Positions 1 through 64,000 of a stretch of 64,000 bases of DNA are shown here, piece after piece. The notes under the pieces are model-generated. The model searched no databases. It worked only from the letters and a program-made list of their open reading frames with translations, and was not told where the DNA came from. The stretch's first letter is position 1, and the number at the start of each line of letters is the position of its first letter. Location of the stretch: NCBI RefSeq assembly GCF_026126425.1, contig NZ_JAFMPW010000005.1, forward strand, positions 124,001 to 188,000. Direction: 5' to 3'. Source of the DNA: Muriicola sp. Z0-33 (GTDB taxonomy: Bacteria > Bacteroidota > Bacteroidia > Flavobacteriales > Flavobacteriaceae). A program made the translations under genes and the position numbers.

Positions 1-1
1 G

Positions 2-496
2 CGGGCAAATGGTTCTATTCAGCACATAGATATTATTCCTGATGATATTAAAGAGCTTTATAAGACCGTTTGGGAATTGAGTATGAAAGACATAATTGAT
101 ATGTCAAGACAGAGAGGCTATTTCATAGACCAGAGCCAGTCGCTCAACCTATTTCTGGAAAATGCCAACTACGCCAAACTTACTTCAATGCATTTTTATG
201 CGTGGAAAAGTGGTCTAAAAACCGGAATGTATTATCTGAGAACCAAGGCCGCTGTTGACGCTATTAAATTTACTCTGGATAACACTAAAAAGAAAGAAGT
301 GCCAATTAGCATAGCTGCTGAAGCGGAAGTTACCGCTGCTTCCCCGGAAGCCGCTGCAGCTTTACCGGTAGAAACCACCCCTATTAAAGCTCAGGAGACA
401 GAAGTTGAACCTATGTCTCCGGAAGAGATGAAACAATTGATCGCTAAGGCCAAAGAGGGCCAGGCAGATGATGATTGTCTTATGTGCGGATCATAG
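2..496 (+). CDS. nrdA: Ribonucleoside-diphosphate reductase alpha subunit, C-terminal part
   Basis: The gene enters from the left edge, and about 165 codons are visible in a frame open from base 2. The product is the catalytic large subunit of class I ribonucleotide reductase, which makes dNDPs from NDPs in the cytoplasm. The sequence shows the family's late catalytic-domain text ([44 protein letters not shown]). An Ala/Glu/Pro-rich flexible linker follows, and the protein ends in CLMCGS, the C-terminal CxxC pair that shuttles electrons to the active site. The family text and CxxC tail are seen; the role is known for the family. The partner nrdB is not in the window. Confidence 0.95.
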
Positions 497-1154
497 TTTC
501 ATATACCTGGTAATGAACTTGCCAGGCTAGTGTTTATTGTAAAAAGTACCTCGGAATATACCACCCCACGAATACGGTAGATTTCGGGGTATTTAATTTT
601 AGTAAAACTTAAGATTTAATCAGCAGGCATAAAAAAATTACACAAAAAGCAAGTTGCAATCAGTGGTAATTATGTGAAGCCCGTCTATTTATTAAAATAG
701 GGCCTCAAGACATTATAGGAAATAACAAATAATGCAGAATAGATAAGTAATAGAATGACGTAATTGTCCATATCAATGCCCCTAATGATAAGGTTTTTTA
801 TATATACGCAACTTATCAAGAAAAAGATTACGGGAACCTAAATATTTTGTCAACTTAATGTTAAAGTTTGCAGAAAGAACTTAAGTTGGGGAAAAGACAG
901 ATCAATTTTTTACGAATTGACGATAAGCCATCCTTACCGCTACCAGTAGCAGGCAATAAACGACGAGTATGTATAGGTAGGTGTCCATTTGGGTTTAGAC
1001 GCTTCCCAAATAGGGAAACTTTCATATACAACGTTAAAATTGTCGATTTATTGAACGAACATCAAAAAAAAGTAATAAAAAACCTACAGTAAATATGTCT
1101 GTACGGCTTATTACAGCTGTTATTAGTATTCCGGGAAGTTTACTGATTAAATTA
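497..1154. other. 658-bp intergenic region, no convincing gene
   Basis: AT-rich spacer between nrdA (plus) and the convergent isomerase gene (minus). Apart from the weak hairpin near 558-592 I see nothing firm. A 74-codon frame at 868-1092 begins at TTG and has no recognisable family, signal peptide or ribosome binding site, so it is not called. Confidence 0.6.
558..592 (+). terminator. Possible nrdA terminator
   Basis: An imperfect hairpin (ATAC..CCCC against GGGGTAT, with a 2-nt bulge in the left arm) lies about 60 nt after the nrdA stop and is followed by an AT-rich TTTAATTTT stretch. The bulge and the large loop make this only a plausible terminator. Confidence 0.3.
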
Positions 1155-2084
1155 TTATAGAAAGGAATCTACTTCTTTGTAAGCAGCAATTACGGCCTGT
1201 TCACCGGCTTTATCCGCTTTAGAATTTCCGTGTTCCATGCCCATTATTCCGTTGTATCCTTTTGAATGGATATATCGAAAAACATTTTTATAATTAATCT
1301 CTCCTGTGGTAGGTTCTTTGCGACCCGGATTATCCCCAATTTGGAAGTAGGCAATTTCATCCCAACACGCCTCGATATTCGGAATTAAATTACCTTCCTG
1401 AATCTGCTGATGATAGATATCAAAAAGGATCTTACAAGAAGGAGAATTTACTGCCTTGCAAATTTCATAAGCCTGTGGAGACTCGGTAAGGAACAAACCA
1501 GGATGGTCTCTGAAATTCAATGGCTCTAAAACCATTATTAGATTGTGAGGCTCTAAAATGGCAGATGCCTGTTTAAGAGATTCTACGACATTGGCAGTCT
1601 GATATCCCATAGACAATTTCAAATCTACGTGTCCGGGAACCACGGTCATCCACTTTGCATTAACTCGCTTGGCCACATTAACGGCCTTGTGGATATCATC
1701 AAGGAATTCTTTGCGTTTATCTTTATCCCCTGAGGTTAAATTGGGCTTGGTCCAATAAATCTTATTTGCGACAAATACCCCCATTTCCAAACCTCTGTCT
1801 TTCATTGTTTCAGCCATCTTTAGCTGAAGCGCCAAATCTCTTCCGCCCATACCATTATCTTCGAGGGCTGTAAAGCCCTGATCCGCCATAAAATTTAGCT
1901 GATCAATAGGATCTGCCCCTGCATGATGTTTAAACATGCCCAAATGAGGAGCGTATTTTAAGTTGAACTTATTGGGATTCTCAGGAGAATTATTTTTAGA
2001 TAAAGCTCCGTAAGCAGATGCACCGGTCAGCGAAATAGCGCCGCCTGAGAGTGCAGTATTACGTATAAAATTTCTTCTTTTCAA
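1155..2084 (-). CDS. Tat-exported sugar isomerase/epimerase-like TIM-barrel protein
   Basis: A 309-aa member of the xylose-isomerase-like TIM-barrel (AP_endonuc_2) superfamily, closest in style to hydroxypyruvate-isomerase-like proteins. Residues 1-27 form a probable twin-arginine signal (RR at 3-4, FIRN, then a Gly/Ala/Ser-rich segment), so it should act in the periplasm. The barrel shows the usual acidic and His metal ligands in order: VLEPLN, LFDIYHQQ, FQIGDNPGR and GMEHG near the C-terminus. It is the last gene of a three-gene minus-strand operon behind the GMC oxidoreductase and its small subunit, with 10 bp between it and the latter. That context points to processing of an oxidised (3-keto) sugar. 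The fold is well supported; the exact substrate is inferred. Confidence 0.85.
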   Translation of the reverse strand: MKRRNFIRNTALSGGAISLTGASAYGALSKNNSPENPNKFNLKYAPHLGMFKHHAGADPIDQLNFMADQGFTALEDNGMGGRDLALQLKMAETMKDRGLEMGVFVANKIYWTKPNLTSGDKDKRKEFLDDIHKAVNVAKRVNAKWMTVVPGHVDLKLSMGYQTANVVESLKQASAILEPHNLIMVLEPLNFRDHPGLFLTESPQAYEICKAVNSPSCKILFDIYHQQIQEGNLIPNIEACWDEIAYFQIGDNPGRKEPTTGEINYKNVFRYIHSKGYNGIMGMEHGNSKADKAGEQAVIAAYKEVDSFL

Positions 2085-2094
2085 ATGATTTAAT

Positions 2095-2742
2095 TTATAG
2101 AGACCATGCCTTACCTCCAGTAAGTTCTTCTACATCACCACAGGCAACATACTCGCCTGGTACCGGTAAATAAGCCAGGACATTTTCACCAACGTATTCG
2201 GAAGTTTTATACCCCCAGATGGTCATGTTTCTTATGTTGTCCGCAAAAGCGTAGATGGCCGCAGTATCATCCAGACTAGCTGTTTCACCTTTAGCCGCCG
2301 CCTCCATAAATTCTCCAACAGCTTCCTGGTTGGCTTCTCTCTGCTCTTTACTGATTTTGAGCGTTGCTGCTAATGTAGCTTCAAGATCTGCTGATTCCAA
2401 TTCAGCTGCATTCTCTTTACCTGAATCCTTAACTGCCTTTTCTATAAACTTTCCGGTGATCATCTTAACAAAATCTTGCTGCTCTTTTTCCATTACCTGA
2501 TCGGCAAAACGGTCTATAAACAGATTTACCTGAACCTCTGTTGCCGAAGGCGTATCTGTTTTTGGTAAAATGATATCTACGAGTTTCGTAATTACTTCCC
2601 CCTCTTCTTTACTAAAGAAATCTGGCGTCCAGGCCAGCACATCTTCATTTTTACAACTTTGAACAAGGCTTAGTAATGTTGGCGTAGCAACAGTATATCC
2701 AAGGGCCAGGCCCATATTTCTCAGTGCAATTCTTCTATCCAT
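2095..2742 (-). CDS. Gluconate 2-dehydrogenase subunit 3 family protein (GMC partner)
   Basis: A 215-aa small subunit of a periplasmic GMC-type sugar dehydrogenase. The N-terminus carries a twin-arginine signal (DRRIALRNMG, residues 2-11), a hydrophobic stretch and a Cys at residue 30 in a lipobox-like context (LVQSC), so it may be a Tat lipoprotein. The body matches the Gluconate_2-dh3 family in its start (FFSKEEGEVITKLVDIILPKTDTPSA) and length. In known systems this subunit carries the signal that exports its FAD partner by hitch-hiking. Its ATG overlaps the GMC stop by one base (TAATG), suggesting translational coupling and a 1:1 complex. The electron acceptor, usually a cytochrome c, is not encoded nearby. 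Confidence 0.88.
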   Translation of the reverse strand: MDRRIALRNMGLALGYTVATPTLLSLVQSCKNEDVLAWTPDFFSKEEGEVITKLVDIILPKTDTPSATEVQVNLFIDRFADQVMEKEQQDFVKMITGKFIEKAVKDSGKENAAELESADLEATLAATLKISKEQREANQEAVGEFMEAAAKGETASLDDTAAIYAFADNIRNMTIWGYKTSEYVGENVLAYLPVPGEYVACGDVEELTGGKAWSL

Positions 2743-4454
2743 TATAGTAGTCCTTTTTTAAGTTGTTCTGCAGCATGGTTTGCAGCCCTGGCCGTAAAGG
2801 CCATATAAGTTAATGATGGGTTTACACAAGCAGAAGAGGTCATAAATGATCCGTCTGTAACATAAACATTAGGAACATCATGTACCTGGTTGTTGCCGTT
2901 GAGTACAGATGTCTTACGATTTCTACCCATACGGGCAGTTCCCATTTCATGGATACCCAGACCCAGAGCTACTGGTCTGTCAAAACCTTCAACATCCCTT
3001 AGACCAGCCTTGGTGAGCATCTCAATGGCCGATTCCTGCATGTCTTTTCGCATTGCCCATTCGTTTTCCTTTAAGCCTGCATCAAAAGTAACTGTCGGTA
3101 AGCCCCATCCATCTAGTTTGTCATAATCCAAAGTCATCCGATTATCTTCATAAGGAAGTACCTCTCCAAATCCACCCATTCCAAAGGTCCATCCCCCTGG
3201 TTTTAGAATAGCGTCTTTCAGATCTTTACCATAAGACATTTCTGCCACAGCCTCATCCCAGTTTCCTCTGGCAGCGCCGCCCTGATAACCAAAACCTCTT
3301 TTGTAATCTTTTCTATCCGAAGCACCTCCTAAATTTCTAAAGCGGGGAAGATAGATACCACCGGGTTTTCTACCCTTGTAATACTTGTCTTCAAAGCCAT
3401 CAAATTTACCTGAAGCCCCAACACCAAGATGGTGATCCATGATATTTCTACCCAATTGATCTGAGTCGTTCCCCATTCCATTAGGAAAGCGATCCGACTT
3501 AGATTGCATAAGGATAGAGGTTGATGCAATGGCCGAAGCACAAAGGAATATTACCTTGGCCTTGAACTCAAAAGTTTCTTTGGTAAGTCGGTCTATCACC
3601 TTAACCCCCGTAGCTCGTTTGGTGTCCGGGTCGTACATGACCTCATGAACAATAGAATCTGGTCTTAACGTCATATTGCCAGTCTTTTCTGCGGCGGGTA
3701 ATGTAGACGAAAGGCTACTGAAATAAGCGCCAAAAGGACAGCCTCTGATACAGCGATTCCGGAATTGACAACGAGTTCTTCCCTCAAATTTTTTGTCACT
3801 GTTTATATGTGCAACCCGGCCGGAAGTAATTACACGGCCATCAAATTTTTCAGCTACCTGTTCCCTGACATGTTGTTCTACACAGTTTAATTCCATCATA
3901 GGTTCAAACTGTCCGTCTGGTAGTTGAGGTAATCCCAAAAGTTCGCCGGAAACCCCAATATAGGACTCCACTTTATCGTACCATGGAGCAATATCTTTGT
4001 ATCGAACCGGCCAATCAACCGAAATCCCCTCTCGCTGGTTTGCACCAAAATCGAGATCACTGAATCGGTAGCTATGCCTACCCCATTGCAAAGACCTTCC
4101 GCCCACATGATAGCCTCGCATCCAGTCGAAACGTTTAATTTCATTATAAGGATGTTCTAAATCATTTACAAACCATCTGGCACTAGCCGGTCTGGTAGTA
4201 TAACCCGTTCTGTTTTGTTTAGGTTGTTTGGCAATATCCTCACGTGTGGGCTGATTGGCATTGGGAAAATCCCAGGTATCCAAATTTGCCGTTTCATAGT
4301 CCTCAATATGCTTTACCATTCTGCCCCTTTCAAGCACCAAGGTCTTGAGACCGTTCTCACATAATTCTTTTGCAGCCCATCCACCACTGATCCCTGTGCC
4401 AACAACTATTGCGTCATAGGAATCTTGTGGTTCGTTGTAATAATATTTGCTCAT
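2742..4454 (-). CDS. GMC-family FAD sugar dehydrogenase (candidate glycoside 3-dehydrogenase)
   Basis: A 570-aa glucose-methanol-choline oxidoreductase. The dinucleotide-binding motif GTGISGG is at residues 19-25 and the GMC C-terminal domain ends the protein. The catalytic His/Asn pair is visible as H502 (GIHEMGTARMG) and N546 (CVNPSLTYMAF). Three closely spaced cysteines (C229, C235, C239; CxxxxxCxxxC before PFGA) recall the cluster region of bacterial GMC dehydrogenases that pass electrons onward. There is no signal peptide of its own, which fits export with the Tat-signal subunit encoded next. It is the first gene of the leftward operon and is divergent from the lipoprotein isomerase operon across a shared palindrome. 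Glycoside 3-dehydrogenase activity is inferred from the neighbours (isomerases, Gfo/Idh/MocA, DUF1080); other sugar dehydrogenase activities remain possible. Confidence 0.9.
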   Translation of the reverse strand: MSKYYYNEPQDSYDAIVVGTGISGGWAAKELCENGLKTLVLERGRMVKHIEDYETANLDTWDFPNANQPTREDIAKQPKQNRTGYTTRPASARWFVNDLEHPYNEIKRFDWMRGYHVGGRSLQWGRHSYRFSDLDFGANQREGISVDWPVRYKDIAPWYDKVESYIGVSGELLGLPQLPDGQFEPMMELNCVEQHVREQVAEKFDGRVITSGRVAHINSDKKFEGRTRCQFRNRCIRGCPFGAYFSSLSSTLPAAEKTGNMTLRPDSIVHEVMYDPDTKRATGVKVIDRLTKETFEFKAKVIFLCASAIASTSILMQSKSDRFPNGMGNDSDQLGRNIMDHHLGVGASGKFDGFEDKYYKGRKPGGIYLPRFRNLGGASDRKDYKRGFGYQGGAARGNWDEAVAEMSYGKDLKDAILKPGGWTFGMGGFGEVLPYEDNRMTLDYDKLDGWGLPTVTFDAGLKENEWAMRKDMQESAIEMLTKAGLRDVEGFDRPVALGLGIHEMGTARMGRNRKTSVLNGNNQVHDVPNVYVTDGSFMTSSACVNPSLTYMAFTARAANHAAEQLKKGLL

Positions 4455-4535
4455 TTATAAAATTGTTTATCCTTTAAATTTATTAAATATAAAATTAATT
4501 TTCTACATTTAGCTTTATACTTCATATGAGAGTCG

Positions 4536-4553
4536 TACTATAACGTTGTAGTA
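4536..4553. promoter_or_regulatory. Palindromic operator between divergent sugar operons
   Basis: TACTATAACGTTGTAGTA is an 18-bp near-perfect palindrome (one mismatched pair) with a central CG. It sits in the 136-bp region between the divergent GMC operon and the lipoprotein-isomerase operon. The centre resembles LacI-family operators, which is an inference. No regulator gene is adjacent. The internal TAACGTTG is 5/6 to the Bacteroidota -7 element, so binding could block the rightward promoter. Confidence 0.5.
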
Positions 4554-4590
4554 GTTCTAGAAATAAAAATTCAACTAACTAATCATAAAA

Positions 4591-5595
4591 ATGAACAGAA
4601 TAAATTTAGTCCGGGCGAGTTCCATCTTTGGGATAATTGTATTAATTGCGGTTTTCGTTTCTTGTAAAGAGGCCAAAAAGACCGAGGAGGCAACAACCGA
4701 ATCTAGTGAAGAGGTTATGAGTTCTGATGAGCCCTTCTTTGAAATTTCTTTGGCCCAATGGTCCATGCATAGGATGATATGGGAAGGGGAAGCAGATCCT
4801 TACAATTTTGCGAAAATGGCAAATGAATGGGGTTTCACCGGTTTGGAATATGTCAGCGCCCTCTACAACCCGGAACTGGCAGATGCCAATTATTCTGAGG
4901 AGGCCATGGCTGCATTTGTAAAAAGATCTAACGAAGAGGCCGAAAAGTACGGCATGAAAAACCTTCTGATAATGATTGATGGGCAGGGAAACCTGGCGGT
5001 TAGTGATGAAAAAGAACGGAATGAAGCGGTTGAGCGCCACCACAAATGGGTAGATGCGGCCGCGGCTATGGGATGCCATGCCATAAGAGTTAACCTTGCC
5101 GGCAGCGATGTTCCTGAAGAATGGACAGCGAATTCTATTGACGGCCTTACAAAATTGGCTACTTACGCCAAGGATAAAAACATCAATATTATTGTAGAAA
5201 ATCATGGTGGGCTATCTTCGAATGCGGCAATGGTCGCCGAAGTAATGAATAAGGTAAACATGTCTAATTGTGGAACACTTCCTGATTTTGGTAATTTTTG
5301 TATCAAAAGAAAAGATCCTAAAGATTACGGGGCAGGTTGTGCTGAAATGTATGACATATATAAAGGTGTGGAAGAACTTATGGTGCATGCCAAAGCAGTC
5401 AGTGCCAAGTCGCATAACTTTGACGCCGATGGCAACGAGACCGAAATAGATTATGTGAGAATGTTGCAGCTGGTAAAAGATGCTGGTTATTCCGGACATA
5501 TAGGAGTAGAATATGAAGGAAGTGAGCTTAGTGAAGAAGAAGGGATTCTCGCCACTAAAGAACTGCTCTTAAATGCTGCTAAAAAAGTCAACTAA
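4591..5595 (+). CDS. Lipoprotein sugar isomerase/epimerase-like TIM-barrel protein
   Basis: A 334-aa protein with a lipoprotein signal peptide (lipobox FVSC, Cys25), an acidic Thr/Glu linker and a xylose-isomerase-like TIM barrel from about residue 47. Barrel metal-ligand segments appear in order: IIVENHGG, LPDFGNF, AKSHNF and GVEYEG. It should act in the periplasm, anchored to a membrane. It is the first gene of a rightward operon with the DinB-fold gene (20 bp), the MFS permease (8 bp) and a Gfo/Idh/MocA oxidoreductase (22 bp). It differs clearly from the Tat-exported paralogue at 1155-2084, so it is not a recent duplicate. The substrate is not deducible; a 3-keto-sugar or its elimination product is the contextual guess. 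Confidence 0.85.
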   Translation: MNRINLVRASSIFGIIVLIAVFVSCKEAKKTEEATTESSEEVMSSDEPFFEISLAQWSMHRMIWEGEADPYNFAKMANEWGFTGLEYVSALYNPELADANYSEEAMAAFVKRSNEEAEKYGMKNLLIMIDGQGNLAVSDEKERNEAVERHHKWVDAAAAMGCHAIRVNLAGSDVPEEWTANSIDGLTKLATYAKDKNINIIVENHGGLSSNAAMVAEVMNKVNMSNCGTLPDFGNFCIKRKDPKDYGAGCAEMYDIYKGVEELMVHAKAVSAKSHNFDADGNETEIDYVRMLQLVKDAGYSGHIGVEYEGSELSEEEGILATKELLLNAAKKVN

Positions 5596-5615
5596 ATCTA
5601 ACCAGACATCGTGGT

Positions 5616-6059
5616 ATGAAGGTTTTTTTTAACCAACTTTTTGATTACAATTTTTATTGCAATAAGAAGCTTATTGAAGAATGCAATAAGCTCGAAAATG
5701 TGTCCGAGAAAAGCATATCTCTCTTCAGTCATATACTGAATGCACACCATATTTGGAATGCCAGAATTCTTGGAAAACCTGCGGAGTATGAGGCATGGCA
5801 GGTTCACCCTATTAAAGACTGGGGAGACATACACTATGAAAATCAGCGGAGTTCTTTTGAAATAACGACAAACGCTGATGATTTTGAAGAACGTATCGAC
5901 TATGAGAATTCAGAAGGAAGACTCTTTACCAATACCTTACAAGATATTTTATTTCACATTATAAATCATTCCACCCATCACAGGTCACAAATATCAATGG
6001 ACTTTAGAAGCAATGATCTTGAACCTATCCCATTAGATTTTATATTCTATAAAAGATAA
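5616..6059 (+). CDS. DinB-fold metalloprotein
   Basis: A 147-aa protein of the DinB/YfiT four-helix-bundle superfamily. The N-terminal helix (FNQLFDYNFYCNKKL), the first histidine region (LFSHILNAHHIWNARILG) and the C-terminal metal-binding stretch (HIINHSTHHRSQI) are typical and supply a three-His site. No signal peptide, so cytoplasmic. Family members include thiol-dependent transferases and isomerases; many are uncharacterised. It is tightly packed between the lipoprotein isomerase and the sugar permease, so it may belong to the pathway rather than to DNA damage response. The family is confident, the function unknown. Confidence 0.85.
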   Translation: MKVFFNQLFDYNFYCNKKLIEECNKLENVSEKSISLFSHILNAHHIWNARILGKPAEYEAWQVHPIKDWGDIHYENQRSSFEITTNADDFEERIDYENSEGRLFTNTLQDILFHIINHSTHHRSQISMDFRSNDLEPIPLDFIFYKR

Positions 6060-6067
6060 ATTACACT

Positions 6068-7297
6068 ATGAACAACAAGACGCGTATCCAGCTATCCATA
6101 ATGATGTTTTTGGAATTTTTTATATGGGGAGGCTGGTTTGTAACTCTTGGATCATTCCTTGGAAATAATTTAAGTGCCACAGGAGCAGAATCAGCAATGG
6201 CGTTTTCCACACAATCCTGGGGAGCCATTATTGCCCCCTTTATTATTGGATTAATTGCCGATCGCTATTTTAATGCTGAGAAAATACTTGGAATACTACA
6301 TATTATTGGTGCCATCCTGATGTACCAGATGTCACAGACAACAGAATTCAGCACGTTTTATCCGTATGTGCTGGGTTATATGATAGCCTATATGCCCACC
6401 CTGGCACTGGTAAATTCTGTGTCATTTAATCAGATGTCGGACCCTGCAAAGCAATTCCCATTTATTCGTGTTTTTGGTACCGCCGGATGGATCATTGCCG
6501 GATGGATAATAAGTTTTGGTTTTAAGTGGGATGCAATAGAAAATATTCAACAAGGCGCCTTGTCCAATACTTTTTTAATGGTAGCAGTGGCATCAGCATT
6601 ACTGGGGCTATTTAGTTTTACATTGCCAAAAACACCACCAAGTGTAGACAAAGGACAAAAAGTGGCATTATCGGATATCCTGGGCCTTGATGCTTTAAAA
6701 CTTTTGAAAGATCGCAACTTTCTGGTCTTTTTTCTCTCCTCGGTATTAATATGTATTCCGCTTGCGTTTTACTATCAGAATATCAGTTTATTTCTTACAG
6801 AATACAAGGTTGAAAACTCTACCACATGGGCTACTTTAGGACAAATGTCTGAAGTATTGTTTATGTTATTATTGCCTTTTTTCTTTAAAAAATACGGTTT
6901 TAAAAAAACCATTTTGTTTGGGATGCTGGCATGGGTGATAAGGTATGCCTTATTTGCCTTCGGCGATGCGGGAGAGCTGTTTTTTATGCTTGTCATTGGA
7001 ATTGCACTACACGGCATTTGTTATGATTTCTTTTTTGTCTCAGGGCAGATTTATACAGATTCCAAGGCAGGTGAGAAAGTTAAGAGTGCGGCACAAGGTC
7101 TTATTACTCTTGCTACATACGGTATAGGAATGCTTATTGGCTTTTGGGTGGCCGGGAAAATATCGGATAAATATCTAATCGCTGAAAATACCCATAGCTG
7201 GCAAGAAATATGGATATTCCCCGCCATTTTTGCAGCAGTAGTATTTGTGTTGTTTGTACTTTTATTTAAGAACGAAAAGATAGAATATAAAACATAG
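6068..7297 (+). CDS. MFS permease, nucleoside:H+ symporter-type
   Basis: A 409-aa inner-membrane transporter with about twelve hydrophobic segments. The N-terminus (LSIMMFLEFFIWGGWFVTLGSFLG) and the early loop LIADRYFNAEKIL are characteristic of the Nuc_H_symport (NupG/XapB-like) branch of the major facilitator superfamily. In Bacteroidota such permeases often sit beside Gfo/Idh/MocA and isomerase genes and are likely to import sugars or modified sugars rather than nucleosides. It starts 8 bp after the DinB gene and is followed 22 bp later by the oxidoreductase. It is proposed to bring the product of periplasmic keto-sugar processing into the cytoplasm; the substrate is inferred. Confidence 0.88.
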   Translation: MNNKTRIQLSIMMFLEFFIWGGWFVTLGSFLGNNLSATGAESAMAFSTQSWGAIIAPFIIGLIADRYFNAEKILGILHIIGAILMYQMSQTTEFSTFYPYVLGYMIAYMPTLALVNSVSFNQMSDPAKQFPFIRVFGTAGWIIAGWIISFGFKWDAIENIQQGALSNTFLMVAVASALLGLFSFTLPKTPPSVDKGQKVALSDILGLDALKLLKDRNFLVFFLSSVLICIPLAFYYQNISLFLTEYKVENSTTWATLGQMSEVLFMLLLPFFFKKYGFKKTILFGMLAWVIRYALFAFGDAGELFFMLVIGIALHGICYDFFFVSGQIYTDSKAGEKVKSAAQGLITLATYGIGMLIGFWVAGKISDKYLIAENTHSWQEIWIFPAIFAAVVFVLFVLLFKNEKIEYKT

Positions 7298-7319
7298 TTA
7301 AACATAGAATCTAAAGATT

Positions 7320-8459
7320 ATGCCTAAAAAAATCAGACTTGGAATACTTGGAGGAGGGGGCGACTCTCTGATTGGAGTGCTGCACAGAGTGGCCTCACAT
7401 ATCAATGACAACTATCAAATTACCGGTGCAGTGTTTAACCCGGATTTTAAAATGAATAAGGCATTTGCCAGGGAGATAGATATTCCTCTAAACAGGGTTT
7501 ATAAAGACTTCGACACCTTTATTGAAGAAGAGATGAAACTCCCGCCAGAGGAACGTATCCAGGTATGTTCGGTGCTCACACCTAACTTCCTGCATTTTCC
7601 TATGGCAAAGACCTTACTAGACAATGGATTTCATGTAATCTGTGAAAAGCCAATGACCACTACTTATGCAGAAGCCAAAATACTTCAAAAGGCCCATAAG
7701 AAAGCAGGAACGGTATTTGCTCTTACACATACCTATACGGGATACCCTATGGTAAGGCAGATGAGAGAAATGATTAAGGCCGGAGCACTTGGGAAAATAC
7801 ATAAAGTAGATGCCAGATACTACCAGGGCTGGATCAATACCATAATTCACGATAAGAAAAAGCGCTCTTCTGTCTGGCGCCTGGACCCTAAGAAAGCGGG
7901 TATTAGCTCTTGTATGGGAGACATTGGGGTGCACGCCTTTAATTTAGTAGAATATACCACTGGTTTAAAGGTAAAGTCTTTATTGTGCGATTTTAATTAT
8001 TTGTATAAAGACAACAAGATGGATATAGATGGTACCGTACTCATCCGTATGGACGAGCATATTAAAGGGGTAATCAGGGGAAGTCAGGTAGCCACAGGTG
8101 AGGAAAACGGATTGGCCATTGCTATTTATGGGGAGAAGGGAGCATTTCGCTGGGAACAGGAAAAACCTAACTTTTTATATAAATTAAGCGATACTGAACC
8201 AGTACAAATATATAAGCCTGGTCATGGTTATAATTCCAAATTATCTCTGGATGGCACCAAACTACCAGCCGGGCATCCTGAAGGGATTTTTGATTCCATG
8301 GCTAACATATATTTAGGTGCCGCCAAGGCCATTAGGGGCAGAAAGTACAATGATGGAGAATTCCCTACCATGGAAGACGGAGTTCGTGGAATGGATTTTA
8401 TTGAAGCCACAGTGGCATCCCATAAAGGGGGTAATAAATGGGTGAGATTAAAAAAGTAG
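7320..8459 (+). CDS. Gfo/Idh/MocA-family NAD(P)-dependent oxidoreductase
   Basis: A 379-aa cytoplasmic dehydrogenase. The Rossmann start LGILGGGGDSLIG (residues 7-19) carries a longer glycine loop than usual. The family motif CEKP is at residues 108-111 and the second catalytic motif GDIGVHAFNLVEY supplies D201 and H205. No signal peptide. These enzymes oxidise or reduce ring hydroxyls of sugars, including C3 in 3-keto-sugar pathways. It is the last gene of the rightward operon, and a hairpin follows at 8490-8524. A likely role is reduction of an imported 3-keto-sugar or oxidation of a glycoside inside the cell; direction and substrate are inferred. Confidence 0.9.
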   Translation: MPKKIRLGILGGGGDSLIGVLHRVASHINDNYQITGAVFNPDFKMNKAFAREIDIPLNRVYKDFDTFIEEEMKLPPEERIQVCSVLTPNFLHFPMAKTLLDNGFHVICEKPMTTTYAEAKILQKAHKKAGTVFALTHTYTGYPMVRQMREMIKAGALGKIHKVDARYYQGWINTIIHDKKKRSSVWRLDPKKAGISSCMGDIGVHAFNLVEYTTGLKVKSLLCDFNYLYKDNKMDIDGTVLIRMDEHIKGVIRGSQVATGEENGLAIAIYGEKGAFRWEQEKPNFLYKLSDTEPVQIYKPGHGYNSKLSLDGTKLPAGHPEGIFDSMANIYLGAAKAIRGRKYNDGEFPTMEDGVRGMDFIEATVASHKGGNKWVRLKK

Positions 8460-8489
8460 GCCTGAAATAGACCCTTGACAAAAACATAT

Positions 8490-8524
8490 CCCTCTATAAA
8501 ATTCAATGAGTATTTTATGGAGGG
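8490..8524. terminator. Hairpin between convergent operons
   Basis: CCCTCTATAAAAT pairs with ATTTTATGGAGGG (13 bp, one G-U) around a 9-nt loop, between the Gfo/Idh/MocA gene and the convergent beta-galactosidase gene. The flanks are AT-rich but lack a clean U-tract, so it is a probable bidirectional terminator. Confidence 0.5.
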
Positions 8525-8555
8525 GTAATTAATTTTAAAGGTGTTTTATAGATTT

Positions 8556-11759
<3,204 letters not shown>

Positions 11760-11828
11760 TTAAATGATATTTTTTGACAAAACGCTCTCTGTAGACCGCT
11801 GTTGAATTAAACAAGTACAGAAAGGTAA

Positions 11829-12296
11829 TTAGGATCTTTCAAAAACTTTCTCAAAAACTTCACATACCACAATCATACTTTCTCGGGGAACCCGCCCAAA
11901 TGCTGCTAATTCCCTGGTATAGTAATCCCAGTGAACTTCCTTCCAATAGTCTAAAGATCCCTTTTTTTCCCCTTCGAGTTTCGCATAGGAAGATCTGATT
12001 GCAAAAAAAGGCTTTAACCTAACAGCCACGGTACGTACAATGCAATTTGCATTACCATCCCAATCTGTTAATACGGTAAAATCACCAATCTTAGGTAACG
12101 CCTCTTTCCTGTATTGAAGGCCTAATAAAGAGTGTGAAATTGCTCTTTTTTTTCCAGCCAAAACTAATTTAAGAAGTCTGTTGGCGTCCTCCTCATTATC
12201 TCTCAAATGAGTAACTCTTGGTTCATCTGTAAAAGCATATTCCAGATGTTTATCCAGGTAATCGCCCCACATATTTCTTGCTGATGCATTCTTCAT
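11829..12296 (-). CDS. ASCH domain protein
   Basis: A 155-aa cytoplasmic protein of the ASCH superfamily, a PUA-like fold thought to bind RNA or nucleic acid bases; some members are amidohydrolases. Visible family text is LAGKKRAISHSLLGLQYR, KIGDFTVLTDWDGNANCIVRT and SLDYWKEVHWDYYTREL. Complete length for the family. It lies just downstream, on the same strand, of the GMC relic at 12321-12492, and no functional link to sugar use is evident. Family confident; role unknown. Confidence 0.82.
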   Translation of the reverse strand: MKNASARNMWGDYLDKHLEYAFTDEPRVTHLRDNEEDANRLLKLVLAGKKRAISHSLLGLQYRKEALPKIGDFTVLTDWDGNANCIVRTVAVRLKPFFAIRSSYAKLEGEKKGSLDYWKEVHWDYYTRELAAFGRVPRESMIVVCEVFEKVFERS

Positions 12297-12320
12297 AGTT
12301 TTTAGTTTGATTTAGGACAA

Positions 12321-12492
12321 TTAATCTGTTTTAAATTGTTCAGTGGCATGATTTGCCACCCTGGTAGTGAAAGCCATATATATAATTGAAAGATTAACAC
12401 AGTTTGCTGATAAAGAAGAATTCCATGGAGGCCCATCTCCGTATAATTCCTGTTTCCGCAACTCTTACATCATACAGGTTATTTTGATTCAT
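12321..12492 (-). pseudogene. Decayed C-terminus of a second GMC oxidoreductase
   Basis: Reading leftward from 12464 to the TAA at 12321 gives ELYGDGPPWNSSLSANCVN followed by LSIIYMAFTTRVANHATEQF. This is clearly homologous to the end of the intact GMC protein at 2742-4454 (SSACVNPSLTYMAFTARAANHAAEQL). The region just upstream continues in another frame (NQNNLYDVRVAETG, like the NQVHDVPNVYVTDG of the intact gene), and the C-terminal frame is closed upstream by a stop at 12465-12467. So there is at least one frameshift, and the first roughly 90% of the gene is missing. The sequence is divergent from the intact copy (NSSLSANC against TSSAC), so it is a relic of a different GMC gene, not a fresh duplicate. 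Confidence 0.82.
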
Positions 12493-12644
12493 CCTACTAT
12501 TTTTATTTTTATTCTAAGGTATTTCCTATATTTATGACTGGACTTTTTTTAAGTATACCTTAAGTTATATGCGCCTTTAAATATAGGGCTTAATTCTTAA
12601 AATTTGATAAAACATTAATTTCAATAATCCAACTAAACACAAGA
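12493..12644. other. Upstream region of the isomerase/DUF1080 operon
   Basis: AT-rich non-coding stretch that must hold the promoter of the rightward operon at 12645. It contains an imperfect 15-bp inverted repeat TTAAGTATACCTTAA at 12549-12563. I find no convincing TAnnTTTG element. Confidence 0.35.
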
Positions 12645-13697
12645 ATGAAAACAATAAAAGGACCTGCCGTTTTCCTGGCACAATTTGTAGATAGTAAGGC
12701 CCCTTTTAACTCTCTGGATGGTATGTGCAAATGGGCTGCCGACCTGGGGTATAAAGGAATTCAAATCCCTACCTGGGAGAGTTTTTTAATAGATATAGAT
12801 AAGGCAGCGGAAAGCCAGACCTATTGCGACGAGTTAAAGGGAAAAGTAAACTCCTATGGTCTGGAGATTACAGAACTTTCTACTCACCTGCAAGGGCAAC
12901 TGGTTGCGGTTCATCCTGCATATGATCTGATGTTTGACAATTTTGCACCTGATAGTGTAAAGAACAACCCCAAAGCAAGAACGGCCTGGGCAGTTGATGT
13001 GGTTAAAAAAGCCGCTACGGCGAGTAGAAGATTGGGGATTAAGGCCCATGCAACTTTTTCAGGGGCCTTGATATGGCATACCTGGCACCCCTGGCCACAA
13101 CGCCCACCAGGACTGGTGGAAATGGGATTTGAGGAACTGGCAAAAAGGTGGATGCCAATACTTAATCATTTTGATGAGGAAGGTGTGGATGTTTGTTATG
13201 AAATACACCCGGGTGAAGACCTTCATGACGGCGATACTTTTGAGAGATTCCTGGCGGCCACCGGAAATCATAAAAGGGTGAATATCTTATATGACCCAAG
13301 CCATTTCGTTTTACAGCAGTTAGACTATATAACCTATATAGACCATTACCATGAATTCATTAGATCTTTCCATGTAAAAGATTCTGAGTTTAACCCTACA
13401 GGTAAGAAAGGTGCTTTTGGAGGGTATAATGACTGGGGAGACAGGGCCGGAAGGTACAGATCATTAGGTGACGGCCAGATAGACTTTAAAACTATTTTCT
13501 CCAAACTTACTCAATATGGTTGTGATGTATGGGCAGTAATGGAATGGGAATGTTGTATTAAAAGCCCGGAACAGGGAGCCCTGGAAGGCGCCAAATTTAT
13601 TCAGGACCATATTATAGAAGCCACCGAAAAAACCTTTGACGATTTCGCAGGCGGAGATATAGATAAGGAGATGTTGAAGAAGATATTAGGAACATAA
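12645..13697 (+). CDS. Cytoplasmic sugar isomerase/epimerase-like TIM-barrel protein
   Basis: A 350-aa xylose-isomerase-like TIM-barrel protein without a signal peptide. Barrel elements are MCKWAADLGYKGIQIPTW, GLEITELSTHLQGQL, CYEIHPGEDLHDG (Glu ligand), LYDPSHFVLQQLDY (Asp and His), SFHVKDSEF (His) and VMEWECC (Glu). This is the subfamily commonly annotated as sugar phosphate isomerase/epimerase in Bacteroidota carbohydrate loci. It begins a rightward operon with two DUF1080 lipoproteins, the first 11 bp downstream. It is the third barrel of this superfamily here, and the only one predicted to be cytoplasmic, so it may handle the product after import. Substrate unknown. Confidence 0.87.
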   Translation: MKTIKGPAVFLAQFVDSKAPFNSLDGMCKWAADLGYKGIQIPTWESFLIDIDKAAESQTYCDELKGKVNSYGLEITELSTHLQGQLVAVHPAYDLMFDNFAPDSVKNNPKARTAWAVDVVKKAATASRRLGIKAHATFSGALIWHTWHPWPQRPPGLVEMGFEELAKRWMPILNHFDEEGVDVCYEIHPGEDLHDGDTFERFLAATGNHKRVNILYDPSHFVLQQLDYITYIDHYHEFIRSFHVKDSEFNPTGKKGAFGGYNDWGDRAGRYRSLGDGQIDFKTIFSKLTQYGCDVWAVMEWECCIKSPEQGALEGAKFIQDHIIEATEKTFDDFAGGDIDKEMLKKILGT

Positions 13698-13708
13698 AAA
13701 ACCACCCG

Positions 13709-14464
13709 ATGAAACGATTGTCCTTAGTTTTATTTATTCTTGTTATAGGCTTAAGTTGTAAAGAGAAAAAAGAAGATAAACCAGTTGATGCTGAACCTCT
13801 GGCAAAGGCTGAAGAACAACCGCCACCTCAGGAAGAAGACTGGATAGTTTTATTTGATGGCACTTCTTTTGATAACTGGAAGGGCTATCTGCGAGATGAT
13901 ATTCCGGAAACCTGGAAGATTGAAGATGGCGCAATGGTATTTTACCCTCCGGAAGACAAGCCAAAAGGAGAAAGCTATAATCTTGTCAGCAAAAATGACT
14001 ATACCAACTTTGTACTTTCCCTGGAGTGGAAAATAGCTGAAGCCGGAAATAGTGGTATTTTTTGGGGGATAAAGGAAGATGAGAAATACGGACAGCCTTA
14101 TCAAACCGGACCTGAGATACAGGTGTTGGATAATGAAAAGCATCCCGACGCAAAAAACGGGACCACCCATCAGGCAGGTTCCCTTTACGATATGGTGGCC
14201 CCATCAGAAGATGTGACCAATCCTGTAGGGGAGTGGAATACATGTATCATCACCATAGACCATAATCAAAACAAAGGGAGTGTGCAGCTGAACGGTAAAG
14301 AAATAGTTGCCTTCCCATTAGCCAATGACGCCTGGAATGAAATGGTTTCCAAATCGAAATTTGATGGATGGGAGGGATTTGGAAAATTCACCACTGGAAA
14401 AATCGGGGTGCAGGATCATGGAGATCAGGTTGCATTTAGAAACATAAAAATAAAAGAGTTATAG
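13709..14464 (+). CDS. DUF1080 lipoprotein (3-keto-disaccharide hydrolase family)
   Basis: A 251-aa lipoprotein: signal peptide with lipobox GLSC (Cys17), a Lys/Glu/Pro linker, then one DUF1080 concanavalin-like domain from about residue 44 (WIVLFDGTSFDNWKGY). Typical text follows: LSLEWKIAEAGNSGIFWGIKE, GPEIQVLDNEKHPDAKNG, HQAGSLYDMVAP, GEWNTCIITIDHN and ending FRNIKIKEL. The Pfam family is named for 3-keto-disaccharide hydrolases, and related proteins cleave 3-keto-glycosides by elimination. The membrane-anchored location matches the exported GMC dehydrogenase. The next gene, a second DUF1080 protein, starts 1 bp after this stop. Family confident; hydrolase or lyase activity inferred. Confidence 0.9.
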   Translation: MKRLSLVLFILVIGLSCKEKKEDKPVDAEPLAKAEEQPPPQEEDWIVLFDGTSFDNWKGYLRDDIPETWKIEDGAMVFYPPEDKPKGESYNLVSKNDYTNFVLSLEWKIAEAGNSGIFWGIKEDEKYGQPYQTGPEIQVLDNEKHPDAKNGTTHQAGSLYDMVAPSEDVTNPVGEWNTCIITIDHNQNKGSVQLNGKEIVAFPLANDAWNEMVSKSKFDGWEGFGKFTTGKIGVQDHGDQVAFRNIKIKEL

Positions 14465-14465
14465 G

Positions 14466-15287
14466 ATGAAGTTAAACCAATGTATTTATATTTTCACTTT
14501 GGGCTTTTTAGTTGTGGCTTGCAAAGGTGAGGCACAGGAAGCAGAAGTAAATCAGGAAGCAACCGAAAGTGAGGTTATTATTCATACGGAGTATAGTGGG
14601 GAAGAACCTACCAAACCAGAAGGAACAGAATTTTATGAACCCATACCTCCGGTAGTTAATCCAACTGGGAATAATGGGGCTCCAAGTGATGCCATAGTCC
14701 TTTTTGATGGTAGTGGTTTTGATCAATGGGTAATGACAAACGACAGTACTGAAGTTGTCTGGCATCTGAATGATGACGGTAGTATGACGGTAAAAGACAA
14801 AACAGGAGATATCCAGACCAGCCAGAACTTTGGGGATATTCAATTGCACATAGAGTGGAAATCTCCGGCCGAGGTACAGAGAGACGGTCAGAACCGTGGG
14901 AATAGTGGGATCTTTTTATCCGGTTTATACGAAATACAGGTGTTAGATAATAATGATAATGACACTTATGTCAACGGGCAGGTTGGATCTATCTATAAGC
15001 AACATGTTCCCCTGGCAAAGGCTTCTGTTCCTACCGGGGAATGGAATACTTATGATATAGTATATCATGCTCCTGAGTTTAACAGCGATGGTCAAAAGAT
15101 CAAGTCCGGAACAATTACGTTAATCCATAACGGGGTGTTAGTTCAGGATCATGTAGAAATTAAGGGCACAACGCCTTATATTGGATGGCCTAAAAATCCT
15201 GTACATGGGGAAGGGCCACTTAAACTGCAAGATCACGGAGATAATAGTCGGGTTAGTTATAGAAATATTTGGATAAGAGAATTGTAG
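14466..15287 (+). CDS. Second DUF1080 lipoprotein
   Basis: A 273-aa lipoprotein with lipobox VVAC (Cys19), a long acidic linker to about residue 75 and one DUF1080 domain (IVLFDGSGFDQWVMTNDST). It keeps HIEWKSPAEVQRDGQNRGNSG, YEIQVLDNNDNDTYVNGQ, GSIYKQHVPLAKAS, GEWNTYDIVYHAPEF and the ending RVSYRNIWIREL. It is clearly divergent from its neighbour, especially in the linker and the GSIYKQ region, so the two are likely to differ in substrate or step. It directly follows the first DUF1080 gene (1 bp gap) and ends the operon. Inferred role: periplasmic cleavage of a 3-keto-glycoside. Confidence 0.9.
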   Translation: MKLNQCIYIFTLGFLVVACKGEAQEAEVNQEATESEVIIHTEYSGEEPTKPEGTEFYEPIPPVVNPTGNNGAPSDAIVLFDGSGFDQWVMTNDSTEVVWHLNDDGSMTVKDKTGDIQTSQNFGDIQLHIEWKSPAEVQRDGQNRGNSGIFLSGLYEIQVLDNNDNDTYVNGQVGSIYKQHVPLAKASVPTGEWNTYDIVYHAPEFNSDGQKIKSGTITLIHNGVLVQDHVEIKGTTPYIGWPKNPVHGEGPLKLQDHGDNSRVSYRNIWIREL

Positions 15288-15329
15288 GCCAAATATCGGG
15301 ATTCAAAAAAGTCAGTACCATTATTTAAC

Positions 15330-15337
15330 TACCTTTG
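15330..15337 (+). promoter_or_regulatory. -7 element of the yicC-gmk-nadD promoter
   Basis: TACCTTTG matches the Bacteroidota -7 consensus TAnnTTTG exactly and lies 20 nt before the yicC start, giving a short leader. No good -33 TTG is seen at the expected distance. Confidence 0.5.
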
Positions 15338-15357
15338 CCCAAATTCACATAGACATT

Positions 15358-16215
15358 ATGATCCAATCCATGACAGGGTTTGGGAAGCACGTGATACAGC
15401 TTCCATCAAAGAAAATCACTATTGAATTAAAGTCCCTCAATAGCAAAAACCTAGACATTAATGCACGTATGCCTCCTTCTTATCGAGAAAAGGAATTGGA
15501 ACTGCGCAAGACAATAGCCAGCTCTTTACAAAGGGGCAAAATAGACTTTAATCTTTATGTTGAAATCACTGGAGATGCAATTAGTGCGGGGATCAATGAG
15601 GGGGTGGTAAGGCGGTATATGGAACAGCTCAGAACTATTGCTGAAGGGGAAGACCTTAAACTCCTTGAGATGGCCGTAAGATTACCGGATGCCCTGAAAA
15701 CAGATAAGGCAGACATAGATGAGGAGGAGTATATGACCATAAAGCAAACCTTGGAATTGGCTTTAACTGAAATCAACAGGTTCAGAACCGAAGAAGGCAA
15801 GGTGCTCGAAGAGGATTTTTTGGTTAGGATTACTGCAATAAATCGTCTGTTAGATGAAGTAGTGAAAATAGACCCGGATAGGTTAGCAACCATTCGGGAA
15901 AGATTAGATAAGGCAGTTGCCGATCTGAAAACAGAGGTAGATGCAAACAGGTTTGAGCAAGAGCTTATTTACTATCTGGAAAAATATGACATAACGGAAG
16001 AGAAGGTGCGATTGAAAAATCATCTGGATTATTTTTCAAATACTTTGAATTCTGATGATTCTAACGGTAAAAAATTGGGGTTTATCTGCCAGGAAATAGG
16101 AAGAGAAATCAATACTATTGGTTCAAAAGCAAATTTTGCTCCTATGCAGCAACTGGTTGTCCAAATGAAAGATGAACTGGAAAAAATTAAGGAACAAATG
16201 CTTAATGTGTTATAA
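15358..16215 (+). CDS. yicC: YicC/YloC-family endoribonuclease
   Basis: A 285-aa protein of the conserved YicC/YloC family, full length. The N-terminus MIQSMTGFGKHVIQLPSKKITIELKSLNSKNLDINARMP shows the hallmark MTGFG and SLNSK motifs, and the C-terminal DUF1732 part ends GFICQEIGREINTIGSKA. Family members are cytoplasmic endoribonucleases. The stop overlaps the gmk start by one base (TAATG), and gmk in turn overlaps nadD, so the three form one operon. The yicC-gmk pairing is widespread in bacteria. Confidence 0.95.
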   Translation: MIQSMTGFGKHVIQLPSKKITIELKSLNSKNLDINARMPPSYREKELELRKTIASSLQRGKIDFNLYVEITGDAISAGINEGVVRRYMEQLRTIAEGEDLKLLEMAVRLPDALKTDKADIDEEEYMTIKQTLELALTEINRFRTEEGKVLEEDFLVRITAINRLLDEVVKIDPDRLATIRERLDKAVADLKTEVDANRFEQELIYYLEKYDITEEKVRLKNHLDYFSNTLNSDDSNGKKLGFICQEIGREINTIGSKANFAPMQQLVVQMKDELEKIKEQMLNVL

Positions 16216-16814
16216 TGAAGGGAGGCAAATTGCTCGTATTCTCTGCGCCCTCCGGCAGTGGTAAGACCACTATCGTAAGGTATTTGTTAGAACAGCCAGA
16301 ATTAAACCTGGCTTTTTCTGTTTCAGCAACCTCGCGCCCCAGAAGGGTTAAAGAAAAGCATGGAGAACACTATTATTTTATGTCTATTTCAGAGTTTAAA
16401 AATCATATAAAAAAAGGTGATTTTTTAGAATGGGAAGAGGTATACAGAGATAATTTTTATGGGACCCTTAAAAGTGAAGTGGACCGTCTTTGGGCAGAAG
16501 GGAAGAATGTCATTTTTGATATTGATGTTGTCGGAGGCCTTCGCATTAAAAAGAAATTTCCGAAAGAGACACTGGCAGTTTTCGTAAAACCACCAAGTGT
16601 GGACGAGTTAAAAATAAGACTTAAAAAAAGAAGTACAGAGAGTGAGGATAAGATAAATATGCGAGTTGCCAAGGCATCAGTAGAACTTGCAACCGCACCT
16701 CAGTTTGATAAGATTATTAAAAACTATGATTTAGACGAAGCTCTGGAAGAGGCCAGGAAGTTGGTACTAGACTTCATAAGTACTCCAGCCACTAAGTCTA
16801 ATAGTGATAAATGA
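16215..16814 (+). CDS. gmk: Guanylate kinase
   Basis: A 199-aa cytoplasmic enzyme that phosphorylates GMP to GDP with ATP. The P-loop APSGSGKTT (residues 11-19, Lys17) and the GMP-binding segments SVSATSRPRRVKEKHGEHYYF and EWEEVYRDNFYGT are intact, as is DIDVVGGLRIKK. Normal family length. It starts one base inside the yicC stop and its own end overlaps nadD by 4 bp (ATGA), indicating translational coupling. Confidence 0.97.
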   Translation: MKGGKLLVFSAPSGSGKTTIVRYLLEQPELNLAFSVSATSRPRRVKEKHGEHYYFMSISEFKNHIKKGDFLEWEEVYRDNFYGTLKSEVDRLWAEGKNVIFDIDVVGGLRIKKKFPKETLAVFVKPPSVDELKIRLKKRSTESEDKINMRVAKASVELATAPQFDKIIKNYDLDEALEEARKLVLDFISTPATKSNSDK

Positions 16815-17395
16815 AAAAAGTAGGTCTTTACTTCGGCACCTTCAACCCAATTCATATAGGGCATCTGGTCATTGCGAATTATATGGTGGAATTCTCAGAT
16901 TTAGATGAGGTATGGTTTGTTGTTACTCCCAAAAGTCCGTTTAAGACCAAGAAGACACTATTAGATAACAATCACCGCTACCAAATGGTTTATGAGGCCG
17001 TGAAGCACTACCCCAAATTAAAACCCAGTAAAATAGAATTTAATTTAACTCAACCCAACTATACCATTAATACTCTGGTTCACCTGGAAGAAAAATATCC
17101 TGGAGAATATTTGTTTTCACTCATTATGGGAGAGGATAATTTAAAGAGCTTCAACAAGTGGAAGAACTATAAATTGATATTGGAAAATCACGATCTCTAT
17201 GTGTACCCAAGGGTATCTGACGGGAAGCATATTGAAGAATTTAGCGGACATCCCAGAATTCATAAGGTAGCTGCGCCAATCATGGAGATTTCATCCACCT
17301 TTATTCGCAAAAACCACAAGGAAGGGAAAAACATCAGGGCCATGCTGCCCGAAGGGGTATGGCAATATATGGATGAGATGAATTTTTATCGCTAA
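16811..17395 (+). CDS. nadD: Nicotinate-nucleotide adenylyltransferase
   Basis: A 194-aa enzyme converting nicotinate mononucleotide and ATP to deamido-NAD in NAD synthesis. The nucleotidyltransferase motif GTFNPIHIGHL is at residues 9-19, FVVTPKSPFK and MGEDNLKSFNKWKNY are typical, and the C-terminal ISSTFIRK motif is present. It overlaps gmk by 4 bp and is the last gene of the operon, converging with the sialidase gene 33 bp away. Confidence 0.96.
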   Translation: MKKVGLYFGTFNPIHIGHLVIANYMVEFSDLDEVWFVVTPKSPFKTKKTLLDNNHRYQMVYEAVKHYPKLKPSKIEFNLTQPNYTINTLVHLEEKYPGEYLFSLIMGEDNLKSFNKWKNYKLILENHDLYVYPRVSDGKHIEEFSGHPRIHKVAAPIMEISSTFIRKNHKEGKNIRAMLPEGVWQYMDEMNFYR

Positions 17396-17428
17396 CGTCT
17401 TTCTGATTAAATGGTTATTGACAAGCGA

Positions 17429-18598
17429 TCACTGTTTTATGGTTACTTGTCTGAAAAGAATTTTTTTGTACTCATCTGTTTCGTAAAGTACACCAAGCGT
17501 ATTACCATCCAGTTGTACCATATCTGAATAGGCCGCAAATCCATTGTGGACTTTAAACACTGTTTTCCAACTCTGGCTCTCATCCGTGCTCAACATAATT
17601 ATAAGATGCTCTCTTTTTTCTGGGTTGGAAGGGGTAGAGAAGAAGATCATGTTCCTAGCTGTGTTCTCTCTGGGGTACCACCTTAAAAGTGCCGATTGGA
17701 CAATGGGACTAGGAAATTTATCAGATTCAATTATAGGTTCCTCAAAAGATAGCCCTCCATCAAGGCTGTAGGTTTCCCCTCTGTTTTTAAGATGAGAGCC
17801 GCCTAGATGATCCCGGGTATTTACATAAATACGTCCGTCTAGCAATTCAACAATGGTAGTTTCATTGCTTTGCACCGCATCATTTAGATTATTGTCTACC
17901 GCACCTATTTTCCAACTATTGGCACTATCATCAGAATAAATAAGTGCCATGCAATAAGCTGAGCTTCCTTTCTTAATACTTATAGCTACTGGTACAACTA
18001 TCCTGCCCTTATTTGCGCCGTGGCGTAGTTGTATGCCGTGAACAGGGCCCAGGGCATGCCACCGCCAGTGTTGTTGTTTTACAGTCTGGGTAATTTCCCT
18101 GGGTGTAGACCAACTAAGGCCATCATCCAAAGAGCTGGTTATATACGCCCTTCTTTGATTTTCTTCCTTGTAATCGGTATGTAGAATGTCATGTTCACTC
18201 AGGGTGGTTGTATTGAATAGCAGAATTATTTTGTTCTCCTGTTTCAGGTAGATGGGTACAGGGTTTTGTACCGCCATGGTATCCTGGTCATAAATAAGCT
18301 GCAGTGGTGCCCAGGTTTGGCCATTGTCTTCAGACCTTCTTACAACCAAATCTATATCTCCAAAATCGCTGGTAGAATTTTTTCTGCCTTCTGCAAAGGC
18401 CAATACAGTTTTATTGGTTTTAATAAGTGCAGGGATACGAAAAGAAAAGTAACCATTTAAACCAGAGAAGTAAGGCATCGAGGTAGATGAGATACTTTGA
18501 GAGACATCTTCAAAAGAGAGTTTCTCGCTTGCATCCTCCTGAGAAGTAGTGGTAAACACCACCAAGGTTATTAACAAAAACAATAATTTCCCGTTCAT
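17429..18598 (-). CDS. Secreted exo-alpha-sialidase (GH33)
   Basis: A 389-aa secreted sialidase that should release terminal sialic acids. The FRIP motif (YFSFRIPALI) and four Asp-box-like repeats (SEDNGQTW, SLDDGLSW, SDDSANSW, STDESQSW) mark the six-bladed propeller. Active-site-like segments are FAEGRKNSTSDFGDIDLVV, IQLRHGANKGRIVVP and AAYSDMVQLDGNTLGVLYE. The start at 18598 is preferred because it begins a normal signal peptide (MNGKLLFLLITLVVF); the frame also runs 16 codons further upstream to 18646. It is alone on its strand, but a sialate O-acetylesterase gene lies 2.5 kb away. No sialic-acid lyase or transporter is in the window. Confidence 0.88.
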   Translation of the reverse strand: MNGKLLFLLITLVVFTTTSQEDASEKLSFEDVSQSISSTSMPYFSGLNGYFSFRIPALIKTNKTVLAFAEGRKNSTSDFGDIDLVVRRSEDNGQTWAPLQLIYDQDTMAVQNPVPIYLKQENKIILLFNTTTLSEHDILHTDYKEENQRRAYITSSLDDGLSWSTPREITQTVKQQHWRWHALGPVHGIQLRHGANKGRIVVPVAISIKKGSSAYCMALIYSDDSANSWKIGAVDNNLNDAVQSNETTIVELLDGRIYVNTRDHLGGSHLKNRGETYSLDGGLSFEEPIIESDKFPSPIVQSALLRWYPRENTARNMIFFSTPSNPEKREHLIIMLSTDESQSWKTVFKVHNGFAAYSDMVQLDGNTLGVLYETDEYKKILFRQVTIKQ

Positions 18599-18660
18599 CT
18601 CTATTCCTTTATATCGGGAAATTAATGAAAATACCAGCACCGCCAAACAGATACAAAGGG

Positions 18661-18705
18661 ATAAAAAAAACCAGCATCCTTACTACTCAGTCAGGATGCT
18701 GGTTT
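18661..18705 (-). terminator. Strong intrinsic terminator
   Basis: ACCAGCATCCT and AGGATGCTGGT form a perfect 11-bp stem (18670-18680 with 18693-18703) around a 12-nt loop. In the leftward direction the stem is followed by eight U residues. It terminates the PepSY-like gene whose stop is at 18728. Confidence 0.88.
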
Positions 18706-18727
18706 TGGTATGCAGGAATTAATAAAC

Positions 18728-19234
18728 CTACATAAATTCACCATCTTCATTAATCTTAACTCTCATGGTTTTATCGCCATTTTTTAATCTGAGCTTGTAA
18801 GTTTGCTTAGCACCTTTGTTATCATTGTATTTTACTCGGTATACATCGCTGACTATCTCCCAATTTGGAAAACGTTCTGCTACTGCATCCCTGACAACAA
18901 CCGGCAAGGCAACATCTTTGAATTTTTCAATAGTTCTAAGGACATTTCCTTTATCGTCGTATGCTGCTACAATTTTACCTTCGGGAATAAAAAATGATAC
19001 GGTATAATAATCATAATCATCCTGATAAAAATCTGCTTGTGTTACATCATAAGAAGCAACTTTCCTTTCTAGAAGTTTAACCGGAACAGGAGCTAATCTG
19101 GAGTCGACCTGATTTAAATACTTGTAATTAATAGGTTTCACGATAACTTCTGATAACTCTATCGGTTGAGGGTCCTGACAAAAAGCTTGGCTGGCAAAGC
19201 CAATAACCATTAGGCCTAACAAAATTTTTTTCAT
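18728..19234 (-). CDS. Secreted PepSY-like protein
   Basis: A 168-aa protein with a clear signal peptide (MKKILLGLMVIGFASQAFCQ). The body resembles PepSY-like domains of Bacteroidota: a charged strand region, then VVRDAVAERFPNWEIVSDVYRV and a C-terminal YKLRLKNGDKTMRVKINEDGEF hairpin. Probably periplasmic; function unknown. It is monocistronic and followed by the strong terminator at 18661-18705. The fold call rests on pattern only. Confidence 0.65.
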   Translation of the reverse strand: MKKILLGLMVIGFASQAFCQDPQPIELSEVIVKPINYKYLNQVDSRLAPVPVKLLERKVASYDVTQADFYQDDYDYYTVSFFIPEGKIVAAYDDKGNVLRTIEKFKDVALPVVVRDAVAERFPNWEIVSDVYRVKYNDNKGAKQTYKLRLKNGDKTMRVKINEDGEFM

Positions 19235-19394
19235 AATATTTATTTTTTAATTTTTAGAATGCTGTTATTGATAATTAACAGTCGATAAAGCTATTGAATC
19301 AATAAGTCGTAGGAAATGACATTGCTCAGTTATGCAAAAAACATGCAATGCGTGAGATTTTAATAAAAATCTTTCTTGAAAAGGTTAATTGGCC

Positions 19395-19799
19395 TTATTG
19401 GGTGCTCATCAGCAGCTTGGAGGCCCAAATTTTAGCCTCTTCAATGCTATAGAAAATGTTCACAGGACAATCCATAAATTTTTGCTCCAAAAGTGCAATC
19501 CTGTAATTCATCTCGTCGTAAACCACAACGCCATATCCTTTTAAATTGGAGTATACTGTCTTTGCTTCGAGATGCAGGGTAGGATCAAAAGAATACGAAT
19601 TTATTCTATTAGAGATATAAATCAGGGGAGTATCTGTAGTATAATACTCGAGCGCCTTGATAAAAAGCGGTAAACAATTATCAAAATTAACCACCACCCC
19701 TTCTTTCATTTCGGAGACCACCAGATTTGGATAAAACCGGAAAAAACCAATATCCAGTTCCAAGGTCCCAAGCTGCTTATCTGTTAGGGGATAAATCAC
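19395..19799 (-). CDS. Small cytoplasmic protein, possible SpoIIAA/STAS-like fold
   Basis: A 134-aa protein without a signal peptide or membrane segment. The layout of alternating strands and helices, and the ending VNIFYSIEEAKIWASKLL, recall SpoIIAA/STAS-like small proteins common in Flavobacteriaceae. The coding frame looks real (balanced composition, no low complexity), but I cannot assign a function. It stands alone between the PepSY-like gene and the amidohydrolase gene, same strand. Confidence 0.55.
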   Translation of the reverse strand: MIYPLTDKQLGTLELDIGFFRFYPNLVVSEMKEGVVVNFDNCLPLFIKALEYYTTDTPLIYISNRINSYSFDPTLHLEAKTVYSNLKGYGVVVYDEMNYRIALLEQKFMDCPVNIFYSIEEAKIWASKLLMSTQ

Positions 19800-19976
19800 T
19801 TTAAATATGTTTACTCCTGTTAAGTTACGATTTCTGGAATTAAGTTGTTACTGGAAAGGCTTTTTATTTTTGGGAGAACCGAAAATAATCAAATAGGTCT
19901 CCCAAAATACCTGGAAAAGAGAAGGAGTAATTGTATTATCTCAATGGCCTTTTATTGATTGGGGAATTACAACTGC

Positions 19977-21071
19977 CTAGTTTTTATAAATTTTACCGGC
20001 GTTATCGTTGTATAATTTTTTAAGCACCTTATCGCTGAGATCTAATCCATAGAGCGGCCAGTGATAAGAAAAGTGTTCCTTTATATAGAAGTGTTCGTCA
20101 CTACTTTCCAAAATTCTAAAGGTAGTCTGATACATTGAGGAGGACATCCCCATATCGGTGCCGTATAGTAGCCTGTCCTGATACTTTTCAAAAAAAGCTT
20201 TGGCATGTCTTGGAATAGGGGCTAGTTCTGCATACCTGGCGCCGATTTCCGCAAATAAGTTGGGATACTTGTCTAGCATCTTCCCGATGATGTTGAGGTC
20301 ATGACTACAATTTGCCAGATGACAGGCGATAAAAGTTGTCCCCGGATTATCCCGTACTGCATTCTCCAGGGTACCCATAAGCTCCTTATGAAGCAATAAA
20401 TCCTCATTTGAGGTATCTATTTTCCAGGTGTATGCATTCATTAGACCGTCATTGTGTTTGTCCATAGGAAGGTACATCCAATAGGGGTCTGCAACATGTA
20501 TACTCACAGGCATCCCTAATTCTCCACATTTGGCAAGAAGTGGTTTCATTCTCGTATCGTCAATATGCATGCCCGGGGCCTCGGTGGGTTTAGAATAAAA
20601 AAGACCAGCTCCTTTATCGCCCAGCTCTCCTACTCCTTTGGCGCCGATGGAGAAACAGCGCTCTAATTCCTTAACTGCTTTTTTACTCCACCCTTTGTCA
20701 TTATAGCCCGTATAATCAAAGCCGCACCAAATTTCAAAACGCTCCCCGAACTTGGAATAGAGGTTATAAATACTGTCAAATGCTTTGCCTGTAGTATAGG
20801 TCAGTAAAATAGACTTTTCTACCCCGGCTTTATCCATATTGGAAATCCATTCCAGAATTTCAGATTCGGATTTGGCATATGGGTGTGTATGCACATCTAT
20901 AACGGGATATTTGGCTGTGACAATCTCTGTTTTTGAGGTATTATAGGCAGAGACTGGTTGAAAATCTTTTAAAAGTAATTCTTCCTGAGCTGCCGCAAGG
21001 CAGGGTAGACTGGCAATAATACATATTGCAAGACACTTTTTTTTGATGAGATTTACTTTATAGTACCACAT
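19977..21071 (-). CDS. Secreted amidohydrolase-family TIM-barrel hydrolase
   Basis: About 364 aa from the preferred start at 21071, which begins a basic N-terminus and a signal peptide (KKKCLAICIIASLPCLAAAQ). The longer frame to 21173 would run into the upstream esterase gene. The amidohydrolase_2 metal site is visible: VIDVHTHPYAKS (HxH), SIHVADPYW (His), FIACHLANCS (His) and LLYGTDMG (Asp). Members hydrolyse or decarboxylate diverse small molecules, and the substrate cannot be read from sequence. It starts 10 bp after the sialate O-acetylesterase stop and is probably co-transcribed with it. Confidence 0.83.
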   Translation of the reverse strand: MWYYKVNLIKKKCLAICIIASLPCLAAAQEELLLKDFQPVSAYNTSKTEIVTAKYPVIDVHTHPYAKSESEILEWISNMDKAGVEKSILLTYTTGKAFDSIYNLYSKFGERFEIWCGFDYTGYNDKGWSKKAVKELERCFSIGAKGVGELGDKGAGLFYSKPTEAPGMHIDDTRMKPLLAKCGELGMPVSIHVADPYWMYLPMDKHNDGLMNAYTWKIDTSNEDLLLHKELMGTLENAVRDNPGTTFIACHLANCSHDLNIIGKMLDKYPNLFAEIGARYAELAPIPRHAKAFFEKYQDRLLYGTDMGMSSSMYQTTFRILESSDEHFYIKEHFSYHWPLYGLDLSDKVLKKLYNDNAGKIYKN

Positions 21072-21081
21072 AGTCAATAAG

Positions 21082-23046
21082 CTATTCTTCCCAATTATCT
21101 GTCCTGAAAGGGGAGGCTGGCAAGCCCTCCTTATTGTATAAGTTAGCTTTGTCCGGATTATCTGCCCAGGCATATCTTACAGCTACGGGTGATGCAACAT
21201 CGGGCGACCAGACTTCTATGGTGTTCCCCTCTATTTTGGCCTCTGCCCATACAAATTTCTTGTCGGCACCCGCAATTGCAAACCCTTTTAACGGGCCATT
21301 ATCTTTGGTAACGAGCCCACTTCCAATATGATCAAAATGCAAAGTAATTTTGGAATTGGAACTGTCCGTTTTATTTAATTGGGGACCTGAGTAAACCACT
21401 TCCTTGTTGTACGCCATTTTTTGAGCGGCCAGTGCAAGTCGTTTGCCAACATCCTGTTTGTTTCTGGGGTGAATATCATTGGCTTCTCCAATATCTATGA
21501 TTACTGCCTGCCCGGTATATGGCAATTCCAGGGCATTACTTTGTGATTCTCTTAATAATGCCCAATTACTTGGTCCCGGATGGTCCTCGGCAGCCATAAA
21601 ATTTGCCAATTGGACATATAGAAACGGAAAATCTCCCACATTCCATAAAGTTCTCCAACTTGAGATTAAGGTTTTGAAATGTGTTGTATAGGTTTTGGCA
21701 TCAACGGCATTACCAGCGTTAGATTCTCCCTGATACCAGAGTGCCCCTTTAATTGGGAACCTGAGTATAGGATGAATCATTTTATTGTATAACAAAGTAG
21801 GTTGCTGATTGGCGCCCTGGACGGCAGCATTCATGTTTATCATGCCTACTTTATACTTCCAATCCCCGTGCAGCGCAGTTTTTACTTTGTTAGCTTCGAA
21901 GAACATGAGCCCGGAATCTCCGTAAATACCTCCACCGCCACCAGTGTCGTCTACCCTGACAGTTATGGTATTCTTCCCCTCTCTGAGATATTTAGAAGGA
22001 ACTTCATATACCCTGTTTTCATTATAGGCATTTGTGCTTCCCACCAAATGGCCATTTACCCAGGTTTGATCATTATCATCTATAGCTCCCAGACTTAAAA
22101 TGCCATCGGAGGCAGTTACTCCTTTTGGAAGGAGAATTGTCTTGCGGAACCAGAAAATACCATCTGTATTTTCCCAGCCCCTTTCTTCCCAAAGGCTTGG
22201 GAGTTCCATAGCTTCCCATTGGCTATCGTCATAATTTTTTTTAGCCCAGAGTGCATCTTCATTTTTCATTCCCAGGTCTTCTTCCGGGATGGTAGATAAT
22301 TTCTCTTTTAATTGTGCGATAAATTCAGCTTTTTCAGCGGCTATTTTGGCTTCTAGTTGAGCAGCCATTTCCTCAGGATCATCAAAGCCCAGATCTTCGG
22401 CACGGATCCAGGGCTCTATTCTGCTGCCGCCCCATGAACTGTTTAAGAGACCGATTGGGACATTTTCACTCTTTTGAATTTCCCTGGCAAAGAAATAACC
22501 CACTGCGGTGAAATTGCCTAAGGTTTCTGAACTGGCAGTTTCCCACTCGCCATCGGCCAGTTTATCCTCTGGAAATGATGCTGATGAATGCGGAACCTTA
22601 AAATGTCGGATGTTAGGATGATTTCCATTTTTTATTTCCAATTCTGAATTGTTGGAGTTGGCCACTACCCATTCCATGTTAGATTGCCCGGAACACAACC
22701 ATACATCTCCAATCATGATATCAGTAAAGTCTACTGTAGTAGTATTGCTAACGATACTCATTTCATAAGGACCCCCGGCCGGTAGCTTTGGGAGTGTAAC
22801 TTCCCAATTGCCCTTAGGACTGGCCTTGGTTTTAAATTCTTTACCATTAAAAAAAACACTTATGTTCGAAGACGAGGCCGCTTCTCCCCAAACCGGGATG
22901 TTGGCATCTCTTTGCAAAACCATATGATCCGAAAATATTTTTGCAACCTCAAAAGTCTGAGCTGAAATCCCAAAGGGTAACAACCAAAAGGCAAGTAAAT
23001 AAGAGGTCTTTTTAAGGCAATAGCTGATATCTTTACAATAGGTCAT
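21082..23046 (-). CDS. Sialate O-acetylesterase (SASA family)
   Basis: A 654-aa secreted SGNH-type esterase. A signal peptide ends near residue 29 (GISAQ). The catalytic Ser is S122 in CSGQSNMEW; block SSWGGSRIEPW follows, then WYQGESNAG, and the DxxH pair sits in ANDIHPRNK. Between the first catalytic block and the rest (about residues 250-385) is an inserted beta-galactosidase-type jelly roll (WFRKTILLP, LSLGAIDDNDQTWVNG, NTITVRVDDTGGGGG), a known arrangement in Bacteroidota esterases. It removes O-acetyl groups from sialic acid or other acetylated sugars. It is first in a two-gene unit with the amidohydrolase; the sialidase at 17429 is a plausible partner. Confidence 0.9.
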   Translation of the reverse strand: MTYCKDISYCLKKTSYLLAFWLLPFGISAQTFEVAKIFSDHMVLQRDANIPVWGEAASSSNISVFFNGKEFKTKASPKGNWEVTLPKLPAGGPYEMSIVSNTTTVDFTDIMIGDVWLCSGQSNMEWVVANSNNSELEIKNGNHPNIRHFKVPHSSASFPEDKLADGEWETASSETLGNFTAVGYFFAREIQKSENVPIGLLNSSWGGSRIEPWIRAEDLGFDDPEEMAAQLEAKIAAEKAEFIAQLKEKLSTIPEEDLGMKNEDALWAKKNYDDSQWEAMELPSLWEERGWENTDGIFWFRKTILLPKGVTASDGILSLGAIDDNDQTWVNGHLVGSTNAYNENRVYEVPSKYLREGKNTITVRVDDTGGGGGIYGDSGLMFFEANKVKTALHGDWKYKVGMINMNAAVQGANQQPTLLYNKMIHPILRFPIKGALWYQGESNAGNAVDAKTYTTHFKTLISSWRTLWNVGDFPFLYVQLANFMAAEDHPGPSNWALLRESQSNALELPYTGQAVIIDIGEANDIHPRNKQDVGKRLALAAQKMAYNKEVVYSGPQLNKTDSSNSKITLHFDHIGSGLVTKDNGPLKGFAIAGADKKFVWAEAKIEGNTIEVWSPDVASPVAVRYAWADNPDKANLYNKEGLPASPFRTDNWEE

Positions 23047-23105
23047 TCCTGTATATTTTGAATCAACCTAAAGTAAGAAAAAATGGGCAGTTATAAGATG
23101 TCGTC

Positions 23106-24062
23106 CTAATTGTCCGGGTTAAATAAAATTACCTCATAGGTGTAATCTCTGATTTCTCCTCCAACATCTACATCTTCTAAGGTGACGGTATATAGTGTAT
23201 CTTCAGAAACATTGGGAGTAATACCCTCTGGAACCCATACTATGGTACGATCTCCATATTGATTATCCAGAGCTTCGATGTCTAGAGAAATAGATGAACC
23301 ACTTCCGTCTTTCATGCTAACTTTAGTATTTGTAAAATCGGCATCTTTAATAGAGAAAGACCATCTTGGGAATGCAAACATATCAGGGATATATCCTTCT
23401 GGGGGCCATGAAATAAATTCCGGGGCATCTACTGGTGCCGTACCTGCATTGCCTATTACCCATATAGCGTTAGAACTGTCGGTATTGCCGACTCCAATTT
23501 CCTGCAACCTGGGCCATAATAACCATCTTCTATGCCCTACCGGACCATTATTAGCACCCTGATCCCGGATATAGGAATCCATGGCCTCAGCATTTTTAGA
23601 CATGGTTAACAAAGAACTTCCGGCACCATCTTTACCATCTTGAGTAAAGCATTTCCAGGTATTCGGCGGATTGTGTTCTAACCTATTATTTGCCTTCATC
23701 ATTAAGGCCGCCTGTTGGGCTTTATCACTTTTAGTAGCATCTTCCGCAATGGTATTATGCAATCCAACTGCCATACGGTAATATGAGAGTCGCATATATA
23801 TTTTATCCTTAATGTCCTGGGGTACATTGCCTGCATTACAATTGGGTTCGTTCCCGGTCCATTGTGCTTCCTGACCATTACTTTTTGAAGGAAGATAATA
23901 GTCTTCATAAAGTTTTTTTGCAGCAAGGCGTGCGATATTGTCTGTGGGAATTATAGGTGTGTCGCTCTCTTTTATACTGTCTTTACTGCAAGAGATAAAC
24001 AAGGTTAAATGTAATAGAGCTGCAGTGCAGAATAATGAAAATAACTTTTTTGAGCTACGCAT
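23106..24062 (-). CDS. CAP-domain lipoprotein
   Basis: A 318-aa lipoprotein (lipobox FISC, Cys26) with a CAP/SCP-like domain. The family helix is seen at IYMRLSYYRMAVGLHNTI, the His-containing region at NNRLEHNPP, and the hallmark GHRRWLLWPRLQEIGVG. The C-terminal part is an added beta-rich domain of about 110 aa. It should be anchored in the outer or inner membrane, facing the periplasm or surface. CAP proteins have varied roles and no enzymatic call is justified. Monocistronic. Confidence 0.8.
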   Translation of the reverse strand: MRSSKKLFSLFCTAALLHLTLFISCSKDSIKESDTPIIPTDNIARLAAKKLYEDYYLPSKSNGQEAQWTGNEPNCNAGNVPQDIKDKIYMRLSYYRMAVGLHNTIAEDATKSDKAQQAALMMKANNRLEHNPPNTWKCFTQDGKDGAGSSLLTMSKNAEAMDSYIRDQGANNGPVGHRRWLLWPRLQEIGVGNTDSSNAIWVIGNAGTAPVDAPEFISWPPEGYIPDMFAFPRWSFSIKDADFTNTKVSMKDGSGSSISLDIEALDNQYGDRTIVWVPEGITPNVSEDTLYTVTLEDVDVGGEIRDYTYEVILFNPDN

Positions 24063-24136
24063 AGATAAAGACTTGGTAACTCAAATAACGTTCCTTGCAT
24101 TAAAAAGTTATATAATTTTCGATGAATGGTAGCGGG

Positions 24137-24856
24137 CTACAACGCCTTTGTCCTGGTTAACTTGTCTGTTCCCAGATAGGTATCGCCTTTATTGTAATAC
24201 CATGCTCTGATTTTAGGCATTTTTATACCCGATATATTTTCCTCTCCGCTGAGAAGAATATACTCCCCGTCATTTTTAGATTCGTCATGGTAAAACTGGT
24301 AGACCTCCATGGCATAGGAAGTAGGATCAAAATAGAAATACCAGGTATCACCCCCAACAGCTTCCTTGTAAGTTACTTTTAAAACCAGGTATTTTTTTCC
24401 CTTAAAGATCTTAGATGTTACGTTTGGGTCTATTATGGTGCCAGGGTCTTTAAGTTTCATAGGAAGGCCATAGAGATAGGTATAGTAATCTCTCATTGTT
24501 TTGGCCCTGTCACAACTAAGTCTGTATTTTGATGCCTCCTCCTCGGAAATATCCTGAGAGCCATTAAGAGACAATGTACACTCGCCCCTATTCAGAATTT
24601 GTACAGTGGTAGTATTATCTCTGCTTGCCTTAAGTTTAAAATATTCCTCAGGCAGATTCATAACGATGTCACTTATTCTATCGCTCTTATCAGGGGCTTC
24701 CATAGTGATCGACAGCTCTCCGTGAAAAGAAGGCCACTTATTATTGGGGTCGTGATACTGGATGGCTTTATCAAGTAGTTCTGACCCTGATAGTTCTTGC
24801 CCAATTGCACAGGCGGATGACAAGATTAACAACAGGAACAATTTTCTTTTAATCAA
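24137..24856 (-). CDS. Secreted DUF6503-type protein
   Basis: A 239-aa secreted protein with a signal peptide ending around CAIGQ. It has the Flavobacteriaceae DUF6503 look: LLDKAIQYHDPNNKWPSFHG at the N-terminus, then RDYYTYLYGLPMKLKDPGT, YLVLKVTYKEAVGGDTWYFYFDP and a C-terminal TDKL. The fold may relate to LolA-like periplasmic lipid carriers, which is an inference. It is divergent from the Na/Pi cotransporter gene, whose upstream repeats are shared in the 99-bp intergenic region. Confidence 0.7.
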   Translation of the reverse strand: MIKRKLFLLLILSSACAIGQELSGSELLDKAIQYHDPNNKWPSFHGELSITMEAPDKSDRISDIVMNLPEEYFKLKASRDNTTTVQILNRGECTLSLNGSQDISEEEASKYRLSCDRAKTMRDYYTYLYGLPMKLKDPGTIIDPNVTSKIFKGKKYLVLKVTYKEAVGGDTWYFYFDPTSYAMEVYQFYHDESKNDGEYILLSGEENISGIKMPKIRAWYYNKGDTYLGTDKLTRTKAL

Positions 24857-24899
24857 ATCTTTCAGAATTTCTTAATGGAAAGATACACATTATTTAAAA

Positions 24900-24929
24900 T
24901 TTACATTAAATTCATGTTTACTTAACATT
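24900..24929 (+). promoter_or_regulatory. Candidate Pho box upstream of Na/Pi cotransporter
   Basis: TTACATT at 24901 and TAACATT at 24923 are spaced exactly 22 bp (two 11-bp turns), with a weak TTCATG unit between them. They lie 27 nt before the cotransporter start. The unit matches the TTAACAT repeats found upstream of the porin, PiT and TonB genes. No clear -7 element follows, so this is the weakest of the set. Confidence 0.4.
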
Positions 24930-24955
24930 CAACAAAAAAGCACCAACAAAAAGAC

Positions 24956-26734
24956 ATGCAATACGGACTTACAGACATACTTCAATTAATTGGTGCCCTG
25001 GGGCTTTTTTTATTCGGAATGAAAGTAATGAGCGATGCACTGCTGTTGTTAGCCGGAAATAAAATGCGAAGTATACTGGCTACAATGACTTCGAACAGGT
25101 TTTTGGGAATAACTACCGGCTTTCTAATAACCTCTATCATCCAGTCGTCTTCTGCCACCACCCTGATGGTGGTTAGTTTTTCAAATGCTTCTTTACTCAC
25201 CCTGGCAGAGTCTGTAAGTGTAATCATGGGGGCAAATATCGGGACAACCATTACCGCCTGGCTGATTACAATTCTGGGATTTAAAGTTAGTATGAGTTCA
25301 ATTGCACTCCCTCTGGTGGGTTTCGGTTTTCTTTTTACATTTTCTAAGAAACAGAATAACAAAAATTGGGGAGGGTTTATTATTGGCTTTGCCCTTTTGT
25401 TTATCGGGCTGCAGTTCTTAAAAGAGGCCATGCCTAATATTAATGAGAATCCCGAAATCCTTGAATTTCTTGGGCGCTATACAGATATGGGGTTTCTATC
25501 GGTATTGTTGTTTTTATTTATAGGCACTTTATTAACCGTAATAATACAATCTTCAAGTGCTACAATGGCCCTTACTTTAATTATGACTGCCCAGGGATGG
25601 ATCCCTTTTGAATTGGCTGCGGCCATGGTTCTTGGGGAGAATATTGGTACTACAATTACAGCGAATATTGCAGCTTTTGTCGCAAATTATCAGGCGAAGA
25701 GAACGGCCAGGGCCCATCTTATCTTTAATATTTTGGGTGTTATATGGATGCTTATTCTCTTTTATCCTTTTTTAAGTATGATAAGCTGGCTGGCGGGGCA
25801 GATGGGCTCAGCATCACCTTATGTAGATGCAGCGGCTATTCCTGTTGCCATCTCATTGTTTCATACTGTATTCAACATACTCAATACCTTCTTGTTGGTT
25901 TGGTTCATTACCCCAATTGTAAAAATAGTAGAGAAAATTGTCCCTGAAAAGGCTATTGAAGAGGTGCCTATGGAAGTTCCTAAATTTTTGAATAAGAGGA
26001 TTTTGCGTTATCCTGAAACTGCCATTTCTTCCCTGGAGAAAGAGGCTAAATACCTTTTCGAAAACGCCATTTTTGAAATTGTTGCACATGCCTTAAATTT
26101 TCATAGAGGAGATATTATATCCAGTAAAAAGCCAAAAAAAGTGGTCAAGAAATCCACAGAAGATTTTAAAACGGATGTACGGGCACTTTACCTTACCAAG
26201 GTCAAAACAATTTACGGTAAAATCATTAAGTATGCCACCACATGCCAGAGTGCCTTAAAGCTTTCAGAGGCACAGAACAGACGTGTTATGGAAATTAAAT
26301 TTGCAAGTAGAAATATGGTGGAAATCATAAGGGATGTTGGAGAGTTAAGCAGGAATGTTTCACTTTTCTTAAATGCGGAAAACCCTTATATCCAAAAGGA
26401 ATATAGTAAATTCAGAAAAATGGTAGTAAAGGTACTAAGGGTTATTTATTTGTTCAGAACAGAAGAAGAACCAGATGTATACTATCAGAAACTCCTGGAA
26501 ATAAGACGTCAAGTTAAGGAGAATAGCCGTAAAGGTAATAGGCAAATAGATGAATTGATTAGAAAAAACCTGATCACCACAGATATGGCTTCTTCTTTGT
26601 TTAATGACAACGATAATTTAAATGATCTTGTAAAAAAGCTAATCTCGGTAGCTGAGCTATTGTATGGTAGTAGAGATTCTCTAACAGAAAATGGCGTAAA
26701 AGACAAAGATGCTACTGCATTAAAATCAGCCTAA
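24956..26734 (+). CDS. Na/Pi cotransporter family protein with PhoU-like tail
   Basis: A 592-aa inner-membrane protein. The N-terminal half holds two inverted Na_Pi_cotrans repeats, each with the signature QSSSAT (IIQSSSATTLMVV and IIQSSSATMALTLI) and about eight hydrophobic segments. The C-terminal part, from about residue 355, is a cytoplasmic PhoU-like helical region. The family imports or balances phosphate using the Na+ gradient. It is divergent from the DUF6503 gene and convergent with the PiT genes. Candidate Pho-box repeats precede it, which would fit induction by phosphate starvation. Confidence 0.92.
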   Translation: MQYGLTDILQLIGALGLFLFGMKVMSDALLLLAGNKMRSILATMTSNRFLGITTGFLITSIIQSSSATTLMVVSFSNASLLTLAESVSVIMGANIGTTITAWLITILGFKVSMSSIALPLVGFGFLFTFSKKQNNKNWGGFIIGFALLFIGLQFLKEAMPNINENPEILEFLGRYTDMGFLSVLLFLFIGTLLTVIIQSSSATMALTLIMTAQGWIPFELAAAMVLGENIGTTITANIAAFVANYQAKRTARAHLIFNILGVIWMLILFYPFLSMISWLAGQMGSASPYVDAAAIPVAISLFHTVFNILNTFLLVWFITPIVKIVEKIVPEKAIEEVPMEVPKFLNKRILRYPETAISSLEKEAKYLFENAIFEIVAHALNFHRGDIISSKKPKKVVKKSTEDFKTDVRALYLTKVKTIYGKIIKYATTCQSALKLSEAQNRRVMEIKFASRNMVEIIRDVGELSRNVSLFLNAENPYIQKEYSKFRKMVVKVLRVIYLFRTEEEPDVYYQKLLEIRRQVKENSRKGNRQIDELIRKNLITTDMASSLFNDNDNLNDLVKKLISVAELLYGSRDSLTENGVKDKDATALKSA

Positions 26735-26786
26735 TCATAACCTTAGTGCACCCTATTATGAATTTTATTGGAACACATTAGGTTTT

Positions 26787-29087
26787 CTATTCAACTGTAG
26801 CCCTGGGTACGCGAACATCATGTGCTTCATAATACTTTTCCAATAGATTCATGGTTGCTATTACAAAATCTTTGGTCTCTAAAAGCAGAGAGAAGTACAA
26901 TGTGGTATTTTTAGGACTGGACTCTTCCGTTCTTGTTCTGGCCACCTGCTTCTCTATCCGTTGTGAAACCAATTCGAAAAGTTCCGTTTTACCTTCAAGA
27001 AGGGTTCCTATTTGTTCAAAGGATCGTTCATCAAATGCTTTTTTAGTATTTACTAGCAGCTCATCCAATTTGTAATCTATTTCTTTGAGCTCTTTTATTT
27101 GGTTGTATTTTAATTTTTTATGATTATTATTTACATGCTTGTGAGTAACCTTTCCAATATATTCCAGAGATTGTGCCATATCTTGCAGATAACCCAGGAT
27201 ATTGATATAGAAATTACTGGCACCTACACTGCCTTCGTCCAGGTTCTTGATAAAATAGAATATGCTATCTCTCAGGTCGTCTATTTCAGCAGCTAGTTTA
27301 GCGCCCTGTTTTTTGTTTTTCTGCAGGAGGTCCAGATCTTGTTTGGCGAGACCATTCATGGCATTGGTATAGATCTTATTGCTTCTTTTCAGCACGCTCG
27401 AAATGTTTTTGGCGCTTTCATCAATTACTCCTTGAATAGAGCTGCTTTCGGCCCTGTTAAGACTATCTTCTGCTTTTAACACTCGGGATTTCTTGGTGTA
27501 AGAAATGTAATTACGGGCAAGTAAAATCACAGCTGCGAACAACAGTATGGCAATTGCTGCACCTTTACCAAAACTGATGATGGCCAGGATGGTACCCGAA
27601 GCAATAAATGCAATTATAGCCGTAGCAAACCAACCTCCTATTACATTAAGCACTCCTGCAACCCTGTACACTGCACTTTCACTCCCCCAGGCCCTGTCTG
27701 CCAATGAAGTACCCATAGCCACCATAAAGGTGACGTAGGTAGTAGATAAAGGTAATTTATATGAGGTGGCAATAGAAATAAGTATACCGGCTACCATTAG
27801 ATTGACGGCTGCCCTGACCATATCAAAAGCGGGTAACTCGTGAGTCTTTCCTTTTGGAAGTTGCACTACAAGTTTCTTAAATTGATTATCTACTTTGGCT
27901 TGCCATGAAATTGGGGTTACAATTTTGGTATACTTGCCAATAAGAATAGAAAATCTCACCAAAGTCCGTGATAAAAAGTTAGGTTCAAATCGTTCCTTTG
28001 CCTCTCCTTCACGGGCCAGATTAATTTCGGTATCTGCAACATAGCGCGCCTTTTTAGACAACCATAGGGTAACCACCATTATAATCCCTGCTAAAAATAA
28101 CAATAGGGTTGGTGTTGGTACCTTGGTGGCCAATATTCCCATACTAAATTCTGAAGCTGGCACTCCCGAGACTATCCAGGCTTCATAAGATTGCCAGGCC
28201 GCTATAGGAACACCAATAAAATTTACAAGATCGTTACCTGCAAAGGCAAGAGCCAATGCAAAGGTCCCTACTCCTATAATTAATTTATAAATATTGGTTT
28301 TGGCTGCTACAATTAAAGCATAAGAAAGTAGTGACCAGAACACAAAGCTCACTGCTACAATGAGTAGCACCTGACTTTCCAGGAATTCTGAAATTTTCAT
28401 TCCCCCGATTATATCAAAGGTCTGCCCTGCATAAGGGGTTCCTTTAATTCCTTTCATAAAAATGAAATAGGTGATTGCAGATAAAGCGGCACCACCAAAA
28501 ATGGCCCCTACCCATTTCGCCTTTTTCTCAAAGTTAAAAGACAATAGCAACCTGGAAATCCATTGCACAAAAGCGCCGACAGAAAACGCAACCACTACTG
28601 ATAACAGTATTCCCATAATGATCTGGAAAGCCTTAGCAGTGTTTATATAATTCACCACCTCGGCGAAGCTTCCACCATCGGCGGCGATTTTTATTAAGGA
28701 CATTGCCACTGCCGCACCCAATAGCTCAAAAACTATGGATACCGTTGTGGAGGTAGGCATTCCGAGCGTATTAAAAAAATCGAGCAGTAATATATCTGTA
28801 ATCATTACTGCCATAAAGATGAACATGATTTCATTAAAGTAGAACTCACCCGGGTTAAAAATACCTTTCCTGGCCACCTCCATAAGTCCGCTCGAAAAAA
28901 TGGCACCGCAAGCCATTCCTAAGCTTGCAACTATCATAATCGTTCGGAACGAGATAGCCTTGGAACCAATAGCTGAATTCAAAAAATTAACAGCATCGTT
29001 GCTTACACCAACCACTAAATCCGCCACGGCCAGAGTAGCCAGGGCTATAATCATTAATAAGTAAATATTATCCATTGTTGGGTACAA
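26787..29087 (-). CDS. PiT-family inorganic phosphate transporter (copy B)
   Basis: A 766-aa inner-membrane transporter of the PHO4/PiT family. The two family signatures are GVSNDAVNFLNSA near the N-terminus and AGNDLVNFIGVPIAAW in the middle. The second membrane block ends with STTYVTFMVAMGTSLADRAWG. The C-terminal ~230 aa is a cytoplasmic PhoU-like helical domain. Far longer than classical PitA (about 500 aa) because of this tail. It is 48 bp downstream of a paralogue with the same architecture and no repeats precede it, so it is probably the last gene of a porin-PiT-PiT unit. The start gives MYPTMDN; the internal MDN four codons later aligns with the paralogue's MEN and may be used instead. 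Confidence 0.92.
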   Translation of the reverse strand: MYPTMDNIYLLMIIALATLAVADLVVGVSNDAVNFLNSAIGSKAISFRTIMIVASLGMACGAIFSSGLMEVARKGIFNPGEFYFNEIMFIFMAVMITDILLLDFFNTLGMPTSTTVSIVFELLGAAVAMSLIKIAADGGSFAEVVNYINTAKAFQIIMGILLSVVVAFSVGAFVQWISRLLLSFNFEKKAKWVGAIFGGAALSAITYFIFMKGIKGTPYAGQTFDIIGGMKISEFLESQVLLIVAVSFVFWSLLSYALIVAAKTNIYKLIIGVGTFALALAFAGNDLVNFIGVPIAAWQSYEAWIVSGVPASEFSMGILATKVPTPTLLLFLAGIIMVVTLWLSKKARYVADTEINLAREGEAKERFEPNFLSRTLVRFSILIGKYTKIVTPISWQAKVDNQFKKLVVQLPKGKTHELPAFDMVRAAVNLMVAGILISIATSYKLPLSTTYVTFMVAMGTSLADRAWGSESAVYRVAGVLNVIGGWFATAIIAFIASGTILAIISFGKGAAIAILLFAAVILLARNYISYTKKSRVLKAEDSLNRAESSSIQGVIDESAKNISSVLKRSNKIYTNAMNGLAKQDLDLLQKNKKQGAKLAAEIDDLRDSIFYFIKNLDEGSVGASNFYINILGYLQDMAQSLEYIGKVTHKHVNNNHKKLKYNQIKELKEIDYKLDELLVNTKKAFDERSFEQIGTLLEGKTELFELVSQRIEKQVARTRTEESSPKNTTLYFSLLLETKDFVIATMNLLEKYYEAHDVRVPRATVE

Positions 29088-29135
29088 TCAAATATTAAAC
29101 AGCGCTCAGAACAAGTACTATTATTTCAAGGAGTA

Positions 29136-31409
29136 TTATTCATCAATTTCTTTGTCCTGTATGTTTTGGGAACGATGAAATTCCTCATAATACAGATTCA
29201 AAATATTCATATTGGCCATAATCAGATCCTTGGTTTCTAATAGGATGCTAAAATATAGTGTAGTATTCTTTGGACTGGATTCTTCTGTCCTTGTTCTCTC
29301 TACCTGTTTTTGGATAGACTCCTGAACATTGGTTAAAAGCTCCTGTTTCTCATCTCTAATTCCAGGTATAATTTTATCAAAGGACCTTGAATCAAACACA
29401 CCCCTAATATCGTCGAAAAGTTGTACCAGTTTATGATTTATATTCAATAACTCTTCGGCCTGTTTTTTCTTGAGAGCTTTATGGTTATTGTTAACATGCT
29501 TATGACTTACTTTTGCAATAAGGCTTGAAGATTGTGCCACATCCTGAATACTACCAATAACGTCTATATAGAACTTACTTGCGCCCAAATAGGAATCATC
29601 CATATCCTTAATCAGATAGAAGATGTCGTTCTGTAATTCTTCAATTTCAGACTCTAATTTTGTCACTGTAATCTTGGCTTTTTTAAGCTTATCAAGATCC
29701 TGATTTACCAGACCATTTATGGTGATATCATTTATTTTACTTACCCGTTTCAGCGCTTTAGAGATATTATCCGCGCTTTCTTCTATAACACCCTGAATAG
29801 AATTGCTCTCAGCTCTGTTTAAACTATCTTCTGCTTTTACTTCCCGGGATTTTTTCTTGTGTTGAATGTAATTTCTTGCCAGAAGTAGTACTGCCAATAA
29901 TAGCAATACCCCAATCATAGCACCTCCGCCTAAATGGATTAGATAGGCAACGGTACCGGCTGCAATAAATGCCATAATTGCGGTAAAAAACCAGCCGCCA
30001 ATTACGTTTAATACTCCAGCCACACGATAAACAGCACTTTCACTACCCCAGGCCCTGTCTGCTAATGAGGTACCCATTGCCACCATAAAAGTCACATAAG
30101 TGGTAGACAACGGCAGCTTCATGGAAGTGGCAATGGAAATCAATACACTGGCAACCATAAGGTTTACCGCGGCACGTACCATATCAAAGGCTGGCAATTC
30201 ATGGGTCTTCCCTTTGGGTAATTCAATAACCGGTTTTTTAAATTGGCGTTCAATGCGCTCCAAAATGGGATTGGGAATGACTGTGGCAGTATATTTGGAA
30301 GCAAGCATAGTAAAACGCACCAGGTTTCTGGACAAGAAATTAGGATTAAAACGCTCTTTAGTTTCTTCCTGTCTGGATAAGTCTATAGATGTTTTTACTA
30401 CTTTTTTTGCTTTACTGGAGAACCAGAGGGTCAATACCATAACCAGTCCTGCAATCAATAAAAATAAAGTAGGAGTAGGTACTTTTTTACCCAGGGCATC
30501 CATTGCAAATTCTGTTGCAGGGACACCAGAAACTATCCAGGCTTCGTAAGATTGCCATGCCGCAATAGGCACTCCAATAAAGTTAACAAGGTCGTTACCG
30601 GCAAAAGCCAGGGCCAAAGCAAAGGTACCTACAGCAATGATCAGTTTATAAATATTCTTTTTAAAGACCTGTACAAAGATATAAGAAAGAAAAATCCAGA
30701 TTAGCAAACCAATTGCTACTATCTCTAATGTTTTTCCTTCAATCAGTGGCTGAATTTCAGCGTAATAATCGGTTCCTTTTAATCCCTTTATAAAAATGAA
30801 GTAGGTAATTGCAGTTAAAGCTATGCCGCCAAATACGGCACCCACCCATTTGGCTTTCTTATCAAAATTAAACGACAAAAATACCCGGGAAATGTATTGC
30901 ACAAGTGCACCCACAGAAAATGCGACCACAACAGACAACAGGATCCCCAAAATGATCTCTGTAGCTTTTTTGGTGTTAATGTAAGTGCCAAGTTCGCCCA
31001 GTGAGCTACCATCTGCACCTATTTTAATAAGTGCAACTGCCACTGCTGCCCCTAATAGTTCAAAAACGATAGAGACCGTTGTTGAGGTAGGCATCCCCAG
31101 TGTATTAAAGAAGTCTAAAAGTAAAATGTCAGTGATCATTACCGCCATAAAAATGATCATGATTTCACTGAAGTAAAATTCTCCGGGAACAAAAATTCCT
31201 TTTCGTGCTACTTCCATCAGGCCACTCGAAAAAACTGCACCTACAGCTATTCCCAGGCTTGCTACGATCATAATCGTCCTAAAAGAAATCGCCTTGGATC
31301 CAAGAGCTGAATTCAAAAAATTGACAGCATCGTTGCTAACTCCTACAACAAGATCTGCAACGGCCAGAGCAGCCAGTGCAATCAGCATTAAAAAGTAAAT
31401 ATTTTCCAT
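29136..31409 (-). CDS. PiT-family inorganic phosphate transporter (copy A)
   Basis: A 757-aa paralogue of the next gene with the same layout: PHO4 membrane domain with GVSNDAVNFLNSA and AGNDLVNFIGVPIAAW, then a PhoU-like tail ending in a charged C-terminus. The membrane cores are nearly alike, while the tails and the central loop differ much more, so the tandem duplication is old and the tails may have diverged in regulation. It follows the porin gene by 75 bp, a gap that carries its own candidate Pho box. Confidence 0.92.
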   Translation of the reverse strand: MENIYFLMLIALAALAVADLVVGVSNDAVNFLNSALGSKAISFRTIMIVASLGIAVGAVFSSGLMEVARKGIFVPGEFYFSEIMIIFMAVMITDILLLDFFNTLGMPTSTTVSIVFELLGAAVAVALIKIGADGSSLGELGTYINTKKATEIILGILLSVVVAFSVGALVQYISRVFLSFNFDKKAKWVGAVFGGIALTAITYFIFIKGLKGTDYYAEIQPLIEGKTLEIVAIGLLIWIFLSYIFVQVFKKNIYKLIIAVGTFALALAFAGNDLVNFIGVPIAAWQSYEAWIVSGVPATEFAMDALGKKVPTPTLFLLIAGLVMVLTLWFSSKAKKVVKTSIDLSRQEETKERFNPNFLSRNLVRFTMLASKYTATVIPNPILERIERQFKKPVIELPKGKTHELPAFDMVRAAVNLMVASVLISIATSMKLPLSTTYVTFMVAMGTSLADRAWGSESAVYRVAGVLNVIGGWFFTAIMAFIAAGTVAYLIHLGGGAMIGVLLLLAVLLLARNYIQHKKKSREVKAEDSLNRAESNSIQGVIEESADNISKALKRVSKINDITINGLVNQDLDKLKKAKITVTKLESEIEELQNDIFYLIKDMDDSYLGASKFYIDVIGSIQDVAQSSSLIAKVSHKHVNNNHKALKKKQAEELLNINHKLVQLFDDIRGVFDSRSFDKIIPGIRDEKQELLTNVQESIQKQVERTRTEESSPKNTTLYFSILLETKDLIMANMNILNLYYEEFHRSQNIQDKEIDE

Positions 31410-31445
31410 AATTTTTAGTAGTTGGCTATTGGCAAATATCTATTC

Positions 31446-31487
31446 TAAACTTACTTCAGATGTTACCAAAATGTTATTTCTGTTTTA
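31446..31487 (-). promoter_or_regulatory. Candidate Pho box and -7 element before PiT copy A
   Basis: On the minus strand TAACAT units at 31471-31476 and 31460-31465 are exactly 11 bp apart, with a weaker in-phase unit (TAAAAC) at 31482-31487 overlapping the porin stop. TAAGTTTA (31446-31453), 5/6 to TAnnTTTG, follows after 6 nt. This would give PiT copy A its own phosphate-responsive promoter inside the porin-PiT unit. Confidence 0.5.
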
Positions 31488-32690
31488 GAAATGAATGTCG
31501 AATTGTAATCTGTACATTAATTCGTCCCCTCCATTATCAACAGAAAGATAGCTTAAATCTGTCTGAACTTTTAATTTATGTCCTACAATATATTTAGATA
31601 ACCCTAATGTGTATTGTGTTTCCGGGTTCCTTCCTGTAATGTTTTCATCTAATTTGATATTGGTATATCTCCCGGATATTTCCCAGTCTTTCCGAAGAAG
31701 ATAGCCGGTCTGCACATTAAGACCATTACCTACCTGGACTACGTCTCCGGTTGCAGTTCCATCAGAGTTTTTTGCAATGGGATCATCGGCGTCCCGATCT
31801 GCATATTCAACCATTAGAGAAAATCCCTGATATTTAAACATTGCATCCAAAAATAGGGTATTAATTGTAGTTTCATAAAACCCGATATCATTGGTCATGT
31901 AAGAACCCTGATTACTTCTGTTTTTTACAGCATTGTGGTTAGAATCATATGTGGCCGCAAGCATTAACTTTGGCGTTTCCTCTCGCTTTAGATCACTACC
32001 GCTATAATCTCCTTTACTTTTAAAACTTCCAAATGGGAGCAATTCTAATCTTGCAGTGTATTGATGCCCTCCTAAATTTCCTATTGTAATATTTCTTCCT
32101 TCCCCCTGTGAGATAGCTAACTTTTCTCTTACAAGGAACTTATCTGAAAAGTTGATATGGTGCCTTAGTTGAACGCCCATATCCCGGTCTATATTAAATC
32201 TACTATTTACCAGCGACCGGTCTACCTGCTGCAAATTTCCCGAGGATATAACCCGTTCTATATTTCCCGGCAGCTTGGTCTGACCTACCCAAAGTACAAA
32301 GTTCTCATAGAAATTATACATGATCACGGCATCGAGTATATATTTGGGTCCGTTACCGGTAAATGCAGAAGCGCCTCCAATATCCCTGTTAGATAACCCC
32401 AGCTCCATTTTGTATTTGAGTTTAGGTGTAAAGGCAAAACCATCAAATTTGAGACGTGCCCTGCGCACCAGGAAATTTTGTTCAGGATTGACAAGACCTC
32501 CATCCGCCCCTTCTTCCCAGTTGGCGATGCCTAAAAATTGCATTCTTGTTGCAATTTTCATGGTCCAGGTACTGTCTTTGCCCACCAAATTAAAGAGGCC
32601 CTTGCCAAATTCTGGGGCATTGGGTTCCTGAGATAAAGCAGTAAGACAAATAGTTAGGGTTAATACTAAAGAAAGTAGTTTAGTTTTCAT
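31485..32690 (-). CDS. Phosphate-selective porin O/P family
   Basis: A 401-aa outer-membrane beta-barrel with a signal peptide (TICLTALSQ). It has the OprO/OprP pattern of alternating aromatic strands: NFLVRRARLKFDGFAFTPKLKYKMELGLSN, LWVGQTKLPGNIER, and a C-terminal strand ending in Phe (YRLQFDIHF), as needed for barrel insertion. The family admits phosphate or polyphosphate. It is the first gene of a leftward unit with two PiT transporters, giving an outer-to-inner membrane phosphate route. A triple 11-bp-phased repeat and a -7-like element precede it. Confidence 0.9.
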   Translation of the reverse strand: MKTKLLSLVLTLTICLTALSQEPNAPEFGKGLFNLVGKDSTWTMKIATRMQFLGIANWEEGADGGLVNPEQNFLVRRARLKFDGFAFTPKLKYKMELGLSNRDIGGASAFTGNGPKYILDAVIMYNFYENFVLWVGQTKLPGNIERVISSGNLQQVDRSLVNSRFNIDRDMGVQLRHHINFSDKFLVREKLAISQGEGRNITIGNLGGHQYTARLELLPFGSFKSKGDYSGSDLKREETPKLMLAATYDSNHNAVKNRSNQGSYMTNDIGFYETTINTLFLDAMFKYQGFSLMVEYADRDADDPIAKNSDGTATGDVVQVGNGLNVQTGYLLRKDWEISGRYTNIKLDENITGRNPETQYTLGLSKYIVGHKLKVQTDLSYLSVDNGGDELMYRLQFDIHF

Positions 32691-32714
32691 AGAGGTTATT
32701 AGTTTTTGTCATTG

Positions 32715-32758
32715 CAAATAACCAATATCAATGTTAACTAAATGTTGTCTGAATGTTA
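32715..32758 (-). promoter_or_regulatory. Candidate Pho box and -7 element before the porin gene
   Basis: On the plus strand ATGTTA (32731), ATGTTG (32742) and ATGTTA (32753) are spaced exactly 11 bp; in the gene's direction they read TAACAT, CAACAT, TAACAT. After an 8-nt spacer comes GTTATTTG (32715-32722), which keeps the TTTG of the Bacteroidota -7 element. The porin start is 25 nt further on. The layout resembles PhoB/PhoP direct-repeat boxes placed just upstream of the -10 region. Confidence 0.6.
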
Positions 32759-32811
32759 TATCTTGATGAGGAAGTAGTTGCCAATTCTGTCAAGGAATAA
32801 TTTGAATGAAA

Positions 32812-32843
32812 GCCAAAAAAAAACTGCCTTGGCCAAAGGCAGT
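32812..32843 (-). terminator. Intrinsic terminator with no assigned gene
   Basis: ACTGCCTT and AAGGCAGT form a perfect 8-bp stem around a 5-nt loop (32823-32843). In the leftward direction it is followed by about nine U residues. No leftward gene lies upstream of it; the next gene to the right points the other way. It therefore ends an unannotated leftward transcript, or acts as an attenuator before the porin gene. Confidence 0.75.
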
Positions 32844-32930
32844 CATTAGAATTCATGATAATATAGTTGACAAAAACTAATACATTATATGAAATACCTA
32901 ATTGTTGTGTTTAAACACTTTGCAAAGTTG
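32812..32930 (-). ncRNA. Possible small RNA ending at the orphan terminator
   Basis: A leftward transcript is implied by the terminator at 32812-32843. Upstream of it are two overlapping perfect 12-bp palindromes, GTGTTTAAACAC (32907-32918) and ACTTTGCAAAGT (32917-32928), which would form stems in RNA. CAACTTTG on the minus strand is one base from the -7 consensus and would give a transcript near 100 nt. A start nearer the repeat array at 33038 would give about 200 nt. No open frame of note is seen. The 5' end is a guess. Confidence 0.3.
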
Positions 32931-33037
32931 TGTTATCTACGTGAGTTTAGTGTAATGTGAACATTAAGTAATTATTAAAAATTTCTTTTTTGTTTAACGT
33001 AGAGCTACATACTAATTAATCTCGGCAAACGTTCTGA

Positions 33038-33092
33038 ATGTAAATTTAATGTTAAGCAATAGTTGATTTTAAGTTAAAAAACTGTAGTTTTA
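33038..33092. promoter_or_regulatory. Four-unit 11-bp-phased repeat array before the MORN gene
   Basis: Units ATGTAA (33038), ATGTTA (33049), TAGTTG (33060) and AAGTTA (33071) are each exactly 11 bp apart; on the minus strand the two nearest the porin read TTACAT and TAACAT. Reading rightward, an 8-nt spacer separates the last unit from TAGTTTTA (33085-33092), 5/6 to TAnnTTTG and 22 nt before the MORN gene. Reading leftward, AACGTTTG lies just past the array. The array could serve either direction. Confidence 0.5.
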
Positions 33093-33113
33093 TACTACAA
33101 AATTGCAATAAAT

Positions 33114-33482
33114 ATGCGCATCATGAATAAATTGGTTTTAGTATTGGCGGTTTGTCTTATGACCTCAATTACCTACGGACAAAAGGAAAAAGAAGTTAAA
33201 CTAAATAAGGAAACCCAACTTGTAGAAGCTACTTATTATCATGATAATGGAGAGGTTAGCCAGGAAGGAACATTTAATCTTGCCGGCAAACTCCACGGAG
33301 AATGGGTAAGTTATAATGAGGAGGGAGTGAAAATTTCCATAGGGTCTTATGCAGACGGTATTAAAACAGGAAAGTGGTTTTTTTGGAATGATGGAATGAT
33401 GAAGCAAGTAGAATATAATGACAATGTAATAGCAAGTGTTATAAGTAAAGAAATCGATTCTGGGATCACTAATAAACATTAA
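33114..33482 (+). CDS. Secreted MORN-repeat (YwqK-like) protein
   Basis: A 122-aa secreted protein with a signal peptide ending TYGQ; the start may be the second ATG at 33123 (MNKLVLVLAV). After a Lys/Glu linker it has MORN-variant repeats as in YwqK-type proteins: YYHDNGEVSQEGTFNLAGKLHGEWVSYNEEG, then IGSYADGIKTGKWFFWNDG. The repeats form a small beta-sheet scaffold, possibly for membrane or partner binding. The position inside the phosphate island behind a Pho-like repeat array suggests phosphate-starvation expression; molecular role unknown. Confidence 0.75.
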   Translation: MRIMNKLVLVLAVCLMTSITYGQKEKEVKLNKETQLVEATYYHDNGEVSQEGTFNLAGKLHGEWVSYNEEGVKISIGSYADGIKTGKWFFWNDGMMKQVEYNDNVIASVISKEIDSGITNKH

Positions 33483-33498
33483 AGATATTTATATAAAT

Positions 33499-33537
33499 AA
33501 AAAATCCGCTGCCTGACTCCAGACAGCGGATTTTTTT
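33499..33537. terminator. Bidirectional terminator
   Basis: AAAAAATCCGCTG pairs with CAGCGGATTTTTT (12-13 bp, with a further CTG/CAG pairing inside the loop) between the convergent MORN gene and the small CarboxypepD-like gene. It has U-tracts in both directions. Confidence 0.85.
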
Positions 33538-33559
33538 ATGCCTATTTCTCTTACAAGTA

Positions 33560-33961
33560 TTATTCTTTGTCTTCCTTTTCTTCTTTAGCAAACAACTCTT
33601 GACTCGAATTATTTTTTTCACTTAGCAAATCAGCTATGTCTATATCCAATGTTTTGGCAGCCAAATCCGTGACCACATCCGATACCGTATTTTCTTTCAC
33701 CTCAACCGGGATTTCCTTGCTGTCATAGCCAGCGAAACTAACAGTTAAAATATAATTTCCTGGAGTTACACCTGTAATTTCAAAATTGCCATGAAGATTA
33801 GATTGTACTACCGTACTACTACCTTTTATATGAATACTAGCCATCATAAGTGGTTCGTTGTTTACTTCACAATCTGCAATATGGCCCTTTATCGTGCCTA
33901 AATCTTGTGAGGACAACACCGCGGAGAACAACAGTGTGCTTAGCAGCAGAAAATATTTCAT
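33560..33961 (-). CDS. Secreted single-domain CarboxypepD_reg-like protein
   Basis: A 133-aa protein with a signal peptide (LLFSAVLSSQ) and one carboxypeptidase-regulatory-like beta-sandwich (GTIKGHIADCEVNNEPLMMASIHIKGSS, GNFEITGVTPGNYILTVSFAGYDSKEIPVEV). This is the domain normally fused to the N-terminus of TonB receptors. Here it stands alone, followed by an acidic Lys/Glu tail. It might assist the TonB receptor encoded 1.4 kb upstream on the same strand, which is speculative. A five-unit 11-bp-phased repeat array and a good -7 element precede it. Confidence 0.78.
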   Translation of the reverse strand: MKYFLLLSTLLFSAVLSSQDLGTIKGHIADCEVNNEPLMMASIHIKGSSTVVQSNLHGNFEITGVTPGNYILTVSFAGYDSKEIPVEVKENTVSDVVTDLAAKTLDIDIADLLSEKNNSSQELFAKEEKEDKE

Positions 33962-33980
33962 ATACGATTGCTTTTGAGCA

Positions 33981-34046
33981 CAAAGAAATGGCAGCTATGT
34001 AAATTTACAGTTATGGGCAGATTAATTATTGGTAAGTTTTATGTTA
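33981..34046 (-). promoter_or_regulatory. Five-unit candidate Pho box and -7 element
   Basis: On the plus strand ATGTAA (33997), CAGTTA (34008), AGATTA (34019), TGGTAA (34030) and ATGTTA (34041) are all exactly 11 bp apart; the middle units are weak. In the gene's direction the last unit TTACAT is followed by an 8-nt spacer and TTTCTTTG (33981-33988), 5/6 to TAnnTTTG, 19 nt before the start codon at 33961. Same geometry as the porin promoter. Confidence 0.55.
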
Positions 34047-34100
34047 ACATTAAATCCACACAAAGTATTCATAGGCACCTGGCCCTTAAATATTCAATTC

Positions 34101-34134
34101 AAAAAAAAGAAAACCCCGCGAAAGCGAGGTTTTT
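34101..34134 (-). terminator. Intrinsic terminator of the beta-helix lipoprotein gene
   Basis: AAAACCCCGC and GCGAGGTTTTT form a stem with one mismatch around a GAAA tetraloop (34110-34134). In the leftward direction it runs into an oligo-U tract (A-tract 34101-34108). It lies 30 bp after the lipoprotein stop at 34164. Confidence 0.8.
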
Positions 34135-34163
34135 ACTTTATGAGGTAAATACTATTTTAAAGA

Positions 34164-35354
34164 TTAATTAATTCCTATCGTCCAACCTGCACCCCAGGTA
34201 GAAATGTCTGTACCGGTTCCATTACCATCACCAGAAATAAAATCGGCCTCTGTAAATGTATACTCAGTGTCATTTTTTAGTTTGGTAGTAACATTGTTAA
34301 AAGTCACATCCATGATGCTGAGGTTTCCGTCTAATACGCCCTGCCCGGTAGGATTATCTCCGGTATCTCCGTCAAGATCAAAGCCTTCATCAAAATCGGT
34401 AAGTACAATATTGGTGAATATGCCCTGGGTTCCGGCTCGCAGGCGGATGGCTTCACTTGCATCATTAGCACCTATAACAGTAACATTTGTGATATCCGGC
34501 GCAGAATAATATGCCCCCTCATTACTAAAATCAGTATTGTACCCATCACATTCAAAAGCTTTGTCATGAGAAGCTCCATGTTGTACATATACGTCTGTAA
34601 GCGTACCTACAAATCCCTCTGTCCAGTCAATAGAATCGTCCTCGGCGTTTACCACAACCAAATGGCTCGCATTTACTGTTCCTCCAAAAAACTCGAATCC
34701 GTCATCAGAGCCTTCATAAACCTGAACATAATCTATCGTAGTTCCGGATCCTACTCCGTATACAGACAAACCATTTAACTCCGCATTACCATCAATAGCA
34801 CCTCCAGCGTATTCAATTCTAACATACTGCAGGGTTCCTGAATTATCTGTGGGGGTATTTCCACCATAAGATAATCCACCTATCTCAGAAGTTGCAGTAT
34901 CTTCAGAACCATCGGCAGTAGAATTTATAGGTGCTCTGCCGCATATAACAAGTCCACCCCAATCCCCGGAAGAACGATTACCTGCGTTAGAAGTCAGTAC
35001 TATTGGGTTACTAGCTGTCCCTACAGCGTTAATTTGGGCTCCCTGTTGAATAGCAATATAAGCATTAACCCCAACGGGTTCTGCCTTTATGGTCATCCCT
35101 GCCGGGATGGTCAGGGTAGTACCGGCAGCCATGAGTACGGGTCCTGTAATTATATATTCAAATTCAGCATCCAAGGTGAGATTTTCGGTAAAAACCCCAC
35201 TTAAATTAACTGTGGTATCTCCAGGTTCTTCATTGTCGCCCGAAATATTATTGGTGACACTGTTATCATTTATAACAATATCCGGGGTATCGTCCTTCTC
35301 GCATCCGAATATAAGTGAGGCGGCTATACCTAAAAATAAAATCTTGTTTTTCAT
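34164..35354 (-). CDS. Surface beta-helix lipoprotein, partner of TonB receptor
   Basis: A 396-aa lipoprotein (lipobox IFGC, Cys18). After an Asp/Asn-rich linker it shows a parallel beta-helix-like body: AGTTLTIPAGMTIKAEP, NPIVLTSNAGNRSSGDWGGLVICGRAPIN, LQYVRIEYAGGA, NGLSVYGVGSGTTIDYVQVYEGSDDGFEFFGG. The sequence is very acidic (DGDTGD and similar), suggesting cation binding. It starts 20 bp after the TonB receptor stop, so the pair is one operon, like a SusD substitute. With Pho-like repeats upstream of the receptor, capture of a phosphorus compound is a reasonable but unproven idea. Confidence 0.8.
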   Translation of the reverse strand: MKNKILFLGIAASLIFGCEKDDTPDIVINDNSVTNNISGDNEEPGDTTVNLSGVFTENLTLDAEFEYIITGPVLMAAGTTLTIPAGMTIKAEPVGVNAYIAIQQGAQINAVGTASNPIVLTSNAGNRSSGDWGGLVICGRAPINSTADGSEDTATSEIGGLSYGGNTPTDNSGTLQYVRIEYAGGAIDGNAELNGLSVYGVGSGTTIDYVQVYEGSDDGFEFFGGTVNASHLVVVNAEDDSIDWTEGFVGTLTDVYVQHGASHDKAFECDGYNTDFSNEGAYYSAPDITNVTVIGANDASEAIRLRAGTQGIFTNIVLTDFDEGFDLDGDTGDNPTGQGVLDGNLSIMDVTFNNVTTKLKNDTEYTFTEADFISGDGNGTGTDISTWGAGWTIGIN

Positions 35355-35374
35355 TGTTTTAAGATTAAATAGAA

Positions 35375-38203
35375 TTAAAATTTATATTTGAGGGTTAGCC
35401 CAATGTTAACCCCAAGGTTATACTCTCGTATTGTAATATCACCTACACCTGTGTTTTCTCTAATGAATGAAATATCAGGATTCAGGATATTTTCGACAGA
35501 CATATTGGCTTCAAAATGTTCGCCTATTTCATTTCTCCAAATAAAACCCAGTGAGGGGACACCTTTTTCTATAATGTTGCCCAGACTACCGGCGCCCAGT
35601 GAAAATATTCTATCCGAAAAATAGGAGAACACTGCAGTGGCCTTTGGTTTATACTTACCGAACTCCGGGCTATAGTTAATATCAGCGTTAATGATAAAAG
35701 GTGAAGCTCCTTCCAACTCATCCGAATCCCTGTCAAAAGAGGTCCCAAAAGTATTGTCAGAACCTGCGGGAATGTCTTTTAAATCTTGTTTAGTATTGGT
35801 ATATGCAGCATTAAGGCCAAAGGATAAAATAGGATCGTCATCGGAATTGGATAACACATTTTTACGCAATTCAAGTTCTACACCATAAATGTCTGCCTGC
35901 TCCCCGGTTCTGAAATAGCGTTGGGTACCTGTTGCATCTGCTGCTACCACCCTGTTTACAGGATTTTTTATTGTTTTTACAAAGGCGGCTAATGAAATGA
36001 TTTCGCCTTGTTCCAAAAACCATTCGTACTTCAGGTCATAATTATATACATCTGAATATGTGGGTCCTGTGCCATTTAAGCCACCTAAAAGGTCCGGATT
36101 ACCACCAATTCTTTGTGTTACTGATTCATAGACAAAAGGTGCAACTTCTTTAAATTCGGGAAAAGATGCAGTTTTGCTAAATCCAAATCTCAAATTGGAA
36201 TCCTCATTTAATGCATAACGTACATTTAAACTTGGTAGATAAATATTCTCATAAACATTACGAGCACCCGGGTCGTCCGGTCTAATGTTGATAACATCAT
36301 AGGCCACTTTCTGCGAAAACGACTCAACTCTGAAACCAGGAACCATAGACCATTTTTCTCCCATATTTAATTCTGCAGAGGCAAACACCCCATGAATATC
36401 CAGATTTCCTGTATAGCTGTTTTCTGGAAGTCCCGGCCGATTTTTATTGCCAATTTCATTACTGATAGGGTTGAGAACAATTAAATCATATAATCCAGTT
36501 TCCTTTGGAATATTAATGTTAGACACATTAAAAATGGAATTAAAATCACTTACGTCCGTTACAGGGGTATTATTCCTGTCTAATATTTCATACCCATACC
36601 TGATACTACTAAATCTGCGTTCTTTTGTTCTGCCATTATATCCAAAGTTTAATTTTACATTGTCAGACAGTTCATAGCCTAATTTTATGTAGCTATTTAA
36701 TTCATCATCATTTATACTCTGAAAGAATCGCTGATTATCAAAAGGAATATTTGTATAAAAAACGGGGTTAGTGGCGTTGTCTCCATCCAATGCAAATTGA
36801 TAATTTTCCAGGGTAATTCGTTTTCTGTCTGGTTCGTCTGAGAAGACATTATTATAACCTATACCCCAGTCCAATTTAATTTTATCATCAAAAGTATGTA
36901 AGCCTGTTAACTGATTAACAAAAATCATATCCTGATTAAACTGCACATTCATAACATAGAAGCCCTCATCGGTATTAATAATTGCGTCTCTGTTTGTTCC
37001 TAAACCATTAATCCCATAGTATCCAACGGCATCGGTGGAATTATTAATAAATAAGGAACTGAATTTAATTGAATTGTTGGTGTCTATTCTATATCCGATA
37101 TTGGATAATGCAGTGGTTGTTGTCCCGTATGCATATTCTCTTACATTCGGAAAGTCTGTTTTAAGTACATTGGTAAAATCCCGGGCAGGACCTTCCTGGA
37201 TAGCATAGCTGTTTTCAAAAGACGCTGCTCCAAAAAGGCTAATACGAGATTGCTTCCCAACGGTAAAAGAATAACCTCCTTCAATAGCTCCGGAAAAGTT
37301 TATGGGTTCCCATGCAGCCTGTGGGTCTAAACCATGGGCCAATATTATGGCAAAAGGATTATTGCTATACCTATTGTAGAAACCAAAATCGCTTGGTCCT
37401 TCACTTCGCACAAAATTTTCTCCAGCTGCGTTCGAATTCAGACCACTTCCCAATTGAACTTCAAAGTAACCATTACCCGTGTACTCCTTCGAATCAATAT
37501 TGACGTTTCCTGCCGCAAAATCTCCATAAAATGAAGAGGAATACGCCTTACTTACAGATACATTTTCTATGATACCCGATCCGAATATATCGAGATCGAT
37601 ATTCTTTTTATTTACGTCATTTGAGGGTAAGGAGAGGCCATTCATTGTTGTATTTTGATATCTGTCGCCAAGACCTCTTACATAAACATTGCTTGAGCCT
37701 TGTTGCTTAGATATCCCGGAAATCTGCGAAACTGCTGCGGCCGCATTATCAATACCTTTTAGTTTTAGCGCTTCTGCGCTAATACCCTCTTGAATAACAA
37801 GAGCATTTTTTTGCTCCAGTAATAATGCTATTTCTGAATCCTTAGATGTTGATATGGTAAGCACCACCTCGTCTAGTGAAACACTTCCGGCACCCAGTGC
37901 CAAATTAACCTCTGTTACTTTGCCGCTCTCTACAACTACATCAGGAATTTCAAGGGTTTCATAGCCCAAAAAGCTAAACACCAAAATATACTTGCCAGGA
38001 ATAACTTCTGCTATTTCATATAAACCATCAAAGTCTGAGGTGGTACCTTTAGTAGTGTTCTTAATGAGAACATTTGCAAATGCCAGAGGTGCGTTATTTG
38101 CCTCTTTATCTGAAAGTAAACCTACGATACTTCCATTTTCCTGTGCATGACCTATTGCATTAAATAGTAATAGAGTAAGTAGTATACTAAAAACTTGTTT
38201 CAT
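35375..38203 (-). CDS. TonB-dependent receptor (phosphate island)
   Basis: A 942-aa outer-membrane receptor. It has a signal peptide ending GHAQ, a CarboxypepD_reg-like domain (about 25-105), a plug domain (GISAEALKLKGIDNAAAAVSQISGIS, VYVRGLGDRYQNTTMNGLSLPS) and a 22-strand-type barrel ending in a terminal Phe (LGVNIGLTLKYKF). It is not a SusC: no SusD follows, and the plug resembles receptors of the CirA/outer-membrane-receptor branch. It is co-transcribed with the acidic beta-helix lipoprotein. A pair of 11-bp-phased repeats 85 nt upstream suggests Pho control. Confidence 0.92.
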   Translation of the reverse strand: MKQVFSILLTLLLFNAIGHAQENGSIVGLLSDKEANNAPLAFANVLIKNTTKGTTSDFDGLYEIAEVIPGKYILVFSFLGYETLEIPDVVVESGKVTEVNLALGAGSVSLDEVVLTISTSKDSEIALLLEQKNALVIQEGISAEALKLKGIDNAAAAVSQISGISKQQGSSNVYVRGLGDRYQNTTMNGLSLPSNDVNKKNIDLDIFGSGIIENVSVSKAYSSSFYGDFAAGNVNIDSKEYTGNGYFEVQLGSGLNSNAAGENFVRSEGPSDFGFYNRYSNNPFAIILAHGLDPQAAWEPINFSGAIEGGYSFTVGKQSRISLFGAASFENSYAIQEGPARDFTNVLKTDFPNVREYAYGTTTTALSNIGYRIDTNNSIKFSSLFINNSTDAVGYYGINGLGTNRDAIINTDEGFYVMNVQFNQDMIFVNQLTGLHTFDDKIKLDWGIGYNNVFSDEPDRKRITLENYQFALDGDNATNPVFYTNIPFDNQRFFQSINDDELNSYIKLGYELSDNVKLNFGYNGRTKERRFSSIRYGYEILDRNNTPVTDVSDFNSIFNVSNINIPKETGLYDLIVLNPISNEIGNKNRPGLPENSYTGNLDIHGVFASAELNMGEKWSMVPGFRVESFSQKVAYDVINIRPDDPGARNVYENIYLPSLNVRYALNEDSNLRFGFSKTASFPEFKEVAPFVYESVTQRIGGNPDLLGGLNGTGPTYSDVYNYDLKYEWFLEQGEIISLAAFVKTIKNPVNRVVAADATGTQRYFRTGEQADIYGVELELRKNVLSNSDDDPILSFGLNAAYTNTKQDLKDIPAGSDNTFGTSFDRDSDELEGASPFIINADINYSPEFGKYKPKATAVFSYFSDRIFSLGAGSLGNIIEKGVPSLGFIWRNEIGEHFEANMSVENILNPDISFIRENTGVGDITIREYNLGVNIGLTLKYKF

Positions 38204-38271
38204 TGAATAGAATTACGTTTTCAGCCGCAAAGAACGTCAGGCATTGTAAATGTCAGGTTATCTAGATATTA

Positions 38272-38304
38272 TTGAAGTATTGTATTAGTGTTAGTTAATT
38301 GTTA
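38272..38304 (-). promoter_or_regulatory. Candidate Pho box before the TonB receptor
   Basis: On the plus strand GTGTTA (38288) and TTGTTA (38299) are exactly 11 bp apart, reading TAACAC and TAACAA toward the receptor gene. At the 8-nt spacing used by the porin box lies TACTTCAA (38272-38279), which keeps only the TA of the -7 element. Weaker than the porin and CarboxypepD-like boxes. Confidence 0.4.
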
Positions 38305-38391
38305 GCAGGTTAATTAAATGTAAAGGAGAAGGAATGCGCTTTAGATGCATGCCTGGAGTAATATGGATAAAGAACTGGCTATTTCAAATAT

Positions 38392-38409
38392 GCAGTAATT
38401 AATTACTGC
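38392..38409. promoter_or_regulatory. Perfect 18-bp palindrome upstream of dgt
   Basis: GCAGTAATTAATTACTGC reads the same on both strands and lies 37 nt before the dgt start, in the region shared with the divergent TonB receptor. No spacer and no U-tract, so it looks like an operator for a dimeric regulator rather than a terminator. Confidence 0.5.
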
Positions 38410-38445
38410 TGAAAAGCACTATCTTGCGCCGAAAATCAACTGTAT

Positions 38446-39789
38446 ATGAACTGGGAAAAACTCCTTTCCTTAAGGCGTTTTGGGGATACGCATAAAAGAC
38501 TGCGAAAAGAGCAGGATGAAACCAGATTGGGGTTTGAGGTAGATTACGACAGGGTGATATTTTCCTCAGCATTCAGAAGTTTGCAAGACAAAACTCAGGT
38601 GATTCCATTGTCAAAAACAGATTTTGTGCATACCAGGTTAACTCATAGTCTTGAAGTTTCTGTAGTCGGCAGAAGTTTGGGAAGATTAGCTGGAAAAAAA
38701 ATACTGGAGGTTCATCCGCATATAAAAGAAATTCATGGGTATGGGGTGAACGATTTTGGTGCTATTGTAGCGGCGGCTGCATTGGCGCATGATATAGGTA
38801 ACCCACCTTTTGGCCATAGCGGCGAGAAAGCCATTGGGGAGTTTTTTACTATGGGAGCAGGTAGGAAATACTGCTCAGAACTTACCGAAAAAGAATATCA
38901 GGATATAATAGATTTTGAAGGAAATGCTAATGGGCTAAAGATATTGACCGAGTCTCGTGAAGGGGTGAGTGGAGGTCTTAGGTTGAGTTACGCCACCCTG
39001 GGTGCATTTATGAAATATCCCAAGGAATCCCTGCCAAAAAAGCCGAGTAAACATATAGCAGATAAAAAATTTGGTGCCTTTCAGTCGGAACGTGATTTTT
39101 TGATAGAATTGGCTGCTGAACTTGGATTAAAACAAACAAGAAAGGGAGATGCTGTTTCATTTTCCAGACATCCTTTGACTTATCTGGTTGAGGCGGCAGA
39201 TGATATCTGCTATACCATAATAGATTTTGAGGATGGCATTCACTTAGGGCTTATTCCCGAAGATTTTGCCCTGGAATATTTGATCAATTTGGTAAAAGAC
39301 AATATAAACACAAAGAAATATAATGGAATGGCCCTGAAAGCAGACCGCTTAAGTTATCTGCGTGCATTGGCTATAAGCACATTAATAACAGATGTAACTG
39401 CTGTCTTTATGAAAAATGAGGAAAGCATACTTAGCGGCAATTTTGAATCCTCCTTATTAGATAAAAGTATTTATAAGCCCCAGGTTGATGATATTATTAA
39501 ATTGAGTGTAGAGAAAATATACCGTTCACAGGAAGTTGTGGAAAAGGAGATCTCCGGTTACAGGATTATATCAGACATTCTTGAGGTGTTTACCGCTGCA
39601 CTTGTAAGGAAAAAGGAGGGGAGGGCCTCTAATTATGATAAGCTGATGATAAGTACATTACCAGAACACTATAGAGAATCCAACAACTCGCTCTACAATA
39701 TCTTATTAAATACATGTTGCTTTGTTGCCAGCCTGTCTGATGGTGCGGCAGTTCATATCCACAATAAAATTACTGGCAAACAGCTTTAG
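38446..39789 (+). CDS. dgt: Deoxyguanosinetriphosphate triphosphohydrolase
   Basis: A 447-aa cytoplasmic HD-domain enzyme that cleaves dGTP (or dNTPs) to the nucleoside and triphosphate. HD-motif residues are visible as H62/H67 (VHTRLTHSLEV) and H115-D116 (AAALAHDIGNPPFGHSGEKAI), with a later Asp in EAADDICYTIIDFEDG. The N-terminal EQDETRLGFEVDYDRVIFSSAFRSLQDKTQV is typical of the dGTPase family. Complete length. Convergent with the DUF3078 gene, with only 2 bp between stops. Confidence 0.95.
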   Translation: MNWEKLLSLRRFGDTHKRLRKEQDETRLGFEVDYDRVIFSSAFRSLQDKTQVIPLSKTDFVHTRLTHSLEVSVVGRSLGRLAGKKILEVHPHIKEIHGYGVNDFGAIVAAAALAHDIGNPPFGHSGEKAIGEFFTMGAGRKYCSELTEKEYQDIIDFEGNANGLKILTESREGVSGGLRLSYATLGAFMKYPKESLPKKPSKHIADKKFGAFQSERDFLIELAAELGLKQTRKGDAVSFSRHPLTYLVEAADDICYTIIDFEDGIHLGLIPEDFALEYLINLVKDNINTKKYNGMALKADRLSYLRALAISTLITDVTAVFMKNEESILSGNFESSLLDKSIYKPQVDDIIKLSVEKIYRSQEVVEKEISGYRIISDILEVFTAALVRKKEGRASNYDKLMISTLPEHYRESNNSLYNILLNTCCFVASLSDGAAVHIHNKITGKQL

Positions 39790-39791
39790 AT

Positions 39792-40901
39792 TCAAAAACT
39801 GTAGGCCATTCCAATGCCCAATGTTTGTTTAAATTGAATACGGGGTTCTCCGGGATCTATTACAGTTCCGTCAGCGGCTTTTTGTTCGTCAAACAGAATA
39901 TCATCGTCATAGATGACATGGGTGCCGACAGTTGCACTGATATACTCGTTAACGGTAAACTTAAAATTAAGTTCCCAATCGACATCCACGTTGCCAAACG
40001 ATCTCAAATAATCAGAATAAAGACTTATGCGATGCGTCATAAGAACATTTTTGGTCAAATCTGTCTCCCATTTGTTTGTGATGAGAAAGCCCAGTTCGGC
40101 AAATACATTTTCACCTTCCTGTATTACATTTCCATCGTCATCCAACAGCGCTTTCTTGACTCCGAAAGCCCCTTTGTTGGCTAAGGTCTGATCCAGTACA
40201 TAGGTAGATTTATGTGTAAACGGGGAGATATAAAGATTAAATTTCCCGGCTTCGGTTATATAAGAGGCACCCCCACCAATAAATAAATAACCCGGTGACA
40301 TAAATCTTGATATTGGCGTATCGCGGTTGGGGTACTTAAACCCGTCGGCAAATTGTGTGTTGAAATTAAGTTTAGCCGAGTAATACCAATTGGTAATGGT
40401 ATCCTGCCTGTAGCCAAAAGTAGAACTAAGGCGGATAGCATCATCAGTTTTTCGCCATTTACGACCCTCCTGGGCATTCCATCCAAACCTCAATACAAGG
40501 TCGTTATTCCATTGAACATATCTGAATTTGTAGTTTCTGACAAAACGCATACTGCCCAGCGCTGACACCGAATTATCCCCACCGGCGTTCCAGTTGACAA
40601 AAGCCACTTCACTTAAACTCAGGCCCAATTCATTTTTGTTATCCCAGAAAGAAGGGACCCTAAAGCGCTTAATAGGCTTCAATAAAGGTTTGGTGCTATT
40701 AAATGAAATGACCGGATGATAAAGATTAACCCCTCTGGGAACAATTTTTATTTTATCCTGAACAGCCCTGATAACAATAGTGTCTATTGCAATACTATCC
40801 AAGTCAACACTGGGCGGAATTGAATCTTGGGCAGTCAAAAAATTGCAAATAGTAAAAACGAGACTAAAAAGAATGCATTTCCCGAGAGAGCAGTTAGGCA
40901 T
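39792..40901 (-). CDS. DUF3078 outer-membrane-type protein
   Basis: A 369-aa protein with a signal-like N-terminus (ILFSLVFTICNFLTAQ) and the Bacteroidota DUF3078 body: LSLSEVAFVNWNAGGDNSVSALGSMRFVRNYKF, DDAIRLSSTFGYRQ, WYYSAKLNFNTQFADGFKYPN and FMSPGYLFIGGGASY. Alternating aromatic strands and a C-terminal Phe (LGIGMAYSF) indicate a beta-barrel in the outer membrane. Function unknown. The start overlaps the upstream dxs gene by 8 bp, so both are co-transcribed. Confidence 0.85.
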   Translation of the reverse strand: MPNCSLGKCILFSLVFTICNFLTAQDSIPPSVDLDSIAIDTIVIRAVQDKIKIVPRGVNLYHPVISFNSTKPLLKPIKRFRVPSFWDNKNELGLSLSEVAFVNWNAGGDNSVSALGSMRFVRNYKFRYVQWNNDLVLRFGWNAQEGRKWRKTDDAIRLSSTFGYRQDTITNWYYSAKLNFNTQFADGFKYPNRDTPISRFMSPGYLFIGGGASYITEAGKFNLYISPFTHKSTYVLDQTLANKGAFGVKKALLDDDGNVIQEGENVFAELGFLITNKWETDLTKNVLMTHRISLYSDYLRSFGNVDVDWELNFKFTVNEYISATVGTHVIYDDDILFDEQKAADGTVIDPGEPRIQFKQTLGIGMAYSF

Positions 40902-42660
40902 AAAGAATATTGTTTATATGTTTTTTTAAGGTTTCAGTATCTATTCCTGCTATTTTGTGTAATTCCCGGACCGAAGCATGTTCAACAAATTGGTCGTCTA
41001 CACCCAATATGGTAATTGATGTTTTGTATCCAAAATTATTGGCAAATTCTAAAATAGCACTTCCATATCCGCCTATTTTACAACCGTCTTCAATAGTTAT
41101 GACATGTTTGTAGGATTTAAAAATCTGATGCAGCCTTTCTTGATCCAGGGGCTTTACAAATCTCATATTGTAATGTCCCAGTTTATTCATCTCTTTGTGA
41201 TCTTTGACAATATCAGCAACCATATTTCCAATATGCCCAATACTGAGAATTGCTATTTCCGTTCCTTTATAGATTTCTTCTGAGGATCCGATAGCTATTT
41301 TCTCAAAAGGTTTGCGCCAGGACAAAGTTGTCCCCCTCCCTCTCGGGTATCTAATTGCAATAGGTTGAAGCATCCCCAGCTGTACAGTAAACATGATGTT
41401 CCTAAGCTCTATTTCATTCATCGGAGCAAAGATAATAAGGTTAGGAATACATCTGAGGAAGGCCAGGTCAAAAACCCCGTGATGAGTGGCCCCATCCTCG
41501 CCAACAAGTCCTGCCCGGTCCAGACAAAAAACAACTGGCAATTCCTGAAGCGCTACATCGTGAATTACCTGGTCATAAGCGCGTTGCAGAAATGTAGAAT
41601 AGATATTGCAAAAAGGAATCATTCCTGCCGAGGCCATCCCCGCTGCCATGGTCACGGCATGTTGTTCAGCGATGCCAACATCAAAGGCCCTATCGGGGAA
41701 TTTTTCCATCATGAATTTTAATGAACTTCCGGTGGGCATGGCAGGGGTAATCCCTGTAATTTTGGGATTTGCTGCTGCCAGTTCCACCAGAGAATGCCCA
41801 AATACATCCTGATATTTTGGAGGTAAATCATCTTCAGATTTCGGAAGGAGATCACCGGTTTGCTTGTTGAACTTACCAGGGGCATGGTACACTACCTGAT
41901 TTTCCTCTGCTTTTTTTAATCCCTTGCCTTTTGTGGTAATAATATGTAGCAATTTAGGTCCGTCAACCGCTTTTAATCTGTTTAGTTCAGTGATTAGGGT
42001 TTCCAGGTCATGACCATCAATTGGACCAGAATAGTTAAAATTGAGACATTCAAAAATATTCTCATCCTTAGCTGTACCCTTTTTAACATTCGTCAGATAT
42101 TTTTTTAAAGCTCCTACACTGGGATCAATACCAATGGTATTATCGTTTAAAACAATCAACAGGTTAGTATTGGTAACCCCGGCATGATTTAGACCTTCGA
42201 ATGCCATGCCGCTGGCAATAGAGGCATCCCCAATTACTGCAATATGTTGATATTGCTCTCCTTTTAGTTTAGCTGCCAGGGCCATTCCCAGGATAGCCGA
42301 AATAGAAGTGGAGCTATGACCTGTGCCAAAAGCATCATAACTACTTTCTTTCATTTTAGGAAAGCCACTTATTCCTCCTAATTGCCTGTTGGTAGTAAAT
42401 ACCTCCTTTCGCCCCGTCAAAATTTTATGCCCATAGGCCTGGTGGCCAACATCCCAAATGAGCTTGTCATCAGGGGTGTTAAATACATAGTGCAGCGCAA
42501 TGGTAAGTTCTACGACTCCCAGACTGGCTCCTAAATGCCCTTCTTTGGCAGCTACAATATCAATTATGAATGCCCTTAATTCTTCGGCAACAGCAGCTAG
42601 TTCTTCCTGTTTTAAATTCCGAAGCTCTAGAGGAGAATTAATTATGTTAAGGTATTTCAT
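40894..42660 (-). CDS. dxs: 1-deoxy-D-xylulose-5-phosphate synthase
   Basis: A 588-aa thiamine-diphosphate enzyme that joins pyruvate and glyceraldehyde 3-phosphate in the first step of the MEP isoprenoid pathway. Seen are GHLGASLGVVELTIALHYVF, DVGHQAYGHKILTGR, GTGHSSTSISAILGMALA, the TPP motif GDASIASGMAFEGLNHAG with LNDN, the transketolase middle block FDVGIAEQHAVTMAAGMA and DRAGLVGEDGATHHGVFD. It is shorter than the usual 620-640 aa, with a compressed linker. Co-transcribed with the DUF3078 gene (8-bp overlap). The polyprenyl synthase at 59901 uses its end products. Confidence 0.95.
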   Translation of the reverse strand: MKYLNIINSPLELRNLKQEELAAVAEELRAFIIDIVAAKEGHLGASLGVVELTIALHYVFNTPDDKLIWDVGHQAYGHKILTGRKEVFTTNRQLGGISGFPKMKESSYDAFGTGHSSTSISAILGMALAAKLKGEQYQHIAVIGDASIASGMAFEGLNHAGVTNTNLLIVLNDNTIGIDPSVGALKKYLTNVKKGTAKDENIFECLNFNYSGPIDGHDLETLITELNRLKAVDGPKLLHIITTKGKGLKKAEENQVVYHAPGKFNKQTGDLLPKSEDDLPPKYQDVFGHSLVELAAANPKITGITPAMPTGSSLKFMMEKFPDRAFDVGIAEQHAVTMAAGMASAGMIPFCNIYSTFLQRAYDQVIHDVALQELPVVFCLDRAGLVGEDGATHHGVFDLAFLRCIPNLIIFAPMNEIELRNIMFTVQLGMLQPIAIRYPRGRGTTLSWRKPFEKIAIGSSEEIYKGTEIAILSIGHIGNMVADIVKDHKEMNKLGHYNMRFVKPLDQERLHQIFKSYKHVITIEDGCKIGGYGSAILEFANNFGYKTSITILGVDDQFVEHASVRELHKIAGIDTETLKKHINNILYA

Positions 42661-42669
42661 AACAGGGCA

Positions 42670-42677
42670 TAAAGGTA
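42670..42677 (-). promoter_or_regulatory. Possible dxs -7 element
   Basis: On the minus strand TACCTTTA, one base from TAnnTTTG, lies 9 nt before the dxs start codon, implying a very short leader. No -33 element is evident. Confidence 0.35.
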
Positions 42678-42734
42678 CGTCAAATCAGTATCCTTTCTCC
42701 TGTATCTATGGCTGAAAATTGTATTTTTGGCCCT

Positions 42735-43184
42735 ATGGAGATTATTTTGGACGATGCGTACTTTATGAAAAAAGCGCTTGATGAAGCGGAAAGAGCCTAC
42801 GAAAGAGGGGAGGTCCCCATAGGAGCTGTAGTAGTTGTAAAAGATAGGATTATAGCCAGGGCACACAACCTAACAGAACAATTGAACGACGTTACTGCCC
42901 ATGCAGAAATGCAGGCCATTACTTCTGCAGCTAATTTTTTGGGAGGGAAATATTTATATGATTGTACGCTTTATGTAACTCTTGAGCCTTGTCAGATGTG
43001 TGCAGGGGCCCTTTACTGGAGTCAGCTTCCAAAAATTGTTTTTGCAGCCTATGACCACCAACGGGGGTATAAAAACATGGGAACCAAACTCCATCCAAAG
43101 ACTAAGGTAGTTGGTGGGGTTTTGGAAAAGGAGGCAGAAGCTTTGCTAAAGCGTTTTTTTATACAAAAGCGCAACCTCAATTAG
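42735..43184 (+). CDS. tadA: tRNA-specific adenosine deaminase
   Basis: A cytidine-deaminase-fold enzyme that converts A34 to inosine in the tRNA anticodon. The zinc motifs HAEMQAI and PCQMC, the substrate loop EVPIGAVVVV and the late text MGTKLHPKTKVVGGVLEKEAEALL are all present. The start at 42735 (MEIILDD) is preferred, giving 149 aa, because family proteins begin just before the DDAYFMKKALDEAE helix; the frame extends to 42708. A TATTTTTG element lies at 42722-42729, close to this start. A terminator shared with the cold-shock gene follows. Confidence 0.92.
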   Translation: MEIILDDAYFMKKALDEAERAYERGEVPIGAVVVVKDRIIARAHNLTEQLNDVTAHAEMQAITSAANFLGGKYLYDCTLYVTLEPCQMCAGALYWSQLPKIVFAAYDHQRGYKNMGTKLHPKTKVVGGVLEKEAEALLKRFFIQKRNLN

Positions 43185-43214
43185 ACTCGTATGACCAAAG
43201 AAATATATAAATAA

Positions 43215-43240
43215 AAAATCCCGCAAAATGCGGGATTCTA
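43215..43240 (-). terminator. Terminator of the cold-shock gene
   Basis: AATCCCGCA and TGCGGGATT form a perfect 9-bp stem with an AAA loop (43217-43237); leftward it continues into a U-tract. It lies between the convergent tadA and cold-shock genes. Confidence 0.82.
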
Positions 43241-43262
43241 ACATCTTAAAAGTACCAAATTG

Positions 43263-43457
43263 TTAGCCAATTACCTGTACTTGTGCGGCAACCATTCCTT
43301 TTCTTCCTTCTTCTTCCTGGTATTCTACTTTGTCTCCTTCGTTCAGTTCCACCCCGTTTAAGGCCGTGGCATGAACAAAAATGTCCTTTCCGGTGTCGTC
43401 GTTGGTAATGAACCCATATCCTTTAGATTCATTAAAAAATTTTACAGTTCCAGTCAT
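43263..43457 (-). CDS. CspA-family cold-shock protein
   Basis: A 64-aa single cold-shock domain that binds single-stranded nucleic acid. RNP1 (SKGYGFIT) and RNP2 (KDIFVHATAL) are intact, with the usual start MTGTVKFFNESKG and end GMVAAQVQVI. Monocistronic, with a -7 element upstream and a terminator downstream. Its cytoplasmic RNA-chaperone role is from the family. Confidence 0.96.
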   Translation of the reverse strand: MTGTVKFFNESKGYGFITNDDTGKDIFVHATALNGVELNEGDKVEYQEEEGRKGMVAAQVQVIG

Positions 43458-43491
43458 TAAAATAAAATTAAATAAACAAAATATTACTATT

Positions 43492-43499
43492 CAAAAGTA
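43492..43499 (-). promoter_or_regulatory. -7 element of the cold-shock gene
   Basis: TACTTTTG on the minus strand matches TAnnTTTG and lies 34 nt before the start, leaving a short AT-rich leader. No clear -33 element. Confidence 0.5.
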
Positions 43500-43548
43500 T
43501 GATATTTTGATTAAATCGATATAGAATGAAGGGTAAAATTGAGTAAAA

Positions 43549-43812
43549 TCACTGATTTTCAGGCTTTTCGGAATTTTTGCCTTGCATTTTCCTGATATTT
43601 TCGTCGGTGAGCATATAGTCTTTAATTTTCTTCCCCTTACTCTCTTTATACAGGAACATGGGCATTGCAATCAGGAAGAGTCCGACCGTACCAAAACCTA
43701 TACATTTATTGGCCAGTTGCTCGTTATCCTCTTTTATAGAAAAACCGTAGATGATGGCAGCAGCGGAGATTAATACTATGGCTACAATTATATATTTAGT
43801 TCGTACTCTCAT
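43549..43812 (-). CDS. Small two-helix membrane protein
   Basis: An 87-aa protein with two hydrophobic segments (YIIVAIVLISAAAIIYGF and CIGFGTVGLFLIAMPMFLY) and a charged C-terminal tail. It starts 1 bp after the ClC gene stop and is likely co-transcribed with it. No family recognised; it could be a partner of the channel, but that is only positional. Confidence 0.65.
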   Translation of the reverse strand: MRVRTKYIIVAIVLISAAAIIYGFSIKEDNEQLANKCIGFGTVGLFLIAMPMFLYKESKGKKIKDYMLTDENIRKMQGKNSEKPENQ

Positions 43813-43813
43813 T

Positions 43814-45598
43814 TTACTTGCTAAAGTTAATCAACTTTCTTCTGTATGCCGTCAGAAGTTTAGATTTTGAGATAAAACCATGGTACTTACCTTCTTTGAT
43901 TACAGGAAGGTTCCATGCACCGCTGTCCTGAAATTTCTGCATCACCTCCTGCATGCTGTCAGTATCATAAAATATGTGTTCCGGGGCATTTTGCATAAGG
44001 GTTTCAACGCGCATTTTATCGTAAACTGAGGTGTCGAACATAAATTCTCGTATATCATCGAGAAGTACAATTCCTTTTAGTACCCCTTCGGTATCTATTA
44101 CTGGAAAAATATTCCGCTGAGATTTCGCTACAGAGGTGTGTAACATTTCACCGAGTGTCATGCTTTGCCTTACAGGCTTGAAGTCTTTTTCTATAACATC
44201 GTCTAATTGCATCAGAGTGAGTACTGTCTGATCTTTATTGTGAGTAAGCAAAGCTCCAATTTTGGCCAGTTCCCGGGTATAAATGGTATAATCAATAGCA
44301 TTTTTGGTAATGAGATATGAAATAGCGGCTGTGATCATCAATGGAACAAATAGTTCGTATCCTCCGGTGATTTCAGCAATCAGGAATATTGCTGTAAGCG
44401 GAGCATGAAGCACTCCGGCAATAAGACCCGCCATCCCGATAAGGGTAAAATTGCTCTCGCTTACCACTATATTCAGACCGGAGTTATTAATAACCTTTGC
44501 AACAACATTTCCCAGGGCACTGCCCATTACCATTGTTGGAATGAATATTCCGCCGGCTCCACCTGCTGCAAAAGTTGTGGTCATTGCAACAGCTTTAAAA
44601 ATAGTTATTCCAAAAAGCAGGGCGATAACCACCCATATGTTATCTATATATTGGTCGAAGGGGGTAGTTCCCAGGGCCGCCAGGTGATCTCCTTTTAAAA
44701 GATTATTGATAAAACCAAAACCTTCACCATAGAGGGGTGGAATAAAATATAGCATAACACCAATGGCCAAACCCCCTACCAATAATTTGTACTTAGGGCT
44801 TCTGAATCTTTCAAAAAACTTCAGGATACCAAAGTACATTTTGGTAAAATAAATGGAGGCGAAGGCAGTACCCACGCCAAGTACAATATAAAAGAAGGTA
44901 TCCCTGATTTCGAACCTGTCGGTGATATTAAAATTAAACAAGGTTTCATCGCCCAGAAAGAAGTAGGATGTAAGCACCCCGGATATTGAAGCCAGTAATA
45001 ATGGCAACATAGATAACATGGTAAGGTCCAGGCTAAACACTTCCACTGCAAAAATAATTGCCGCAATAGGAGACTGAAAGATAGATGCTATAGCTCCTGC
45101 AGAGGCACACGCAATTAACAAAGAGCGGGTCTTTGAGTTCACATGTAAAAGTCTTCCAAAATTGGAACTGATTGCGGCTCCTGACGCAACCGCTGGTCCA
45201 AGAAGCCCCACAGACCCTCCAAAACCAACCGTAAGGGGAGCGGTAATTAAGGGGGTGTACATCTTTTTGTAGTTTATGATTCCTTTCTTTTTGGATAAGG
45301 CATAAAGAATAGATGAAATAGCATGTTCCAGTTTTGCCCGATGCACAAATTTCACATATAGGTAGACCAGGGTAAGTCCGAGTATAGGAATAATGAAATA
45401 GAGTTGATTATTAGAGAACACAATTCCTTTCTCTAATAGGGATGCTATGAAATAGGTGCCATTTTTTAGCACCACAGCCGCCAAACCTGCAAGAAAACCT
45501 ACAATTACACTTAAAATTTGAATGAAGGTCTTATTAGAAATATGTTTGTACCTCCACTTGAGAAATTTAGTAAACAAAATACTGCTTCGGTTAGGCAT
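43814..45598 (-). CDS. ClC-family chloride channel with CBS domains
   Basis: About 594 aa from the ATG at 45598. The frame reaches a TTG at 45613, but a -7-like element overlaps that point. It has a ClC membrane core (about 30-430) and two C-terminal CBS domains ending LPVIKEGKYHGFISKSKLL. The first ion-pathway motif reads GSVGLLGPAVASG, where most family members have GxEGP, so the gating glutamate position holds Leu133. The later GGIFIPTMVMGSALG filter is normal. Loss of this Glu in studied ClC proteins uncouples proton exchange, so passive chloride conduction is likely (inferred). Confidence 0.93.
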   Translation of the reverse strand: MPNRSSILFTKFLKWRYKHISNKTFIQILSVIVGFLAGLAAVVLKNGTYFIASLLEKGIVFSNNQLYFIIPILGLTLVYLYVKFVHRAKLEHAISSILYALSKKKGIINYKKMYTPLITAPLTVGFGGSVGLLGPAVASGAAISSNFGRLLHVNSKTRSLLIACASAGAIASIFQSPIAAIIFAVEVFSLDLTMLSMLPLLLASISGVLTSYFFLGDETLFNFNITDRFEIRDTFFYIVLGVGTAFASIYFTKMYFGILKFFERFRSPKYKLLVGGLAIGVMLYFIPPLYGEGFGFINNLLKGDHLAALGTTPFDQYIDNIWVVIALLFGITIFKAVAMTTTFAAGGAGGIFIPTMVMGSALGNVVAKVINNSGLNIVVSESNFTLIGMAGLIAGVLHAPLTAIFLIAEITGGYELFVPLMITAAISYLITKNAIDYTIYTRELAKIGALLTHNKDQTVLTLMQLDDVIEKDFKPVRQSMTLGEMLHTSVAKSQRNIFPVIDTEGVLKGIVLLDDIREFMFDTSVYDKMRVETLMQNAPEHIFYDTDSMQEVMQKFQDSGAWNLPVIKEGKYHGFISKSKLLTAYRRKLINFSK

Positions 45599-45614
45599 GG
45601 CACAGGTATACAAC

Positions 45615-45622
45615 TAAAGGTA
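45615..45622 (-). promoter_or_regulatory. Possible -7 element of the ClC gene
   Basis: TACCTTTA on the minus strand is one base from TAnnTTTG and lies 16 nt before the ATG at 45598. It supports that start over the TTG at 45613. Confidence 0.4.
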
Positions 45623-45690
45623 CAAAAACCAATAACTTTGGATGGGTACTTTTAAATCTTCTGCAAATTGGTTTTTCCTCATTGAGAATT

Positions 45691-47451
45691 TTACTCCTCG
45701 GATCGGATGTCAAGTTTTAAATTCAGTTCTTCCAATTGTGCATCATCAATAGTGGCCGGGGCATCGATCATTACATCCCTTCCACTGTTGTTCTTTGGAA
45801 AAGCAATAAAATCTCTGATTGTTTCCTGTCCGCCCAATATGGCAACAAGCCGGTCTAACCCAAAAGCAATTCCCCCATGTGGTGGAGCTCCGTATTGAAA
45901 GGCATCCATTAGGAAACCAAATTGGGTATTTGCCTCTTCGGGTGAAAAGCCTAAGTGCCTGAACATTGTAGCCTGCACTTCTTTATCATGAATTCTGATA
46001 GAACCTCCACCAATCTCGTTTCCGTTCAGTACCAGGTCATAGGCATTGGCCCTGACAGCTCCCGGATCTGTATCTAATAATTCTAACTGACCTGGTTTTG
46101 GTGAAGTAAATGGGTGGTGCATAGCATGGTAATTTCCACTTTCCTCATCGAGTTCCAGCAGGGGAAAATCTACTACCCATAGCGGAGCAAATTCTTCGGC
46201 CTTTCTCAGGCCTAACCTTTCTGCCAATTCCATTCTCAAGGCGCTTAGCTGACTTCTTGTAGCATTTATTTCACCAGACAAAATACAAATCAGATCTCCT
46301 GCATTGGCGTTGGTAATCTCTGCCCATTTTTCAAGGTCTTCCTGATCGTAGAATTTATCTACTGACGATTTATAGGAACCATCCTCATTGCATTTTACAT
46401 ATACCATTCCTTTAGCACCTACCTGAGGCCTTCTTACCCAATCTACAAGCTTATCTATCTCCTTTCTGGTATAAGAAGCACCACCCGGCACAGCGATACC
46501 AACAACAATTTCTGCGTCATTAAAAATTCCAAATTCCCGGTGTTTGGCTACTTCATTAAGATCGCCGAATTCCATTCCGAAACGTATGTCGGGCTTATCA
46601 TTCCCAAACCTTCTGAGCGCTTCATCGTAGGTAATCCTTGGAAAATCTTCGCATTCTATTCCCTTGAGTTCCTTAAGCAAATGTTTTGTCAGACCTTCAA
46701 AGGCATTGAGGATGTCTTCCTGTTCCACAAAAGACATTTCACAATCTATCTGAGTAAATTCAGGTTGCCTGTCTGCCCTTAGATCTTCATCTCTGAAACA
46801 TTTCACTATCTGGAAGTACTTATCCATGCCACCAACCATCAGGAGCTGTTTAAAGGTCTGGGGAGATTGTGGCAACGCATAGAATTGTCCCTGGTTCATC
46901 CTGCTTGGTACCACAAAATCTCTTGCTCCCTCAGGAGTAGACTTTATTAGGTAAGGAGTTTCCACTTCAATAAAACCCTGACCAGATAAATACTTTCGTA
47001 CCTCCATGGTTACCATGCTTCTGAAAATTAGATTGTCCTTTACCGGATTTCTTCTAATATCCAGATAGCGGTATTTCATACGTAAATCTTCCCCTCCATC
47101 CGTCTGGTCTTCAATTGTAAAAGGCGGTAATAAGGCCTCATTTAAAATATGAAGTTCTGAAACCAGAATTTCAATATCACCGGTGGGAATATTAGGATTT
47201 TTAGAGCTCCTTTCTGTTACAGTCCCTTTAACCTGCAGCACAAATTCCCTCCCTATAGCACGCGCCTTTTCCAGTAGGGCCTTGGAAGAACGCTCCTCAT
47301 CAAATACAAGCTGAGTTATCCCATATCTATCTCTAAGGTCTATCCATACGACAAATCCTTTATCCCTTGTTTTATGGGCCCATCCGGCCAGGGTTATTTC
47401 GGTTTCAATGTGCGATGATCGCAATTCACCACAGTTATGGCTTCTGTACAT
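45691..47451 (-). CDS. aspS: Aspartyl-tRNA synthetase
   Basis: A 586-aa class II synthetase of the bacterial type. The OB-fold anticodon domain ([32 protein letters not shown]) leads. Class II motifs follow ([43 protein letters not shown]), then the bacterial GAD insertion, and motif 3 ([16 protein letters not shown]). The end [19 protein letters not shown] is typical. It charges tRNA-Asp in the cytoplasm. Monocistronic on the minus strand, full length. Confidence 0.97.
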
Positions 47452-47642
47452 ATTATGTTTATGGTATTACAGCCGCAAATGTAAGAATATATGTGTTGAA
47501 CCCATTCAATTACATACCAATTTTACAACTAATAATTGCCCTTCTTTTTGATGATTTCATAAAAATAAACCTCAATAATTATGGATATTGAAATAAACTT
47601 CTTTAAATTGGGAAAATAATAGCTAATTCAAAACTTACAGAC

Positions 47643-50564
47643 ATGAAAAAAATTCTTTTAGGAAGAACATTCCTATGGCTATTTCTTGTGGTACCAATCT
47701 TAGGGTTTTCGCAAGGAGTAATCGATGGGAATATTACAGACGCTTCTGATGGTACACCTTTGCCAGGCGTTAATGTGGTAATCAAAGGAACAAGTTCGGG
47801 GACTACTTCGGATTTTGACGGAAACTATGAAATTAATATCAACAGTTTTCCGGCAACATTAGTATTCTCCTCGCTAGGCTATGCGGAACTTGAAATGGAT
47901 GTTACCGGTCCAAGAACTTTAAATGTTTCTCTTAACCAATCCGCGACAGGCCTTGAAGAGGTTGTTGTAACTGGTCTGGGATCATCTATTAAAAGAAGTA
48001 ACCTAGCCAATGCAGTGGCCACAGTGTCATCTGACGAACTGGTAGGTACAACTGCACAAACTACATTAGACGGTGCCTTATATGGTAAGCTGACAGGTGT
48101 AAACATTACATCGTCTTCAGGTGCTCCTGGGGGTGGGTTTGCATTAAGACTTAGGGGAATTTCTTCTATTAATGGAAATAACCAGCCGCTTTATATTGTA
48201 GATGGAGTTTATGTAAACAATACAGAAATTCCTTCAGGATTGCGTTTTGCTTCGGGTGCCAACAGGGGTAACGAAGAAAATTCGGCCAACAGAATTGCAG
48301 ATCTTGATCCTAACGATATTCAGAACATTGAGGTATTAAAAGGAGCTTCTGCGGCTGCCATTTACGGTACACGTGCAAATGCAGGGGTTGTTATCATAAC
48401 AACAAAACGAGGAAAGCAAGGTAAAACAGATATCAGTTTTAGCCAGGATACCGGTTTCAATAAAATAATTAAGAGCCTTGGACTTCGTCCCTGGACGGCA
48501 CAGGCAGTTGAAGATGCTTTTGGCGCAGCTGAGGTTACCCTATACAATCAGGCACTTGCTAATGGAGGCCTAATCGACTATGAAGATGCAATTTATGGGG
48601 AAACAGGTCTGATAACAGATACAAGAATAAGTGCTCGTGGTGGTGGTGAAAAAACGAAATTCTTTATTGGTGCTTCCTACAGGGATGAAGAGGGTATTAT
48701 CAGAAATACCGGATTTGACCGATTTTCCATTAGAGCCAATATTGATCATGAGATATCAAAAACTTTTAGTTTTTCGTCCTCTTCTAATTATGTTCGCAGT
48801 AATTCGAGTAGAAGTTTTACGGGGAATGAGAATGAAGGTGGTTTAAGTTATGGCTATACCCTGGCGTTTACAAGACCATGGATCAGCCAGTATCCTAATT
48901 CATTAGGAGTCTATCCAGACAATCCCAATTATACAGGGAACCCTATATTTGTGAGAGACGAAGCAACAAACGAAGATTCTAATAACAGGCTTATTCAAGG
49001 GATCAAGTTTACTACAAATGTCCTCACTACGGAACAGAATAGAGTAAAGCTGATCTTTAACGGAGGGATAGATTTCCTGGCAAATGAAACCTATGTATAC
49101 GTGCCGGAGACACATCAGGCACAACGTGGTAACCAGAATGGATTTATAGGTGTTGGTAAGAATAACTTCACCAATTACAACTATCAGGGAATTGCAGTTT
49201 GGGATCACGATGCCATGAACGGCGATTTGGCATTAACCACACAAGGGGGTATATCCTATTTAGAGCAACAGACCGATATCGTCTTTAACCAGGCAACACA
49301 ATTGATTCCTAATCAGACCAATCTGGGACAGGGTTCTGCCCAGTCTATTACGCAGACCACTTCAGTAGTGAAAGAATTTGGGTATTTAGGACAATTAGAA
49401 GGGAACTATAAAGACCAGCTTATAGGTACTGTAGGTTATCGTCTGGACAAATCTACCTTAAATGGCGATCCAAATAAGTTCTATGGGTTTCCAAAAGCCT
49501 CTTTAGCAGTAAACCTTCATAATTTTGATTTCTGGAAAGACGGGGCATTAAATCGTCTTAAGTTAAGGGCCGCATATGGGGAAACAGGTTCCTCAGGGGC
49601 ATTTGGTTCTGCCTTTACCGGGCTTGACCAGGTTTCTATTGGCGGCCAGGGAGGGTCTACTATTAATACGCTAAAAGGTGATCCAAATATTGAGCCAGAA
49701 ACTTCATCTGAGTTTGAGGTGGGGATAGATGCCGGACTCTTTAATAAAGTGAGTTTAGAACTTTCGTATTATAACAGAAAAGTTAATGATTTACTATTGA
49801 GCAGAGTACTACCAACCTCTACTGGTTTTGGATCAGAAACTACGAACCTGGCCGATTTAAAAAACCAAGGCCTGGAAGTAGGACTTAATGTGGATGCCTT
49901 CAGTGATGAGAATTTTACCTGGAATTCCAACATAAGTTTCTGGTTCAACAGATCTGAGATCACCAGATTGGATGTTCCTCCTTTTCCACAGCCAGGAGCT
50001 GGATTTGGTTTAGGTCTTGGTACTTTTTATATAGAGCAAGGAAAGCCAGTAACACAACTTGCGGGTAATGTTAATGGCGTACCGACACAGATTGGTGATG
50101 TGGAACCAGATTTCCAAATGGGTTTCAGTAACACCTTTACTATTGCCAAGCAATTTGATGTTTCCTTCTTGCTTCACTGGAAAAAAGGTGGTGAGAATAT
50201 TAACCTTTCCAAATTACTTACAGATTTAGGAGGTACAACACCAGACCTTGATACTCCGGAAGGGATGGAACGTGCTGGCCTTGGATTTGTCGCAGAGCGT
50301 TTTATAGAACCTGCAGGCTACCTTAGGCTACGGGAAGCAGCTGTCTATTACAGATTACCAGACAGCGCACTGGCATTCTTTGGCGATTCTGTATCGGGAG
50401 TCAAATTAGGTGTCTCTGGTAGAAACATCTTTACGATTACAGACTATTCAAGCTATGATCCGGAAACCTCTACCAACGGTGGTGCAGGATTATCATCGGG
50501 AATTGAGGTAACTCCATTTCCGAGTACGAAACAGTTTTACGTGCACCTAAATGTTAACTTCTAA
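47643..50564 (+). CDS. SusC/RagA-family TonB-linked outer-membrane protein
   Basis: A 973-aa outer-membrane transporter: signal peptide ending GFSQ, CarboxypepD_reg-like domain (GVIDGNITDASDGTPLPGVNV), TonB-box-like EEVVVTGLGSSIKRSNLANA, plug with RLRGISSINGNNQPLYIVDGVYVNN and IEVLKGASAAAIYGTRANAGVVIITTKRGK, and a barrel ending YVHLNVNF. It pairs with the SusD gene 10 bp downstream. SusC proteins import glycans or peptides bound by SusD. No glycoside hydrolase or regulator is adjacent, so the substrate is open. Confidence 0.95.
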   Translation: MKKILLGRTFLWLFLVVPILGFSQGVIDGNITDASDGTPLPGVNVVIKGTSSGTTSDFDGNYEININSFPATLVFSSLGYAELEMDVTGPRTLNVSLNQSATGLEEVVVTGLGSSIKRSNLANAVATVSSDELVGTTAQTTLDGALYGKLTGVNITSSSGAPGGGFALRLRGISSINGNNQPLYIVDGVYVNNTEIPSGLRFASGANRGNEENSANRIADLDPNDIQNIEVLKGASAAAIYGTRANAGVVIITTKRGKQGKTDISFSQDTGFNKIIKSLGLRPWTAQAVEDAFGAAEVTLYNQALANGGLIDYEDAIYGETGLITDTRISARGGGEKTKFFIGASYRDEEGIIRNTGFDRFSIRANIDHEISKTFSFSSSSNYVRSNSSRSFTGNENEGGLSYGYTLAFTRPWISQYPNSLGVYPDNPNYTGNPIFVRDEATNEDSNNRLIQGIKFTTNVLTTEQNRVKLIFNGGIDFLANETYVYVPETHQAQRGNQNGFIGVGKNNFTNYNYQGIAVWDHDAMNGDLALTTQGGISYLEQQTDIVFNQATQLIPNQTNLGQGSAQSITQTTSVVKEFGYLGQLEGNYKDQLIGTVGYRLDKSTLNGDPNKFYGFPKASLAVNLHNFDFWKDGALNRLKLRAAYGETGSSGAFGSAFTGLDQVSIGGQGGSTINTLKGDPNIEPETSSEFEVGIDAGLFNKVSLELSYYNRKVNDLLLSRVLPTSTGFGSETTNLADLKNQGLEVGLNVDAFSDENFTWNSNISFWFNRSEITRLDVPPFPQPGAGFGLGLGTFYIEQGKPVTQLAGNVNGVPTQIGDVEPDFQMGFSNTFTIAKQFDVSFLLHWKKGGENINLSKLLTDLGGTTPDLDTPEGMERAGLGFVAERFIEPAGYLRLREAAVYYRLPDSALAFFGDSVSGVKLGVSGRNIFTITDYSSYDPETSTNGGAGLSSGIEVTPFPSTKQFYVHLNVNF

Positions 50565-50574
50565 AAAAAGAGCA

Positions 50575-51894
50575 ATGAAAAAAAATCATATATACAGATC
50601 GAAAAATGCTTTTGCTTTTATTGTGTTTTTAGCGGTAATTATTTCTTCATGTACTTTCGATGAACAAGTAGACCCTAACAGACCAAGTTTAGCAGGAGTT
50701 CAGACAGAAGCCTCACAAAACCAGTTAAATAACCTGATTGTGGGGATAGAAGCAAGAATGAGAAACAACCTGGCCATCCAGACTACAGGGTCTGGTACCA
50801 TGGCGAGAGAGTTATATCTTTTTGACGCAGACCCCAGGAATACGGGAGATTTATTAGGGGCTAACGGCAGTACCTTGGATAACAACACTTTTTATTCTAC
50901 TGCTCCATGGGGAGCCAGATACAGGGCGATAAAAAATGCCAATATTCTGCTGCTTGCACTAGATAATACCACCTCAATTTCTGATACTCAGAAAGCAGGT
51001 TATAGAGGTTTTGCAAAAACCATCATTGCCTATGAATTAATAGAAGTATTAAAGTCGTACAACAGTGCTAGGGTAGAAGTAGCCGATCCGGATAATCTCG
51101 GGCCTATATTGGATTTCAACGCAGCCTTGTCTGCTGCTACTACTATGCTCAATGATGCACTTTCGGACCTTAATAGCGCTGGTTCTTCCTTTTCATTTAG
51201 CCTGGCAGGTTTCAATGGTTTTGATACGCCGGCTACGTTTGCCGAATTCAATAGAGCCACAGCCGCAGTTGCTGCCCTTTATGCCGGTGATGGAGGTACG
51301 GCATTGAGCGCTTTAGGAGGTTCTTATTTTGACCTGGCAGGAGATTTAACCATAGGGCCCAAACATGAGTTTAGCCTGGATTCTGGTGATATTACCAATG
51401 GATTGTTTAAGATTCCTGACAACAATGGGGATCAGATCATTGTTCATGACTCCTGGCTTGCGGATGCTGAGGCTGGTGATACCAGGGTTACAACAAAGAC
51501 TTCTGTAAGGGCTAATCCTACCACTCAGGACGGTTTATCAGGAACCAATCAGACGGCTTTATACGCCTCTAACATTTCTCCGATAGATATGATCCGGAAC
51601 GAAGAGCTTATTCTAGTTTATGCTGAAGCCAGTATTCTTGCTGGGAACTTGCAGGATGCAGAGGATGCATTGAATGTAATTAGAAATGCTGCCGGTCTGG
51701 CAAATTATGCCGGAGCCCAGACAGTGGATGCGCTTACAACAGAAATGCTAAATCAAAGACGTTATTCTTTGTGGGCAGAAAATCATAGAATGTTTGATCT
51801 CAGAAGATATAACCTTTCTTCGAGCTTGCCAATTGATAGGGCAGGAGATCAGGTCTTCAATGTATTGCCAGTGCCTTTATCTGAGAATGAATAA
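50575..51894 (+). CDS. SusD/RagB-family nutrient-binding lipoprotein
   Basis: A 439-aa surface lipoprotein from the ATG at 50575, preferred because it starts a basic N-terminus and leads into the lipobox IISSC. The frame also begins at 50551, inside susC. Family features are the TPR-type helices (WGARYRAIKNANILLLAL, GFAKTIIAYELIEVLKSYN), RNEELILVYAEASILAG and the C-terminal RRYSLWAENHRMFDLRRYN. It binds the substrate and closes over the SusC barrel. Followed by a strong bidirectional terminator. Confidence 0.94.
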   Translation: MKKNHIYRSKNAFAFIVFLAVIISSCTFDEQVDPNRPSLAGVQTEASQNQLNNLIVGIEARMRNNLAIQTTGSGTMARELYLFDADPRNTGDLLGANGSTLDNNTFYSTAPWGARYRAIKNANILLLALDNTTSISDTQKAGYRGFAKTIIAYELIEVLKSYNSARVEVADPDNLGPILDFNAALSAATTMLNDALSDLNSAGSSFSFSLAGFNGFDTPATFAEFNRATAAVAALYAGDGGTALSALGGSYFDLAGDLTIGPKHEFSLDSGDITNGLFKIPDNNGDQIIVHDSWLADAEAGDTRVTTKTSVRANPTTQDGLSGTNQTALYASNISPIDMIRNEELILVYAEASILAGNLQDAEDALNVIRNAAGLANYAGAQTVDALTTEMLNQRRYSLWAENHRMFDLRRYNLSSSLPIDRAGDQVFNVLPVPLSENE

Positions 51895-51915
51895 ACTGGT
51901 GAGCAGAATTATAAT

Positions 51916-51947
51916 AAAAGCCCCGGCGCATGCGTCGGGGCTTTTTT
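51916..51947. terminator. Bidirectional terminator between SusD and RND genes
   Basis: AAAAGCCCCGGCG and CGTCGGGGCTTTT form a GC-rich stem (one G-U) around a CATG-containing loop, with A/U tracts on both sides. It ends both the SusD gene and the convergent efflux operon. Confidence 0.9.
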
Positions 51948-51966
51948 AATGTTTAGCTGATACTGA

Positions 51967-54900
51967 TTAAGCAGCCAGATCCAGATTTTTGCTTTCTTGT
52001 TTACTGCTTTTGTTTCGGTTTCTTAGCCAGATTTTTAAACGGTAAACTATATTAAAAAGTACCGGGACTATTATTAATGTCAGGAAGGTGGCAACAATCA
52101 GCCCAAAGATTACCGTCCACGCCAAAGGCCCCCAGAATATCACATTATCCCCGCCAACATAAATATTTGGATTGAATTCTGAGAAAAGGGAAAAGAAATC
52201 AATATTAAGCCCTATTGCCAGGGGAATTAGCCCTAGTACCGTTGTAATAGCAGTTAGAATTACAGGACGTAACCTGGCTTTTCCTCCTTTTGTAATTATT
52301 TCAGTGACTTCGGGCATGCTTAATAAGTCTTTCTCATCTTTATTAAGGGCCACCTTTTTCCGGTCTATAAGGATCTGGGTATAATCTAGCAGAACCACCC
52401 CATTATTCACTACAATACCAGCTAAGGAGATAATCCCCATCATGGTCATCATAATTACAAAAGACCAACCGGTGAGCATTAAACCGCCAAACACTCCGAT
52501 AAAACTTAAGAAAATGGCAATCATAATAATTATTGGCTTGGAAATACCGCCAAATTGGAATATCAGGATGAGCATAATTAAACCAAGACCTGAGAAGAAG
52601 GCCCCTACCAGAAATTGCTGTTGCTTATTCTGCTCCTCAATTTCGCCCGTATAGTCTATTTTAATATCAGGAGGAAGGCCTTTAAAATCGGCCATGGCAT
52701 CCTGGATCTGGTTCACAATTAGCGCTGCATTTCCCCCTGGTCTGAGCCCGGAGTAAACAGTAACTACCCTTTTTCCTCCCTGGTGTTTTATTGCACTAAA
52801 ACCAGAAGAATTTCGCTGTGTTGCCACAGTCGACACCGGGACTTCTTTTATTTGTCCTGAGGCCTGATCGCGGAAGATGATATTCTGATTAAAAAGGGCA
52901 CTTTTATCAAAACGAAGGTCTTCCTTAAACCGGATATTTATGTCGTAATCCTCCCCATCAACTTTGTAAACCCCGGCTTTTTCCCCGAATAATGATCGTC
53001 TTAATTGCTGACCAACCTGTCCTACGGCAACGCCAAGTTCCCCGGCTTTTTGCCGGTCTACTACCACCTGTAAAGATGGCTTACTTTTATTTACATCTAT
53101 TTTCAATTCTTCAATACCATCAATGTTCTTGGTATTGATGAAATTGCGAATGTCCTCAGCAGTACTTATCAATTCATCATAATCCTTGCCTTCGAGTTCT
53201 ACGCTGATTGCATATCCTGCCGAGGGGGCATTGCCATCTTTTTCAACAGAAATGGCAACCCCCGGATAAACGCCGGTGAGTTCTTCCTGTATTTCACTTC
53301 TCAGCTCTTCTGTATCTCTTCCATCACGGTATTTATACTCTCTCATAGAAACAGTGACTTTGCCCCTATGTGGCATTTCCGCAGCGGAACCCCCATCGGT
53401 TTGGGGATTTCCGGCTCCTTCACCCACCTGAGACACCGCAGATTCTACCAAATAATTGAAATCACCATTTGTATATTTTGGCCTATTAGCAATTTCAAAC
53501 ACTCTCTTTTCTATCTCTTTGGTAAGTTTATTTGTTTTCTCAATAGCAGTACCCTGGGGGTATTCTATATAAGCATAGATCTCATTTGGGGTGTTGTCCG
53601 GGAAAAACTCAATTTTGGTTCTTCCTGCACCCACTGAAATGCCAAACAATATAATTGTCCCGATCAGGAGGAATACGGTGGCTCCGAAATACCAATATAC
53701 ATTTCTTCCTTTAAGTGCATGTTTTATTCGGCGCTCATACCAATTTTCAAAACGCACCATAGTGACTTTCTGAAACTTTAATGCCCATTTCTTGAGGGCA
53801 TATTTATATACCCAAAACATCATTGCCGTAACTATCATAACCGTACCCAGACCTCTCATGTCTCCGCCAAAAATGAGGATAAAGAGCCCAAAGCCACCCA
53901 GGATTAAACTTATTCTGATCAATTGCTTTATTTTGAGTTCCTTTTCTCCCAATTCCATGAATTGAGAAACCAACATGGAATTCATAAAAATGGCAACAAA
54001 TAAAGAAGAACCCAACACCACGGAAAGTGTTATTGGGAAATATATCATGAACTGTCCAAATATTCCTGGCCAAAGTCCCAGGGGCACAAAAGCAGCTACA
54101 GTAGTTACGGTAGAAATAATAATTGGAAAGGCTATTTCTCCTATTCCTTTTTTGGCCGCCTCGGTTCTGGACATCCCTTCACTCATTAAACGATACACGT
54201 TTTCTACTACAACAATCCCATTATCTACCATCATTCCAAGCCCCATTATCATTCCAAAGAGGATCATGGTATTGAGGGTATATCCCAGATTATTCAAGAT
54301 CATAAAAGACATGAACATAGACATTGGGATTGCAAAACCAACAAACAGGGCATTTCTAAACCCAAGGAAGAACATAAGAACAGTTACCACCAAAATGATT
54401 CCGAAGATGATATTGTTAACTAAATCGTCTACCTGATTCAAAGTTCGTCCGGAGGAATCATTGGCTATAGAAATATTCAGGTCTGGCGGGAAATAATTTT
54501 GTTGGTTCTCCTTTACGATCTCCCTGATTTTTGTGGTGGCTTCGATAGTGTTTTTACCAGACCTTTTCTTTATGTCTAGCATTACTACACTCTCTCCAAA
54601 CTCACGGGCATATGTAGTTTTTTCCTCTTCGTCAAATGAGATTTCCGCAATGTCTTTTAAATAAACGGCGCCATTTTCTGACTTGACTACAAATTCATTC
54701 AGATCCTCGGGCTTTTCTATTTCGCCTAAAACCCTGATGGTCCTCCTTTGTTCGCTTGTTTTTATATTTCCGGCAGACATGGTCATATTGCCATTGCTGA
54801 TAGCGCCGATGACATCCTGGAAGCTAACTTTGGCAGCCATCATTTTGTATACGTCCAGGGCTACCTCTACTTCTTTTTCCTGAGCGCCACGGATATTTAC

Positions 54901-55464
54901 CTCCTTAATTTGAGGTAAATCTTCAATTTCATCCTGAAGATACTCCGCAAACTCTTTAAGTTTTTCAACCGGATAGTCCCCTGTAAAGTTTACGTTCATT
55001 ATGGGAAAGGATTCGGTCAGATTTAAATCGAAAACGTTAGGTTCTACCTTTGCATTGTTGAAGGTGGGCCAGTCCTCACTTGCTTTTTCTGCATCTACTT
55101 CATCCTTTACCTTTTGTTTGGCTTGCTCAACGGTTATATCTTCGTCGAATTCTACCGTAATTATAGAATAATCTTCCTGGGAGGTAGAAATGATATCTAC
55201 TACATTACTAACATTTTTAATCCGGTCTTCGAGCGGGTCGGTAATGAGGCGTTCTACATCTTCGGCCGTATTTCCCGGATATGGAGAACTAATATATATT
55301 TTGGTTTCGACAATTTCCGGAAAGTCTTCCCTGGGCATGGCAAAATAAGACTTCAGGCCAATCCAAAGGAACAAGCCGATCATAACGAAAATCACCGACG
55401 GATTATCTATTGCCCAGGACGATAGTCGGAACTCTTTGTTTGCATTTTTTTTGTGCCTACTCAT
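51967..55464 (-). CDS. RND efflux pump inner-membrane permease
   Basis: A 1165-aa AcrB/HAE1-type transporter with twelve membrane segments and two large periplasmic loops. The first helix (NPSVIFVMIGLFLWIGLKSYFAMPREDFPEI) and the two ACR_tran repeats are clear. In TM4 the proton-relay motif reads GMMVDNGIVVVEN, so one of the two Asp residues found in E. coli AcrB is Asn; the second half has VVNNGVVLLDY. An unusual 60-80 aa stretch of extra hydrophobic helices (ISLILGGFGLFILIFGG) follows the first half. It overlaps the adaptor gene by 8 bp. With adaptor and TolC it exports small molecules; the substrate is unknown. Confidence 0.94.
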   Translation of the reverse strand: MSRHKKNANKEFRLSSWAIDNPSVIFVMIGLFLWIGLKSYFAMPREDFPEIVETKIYISSPYPGNTAEDVERLITDPLEDRIKNVSNVVDIISTSQEDYSIITVEFDEDITVEQAKQKVKDEVDAEKASEDWPTFNNAKVEPNVFDLNLTESFPIMNVNFTGDYPVEKLKEFAEYLQDEIEDLPQIKEVNIRGAQEKEVEVALDVYKMMAAKVSFQDVIGAISNGNMTMSAGNIKTSEQRRTIRVLGEIEKPEDLNEFVVKSENGAVYLKDIAEISFDEEEKTTYAREFGESVVMLDIKKRSGKNTIEATTKIREIVKENQQNYFPPDLNISIANDSSGRTLNQVDDLVNNIIFGIILVVTVLMFFLGFRNALFVGFAIPMSMFMSFMILNNLGYTLNTMILFGMIMGLGMMVDNGIVVVENVYRLMSEGMSRTEAAKKGIGEIAFPIIISTVTTVAAFVPLGLWPGIFGQFMIYFPITLSVVLGSSLFVAIFMNSMLVSQFMELGEKELKIKQLIRISLILGGFGLFILIFGGDMRGLGTVMIVTAMMFWVYKYALKKWALKFQKVTMVRFENWYERRIKHALKGRNVYWYFGATVFLLIGTIILFGISVGAGRTKIEFFPDNTPNEIYAYIEYPQGTAIEKTNKLTKEIEKRVFEIANRPKYTNGDFNYLVESAVSQVGEGAGNPQTDGGSAAEMPHRGKVTVSMREYKYRDGRDTEELRSEIQEELTGVYPGVAISVEKDGNAPSAGYAISVELEGKDYDELISTAEDIRNFINTKNIDGIEELKIDVNKSKPSLQVVVDRQKAGELGVAVGQVGQQLRRSLFGEKAGVYKVDGEDYDINIRFKEDLRFDKSALFNQNIIFRDQASGQIKEVPVSTVATQRNSSGFSAIKHQGGKRVVTVYSGLRPGGNAALIVNQIQDAMADFKGLPPDIKIDYTGEIEEQNKQQQFLVGAFFSGLGLIMLILIFQFGGISKPIIIMIAIFLSFIGVFGGLMLTGWSFVIMMTMMGIISLAGIVVNNGVVLLDYTQILIDRKKVALNKDEKDLLSMPEVTEIITKGGKARLRPVILTAITTVLGLIPLAIGLNIDFFSLFSEFNPNIYVGGDNVIFWGPLAWTVIFGLIVATFLTLIIVPVLFNIVYRLKIWLRNRNKSSKQESKNLDLAA

Positions 55465-56641
55465 CCGATGTGTTATTTAGAATTTGAACGTTCTGACCAT
55501 CTTTTACATTTCTCGCACCTTCTTTCACCAAGAGGTCACCTACTTTAATCCCTGAAAGTACTTCAACAATACTTCCTTGTGTTTTACCCGTAGTTATTAT
55601 ACGCCTGCTTACCAAGGCCTTTTTGTCATCTGTTTTTTCAGCCACATATACATATTGCTGACCTTCGGCATTTTCAGAAATTATGCCTTGGGGTACAAGA
55701 ATAGCCTCCTCACTGGTGTAATCATTAAGGCTTACTTTTGCACTGAGATTGGGCTTGATATTACCATTGTTATTGGGTACTGGAATTTCTACTGTAAAGG
55801 CCCTGTTGTTTGGATTTATAAAGTTGCCGGTTTGGCGGATACTTGTTGTAACCGTATCCCCCAAAACAGGGAAATATACCAGAGCTTTGCTACCCTCTTT
55901 TAAGGCACCTACAAAGCTTTCCGGAACATCAACCTCAATATACATATTGGATAGGTTTACAATGCGGAATACTTCAGAACCAGGTCCGGGTGAAACTACT
56001 GTGCCCTGATCTTTTATTACGTCATCAATGATCCCTGAGAACGGAGCCCTTATAGTAGACTTTCCAAGCTGGCTTTCTGCCTGTTTAACGGCATTATCAG
56101 ATGCCTCATAATTGGCCTTAGCCTGCAAATACTGTATCTCTGATCCAATTTTTTGATCCCATAATCTCTTTTGTCTTTCAAAAGTAGTTTTGGCCAGTGC
56201 TGCCTGAGTTTTTAACTGGGCTAACTGACTGCTCATACCTCCATCATCAATAGTTGCCAATAACTGTCCTTTGGAGACTTTCTGCCCTTCTTTAACATAC
56301 ACCCTTTGTAATGTACCTTGCATCTCCGGGTAGATCAGGACATTTTGTTTGGTACTCACATTTCCCTGCAGGTCCAGAAAATGAACAAATAGTTGTGATT
56401 CTGCCGTTATAATAGTAACCAGATCTAACCTTTCGTTACCGGCATAAGTTGAAATTGCAGAGTCTAACTTCTGTAGTTTTGAATTTAGAATCTTTTGTTG
56501 TTCAGAAATTTCAGATTTTTTCGCTCTAATTGCATCCAGATTTCCTTCAGCTATAAGGCTTTCTACAGATTGATCGGATCCACCCCCGCATGAGATGAGT
56601 AATATGGATGCGCTAAGTAGGATATATATCTTTTTCATCAT
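55457..56641 (-). CDS. RND periplasmic adaptor (membrane fusion) lipoprotein
   Basis: A 394-aa lipoprotein from the ATG at 56641 (lipobox LISC, about Cys18); the longer frame begins at a TTG. It has a coiled-coil hairpin region (QLAQLKTQAALAKTTFERQKRLWDQKIGSEIQYLQAKANYEAS) flanked by lipoyl halves (MQGTLQRVYVKEGQKVSKGQLLATID and APFSGIIDDVIKDQGTVVSPG). A beta-barrel and a membrane-proximal domain end the protein. It bridges the RND pump and the TolC channel. The stop overlaps the RND start by 8 bp. Confidence 0.93.
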   Translation of the reverse strand: MMKKIYILLSASILLISCGGGSDQSVESLIAEGNLDAIRAKKSEISEQQKILNSKLQKLDSAISTYAGNERLDLVTIITAESQLFVHFLDLQGNVSTKQNVLIYPEMQGTLQRVYVKEGQKVSKGQLLATIDDGGMSSQLAQLKTQAALAKTTFERQKRLWDQKIGSEIQYLQAKANYEASDNAVKQAESQLGKSTIRAPFSGIIDDVIKDQGTVVSPGPGSEVFRIVNLSNMYIEVDVPESFVGALKEGSKALVYFPVLGDTVTTSIRQTGNFINPNNRAFTVEIPVPNNNGNIKPNLSAKVSLNDYTSEEAILVPQGIISENAEGQQYVYVAEKTDDKKALVSRRIITTGKTQGSIVEVLSGIKVGDLLVKEGARNVKDGQNVQILNNTSDE

Positions 56642-56672
56642 TTTAAGTTTGTCGTGCAATTGTTTTATAACA

Positions 56673-58007
56673 CTAGTTGTTCAAGATTGTTTCTAATTCC
56701 GTTTTTCTATTGATTACATCAACCATAGATTGCAAGTAGTTATTCTGAGCTGTATATAGTTGTCTTTGTGCCTGATTAAGTTCAAAACTGGTGGCTAAAC
56801 CTTCCTGATACTTTACTTCATTTTTTCTTTCAATACGTTCTGCCAAACCCAGGTTTTGCTTGCTGGTTTCATATTCTTCGATAGCCAGGATATAGTTGCT
56901 TTTAGCTTGCTCTAGTTGGAGCCTTATGCGTTCTTCGGTCTCCGTAAGTTCTGTTTTCGCTTTTTCCAATGCAATTTTAGCGCGCTGTGTACTGGCACTT
57001 CTTTTAAGGGAACTAAAGATGGGAATGTTCAAATCAAACCCAAGTACTGAAGAATCGTACCATTCTATATCACCACTTAAGAAATCAAAATTGTCACTAA
57101 AAGCGGAACTTCCATAATTAACAAAGGCATTGAGCGTTGGCAGTGCTCTGCTTCTCGCAAGTTTATGTTCAAAATAACGTTGCTCATTAAGATTATATAC
57201 CAATTTATAGTCGACATTATTTTCAATTACAAAATCTGAGTCCATAAGGGTCAGATCAATTTGTTTTTGAGTCAGATCGTCCAGGTCTTCTTTCAGGATA
57301 GTATTGTCTTCTAATGGAAGACCCATTGATAAGTTCAAAATTTGTAAGGTTATTTTCTTTAGCCTGATAGAATTCTTAAGCAGGTTTTCAATAGAGGACA
57401 AAGTAATTTGTAGTTGCTCGACACTTTCTTCATCTCCCAGCCCGTTTTCATAAAGTTTTTGAGTTTCAAATAAGTTTTTTTCCAGAGAGGCTTTATTTTG
57501 TTCCAGGATCTCTGTGCTTTCTATGGAAAGAAGTACGTTGCCATATGCCTCGACAACAGCCCTTATTACCTCCTGTTCAGTTTTTTCCTTGTAGTTCTGA
57601 CTGTAGTCTAAAAATGCTTTGGTTGCCTGTACCCCTACGATATATGAGCCATCAAAAATCTGCTGCTTTAATGTGGCAGTAGCATTCGCTTGTTGGGGCT
57701 GTCCAAATGTAATGGGCTGAAATGTACCCGGTTCGCCACCAAAAAACTCTGCCGGAATAAGTGATACAGGTTGTTTTAATTGATTCTGATAACTCACAGC
57801 CCCACTAATCTGAGGTAATCCTTCGGCAATAGTTTCCCATTTTTGTTTCTGAGCAGCTATAATATCCCTTTCTGCATTTATTGCACTGTAGTTGTTCTCC
57901 AATGCATAGGCAATTGCTTCATCCAGGGAATAAGAGGAGGAAGCGTCCTGAGCTATTGAAAAGGTCCATAAAAATAGGAATATGGGTATAATTATATATT
58001 TTCTCAT
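56673..58007 (-). CDS. TolC-family outer-membrane efflux channel
   Basis: A 444-aa outer-membrane protein: signal peptide (FLFLWTFSIAQ), then two OEP repeats of long helices (SLDEAIAYALENNYSAINAERDIIAAQKQKWET, KAKTELTETEERIRLQLEQAKSNYILAIEEYETS). It is the exit duct of the tripartite pump. Its ATG begins immediately next to the tetR stop with no gap, and the adaptor gene follows 31 bp later, so all four genes form one operon. Confidence 0.93.
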   Translation of the reverse strand: MRKYIIIPIFLFLWTFSIAQDASSSYSLDEAIAYALENNYSAINAERDIIAAQKQKWETIAEGLPQISGAVSYQNQLKQPVSLIPAEFFGGEPGTFQPITFGQPQQANATATLKQQIFDGSYIVGVQATKAFLDYSQNYKEKTEQEVIRAVVEAYGNVLLSIESTEILEQNKASLEKNLFETQKLYENGLGDEESVEQLQITLSSIENLLKNSIRLKKITLQILNLSMGLPLEDNTILKEDLDDLTQKQIDLTLMDSDFVIENNVDYKLVYNLNEQRYFEHKLARSRALPTLNAFVNYGSSAFSDNFDFLSGDIEWYDSSVLGFDLNIPIFSSLKRSASTQRAKIALEKAKTELTETEERIRLQLEQAKSNYILAIEEYETSKQNLGLAERIERKNEVKYQEGLATSFELNQAQRQLYTAQNNYLQSMVDVINRKTELETILNN

Positions 58008-58610
58008 TTATTCCTGGTTTGAGTTGATGAGTTCATTTAAAATTTTTCTTCCTTTTGGTGTTACTATCCCTCGCAAATGATACTCCAGATAATCGTCCAT
58101 TAGACTGGTGACCGGAAACTGGTCTGTTGGAAAAATCCTGTGATCCTTTATACTTGTAACTCCGGAGAAGTAAATTCTGGATACAAAATCTATATTCAAA
58201 TTTTCCCTGTAAATACCTAAATCAATACCTTTTCTAACATTCTCCAATACACAAGTGGTCATTACCTCAAATTGTTTTCCCTTAACAGTTTCATATATTC
58301 CGGGGTAATATTTTTGTAACTGGTATTGAGGGGAGGAGCGTTCGTTATTAAGATGTTGTAAGGCAAATTTCTTTATTTCATAAAGCTCCTCAATGGGGTT
58401 TTTACGAAGAGAACAAATATAATCTATACCATGTGAGATTAATTGAAATACATGCATGGTACAAGCCTCTACAAGTTCTGTTTTGTTCTGGAAATGGGCA
58501 TATATTGTTTTCTTGGAAATGCCCATTTCATTGGCGAGATCATCCATAGTAACACTTTTGAAACCAAGGTTCAAAAACATTTTCGTGGCCTTTTCTAAGA
58601 TTTTAGTTTT
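58008..58610 (-). CDS. TetR-family repressor of the efflux operon
   Basis: A 200-aa regulator from the ATG at 58610. The N-terminal helix-turn-helix is classic (ILEKATKMFLNLGFKSVTMDDLANEMGISKKTIYAHFQNKTELVEA), and the rest is a ligand-binding helical domain. The frame is open to 58652, but that stretch overlaps the operator and the -7 element, so 58610 is the real start. It is the first gene of the operon it probably controls, which implies autoregulation and induction by a pump substrate. Confidence 0.93.
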   Translation of the reverse strand, partial: KTKILEKATKMFLNLGFKSVTMDDLANEMGISKKTIYAHFQNKTELVEACTMHVFQLISHGIDYICSLRKNPIEELYEIKKFALQHLNNERSSPQYQLQKYYPGIYETVKGKQFEVMTTCVLENVRKGIDLGIYRENLNIDFVSRIYFSGVTSIKDHRIFPTDQFPVTSLMDDYLEYHLRGIVTPKGRKILNELINSNQE

Positions 58611-58622
58611 CATAAGGAAAGG

Positions 58623-58630
58623 CAAATATA
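58623..58630 (-). promoter_or_regulatory. -7 element of the tetR-efflux promoter
   Basis: TATATTTG on the minus strand matches TAnnTTTG exactly, lies 12 nt before the tetR ATG and abuts the palindrome. It places the transcription start just before the start codon. Confidence 0.65.
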
Positions 58631-58669
58631 ACCTAGGAAACTTTAAAAACATTTAAAGTTTCCTAGGTT
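58630..58669. promoter_or_regulatory. TetR operator, perfect inverted repeat
   Basis: Two perfect 18-bp arms (AACCTAGGAAACTTTAAA and its complement) flank a 4-bp spacer. The site fills the region between the -7 element and the expected -33 position of the tetR promoter, so a bound repressor would block RNA polymerase. Size and symmetry suit one or two TetR dimers. Confidence 0.85.
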
Positions 58670-58779
58670 TTACATTTATTTAACAATTATTTGACGAATG
58701 TCATTGTTTGATCAAAGAGTAACTGGTGTTCAATGGGAATTATGAAGTAACATTATGGGCAATACAAGGTTGAACAACC

Positions 58780-59190
58780 TTACTCTCCTTGCGCCTCACC
58801 TTCTTCAAGGCGTTCCACATAAGCTTTATATGCACTCTCGCCTTCTTCTTTCCAGAATTTGTCGTAAGATTTCCATTTGGCCATATCGTTCTTAAAGGTG
58901 CTCTTTTCCTTGTTCCTGCAACTTTTATAGCGTTTGCCGTTGCTCTTTTTGGAACTATGTCCTCCAAATCCACCGAAGAGTACTTTTGCCAGAACAAGAA
59001 TACCCACGGCCTGCCAATATCCAATTTCTGTCAGTCCGAATATCTCAGGCATTAACCAGTTCCACAACCACATTATACCATATCCAAAAAGTAAAGCAAA
59101 GGCTATTGCGGCAAGAATGCCAAAGAATATCTTAAACGCAATACTGAAAAATCTTTTTATTTTTCGATGTTCTTCAAAATTATGTGTCAT
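58780..59190 (-). CDS. Small membrane protein paired with ECF sigma factor
   Basis: A 136-aa protein with two hydrophobic helices (IFFGILAAIAFALLFGYGIMWLW and GYWQAVGILVLAKVLFGGFGG) joined by the loop NWLMPEIFGLTEI, then a strongly charged C-terminal tail. This layout recurs beside ECF sigma genes in Bacteroidota. It starts 11 bp after the sigma gene. It might sequester the sigma factor at the membrane, but it lacks a recognisable anti-sigma domain, so this is inference. Confidence 0.75.
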   Translation of the reverse strand: MTHNFEEHRKIKRFFSIAFKIFFGILAAIAFALLFGYGIMWLWNWLMPEIFGLTEIGYWQAVGILVLAKVLFGGFGGHSSKKSNGKRYKSCRNKEKSTFKNDMAKWKSYDKFWKEEGESAYKAYVERLEEGEAQGE

Positions 59191-59201
59191 TTTTAGTTTT
59201 T

Positions 59202-59744
59202 TTAATTAATAGTTTCTTTTATTTCTTCTAGTTCTTTTAATAATATGGACAAGGCCCTGTGTCTTCTGGACATTAGGGTGCCTTCAGGAACACTTGTTTC
59301 CAGACTAACTTCTTTATAAGTATAGCCCTCAAAATCTATTGCGATGATGATATCTCTATAGAGGGGTTTTAGATTAAAAATGGCCTTTTTTAATTCCATT
59401 TTCATTGTATCGGAATATGCATTGTCAGATTTTCCGTAAAACAATTCTGTGAATTCCAGCAACCGATTTTCCATTTCATCTTCTACATGAGATATTCCTT
59501 TCTTGGTTCGCATAAGGTCTATGATCTTATTCCGAATAGCATTGTAGACGAACCCCGCGATGTTATTGATGGGGGTTAGGTCTTCTGACCTCGCAAATAT
59601 TTTTAGTGCTACCTCCTGGACAATATCTTCAGCGTTCCGATCTGCGGTATCACTTATCCTGGAGTTTGCATAAGCTTTTAGCGAATGGTATTCATCATTG
59701 AAAAATGATTTTAGATTGTTATAATTGTCTGTTTCCGAACCCAT
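59202..59744 (-). CDS. ECF-type RNA polymerase sigma factor
   Basis: A 180-aa sigma-70 family protein with region 2 (NAEDIVQEVALKIFARSE, then NIAGFVYNAIRNKIIDLMR) and region 4 (LKPLYRDIIIAIDFEGYTYKEVSLETSVPEGTLMSRRHRALSIL). It redirects RNA polymerase to a small regulon. It leads a two-gene unit with the membrane protein downstream; a -7 element lies upstream. Confidence 0.92.
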   Translation of the reverse strand: MGSETDNYNNLKSFFNDEYHSLKAYANSRISDTADRNAEDIVQEVALKIFARSEDLTPINNIAGFVYNAIRNKIIDLMRTKKGISHVEDEMENRLLEFTELFYGKSDNAYSDTMKMELKKAIFNLKPLYRDIIIAIDFEGYTYKEVSLETSVPEGTLMSRRHRALSILLKELEEIKETIN

Positions 59745-59790
59745 GTAAAAACTTTGTTGCTTACGCTACATTTATAAAGACGAAGCTTTT

Positions 59791-59798
59791 CAAAACTA
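59791..59798 (-). promoter_or_regulatory. -7 element of the sigma factor unit
   Basis: TAGTTTTG on the minus strand matches TAnnTTTG and sits 46 nt before the sigma start codon. No clear -33 element. Confidence 0.45.
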
Positions 59799-59878
59799 TT
59801 GCATTTTTTAGTGTAAATTTTTTATGCCTGATATTTAAATAAACGGATAGGCAGAAATTCTGTTTGTCAAAATGGATG

Positions 59879-59886
59879 TATTTTTG
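59879..59886 (+). promoter_or_regulatory. -7 element of the polyprenyl synthase gene
   Basis: TATTTTTG matches TAnnTTTG and sits 14 nt before the start codon at 59901, giving a very short leader. Confidence 0.5.
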
Positions 59887-59900
59887 AAAAAACCACTTGA

Positions 59901-60875
59901 ATGGAGACTATTGAATATTATATAAATGCGTTTAATACTTATCTGGAAAAGAACGTTGAAACCAAGGACCCATATCAACTCTATGATCCTATGGTGTACA
60001 TTATGGGAATTGGAGGTAAAAGGATAAGACCAGCCTTAACCTTGATGACAACTTCTCTTTTTGATAAGGATTACAAAGCGGCCTTATCAGCGGCGATGGC
60101 CATCGAAGTTTTTCATAATTTTTCTCTTGTACATGACGATATAATGGACGAGGCCCCACTAAGAAGAGGAAAGGAAACGGTTCATAAGAAGTGGGATATC
60201 AATACAGGAATACTGTCCGGGGATGCTATGCTGATAAGTTCATATCAATTGCTGGAGCACTATGAGGGCAAAAATTTCAAAAACATGGTACAGTTGTTTA
60301 GTAAAACGGCAATTGAGGTATGTGAAGGCCAGCAATACGATATGGATTTTGAAATAAGGGACGATGTTACTTTAGCGGAATATTTAAAAATGATCGAATT
60401 TAAAACCGCGGTACTACTTGCAGCAGCAATAAAGATGGGCGCCATGGTTGCCGAAGCCTCTGATGAAGACCAGGACTTACTTTATGAATTTGGCAGAAAC
60501 CTGGGGATTGCCTTTCAATTGCAAGACGATTACCTGGATGCTTTTGGAAACCCGGAAACCTTCGGCAAACAAAATGGGGGAGATATTATTGAGAATAAAA
60601 AGACTTTTCTCTATCTGAAAACGAAGGAACTATGCAATAGCGATGAGCTAAAAGAGTTAGACCATTTGTTTTCTATAAAACCTGCCGATCCCACGGCCAA
60701 AATTAGAATTGTAAAGGATCTTTTTGAATCTAGTGGAGCGGCAAAAGAAAGTAAGCGCGCCATAGCGGATTATACTCAAATGGCCTTTGAGCAGCTAGAT
60801 AAATTAGCCATTAGCGAAGAAAAGAAATTAAACCTTCGAAATTTTGGAAAGCACCTTATTCATAGGGAGCATTAG
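59901..60875 (+). CDS. Polyprenyl (short-chain prenyl) diphosphate synthase
   Basis: A 324-aa trans-isoprenyl diphosphate synthase that condenses IPP with allylic diphosphates. The first aspartate-rich motif is D79-D80-I-M-D83 (SLVHDDIMDEAPLRRG), the second is FQLQDDYLD, and GGKRIRPAL is the IPP site. An aromatic residue (Phe74) lies five positions before the first motif, and the motif has no two-residue insertion. Both hint at a short product (FPP or GGPP) rather than a long quinone tail, but chain length cannot be fixed by reading. Monocistronic, converging with the FG-GAP gene. Confidence 0.93.
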   Translation: METIEYYINAFNTYLEKNVETKDPYQLYDPMVYIMGIGGKRIRPALTLMTTSLFDKDYKAALSAAMAIEVFHNFSLVHDDIMDEAPLRRGKETVHKKWDINTGILSGDAMLISSYQLLEHYEGKNFKNMVQLFSKTAIEVCEGQQYDMDFEIRDDVTLAEYLKMIEFKTAVLLAAAIKMGAMVAEASDEDQDLLYEFGRNLGIAFQLQDDYLDAFGNPETFGKQNGGDIIENKKTFLYLKTKELCNSDELKELDHLFSIKPADPTAKIRIVKDLFESSGAAKESKRAIADYTQMAFEQLDKLAISEEKKLNLRNFGKHLIHREH

Positions 60876-60888
60876 TTTATTGCATGGA

Positions 60889-62586
60889 TTAACTTAAATC
60901 TGGAGTGCGCTTGCGTCTTCTTTTCAAGTATATAATAATAAGCCCCAAAAACACGACAATAGATGCAACATATGGTAATTTGGAAGGTTTGTCAGGAATT
61001 TCATTGATGGTAATCAACTGATTTGCATTCTGATTCAGTAGTAATTGTTGCTTGCCACCAATCCAGGTAACTATAACAGAATCTACTTGCTTGGCGGTGC
61101 CAAGCCCAAAATGTGCAATTGTAGAATTTTGGGATAAATGACTGGAGCCACCCCCATCAATCTCGCGAATCATTTTGGTGTCCCCAACAACGACTTCCAC
61201 TCTGGAGCCTATGCCGTTTTTTTCCGAGGAGGTTCCTTGCAGGGCAACCTTAAGCCAATTACCGGTGGTTACGTCATTTCTAAAAAGTCTGGTTGTAGAT
61301 TGGGTCGGGTATTCGCGTACTGGCTTTTGATTCACAACCAAAAGATCCAAATCTCCGTCATTTTCAATATCAAAAACCACAGACCCACGCCCAACCCCAT
61401 AATCGTTAGTTGCTGTGGCCCGGCTTTCATCTGTAAAGCGGGCATTGCTATTCTCAAAATAGAAATTACCCATGGGGGTACAATTTGGATTTAGGTCCCC
61501 ATTTGAAACATAAAGATCCAAATCCATATCATGGTCAAAATCAGCGAAATTAGCTCCCCAACTTATGGCAAAATTATATGTTCCCAATTCTTTGGCACGA
61601 TCTACAAATGGCTTTCCTACGCCATTGTTTTCCATAAGTAAATTGAACTTTATATTAGTCACATAATAATCCAGCAGACCATCGTTATTGTAATCGCCAA
61701 CCGCAGAACCCATTGCATTTTCTTTCAGATCCATTTCTGTGGCCTTACTAATATCATCAAATGATGATCTGGGATATCTATTTTCATAGAGAAAGTTAGG
61801 GACCGCTTTATAACCAAAATCATGGTTTACCAACAGGTCCTGGTCGGCATCATTATCAAAATCGGTAAAAAGCGCACCAAAACCAAACCCCCGGTGTTCC
61901 AGATTATAGTCCTCATATTCATTTTCAAAGTATTCCCCATTTTTGTTGATTAGCAGATAGCCTCTTGCAGTTTGATGAGCACTAACAATGGTTGCATCTT
62001 TTAATATGCCGAGAGTGCCTTCAAATTCTAAAAAATAATTCCCGATATAAAGGTCTGGATACCCGTCTGCATTTACATCGCCAAAGCTTGCACCGGTGCT
62101 AAACGAATTTAAGTGGTCTAGTTTATACTCAGCTGTAACATCTCTAAAGGTGAGGTCTCCATTATTGAGAAAGAAGAGGTTAGTGGCTCTTGGAATGGTG
62201 TTCTTGCCATCAGTGGTATTAATTGTAGTGATGAAGAGATCCTTAAACCCGTCCTTGTTTACATCGGCACTCACGGCTCCCTGTGTCACATAACCTTTGG
62301 ATACATTTAAGCCCGAAGTTTCATAGATGTTTTTAAAGGTCCCATCTCCATTATTGAGGTAAAGGACATCTGATTGGGTTCCACTGGTAATAAATAAGTC
62401 TTCATAACCGTCATTATTAATGTCGAAAACGGTGGCGCCTCCACCAAAGGTGCCTTCATAAACATGAAACTGATGTTCAATACCCGCTTCGGAAGTAATA
62501 TCAGTAAAAGTAGCTTGCCCGAAAGATACAGCAACAATCAGCTGGAAAAGGACGGCTGAAAACAGATTGTGGGTCGTCGGTTTCAT
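60889..62586 (-). CDS. FG-GAP/UnbV (CRTAC1-like) protein
   Basis: A 565-aa secreted protein from the ATG at 62586 (signal peptide ending SFGQ); the longer frame would overlap the upstream gene. It has seven FG-GAP/VCBS repeats with calcium-loop motifs (DINNDGYEDL, DVNKDGFKDL, DVNADGYPDL, DFDNDADQDL, DYNNDGLLDY, DFDHDMDLDL, DIENDGDLDL), so a beta-propeller. An ASPIC/UnbV domain follows (SRVEVVVGDTKMIREIDGGGSSHLSQNS). It ends with one hydrophobic helix and RRRKR, so the C-terminus may be membrane-anchored. It is co-transcribed with the haloperoxidase-like gene (8-bp gap). Confidence 0.88.
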   Translation of the reverse strand: MKPTTHNLFSAVLFQLIVAVSFGQATFTDITSEAGIEHQFHVYEGTFGGGATVFDINNDGYEDLFITSGTQSDVLYLNNGDGTFKNIYETSGLNVSKGYVTQGAVSADVNKDGFKDLFITTINTTDGKNTIPRATNLFFLNNGDLTFRDVTAEYKLDHLNSFSTGASFGDVNADGYPDLYIGNYFLEFEGTLGILKDATIVSAHQTARGYLLINKNGEYFENEYEDYNLEHRGFGFGALFTDFDNDADQDLLVNHDFGYKAVPNFLYENRYPRSSFDDISKATEMDLKENAMGSAVGDYNNDGLLDYYVTNIKFNLLMENNGVGKPFVDRAKELGTYNFAISWGANFADFDHDMDLDLYVSNGDLNPNCTPMGNFYFENSNARFTDESRATATNDYGVGRGSVVFDIENDGDLDLLVVNQKPVREYPTQSTTRLFRNDVTTGNWLKVALQGTSSEKNGIGSRVEVVVGDTKMIREIDGGGSSHLSQNSTIAHFGLGTAKQVDSVIVTWIGGKQQLLLNQNANQLITINEIPDKPSKLPYVASIVVFLGLIIIYLKRRRKRTPDLS

Positions 62587-62594
62587 ATTTAACT

Positions 62595-63941
62595 TTAATT
62601 CTTCCATTCAAGAGCAATAACATTCCTGGCAATTTTACTGCCTTCTTCCAGTCCTACTGCATTATCTTGCGGGGTGTGTATTCCTCCATAAAACCTGGAA
62701 TCGGCAGTTTCTTGTGCCGCCTCCCAAAAGGTGCTGAAAGAGCGAATTACAAAATCTGTTTCTCTTACTTCATCCCTTGGTCTGTTCTCATGTGCTTTAT
62801 CTGTAAATTGAAAAGGATTTCCAAAAACGTCTTCTAAAACAACAGCCGCCGCCGCCGCCTGGATGGCATGTCCGGAAGGAAATGATGGAAAAGGAGGATC
62901 TGGCCAAAACGATTCCCATTCATTATCTATAAAACGGGGGATAAAAGTATTAGGTCTTTCAGAGAAGTAATAATATTTCCATAACCAGCATTTGATGAAG
63001 GCATCAGCTGTGGCGATTCCCATTTTAGCAAAAGCTTCTGCACATTGTATTAATGGGGGATTGGACTTTTCTACCGCCAGGGTTACAAAATAATAAGAGT
63101 GTCCCGGAGGGGTAAACGTTACGTCCGGATCATCTCCCCACCAAATTGCCGCTTCTTTTTCTTCCTGAGTAAGTTCCAGATCCTTTTTATATACCTGTAA
63201 AAATTCATTGTAGTAAGGAGAATCTGGCAACGTATCATATGGGATCATATATGGTATCCCTATTTCGGCATTTTTATTTAAAAATGTGCGGTTTTCTCCC
63301 CAATGAGGATGCAGCGGGAGATGACTAAAAGATTGAGCGAATAGCGGTGGCTTCCAGGAACCCGGTCGTTCAGGATGAACAGCTTCCTTATCAAAATTGT
63401 TTAAATAACCTCTGTGTCCTCCATCTGTTTTGGACCAATCATAAATATGGGAAGCAACTGCTTTTCCATAGGCAATTGAACGCTCGATTTCCTCCTCATT
63501 AAGACCTTTTGAGAATTGCTTTTTCATTGCCGCTTCAAGAGAATCTATACGCATTTTATTCTCATCAGAAGTTTGTTGGTAAATATTCTTAAGAATATAT
63601 GCCTGCGAAGCATTCAGGGAAAGCGGCCAGGAATAATCCAGTGAAGCATCGGGTTTAGGCAGTTGTTCTAAGCCGTTTAATTTTCCTTCCATAGAATGAT
63701 ATGAGTCATATCCGTTTACTATAGATTGGTACATAGTTAGCCCAATATAGCCAAAACCTCTGGAAGCAAATGTAGGTGAATTGGCCGGGGTAAACTGGGT
63801 GATATACAACGACATATTAGCCCATTCCAGTGCCAGTTGTTGTTCAGTTAAAATTACCTCTTCTCTAGATTGGCAGCTCTGAAGAACAATAATTGCAAGT
63901 AGTATAATGCAAGTTCTATCCCAAAGAATCCTCCTTTTCAT
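62595..63941 (-). CDS. Vanadium-haloperoxidase/PAP2-like lipoprotein
   Basis: A 448-aa lipoprotein (lipobox LQSC, about Cys23) of the PAP2/vanadium-dependent haloperoxidase superfamily. The three anion-binding motifs are present: KYYYFSERPNTFIP (in place of KxxxxxxRP), PSFPSGHA, and SRFYGGIHTPQDN (SRxxxGxHxxxD). Such proteins may be haloperoxidases or acid phosphatases, and sequence alone does not decide; bacterial family members beside CRTAC1-type proteins are common in marine Bacteroidota. It leads a two-gene unit with the FG-GAP protein. Confidence 0.88.
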   Translation of the reverse strand: MKRRILWDRTCIILLAIIVLQSCQSREEVILTEQQLALEWANMSLYITQFTPANSPTFASRGFGYIGLTMYQSIVNGYDSYHSMEGKLNGLEQLPKPDASLDYSWPLSLNASQAYILKNIYQQTSDENKMRIDSLEAAMKKQFSKGLNEEEIERSIAYGKAVASHIYDWSKTDGGHRGYLNNFDKEAVHPERPGSWKPPLFAQSFSHLPLHPHWGENRTFLNKNAEIGIPYMIPYDTLPDSPYYNEFLQVYKKDLELTQEEKEAAIWWGDDPDVTFTPPGHSYYFVTLAVEKSNPPLIQCAEAFAKMGIATADAFIKCWLWKYYYFSERPNTFIPRFIDNEWESFWPDPPFPSFPSGHAIQAAAAAVVLEDVFGNPFQFTDKAHENRPRDEVRETDFVIRSFSTFWEAAQETADSRFYGGIHTPQDNAVGLEEGSKIARNVIALEWKN

Positions 63942-63948
63942 ATGTACT

Positions 63949-64000
63949 CTATTTAGATGCTGAGACTTTATATGCTTTAATTTTATCTTCGTTAATACCC
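63949..64000 (-). CDS. Possible C-terminus of a gene cut by the window edge
   Basis: On the minus strand the last 16 codons before a TAG at 63949-63951 are open (GINEDKIKAYKVSASK) and run off the right edge, ending 8 bp before the haloperoxidase-like gene. That spacing fits an operon partner, but the stretch is too short to prove coding. Confidence 0.35.
   Translation of the reverse strand, partial: GINEDKIKAYKVSASK

Follow-up and report, generated by a model that had tools for sequence, protein, structure and literature searches.

Genes and phased repeats of a phosphate island

The window, by which we mean the whole 64,000-nucleotide stretch of Muriicola sp. Z0-33 DNA analysed here, carries an island of phosphate genes. 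A Na_Pi_cotrans gene (Pfam) lies at 24956 on the plus strand. On the minus strand follow a PHO4/PiT gene (26787; Pfam), a PiT-type phosphate transporter (29136–31409; PHO4 E 6.5e-29) and a Porin_O_P gene (31485–32690; Pfam E 2e-10), which encodes a putative phosphate porin and is the proposed target of the small RNA described below. Beyond the porin, a MORN_2-like protein is encoded on the plus strand (33114–33482; E 8.6e-7, just short of the Pfam cut-off). It is followed on the minus strand by a 133-aa CarboxypepD_reg-like protein (CarbopepD; 33560–33961; Pfam E 7.6e-17), a 396-aa protein without Pfam assignment (34164) and a TonB-dependent receptor (35375–38203; Pfam E 9.2e-24).

An earlier note on this DNA had proposed that TTAACAT-type direct repeats in 11-bp phase mark the promoters of the island. 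Read in the letters and rescored against TTAACAT, the arrays proved real: they exceed chance, are specific to their period and are conserved. Units lie on the minus strand at 31460/31471, 32731/32742/32753, 33038–33071, 33997–34041 and 38288/38299. The repeats before the Na/Pi cotransporter are also present, on the plus strand and with TTCATGT as the middle unit, but they start at 24900/24911/24922, one position off from where they had been placed. In the 4,307 bases taken as intergenic we counted four arrays of three units that match at 17 or more of 21 positions with a period of 11. Shuffled sequence gave 0.05 on average, and none of 200 shuffles reached four; periods 9, 10, 12 and 13 yielded no such array in the same bases. 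The entire 64 kb likewise holds four three-unit arrays against a mean of 0.12 (60 shuffles). The island thus shows the 11-bp-phased direct repeats beyond chance that are expected of a Pho box.

The bare repeat pair did not carry over to the genome. With up to two mismatches it gave 75 matches, eight of them within the window, versus 120 for a reversed control; the pair is thus not enriched and was dropped as a genome-wide marker. A triple pattern with up to three mismatches was too strict, with two genome matches. A bare pair therefore does not identify a box, whereas an array joined to a promoter does.

A promoter grammar couples the arrays to the -7 element

The PhoB box of E. coli and the PhoP box of Bacillus subtilis are 11-bp-phased direct repeats with a 6–7-nt half-site that replace the -35 element. 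Here, by comparison, the half-site is TTAACAT and the array stands 8 nt from a Bacteroidota -7 element. The earlier note had seen a -7-like element begin exactly 8 nt after the last unit of three arrays. This spacing holds at 32731 and 33997 but not at 33071, where the best -7-like octamer, TAGTTTTA, lies 7 nt past the unit AAGTTAA. In its strictest form the grammar has three TTAACAT-like units followed, after 8 nt, by a -7 element with TTTG at its end. Scanning the window for three units of at least 13/21 at this fixed spacing returned six sites, five of which are the promoters of the porin, PiT, CarbopepD and TonB genes and of the small RNA. Altered spacings at the same threshold gave 0–3 sites, but six at a shift of 11, since the array period is 11.

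All four protein-gene boxes are on the minus strand. The porin box (32715–32759) consists of three units, 8 nt and GTTATTTG and scores 18/21; it matches R2, a model built from 27 porin promoters with the window's own among them, at E 2.1e-9. The PiT box (31433–31477) has a unit pair one 11-bp turn further upstream, a degenerate third unit and the -7 element GATATTTG. The CarbopepD box (33981–34025; 15/21; -7 element TTTCTTTG) matches R2 over its full length but weakly (E 0.7), and further units lie upstream as far as 34047. The TonB receptor box (38228–38272; 15/21; -7 element GTTCTTTG) is present as had been claimed, yet nearer the gene: the units at 38288–38305 are in phase with it, 38288 and 38299 lying 22 and 33 bp from its first unit. 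These promoter-proximal units had been overlooked, as had a box at 32923–32967 to which we return below. The weak three-unit array before the Na/Pi cotransporter (24900–24928, plus strand) has no -7 element at the fixed spacing, and by eye an array stands in one of the three closest orthologs, so its membership in the set is doubtful.

We compared porin loci from the best 80 of 575 candidates together with 22 loci of at least 51% identity, own genome included, giving 102 loci, some from the same or nearly the same species (e.g. L041 and L105). Boxes of the porin and of PiT are found again at tens of the orthologous loci listed. Upstream of the porin orthologs the pattern of three units, 8 nt and GTTnTTTG is strongly conserved. 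When the best array of each promoter was chosen without a spacing rule, TTTG began 12 nt past it in 69 of 94 of the porin loci listed; among the same 94 it stood 1 nt past the array in 15, which is one unit out of register, and 4 nt past in five. On the PiT side, TTTG lay 23 nt past the unit pair in 47 of 92 of the regions listed, one 11-bp step further. The array therefore holds a fixed position relative to the promoter on both the porin and the PiT sides, as a Pho box should. TonB boxes were also found in two relatives (L302, L307), as were CarbopepD boxes (L300, L301). Strict sites in the window and recurrence in relatives together uphold a Pho-type box at the porin, PiT, CarbopepD and TonB promoters.

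Few convincing promoters turned up beyond the island. R2 gave 17 matches in the own genome up to E 10, strong only at the porin; the others were weak or partial, and some fell near or inside genes. On 39 genomes R2 recovered the porin promoter at E<1e-5 in 11, and of 24 further matches in those 11 genomes (E<=0.05), 11 by hand count lay within 10 kb of the porin.

Reversed units precede the MORN gene

The four-unit array at 33038–33077 (minus strand) has its units reversed relative to the divergent MORN gene. The earlier note had recorded this opposite orientation as a caveat; the orientation stands, and its meaning can be refined. Of 41 MORN-type genes at the porin loci listed, 39 have a reversed array scoring 15/21 or more in front of them; its spacing is loose, being 12 or 23 nt in 16 of the 39. 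The array in the window is consistent with a promoter built from reversed units that serves the divergent MORN gene.

A predicted small RNA gene directly upstream of the porin

Between the MORN array and the porin, on the porin strand, lies a predicted non-coding gene for a small RNA of about 110 nt (32813–32921; covariance-model match 32813–32940), its 5' end placed from the -7 element. Its box (32923–32967, minus strand) scores 13/21 at the fixed spacing, carries the -7 element CAACTTTG and a fourth unit just upstream, and is conserved upstream of the RNA in relatives. The gene ends in a terminator at 32815–32842 on the minus strand, a stem-loop CTGCC...GGCAG followed by a T run, recognised in the sequence and by changes on both sides of the stem in relatives. 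At 32867–32882 (minus strand) it carries a segment with a 15-nt perfect complement in the porin leader. A motif-predicted promoter of its own, no overlap with a gene and an intrinsic terminator are what a small RNA gene should have.

We built a covariance model from 43 small-RNA sequences, the window's among them; with its own sequence so included, it matched at E 1.7e-17 in the own genome and at 1.1e-18 at the window porin locus. At E<1e-6 it matches 79 of the 102 porin loci listed, namely 60/80 of the best 80 of 575 and 19/22 of the remainder. The 43 trained loci match by construction; outside training, 36 of 59 of the porin loci listed match. In an order-wide scan of 296 genomes under strict filters, nine genomes, the own included, matched at E<1e-8 and 257 gave no match, an absence that says little because of those filters. 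Order-wide matches with E>1e-4 were mostly chance-like where read; that of L186, at 1.1e-4, looked real. Changes on both sides affect 9 of the 12 predicted base pairs of the RNA, most of them in the terminator stem. The RNA folds with a z of -3.0, one of 200 shuffles being as good, and the pairing segment lies partly in a hairpin loop. Rfam returned no match for the region at gathering score or E<=1, and we found no description of this RNA in the open-licence literature.

The position of the gene invites another reading, in which the stretch is no separate regulator but the leader of a porin operon started from the 32923 box, mostly terminated and, where it is not, folding the anti-leader onto the leader in cis as an attenuator. 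The stretch is indeed on the porin strand and directly upstream of the porin, with the terminator in between. The porin, however, has its own box and -7 element right before its leader, and these are among the best conserved parts of the region; moreover, the RNA persists in one genome, G014, without an adjacent porin. We regard attenuation as improbable.

The predicted small RNA is complementary to the porin leader

The porin mRNA is predicted to begin with CGACAAAAACTAATA, to which the RNA segment TATTAGTTTTTGTCG is complementary. Among 47 leaders of the window, the porin leader segment ATGACAAAAACTAATA (32697–32712, minus strand) forms the strongest duplex with the RNA, at -29.2 kcal/mol; the runner-up, the leader of an unrelated gene at 40894–42660, reaches -25.6 kcal/mol. 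Searching the own genome for targets with up to two mismatches gave eight matches, one of them the RNA gene itself, and of these none but the porin leader makes a plausible target.

The complementarity covaries. From 78 of the loci listed we removed two without a leader anchor and two duplicates, and in the resulting 74 distinct leader-RNA pairs we observed covariation at pairs 8, 10 and 11, each with 0 of 2,000 permutations as extreme. No evidence of pairing comes from pairs 0–6, which both anchors fix, or from pair 7, which is fixed on the RNA side. At pairs 7–10, 20 of the 28 non-Watson-Crick cells in the loci listed are G-U. Across 76 of the loci listed, the cognate duplex averages -25.9 versus -22.3 kcal/mol for swapped partners (0 of 20,000 permutations), although in only 7 of the 76 does no other RNA pair more strongly than the cognate one. 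These permutations treat related genomes as independent, and nearest-neighbour contrasts lessen the effect of kinship only in part: in 38 disjoint nearest-neighbour pairs among the loci listed, the cognate partner was better in 24, worse in nine and tied in five (Wilcoxon p 0.0006). Nine of the 33 informative contrasts in the loci listed thus run the opposite way. Single cases illustrate the pattern. L125 and L126, whose porins are 93% alike, differ by a clean double change in leader and RNA; in a genome of another family (G313, locus L182), a compensatory core change affects both sides before a divergent Porin_O_P gene.

The leader core GACAAAAAC is kept in 67 of 74 of the listed loci with the RNA versus 5 of 13 without it (Fisher p 9e-5). 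In this count 15 of the 102 listed loci gave no leader, the leader of L046 and L145 was taken from behind the RNA's promoter and scored as core not kept, and L123, with a weak RNA match (E 0.0013), was scored as lacking the RNA. By eye, the low-identity porin relatives L062–L064 show no such leader. The RNA thus shows the conserved, covarying complementarity to the leader of a target that is expected of a base-pairing small RNA.

Leader and anti-leader also flank the porin promoter as the two arms of an inverted repeat, which is why the model matches the other strand weakly. In principle these arms could act as DNA, in an invertible promoter or as a site bound by a protein, with no RNA involved. 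In each of the 79 listed porin loci with model matches at E<1e-6, all such matches are on the porin strand, so no inverted copy is seen and an invertible promoter is unlikely. One-sided changes, furthermore, are mostly compatible with G-U pairing, which is meaningless in DNA, and the terminator and the RNA's own box are conserved. We give a DNA-only explanation very little credence.

As a bare pattern, GTCGACAAAAACT was not enriched: in 60 relatives it occurred at 19 places in 16 genomes versus 21 genomes for a reversed control. Fourteen of the 19 places are at the porin island or its relatives, where the pattern falls in the RNA gene; three of seven inspected loci lie inside genes, and one match is the Na/Pi leader of G008. 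That complementary leader, together with the RNA of G014 without its porin, hints at other targets.

The box, phosphate genes and a candidate regulator

In relatives the box is linked to phosphate uptake. pstS lies directly 3' of the porin in G007, G031 and G032, and in G003 a divergent Porin_O_P gene is followed by a PstS-family gene. A boxed porin followed by a PstS gene in four genomes thus places the box upstream of pst, where a Pho box is expected. Units also precede pstS itself in G032, and TTTG follows them at the same distance as in the porin promoters. The forward arrays of the eight best PstS loci score 15, 12, 13, 17, 17, 15, 14 and 16 of 21, the 12 and 13 belonging to loci right behind a porin, and those of 12 lower-scoring PBP loci, two of them at E ~1e-20, score 11–14 of 21; the scoring covered 20 of 35 loci, and the best reverse arrays overlap these values (12–17 and 12–15). 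PstS had no match in the own genome.

The own genome encodes five Trans_reg_C proteins, four of which resemble response regulators. P0001 (locus L032) is followed by a histidine kinase, so that the genome holds a PhoB-like regulator and a kinase, and weak units lie upstream of the P0001 gene itself. P0001 is the sole one of the four scanned regulators with PhoB as its best NCBIfam model, and its 213.9 bits on TIGR02154 stay below the equivalog cut-off of 296.2.

A related motif is known from the same order. For PhoP of Riemerella anatipestifer, the available part of a DAP-seq study reports TTTAACA as the most conserved nucleotides in vitro and a distinct peak upstream of the regulator's own operon (PMC9603813). 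The two systems are alike in order (Flavobacteriales), in type of regulator and in motif; unlike here, the available passages on R. anatipestifer describe no 11-bp array, -7 spacing or small RNA (PMC9603813). The TTTAACA motif therefore makes the label Pho box well supported. In phosphate-depleted Flavobacterium johnsoniae, the gene for the porin OprP, a Porin_O_P gene in the PhoBR operon that we compared with the window porin by family only, was not induced, according to the part of the study available (PMC8115612). In that part, the main text does not contain the terms 'Pho box', 'motif' or 'small RNA' (PMC8115612).

The boxes might instead be the sites of a different OmpR-family regulator, one that recognises ArcA-like sequences, such as that of L031, and answer another signal in addition to or in place of phosphate. 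The available text on R. anatipestifer likens the PhoP motif to that of E. coli ArcA and ties PhoP to virulence and redox (PMC9603813), and the L031 regulator scores slightly above P0001 on the PhoB model (216.2 versus 213.9 bits). Yet the box-bearing genes are a phosphate porin, a PiT transporter and pst-linked porins, and both the best-model assignment of P0001 and the weak units before its gene point to P0001. We hold this alternative to be unlikely. The earlier suggestion that the repeats are the Pho box of this lineage is retained for the boxes of porin, PiT, CarbopepD and TonB, with the PhoP motif TTTAACA behind it, but finds no support, in its original form, for the Na/Pi array or in a genome-wide enrichment of the pair. 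As judged from sequence, the identification of the box as a flavobacterial Pho box is well supported and was partly anticipated in vitro. New here are the coupling of the box to the -7 element and the predicted regulon of the island.

Discussion

The best explanation, to which we assign a probability of about 0.57, is that PhoB/PhoP-type boxes drive the island and that a Pho-activated small RNA pairs with the start of the porin mRNA as a brake. In the mechanism that we infer from the observed arrays, spacing, conservation, complementarity and covariation, the arrays would be operator boxes of a PhoB/PhoP-type response regulator, with P0001 (L032) as the candidate. Subunits would bind in tandem to the 11-bp-phased TTAACAT half-sites, with 8 nt between the last unit and the Bacteroidota -7 element, and the bound regulator would help RNA polymerase to start at the predicted start sites when phosphate is scarce. 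At low phosphate, the porin, PiT, CarbopepD and TonB genes and the small RNA would be switched on together. Within the 423-bp intergenic region, boxes would drive two transcripts in the same direction, that of the porin and the RNA of about 110 nt just upstream, and a loop of the RNA would pair over ~15 nt at the very start of the porin mRNA. Because the leader is just ~20–25 nt long, this pairing should block the ribosome, and the resulting incoherent feed-forward loop would cap or sharpen porin synthesis. It is counter-intuitive that a repressor of the porin would be made alongside the porin.

The same pairing could have the opposite outcome and increase the yield of porin, by protecting the message's 5' end against decay or making it accessible for translation, in a coherent feed-forward loop. 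RNA and porin share the same kind of box and the same direction and are probably made together, and the predicted start of the porin mRNA lies within the duplex, both of which suit such a role. The leader, however, is very short, and pairing this close to the start codon should hinder initiation. We consider activation a possible but unlikely outcome and, judging from the complementarity and the leader, the small RNA probably represses porin translation rather than stabilising the message.

On balance we favour, somewhat beyond an even chance, the view that the brake proposed here represents a small-RNA family not described before, activated by the Pho system, common across Flavobacteriaceae and extending to a second family of the order, encoded directly upstream of the porin and forming an incoherent feed-forward loop from a twin box. 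MicF, which represses OmpF, and other enterobacterial porin-repressing small RNAs pair at the start of porin mRNAs, with a response regulator controlling both sides. The predicted RNA resembles them in pairing at the start of a porin message; it differs in that its gene stands in tandem with, and directly upstream of, its target under a twin box, and in a different phylum. In Bacteroidota, to our knowledge, few small RNAs have a known target, and little of the phosphate control has been mapped to DNA sites.

Other small RNAs differ in target or in promoter. Rfp18 of Flavobacterium psychrophilum is, in the available part of its description, a conserved flavobacterial small RNA thought to base-pair (PMC9723704). 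There the small RNAs of this species, Rfp18 included, are tied to metalloproteases, and the main text, in that part, does not mention 'porin' or 'PhoB'; by description Rfp18 is thus set apart from the RNA found here, although both are flavobacterial and would act by base-pairing (PMC9723704). In Sinorhizobium meliloti, small RNAs rise on phosphate starvation and PhoB sites were sought upstream of them; the part of the study available reports no evident PhoB site at four phosphate-induced candidates, whereas the RNA here has a predicted Pho-type box (PMC2573895). Searching the open-licence literature for PhoB, small RNA and porin together returned no flavobacterial case.

An explicit grammar of 11-bp units, 8 nt and a -7 element would make phosphate regulons predictable in a large marine and soil group of bacteria. 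An RNA-mRNA pair with covariation, in turn, makes the setting of porin levels during phosphate limitation directly testable.

The predicted small RNA in relatives

The predicted small RNA of about 110 nt (window 32813-32921, minus strand), which is complementary to the leader of the neighboring porin gene, is retained in the related genome G014 between the MORN and PiT genes (locus L305, about 4458-4590). There, the porin gene is gone from between these two genes, and a distant porin encoded elsewhere in the genome does not have the complementary leader. Genome G003 carries a weaker relative at locus L306 (about 2280-2388), with an E value of 0.0008 against the covariance model built from 43 sequences. 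It starts directly behind an upstream gene, with no box of its own visible at this locus, and lies before a divergent Porin_O_P gene and a PstS-family gene. This copy is perhaps a 3'-UTR-derived form. A long stretch of the Na/Pi cotransporter leader in G008 (L069 / L291), GTAGTCGACAAAAACT, is complementary to that genome's own small RNA, and this leader is possibly a second target.

Array orientation and regulator genes

Read by eye, distant Na/Pi cotransporter genes from other families (L074 and L082) carry arrays with TATTTTTG and TAAATTTG 8 nt beyond them; in contrast, the window's own Na/Pi gene (array at 24900-24928) lacks this layout of array, 8 nt and element. Before the divergent MORN gene (window 33114-33482, plus strand), the array units run reversed relative to that gene, both in the window (33038-33077) and at loci L300-L304 of relatives. 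In some genomes (16 of 39, with a spacing of 12 or 23 nt), the reversed array and the -7 element of the MORN gene are nonetheless in helical register. If a regulator binds these arrays in backward orientation, its effect might be repression instead of activation.

Elsewhere in the Muriicola genome, locus L034 encodes a Trans_reg_C protein in which inspection by eye revealed no receiver domain and a putative transmembrane segment ahead of the DNA-binding domain. At L032, weak TTAACAT-like units (about 945-980) lie reversed, 60-95 nt upstream of the PhoB-like gene, whose autoregulation is possible.
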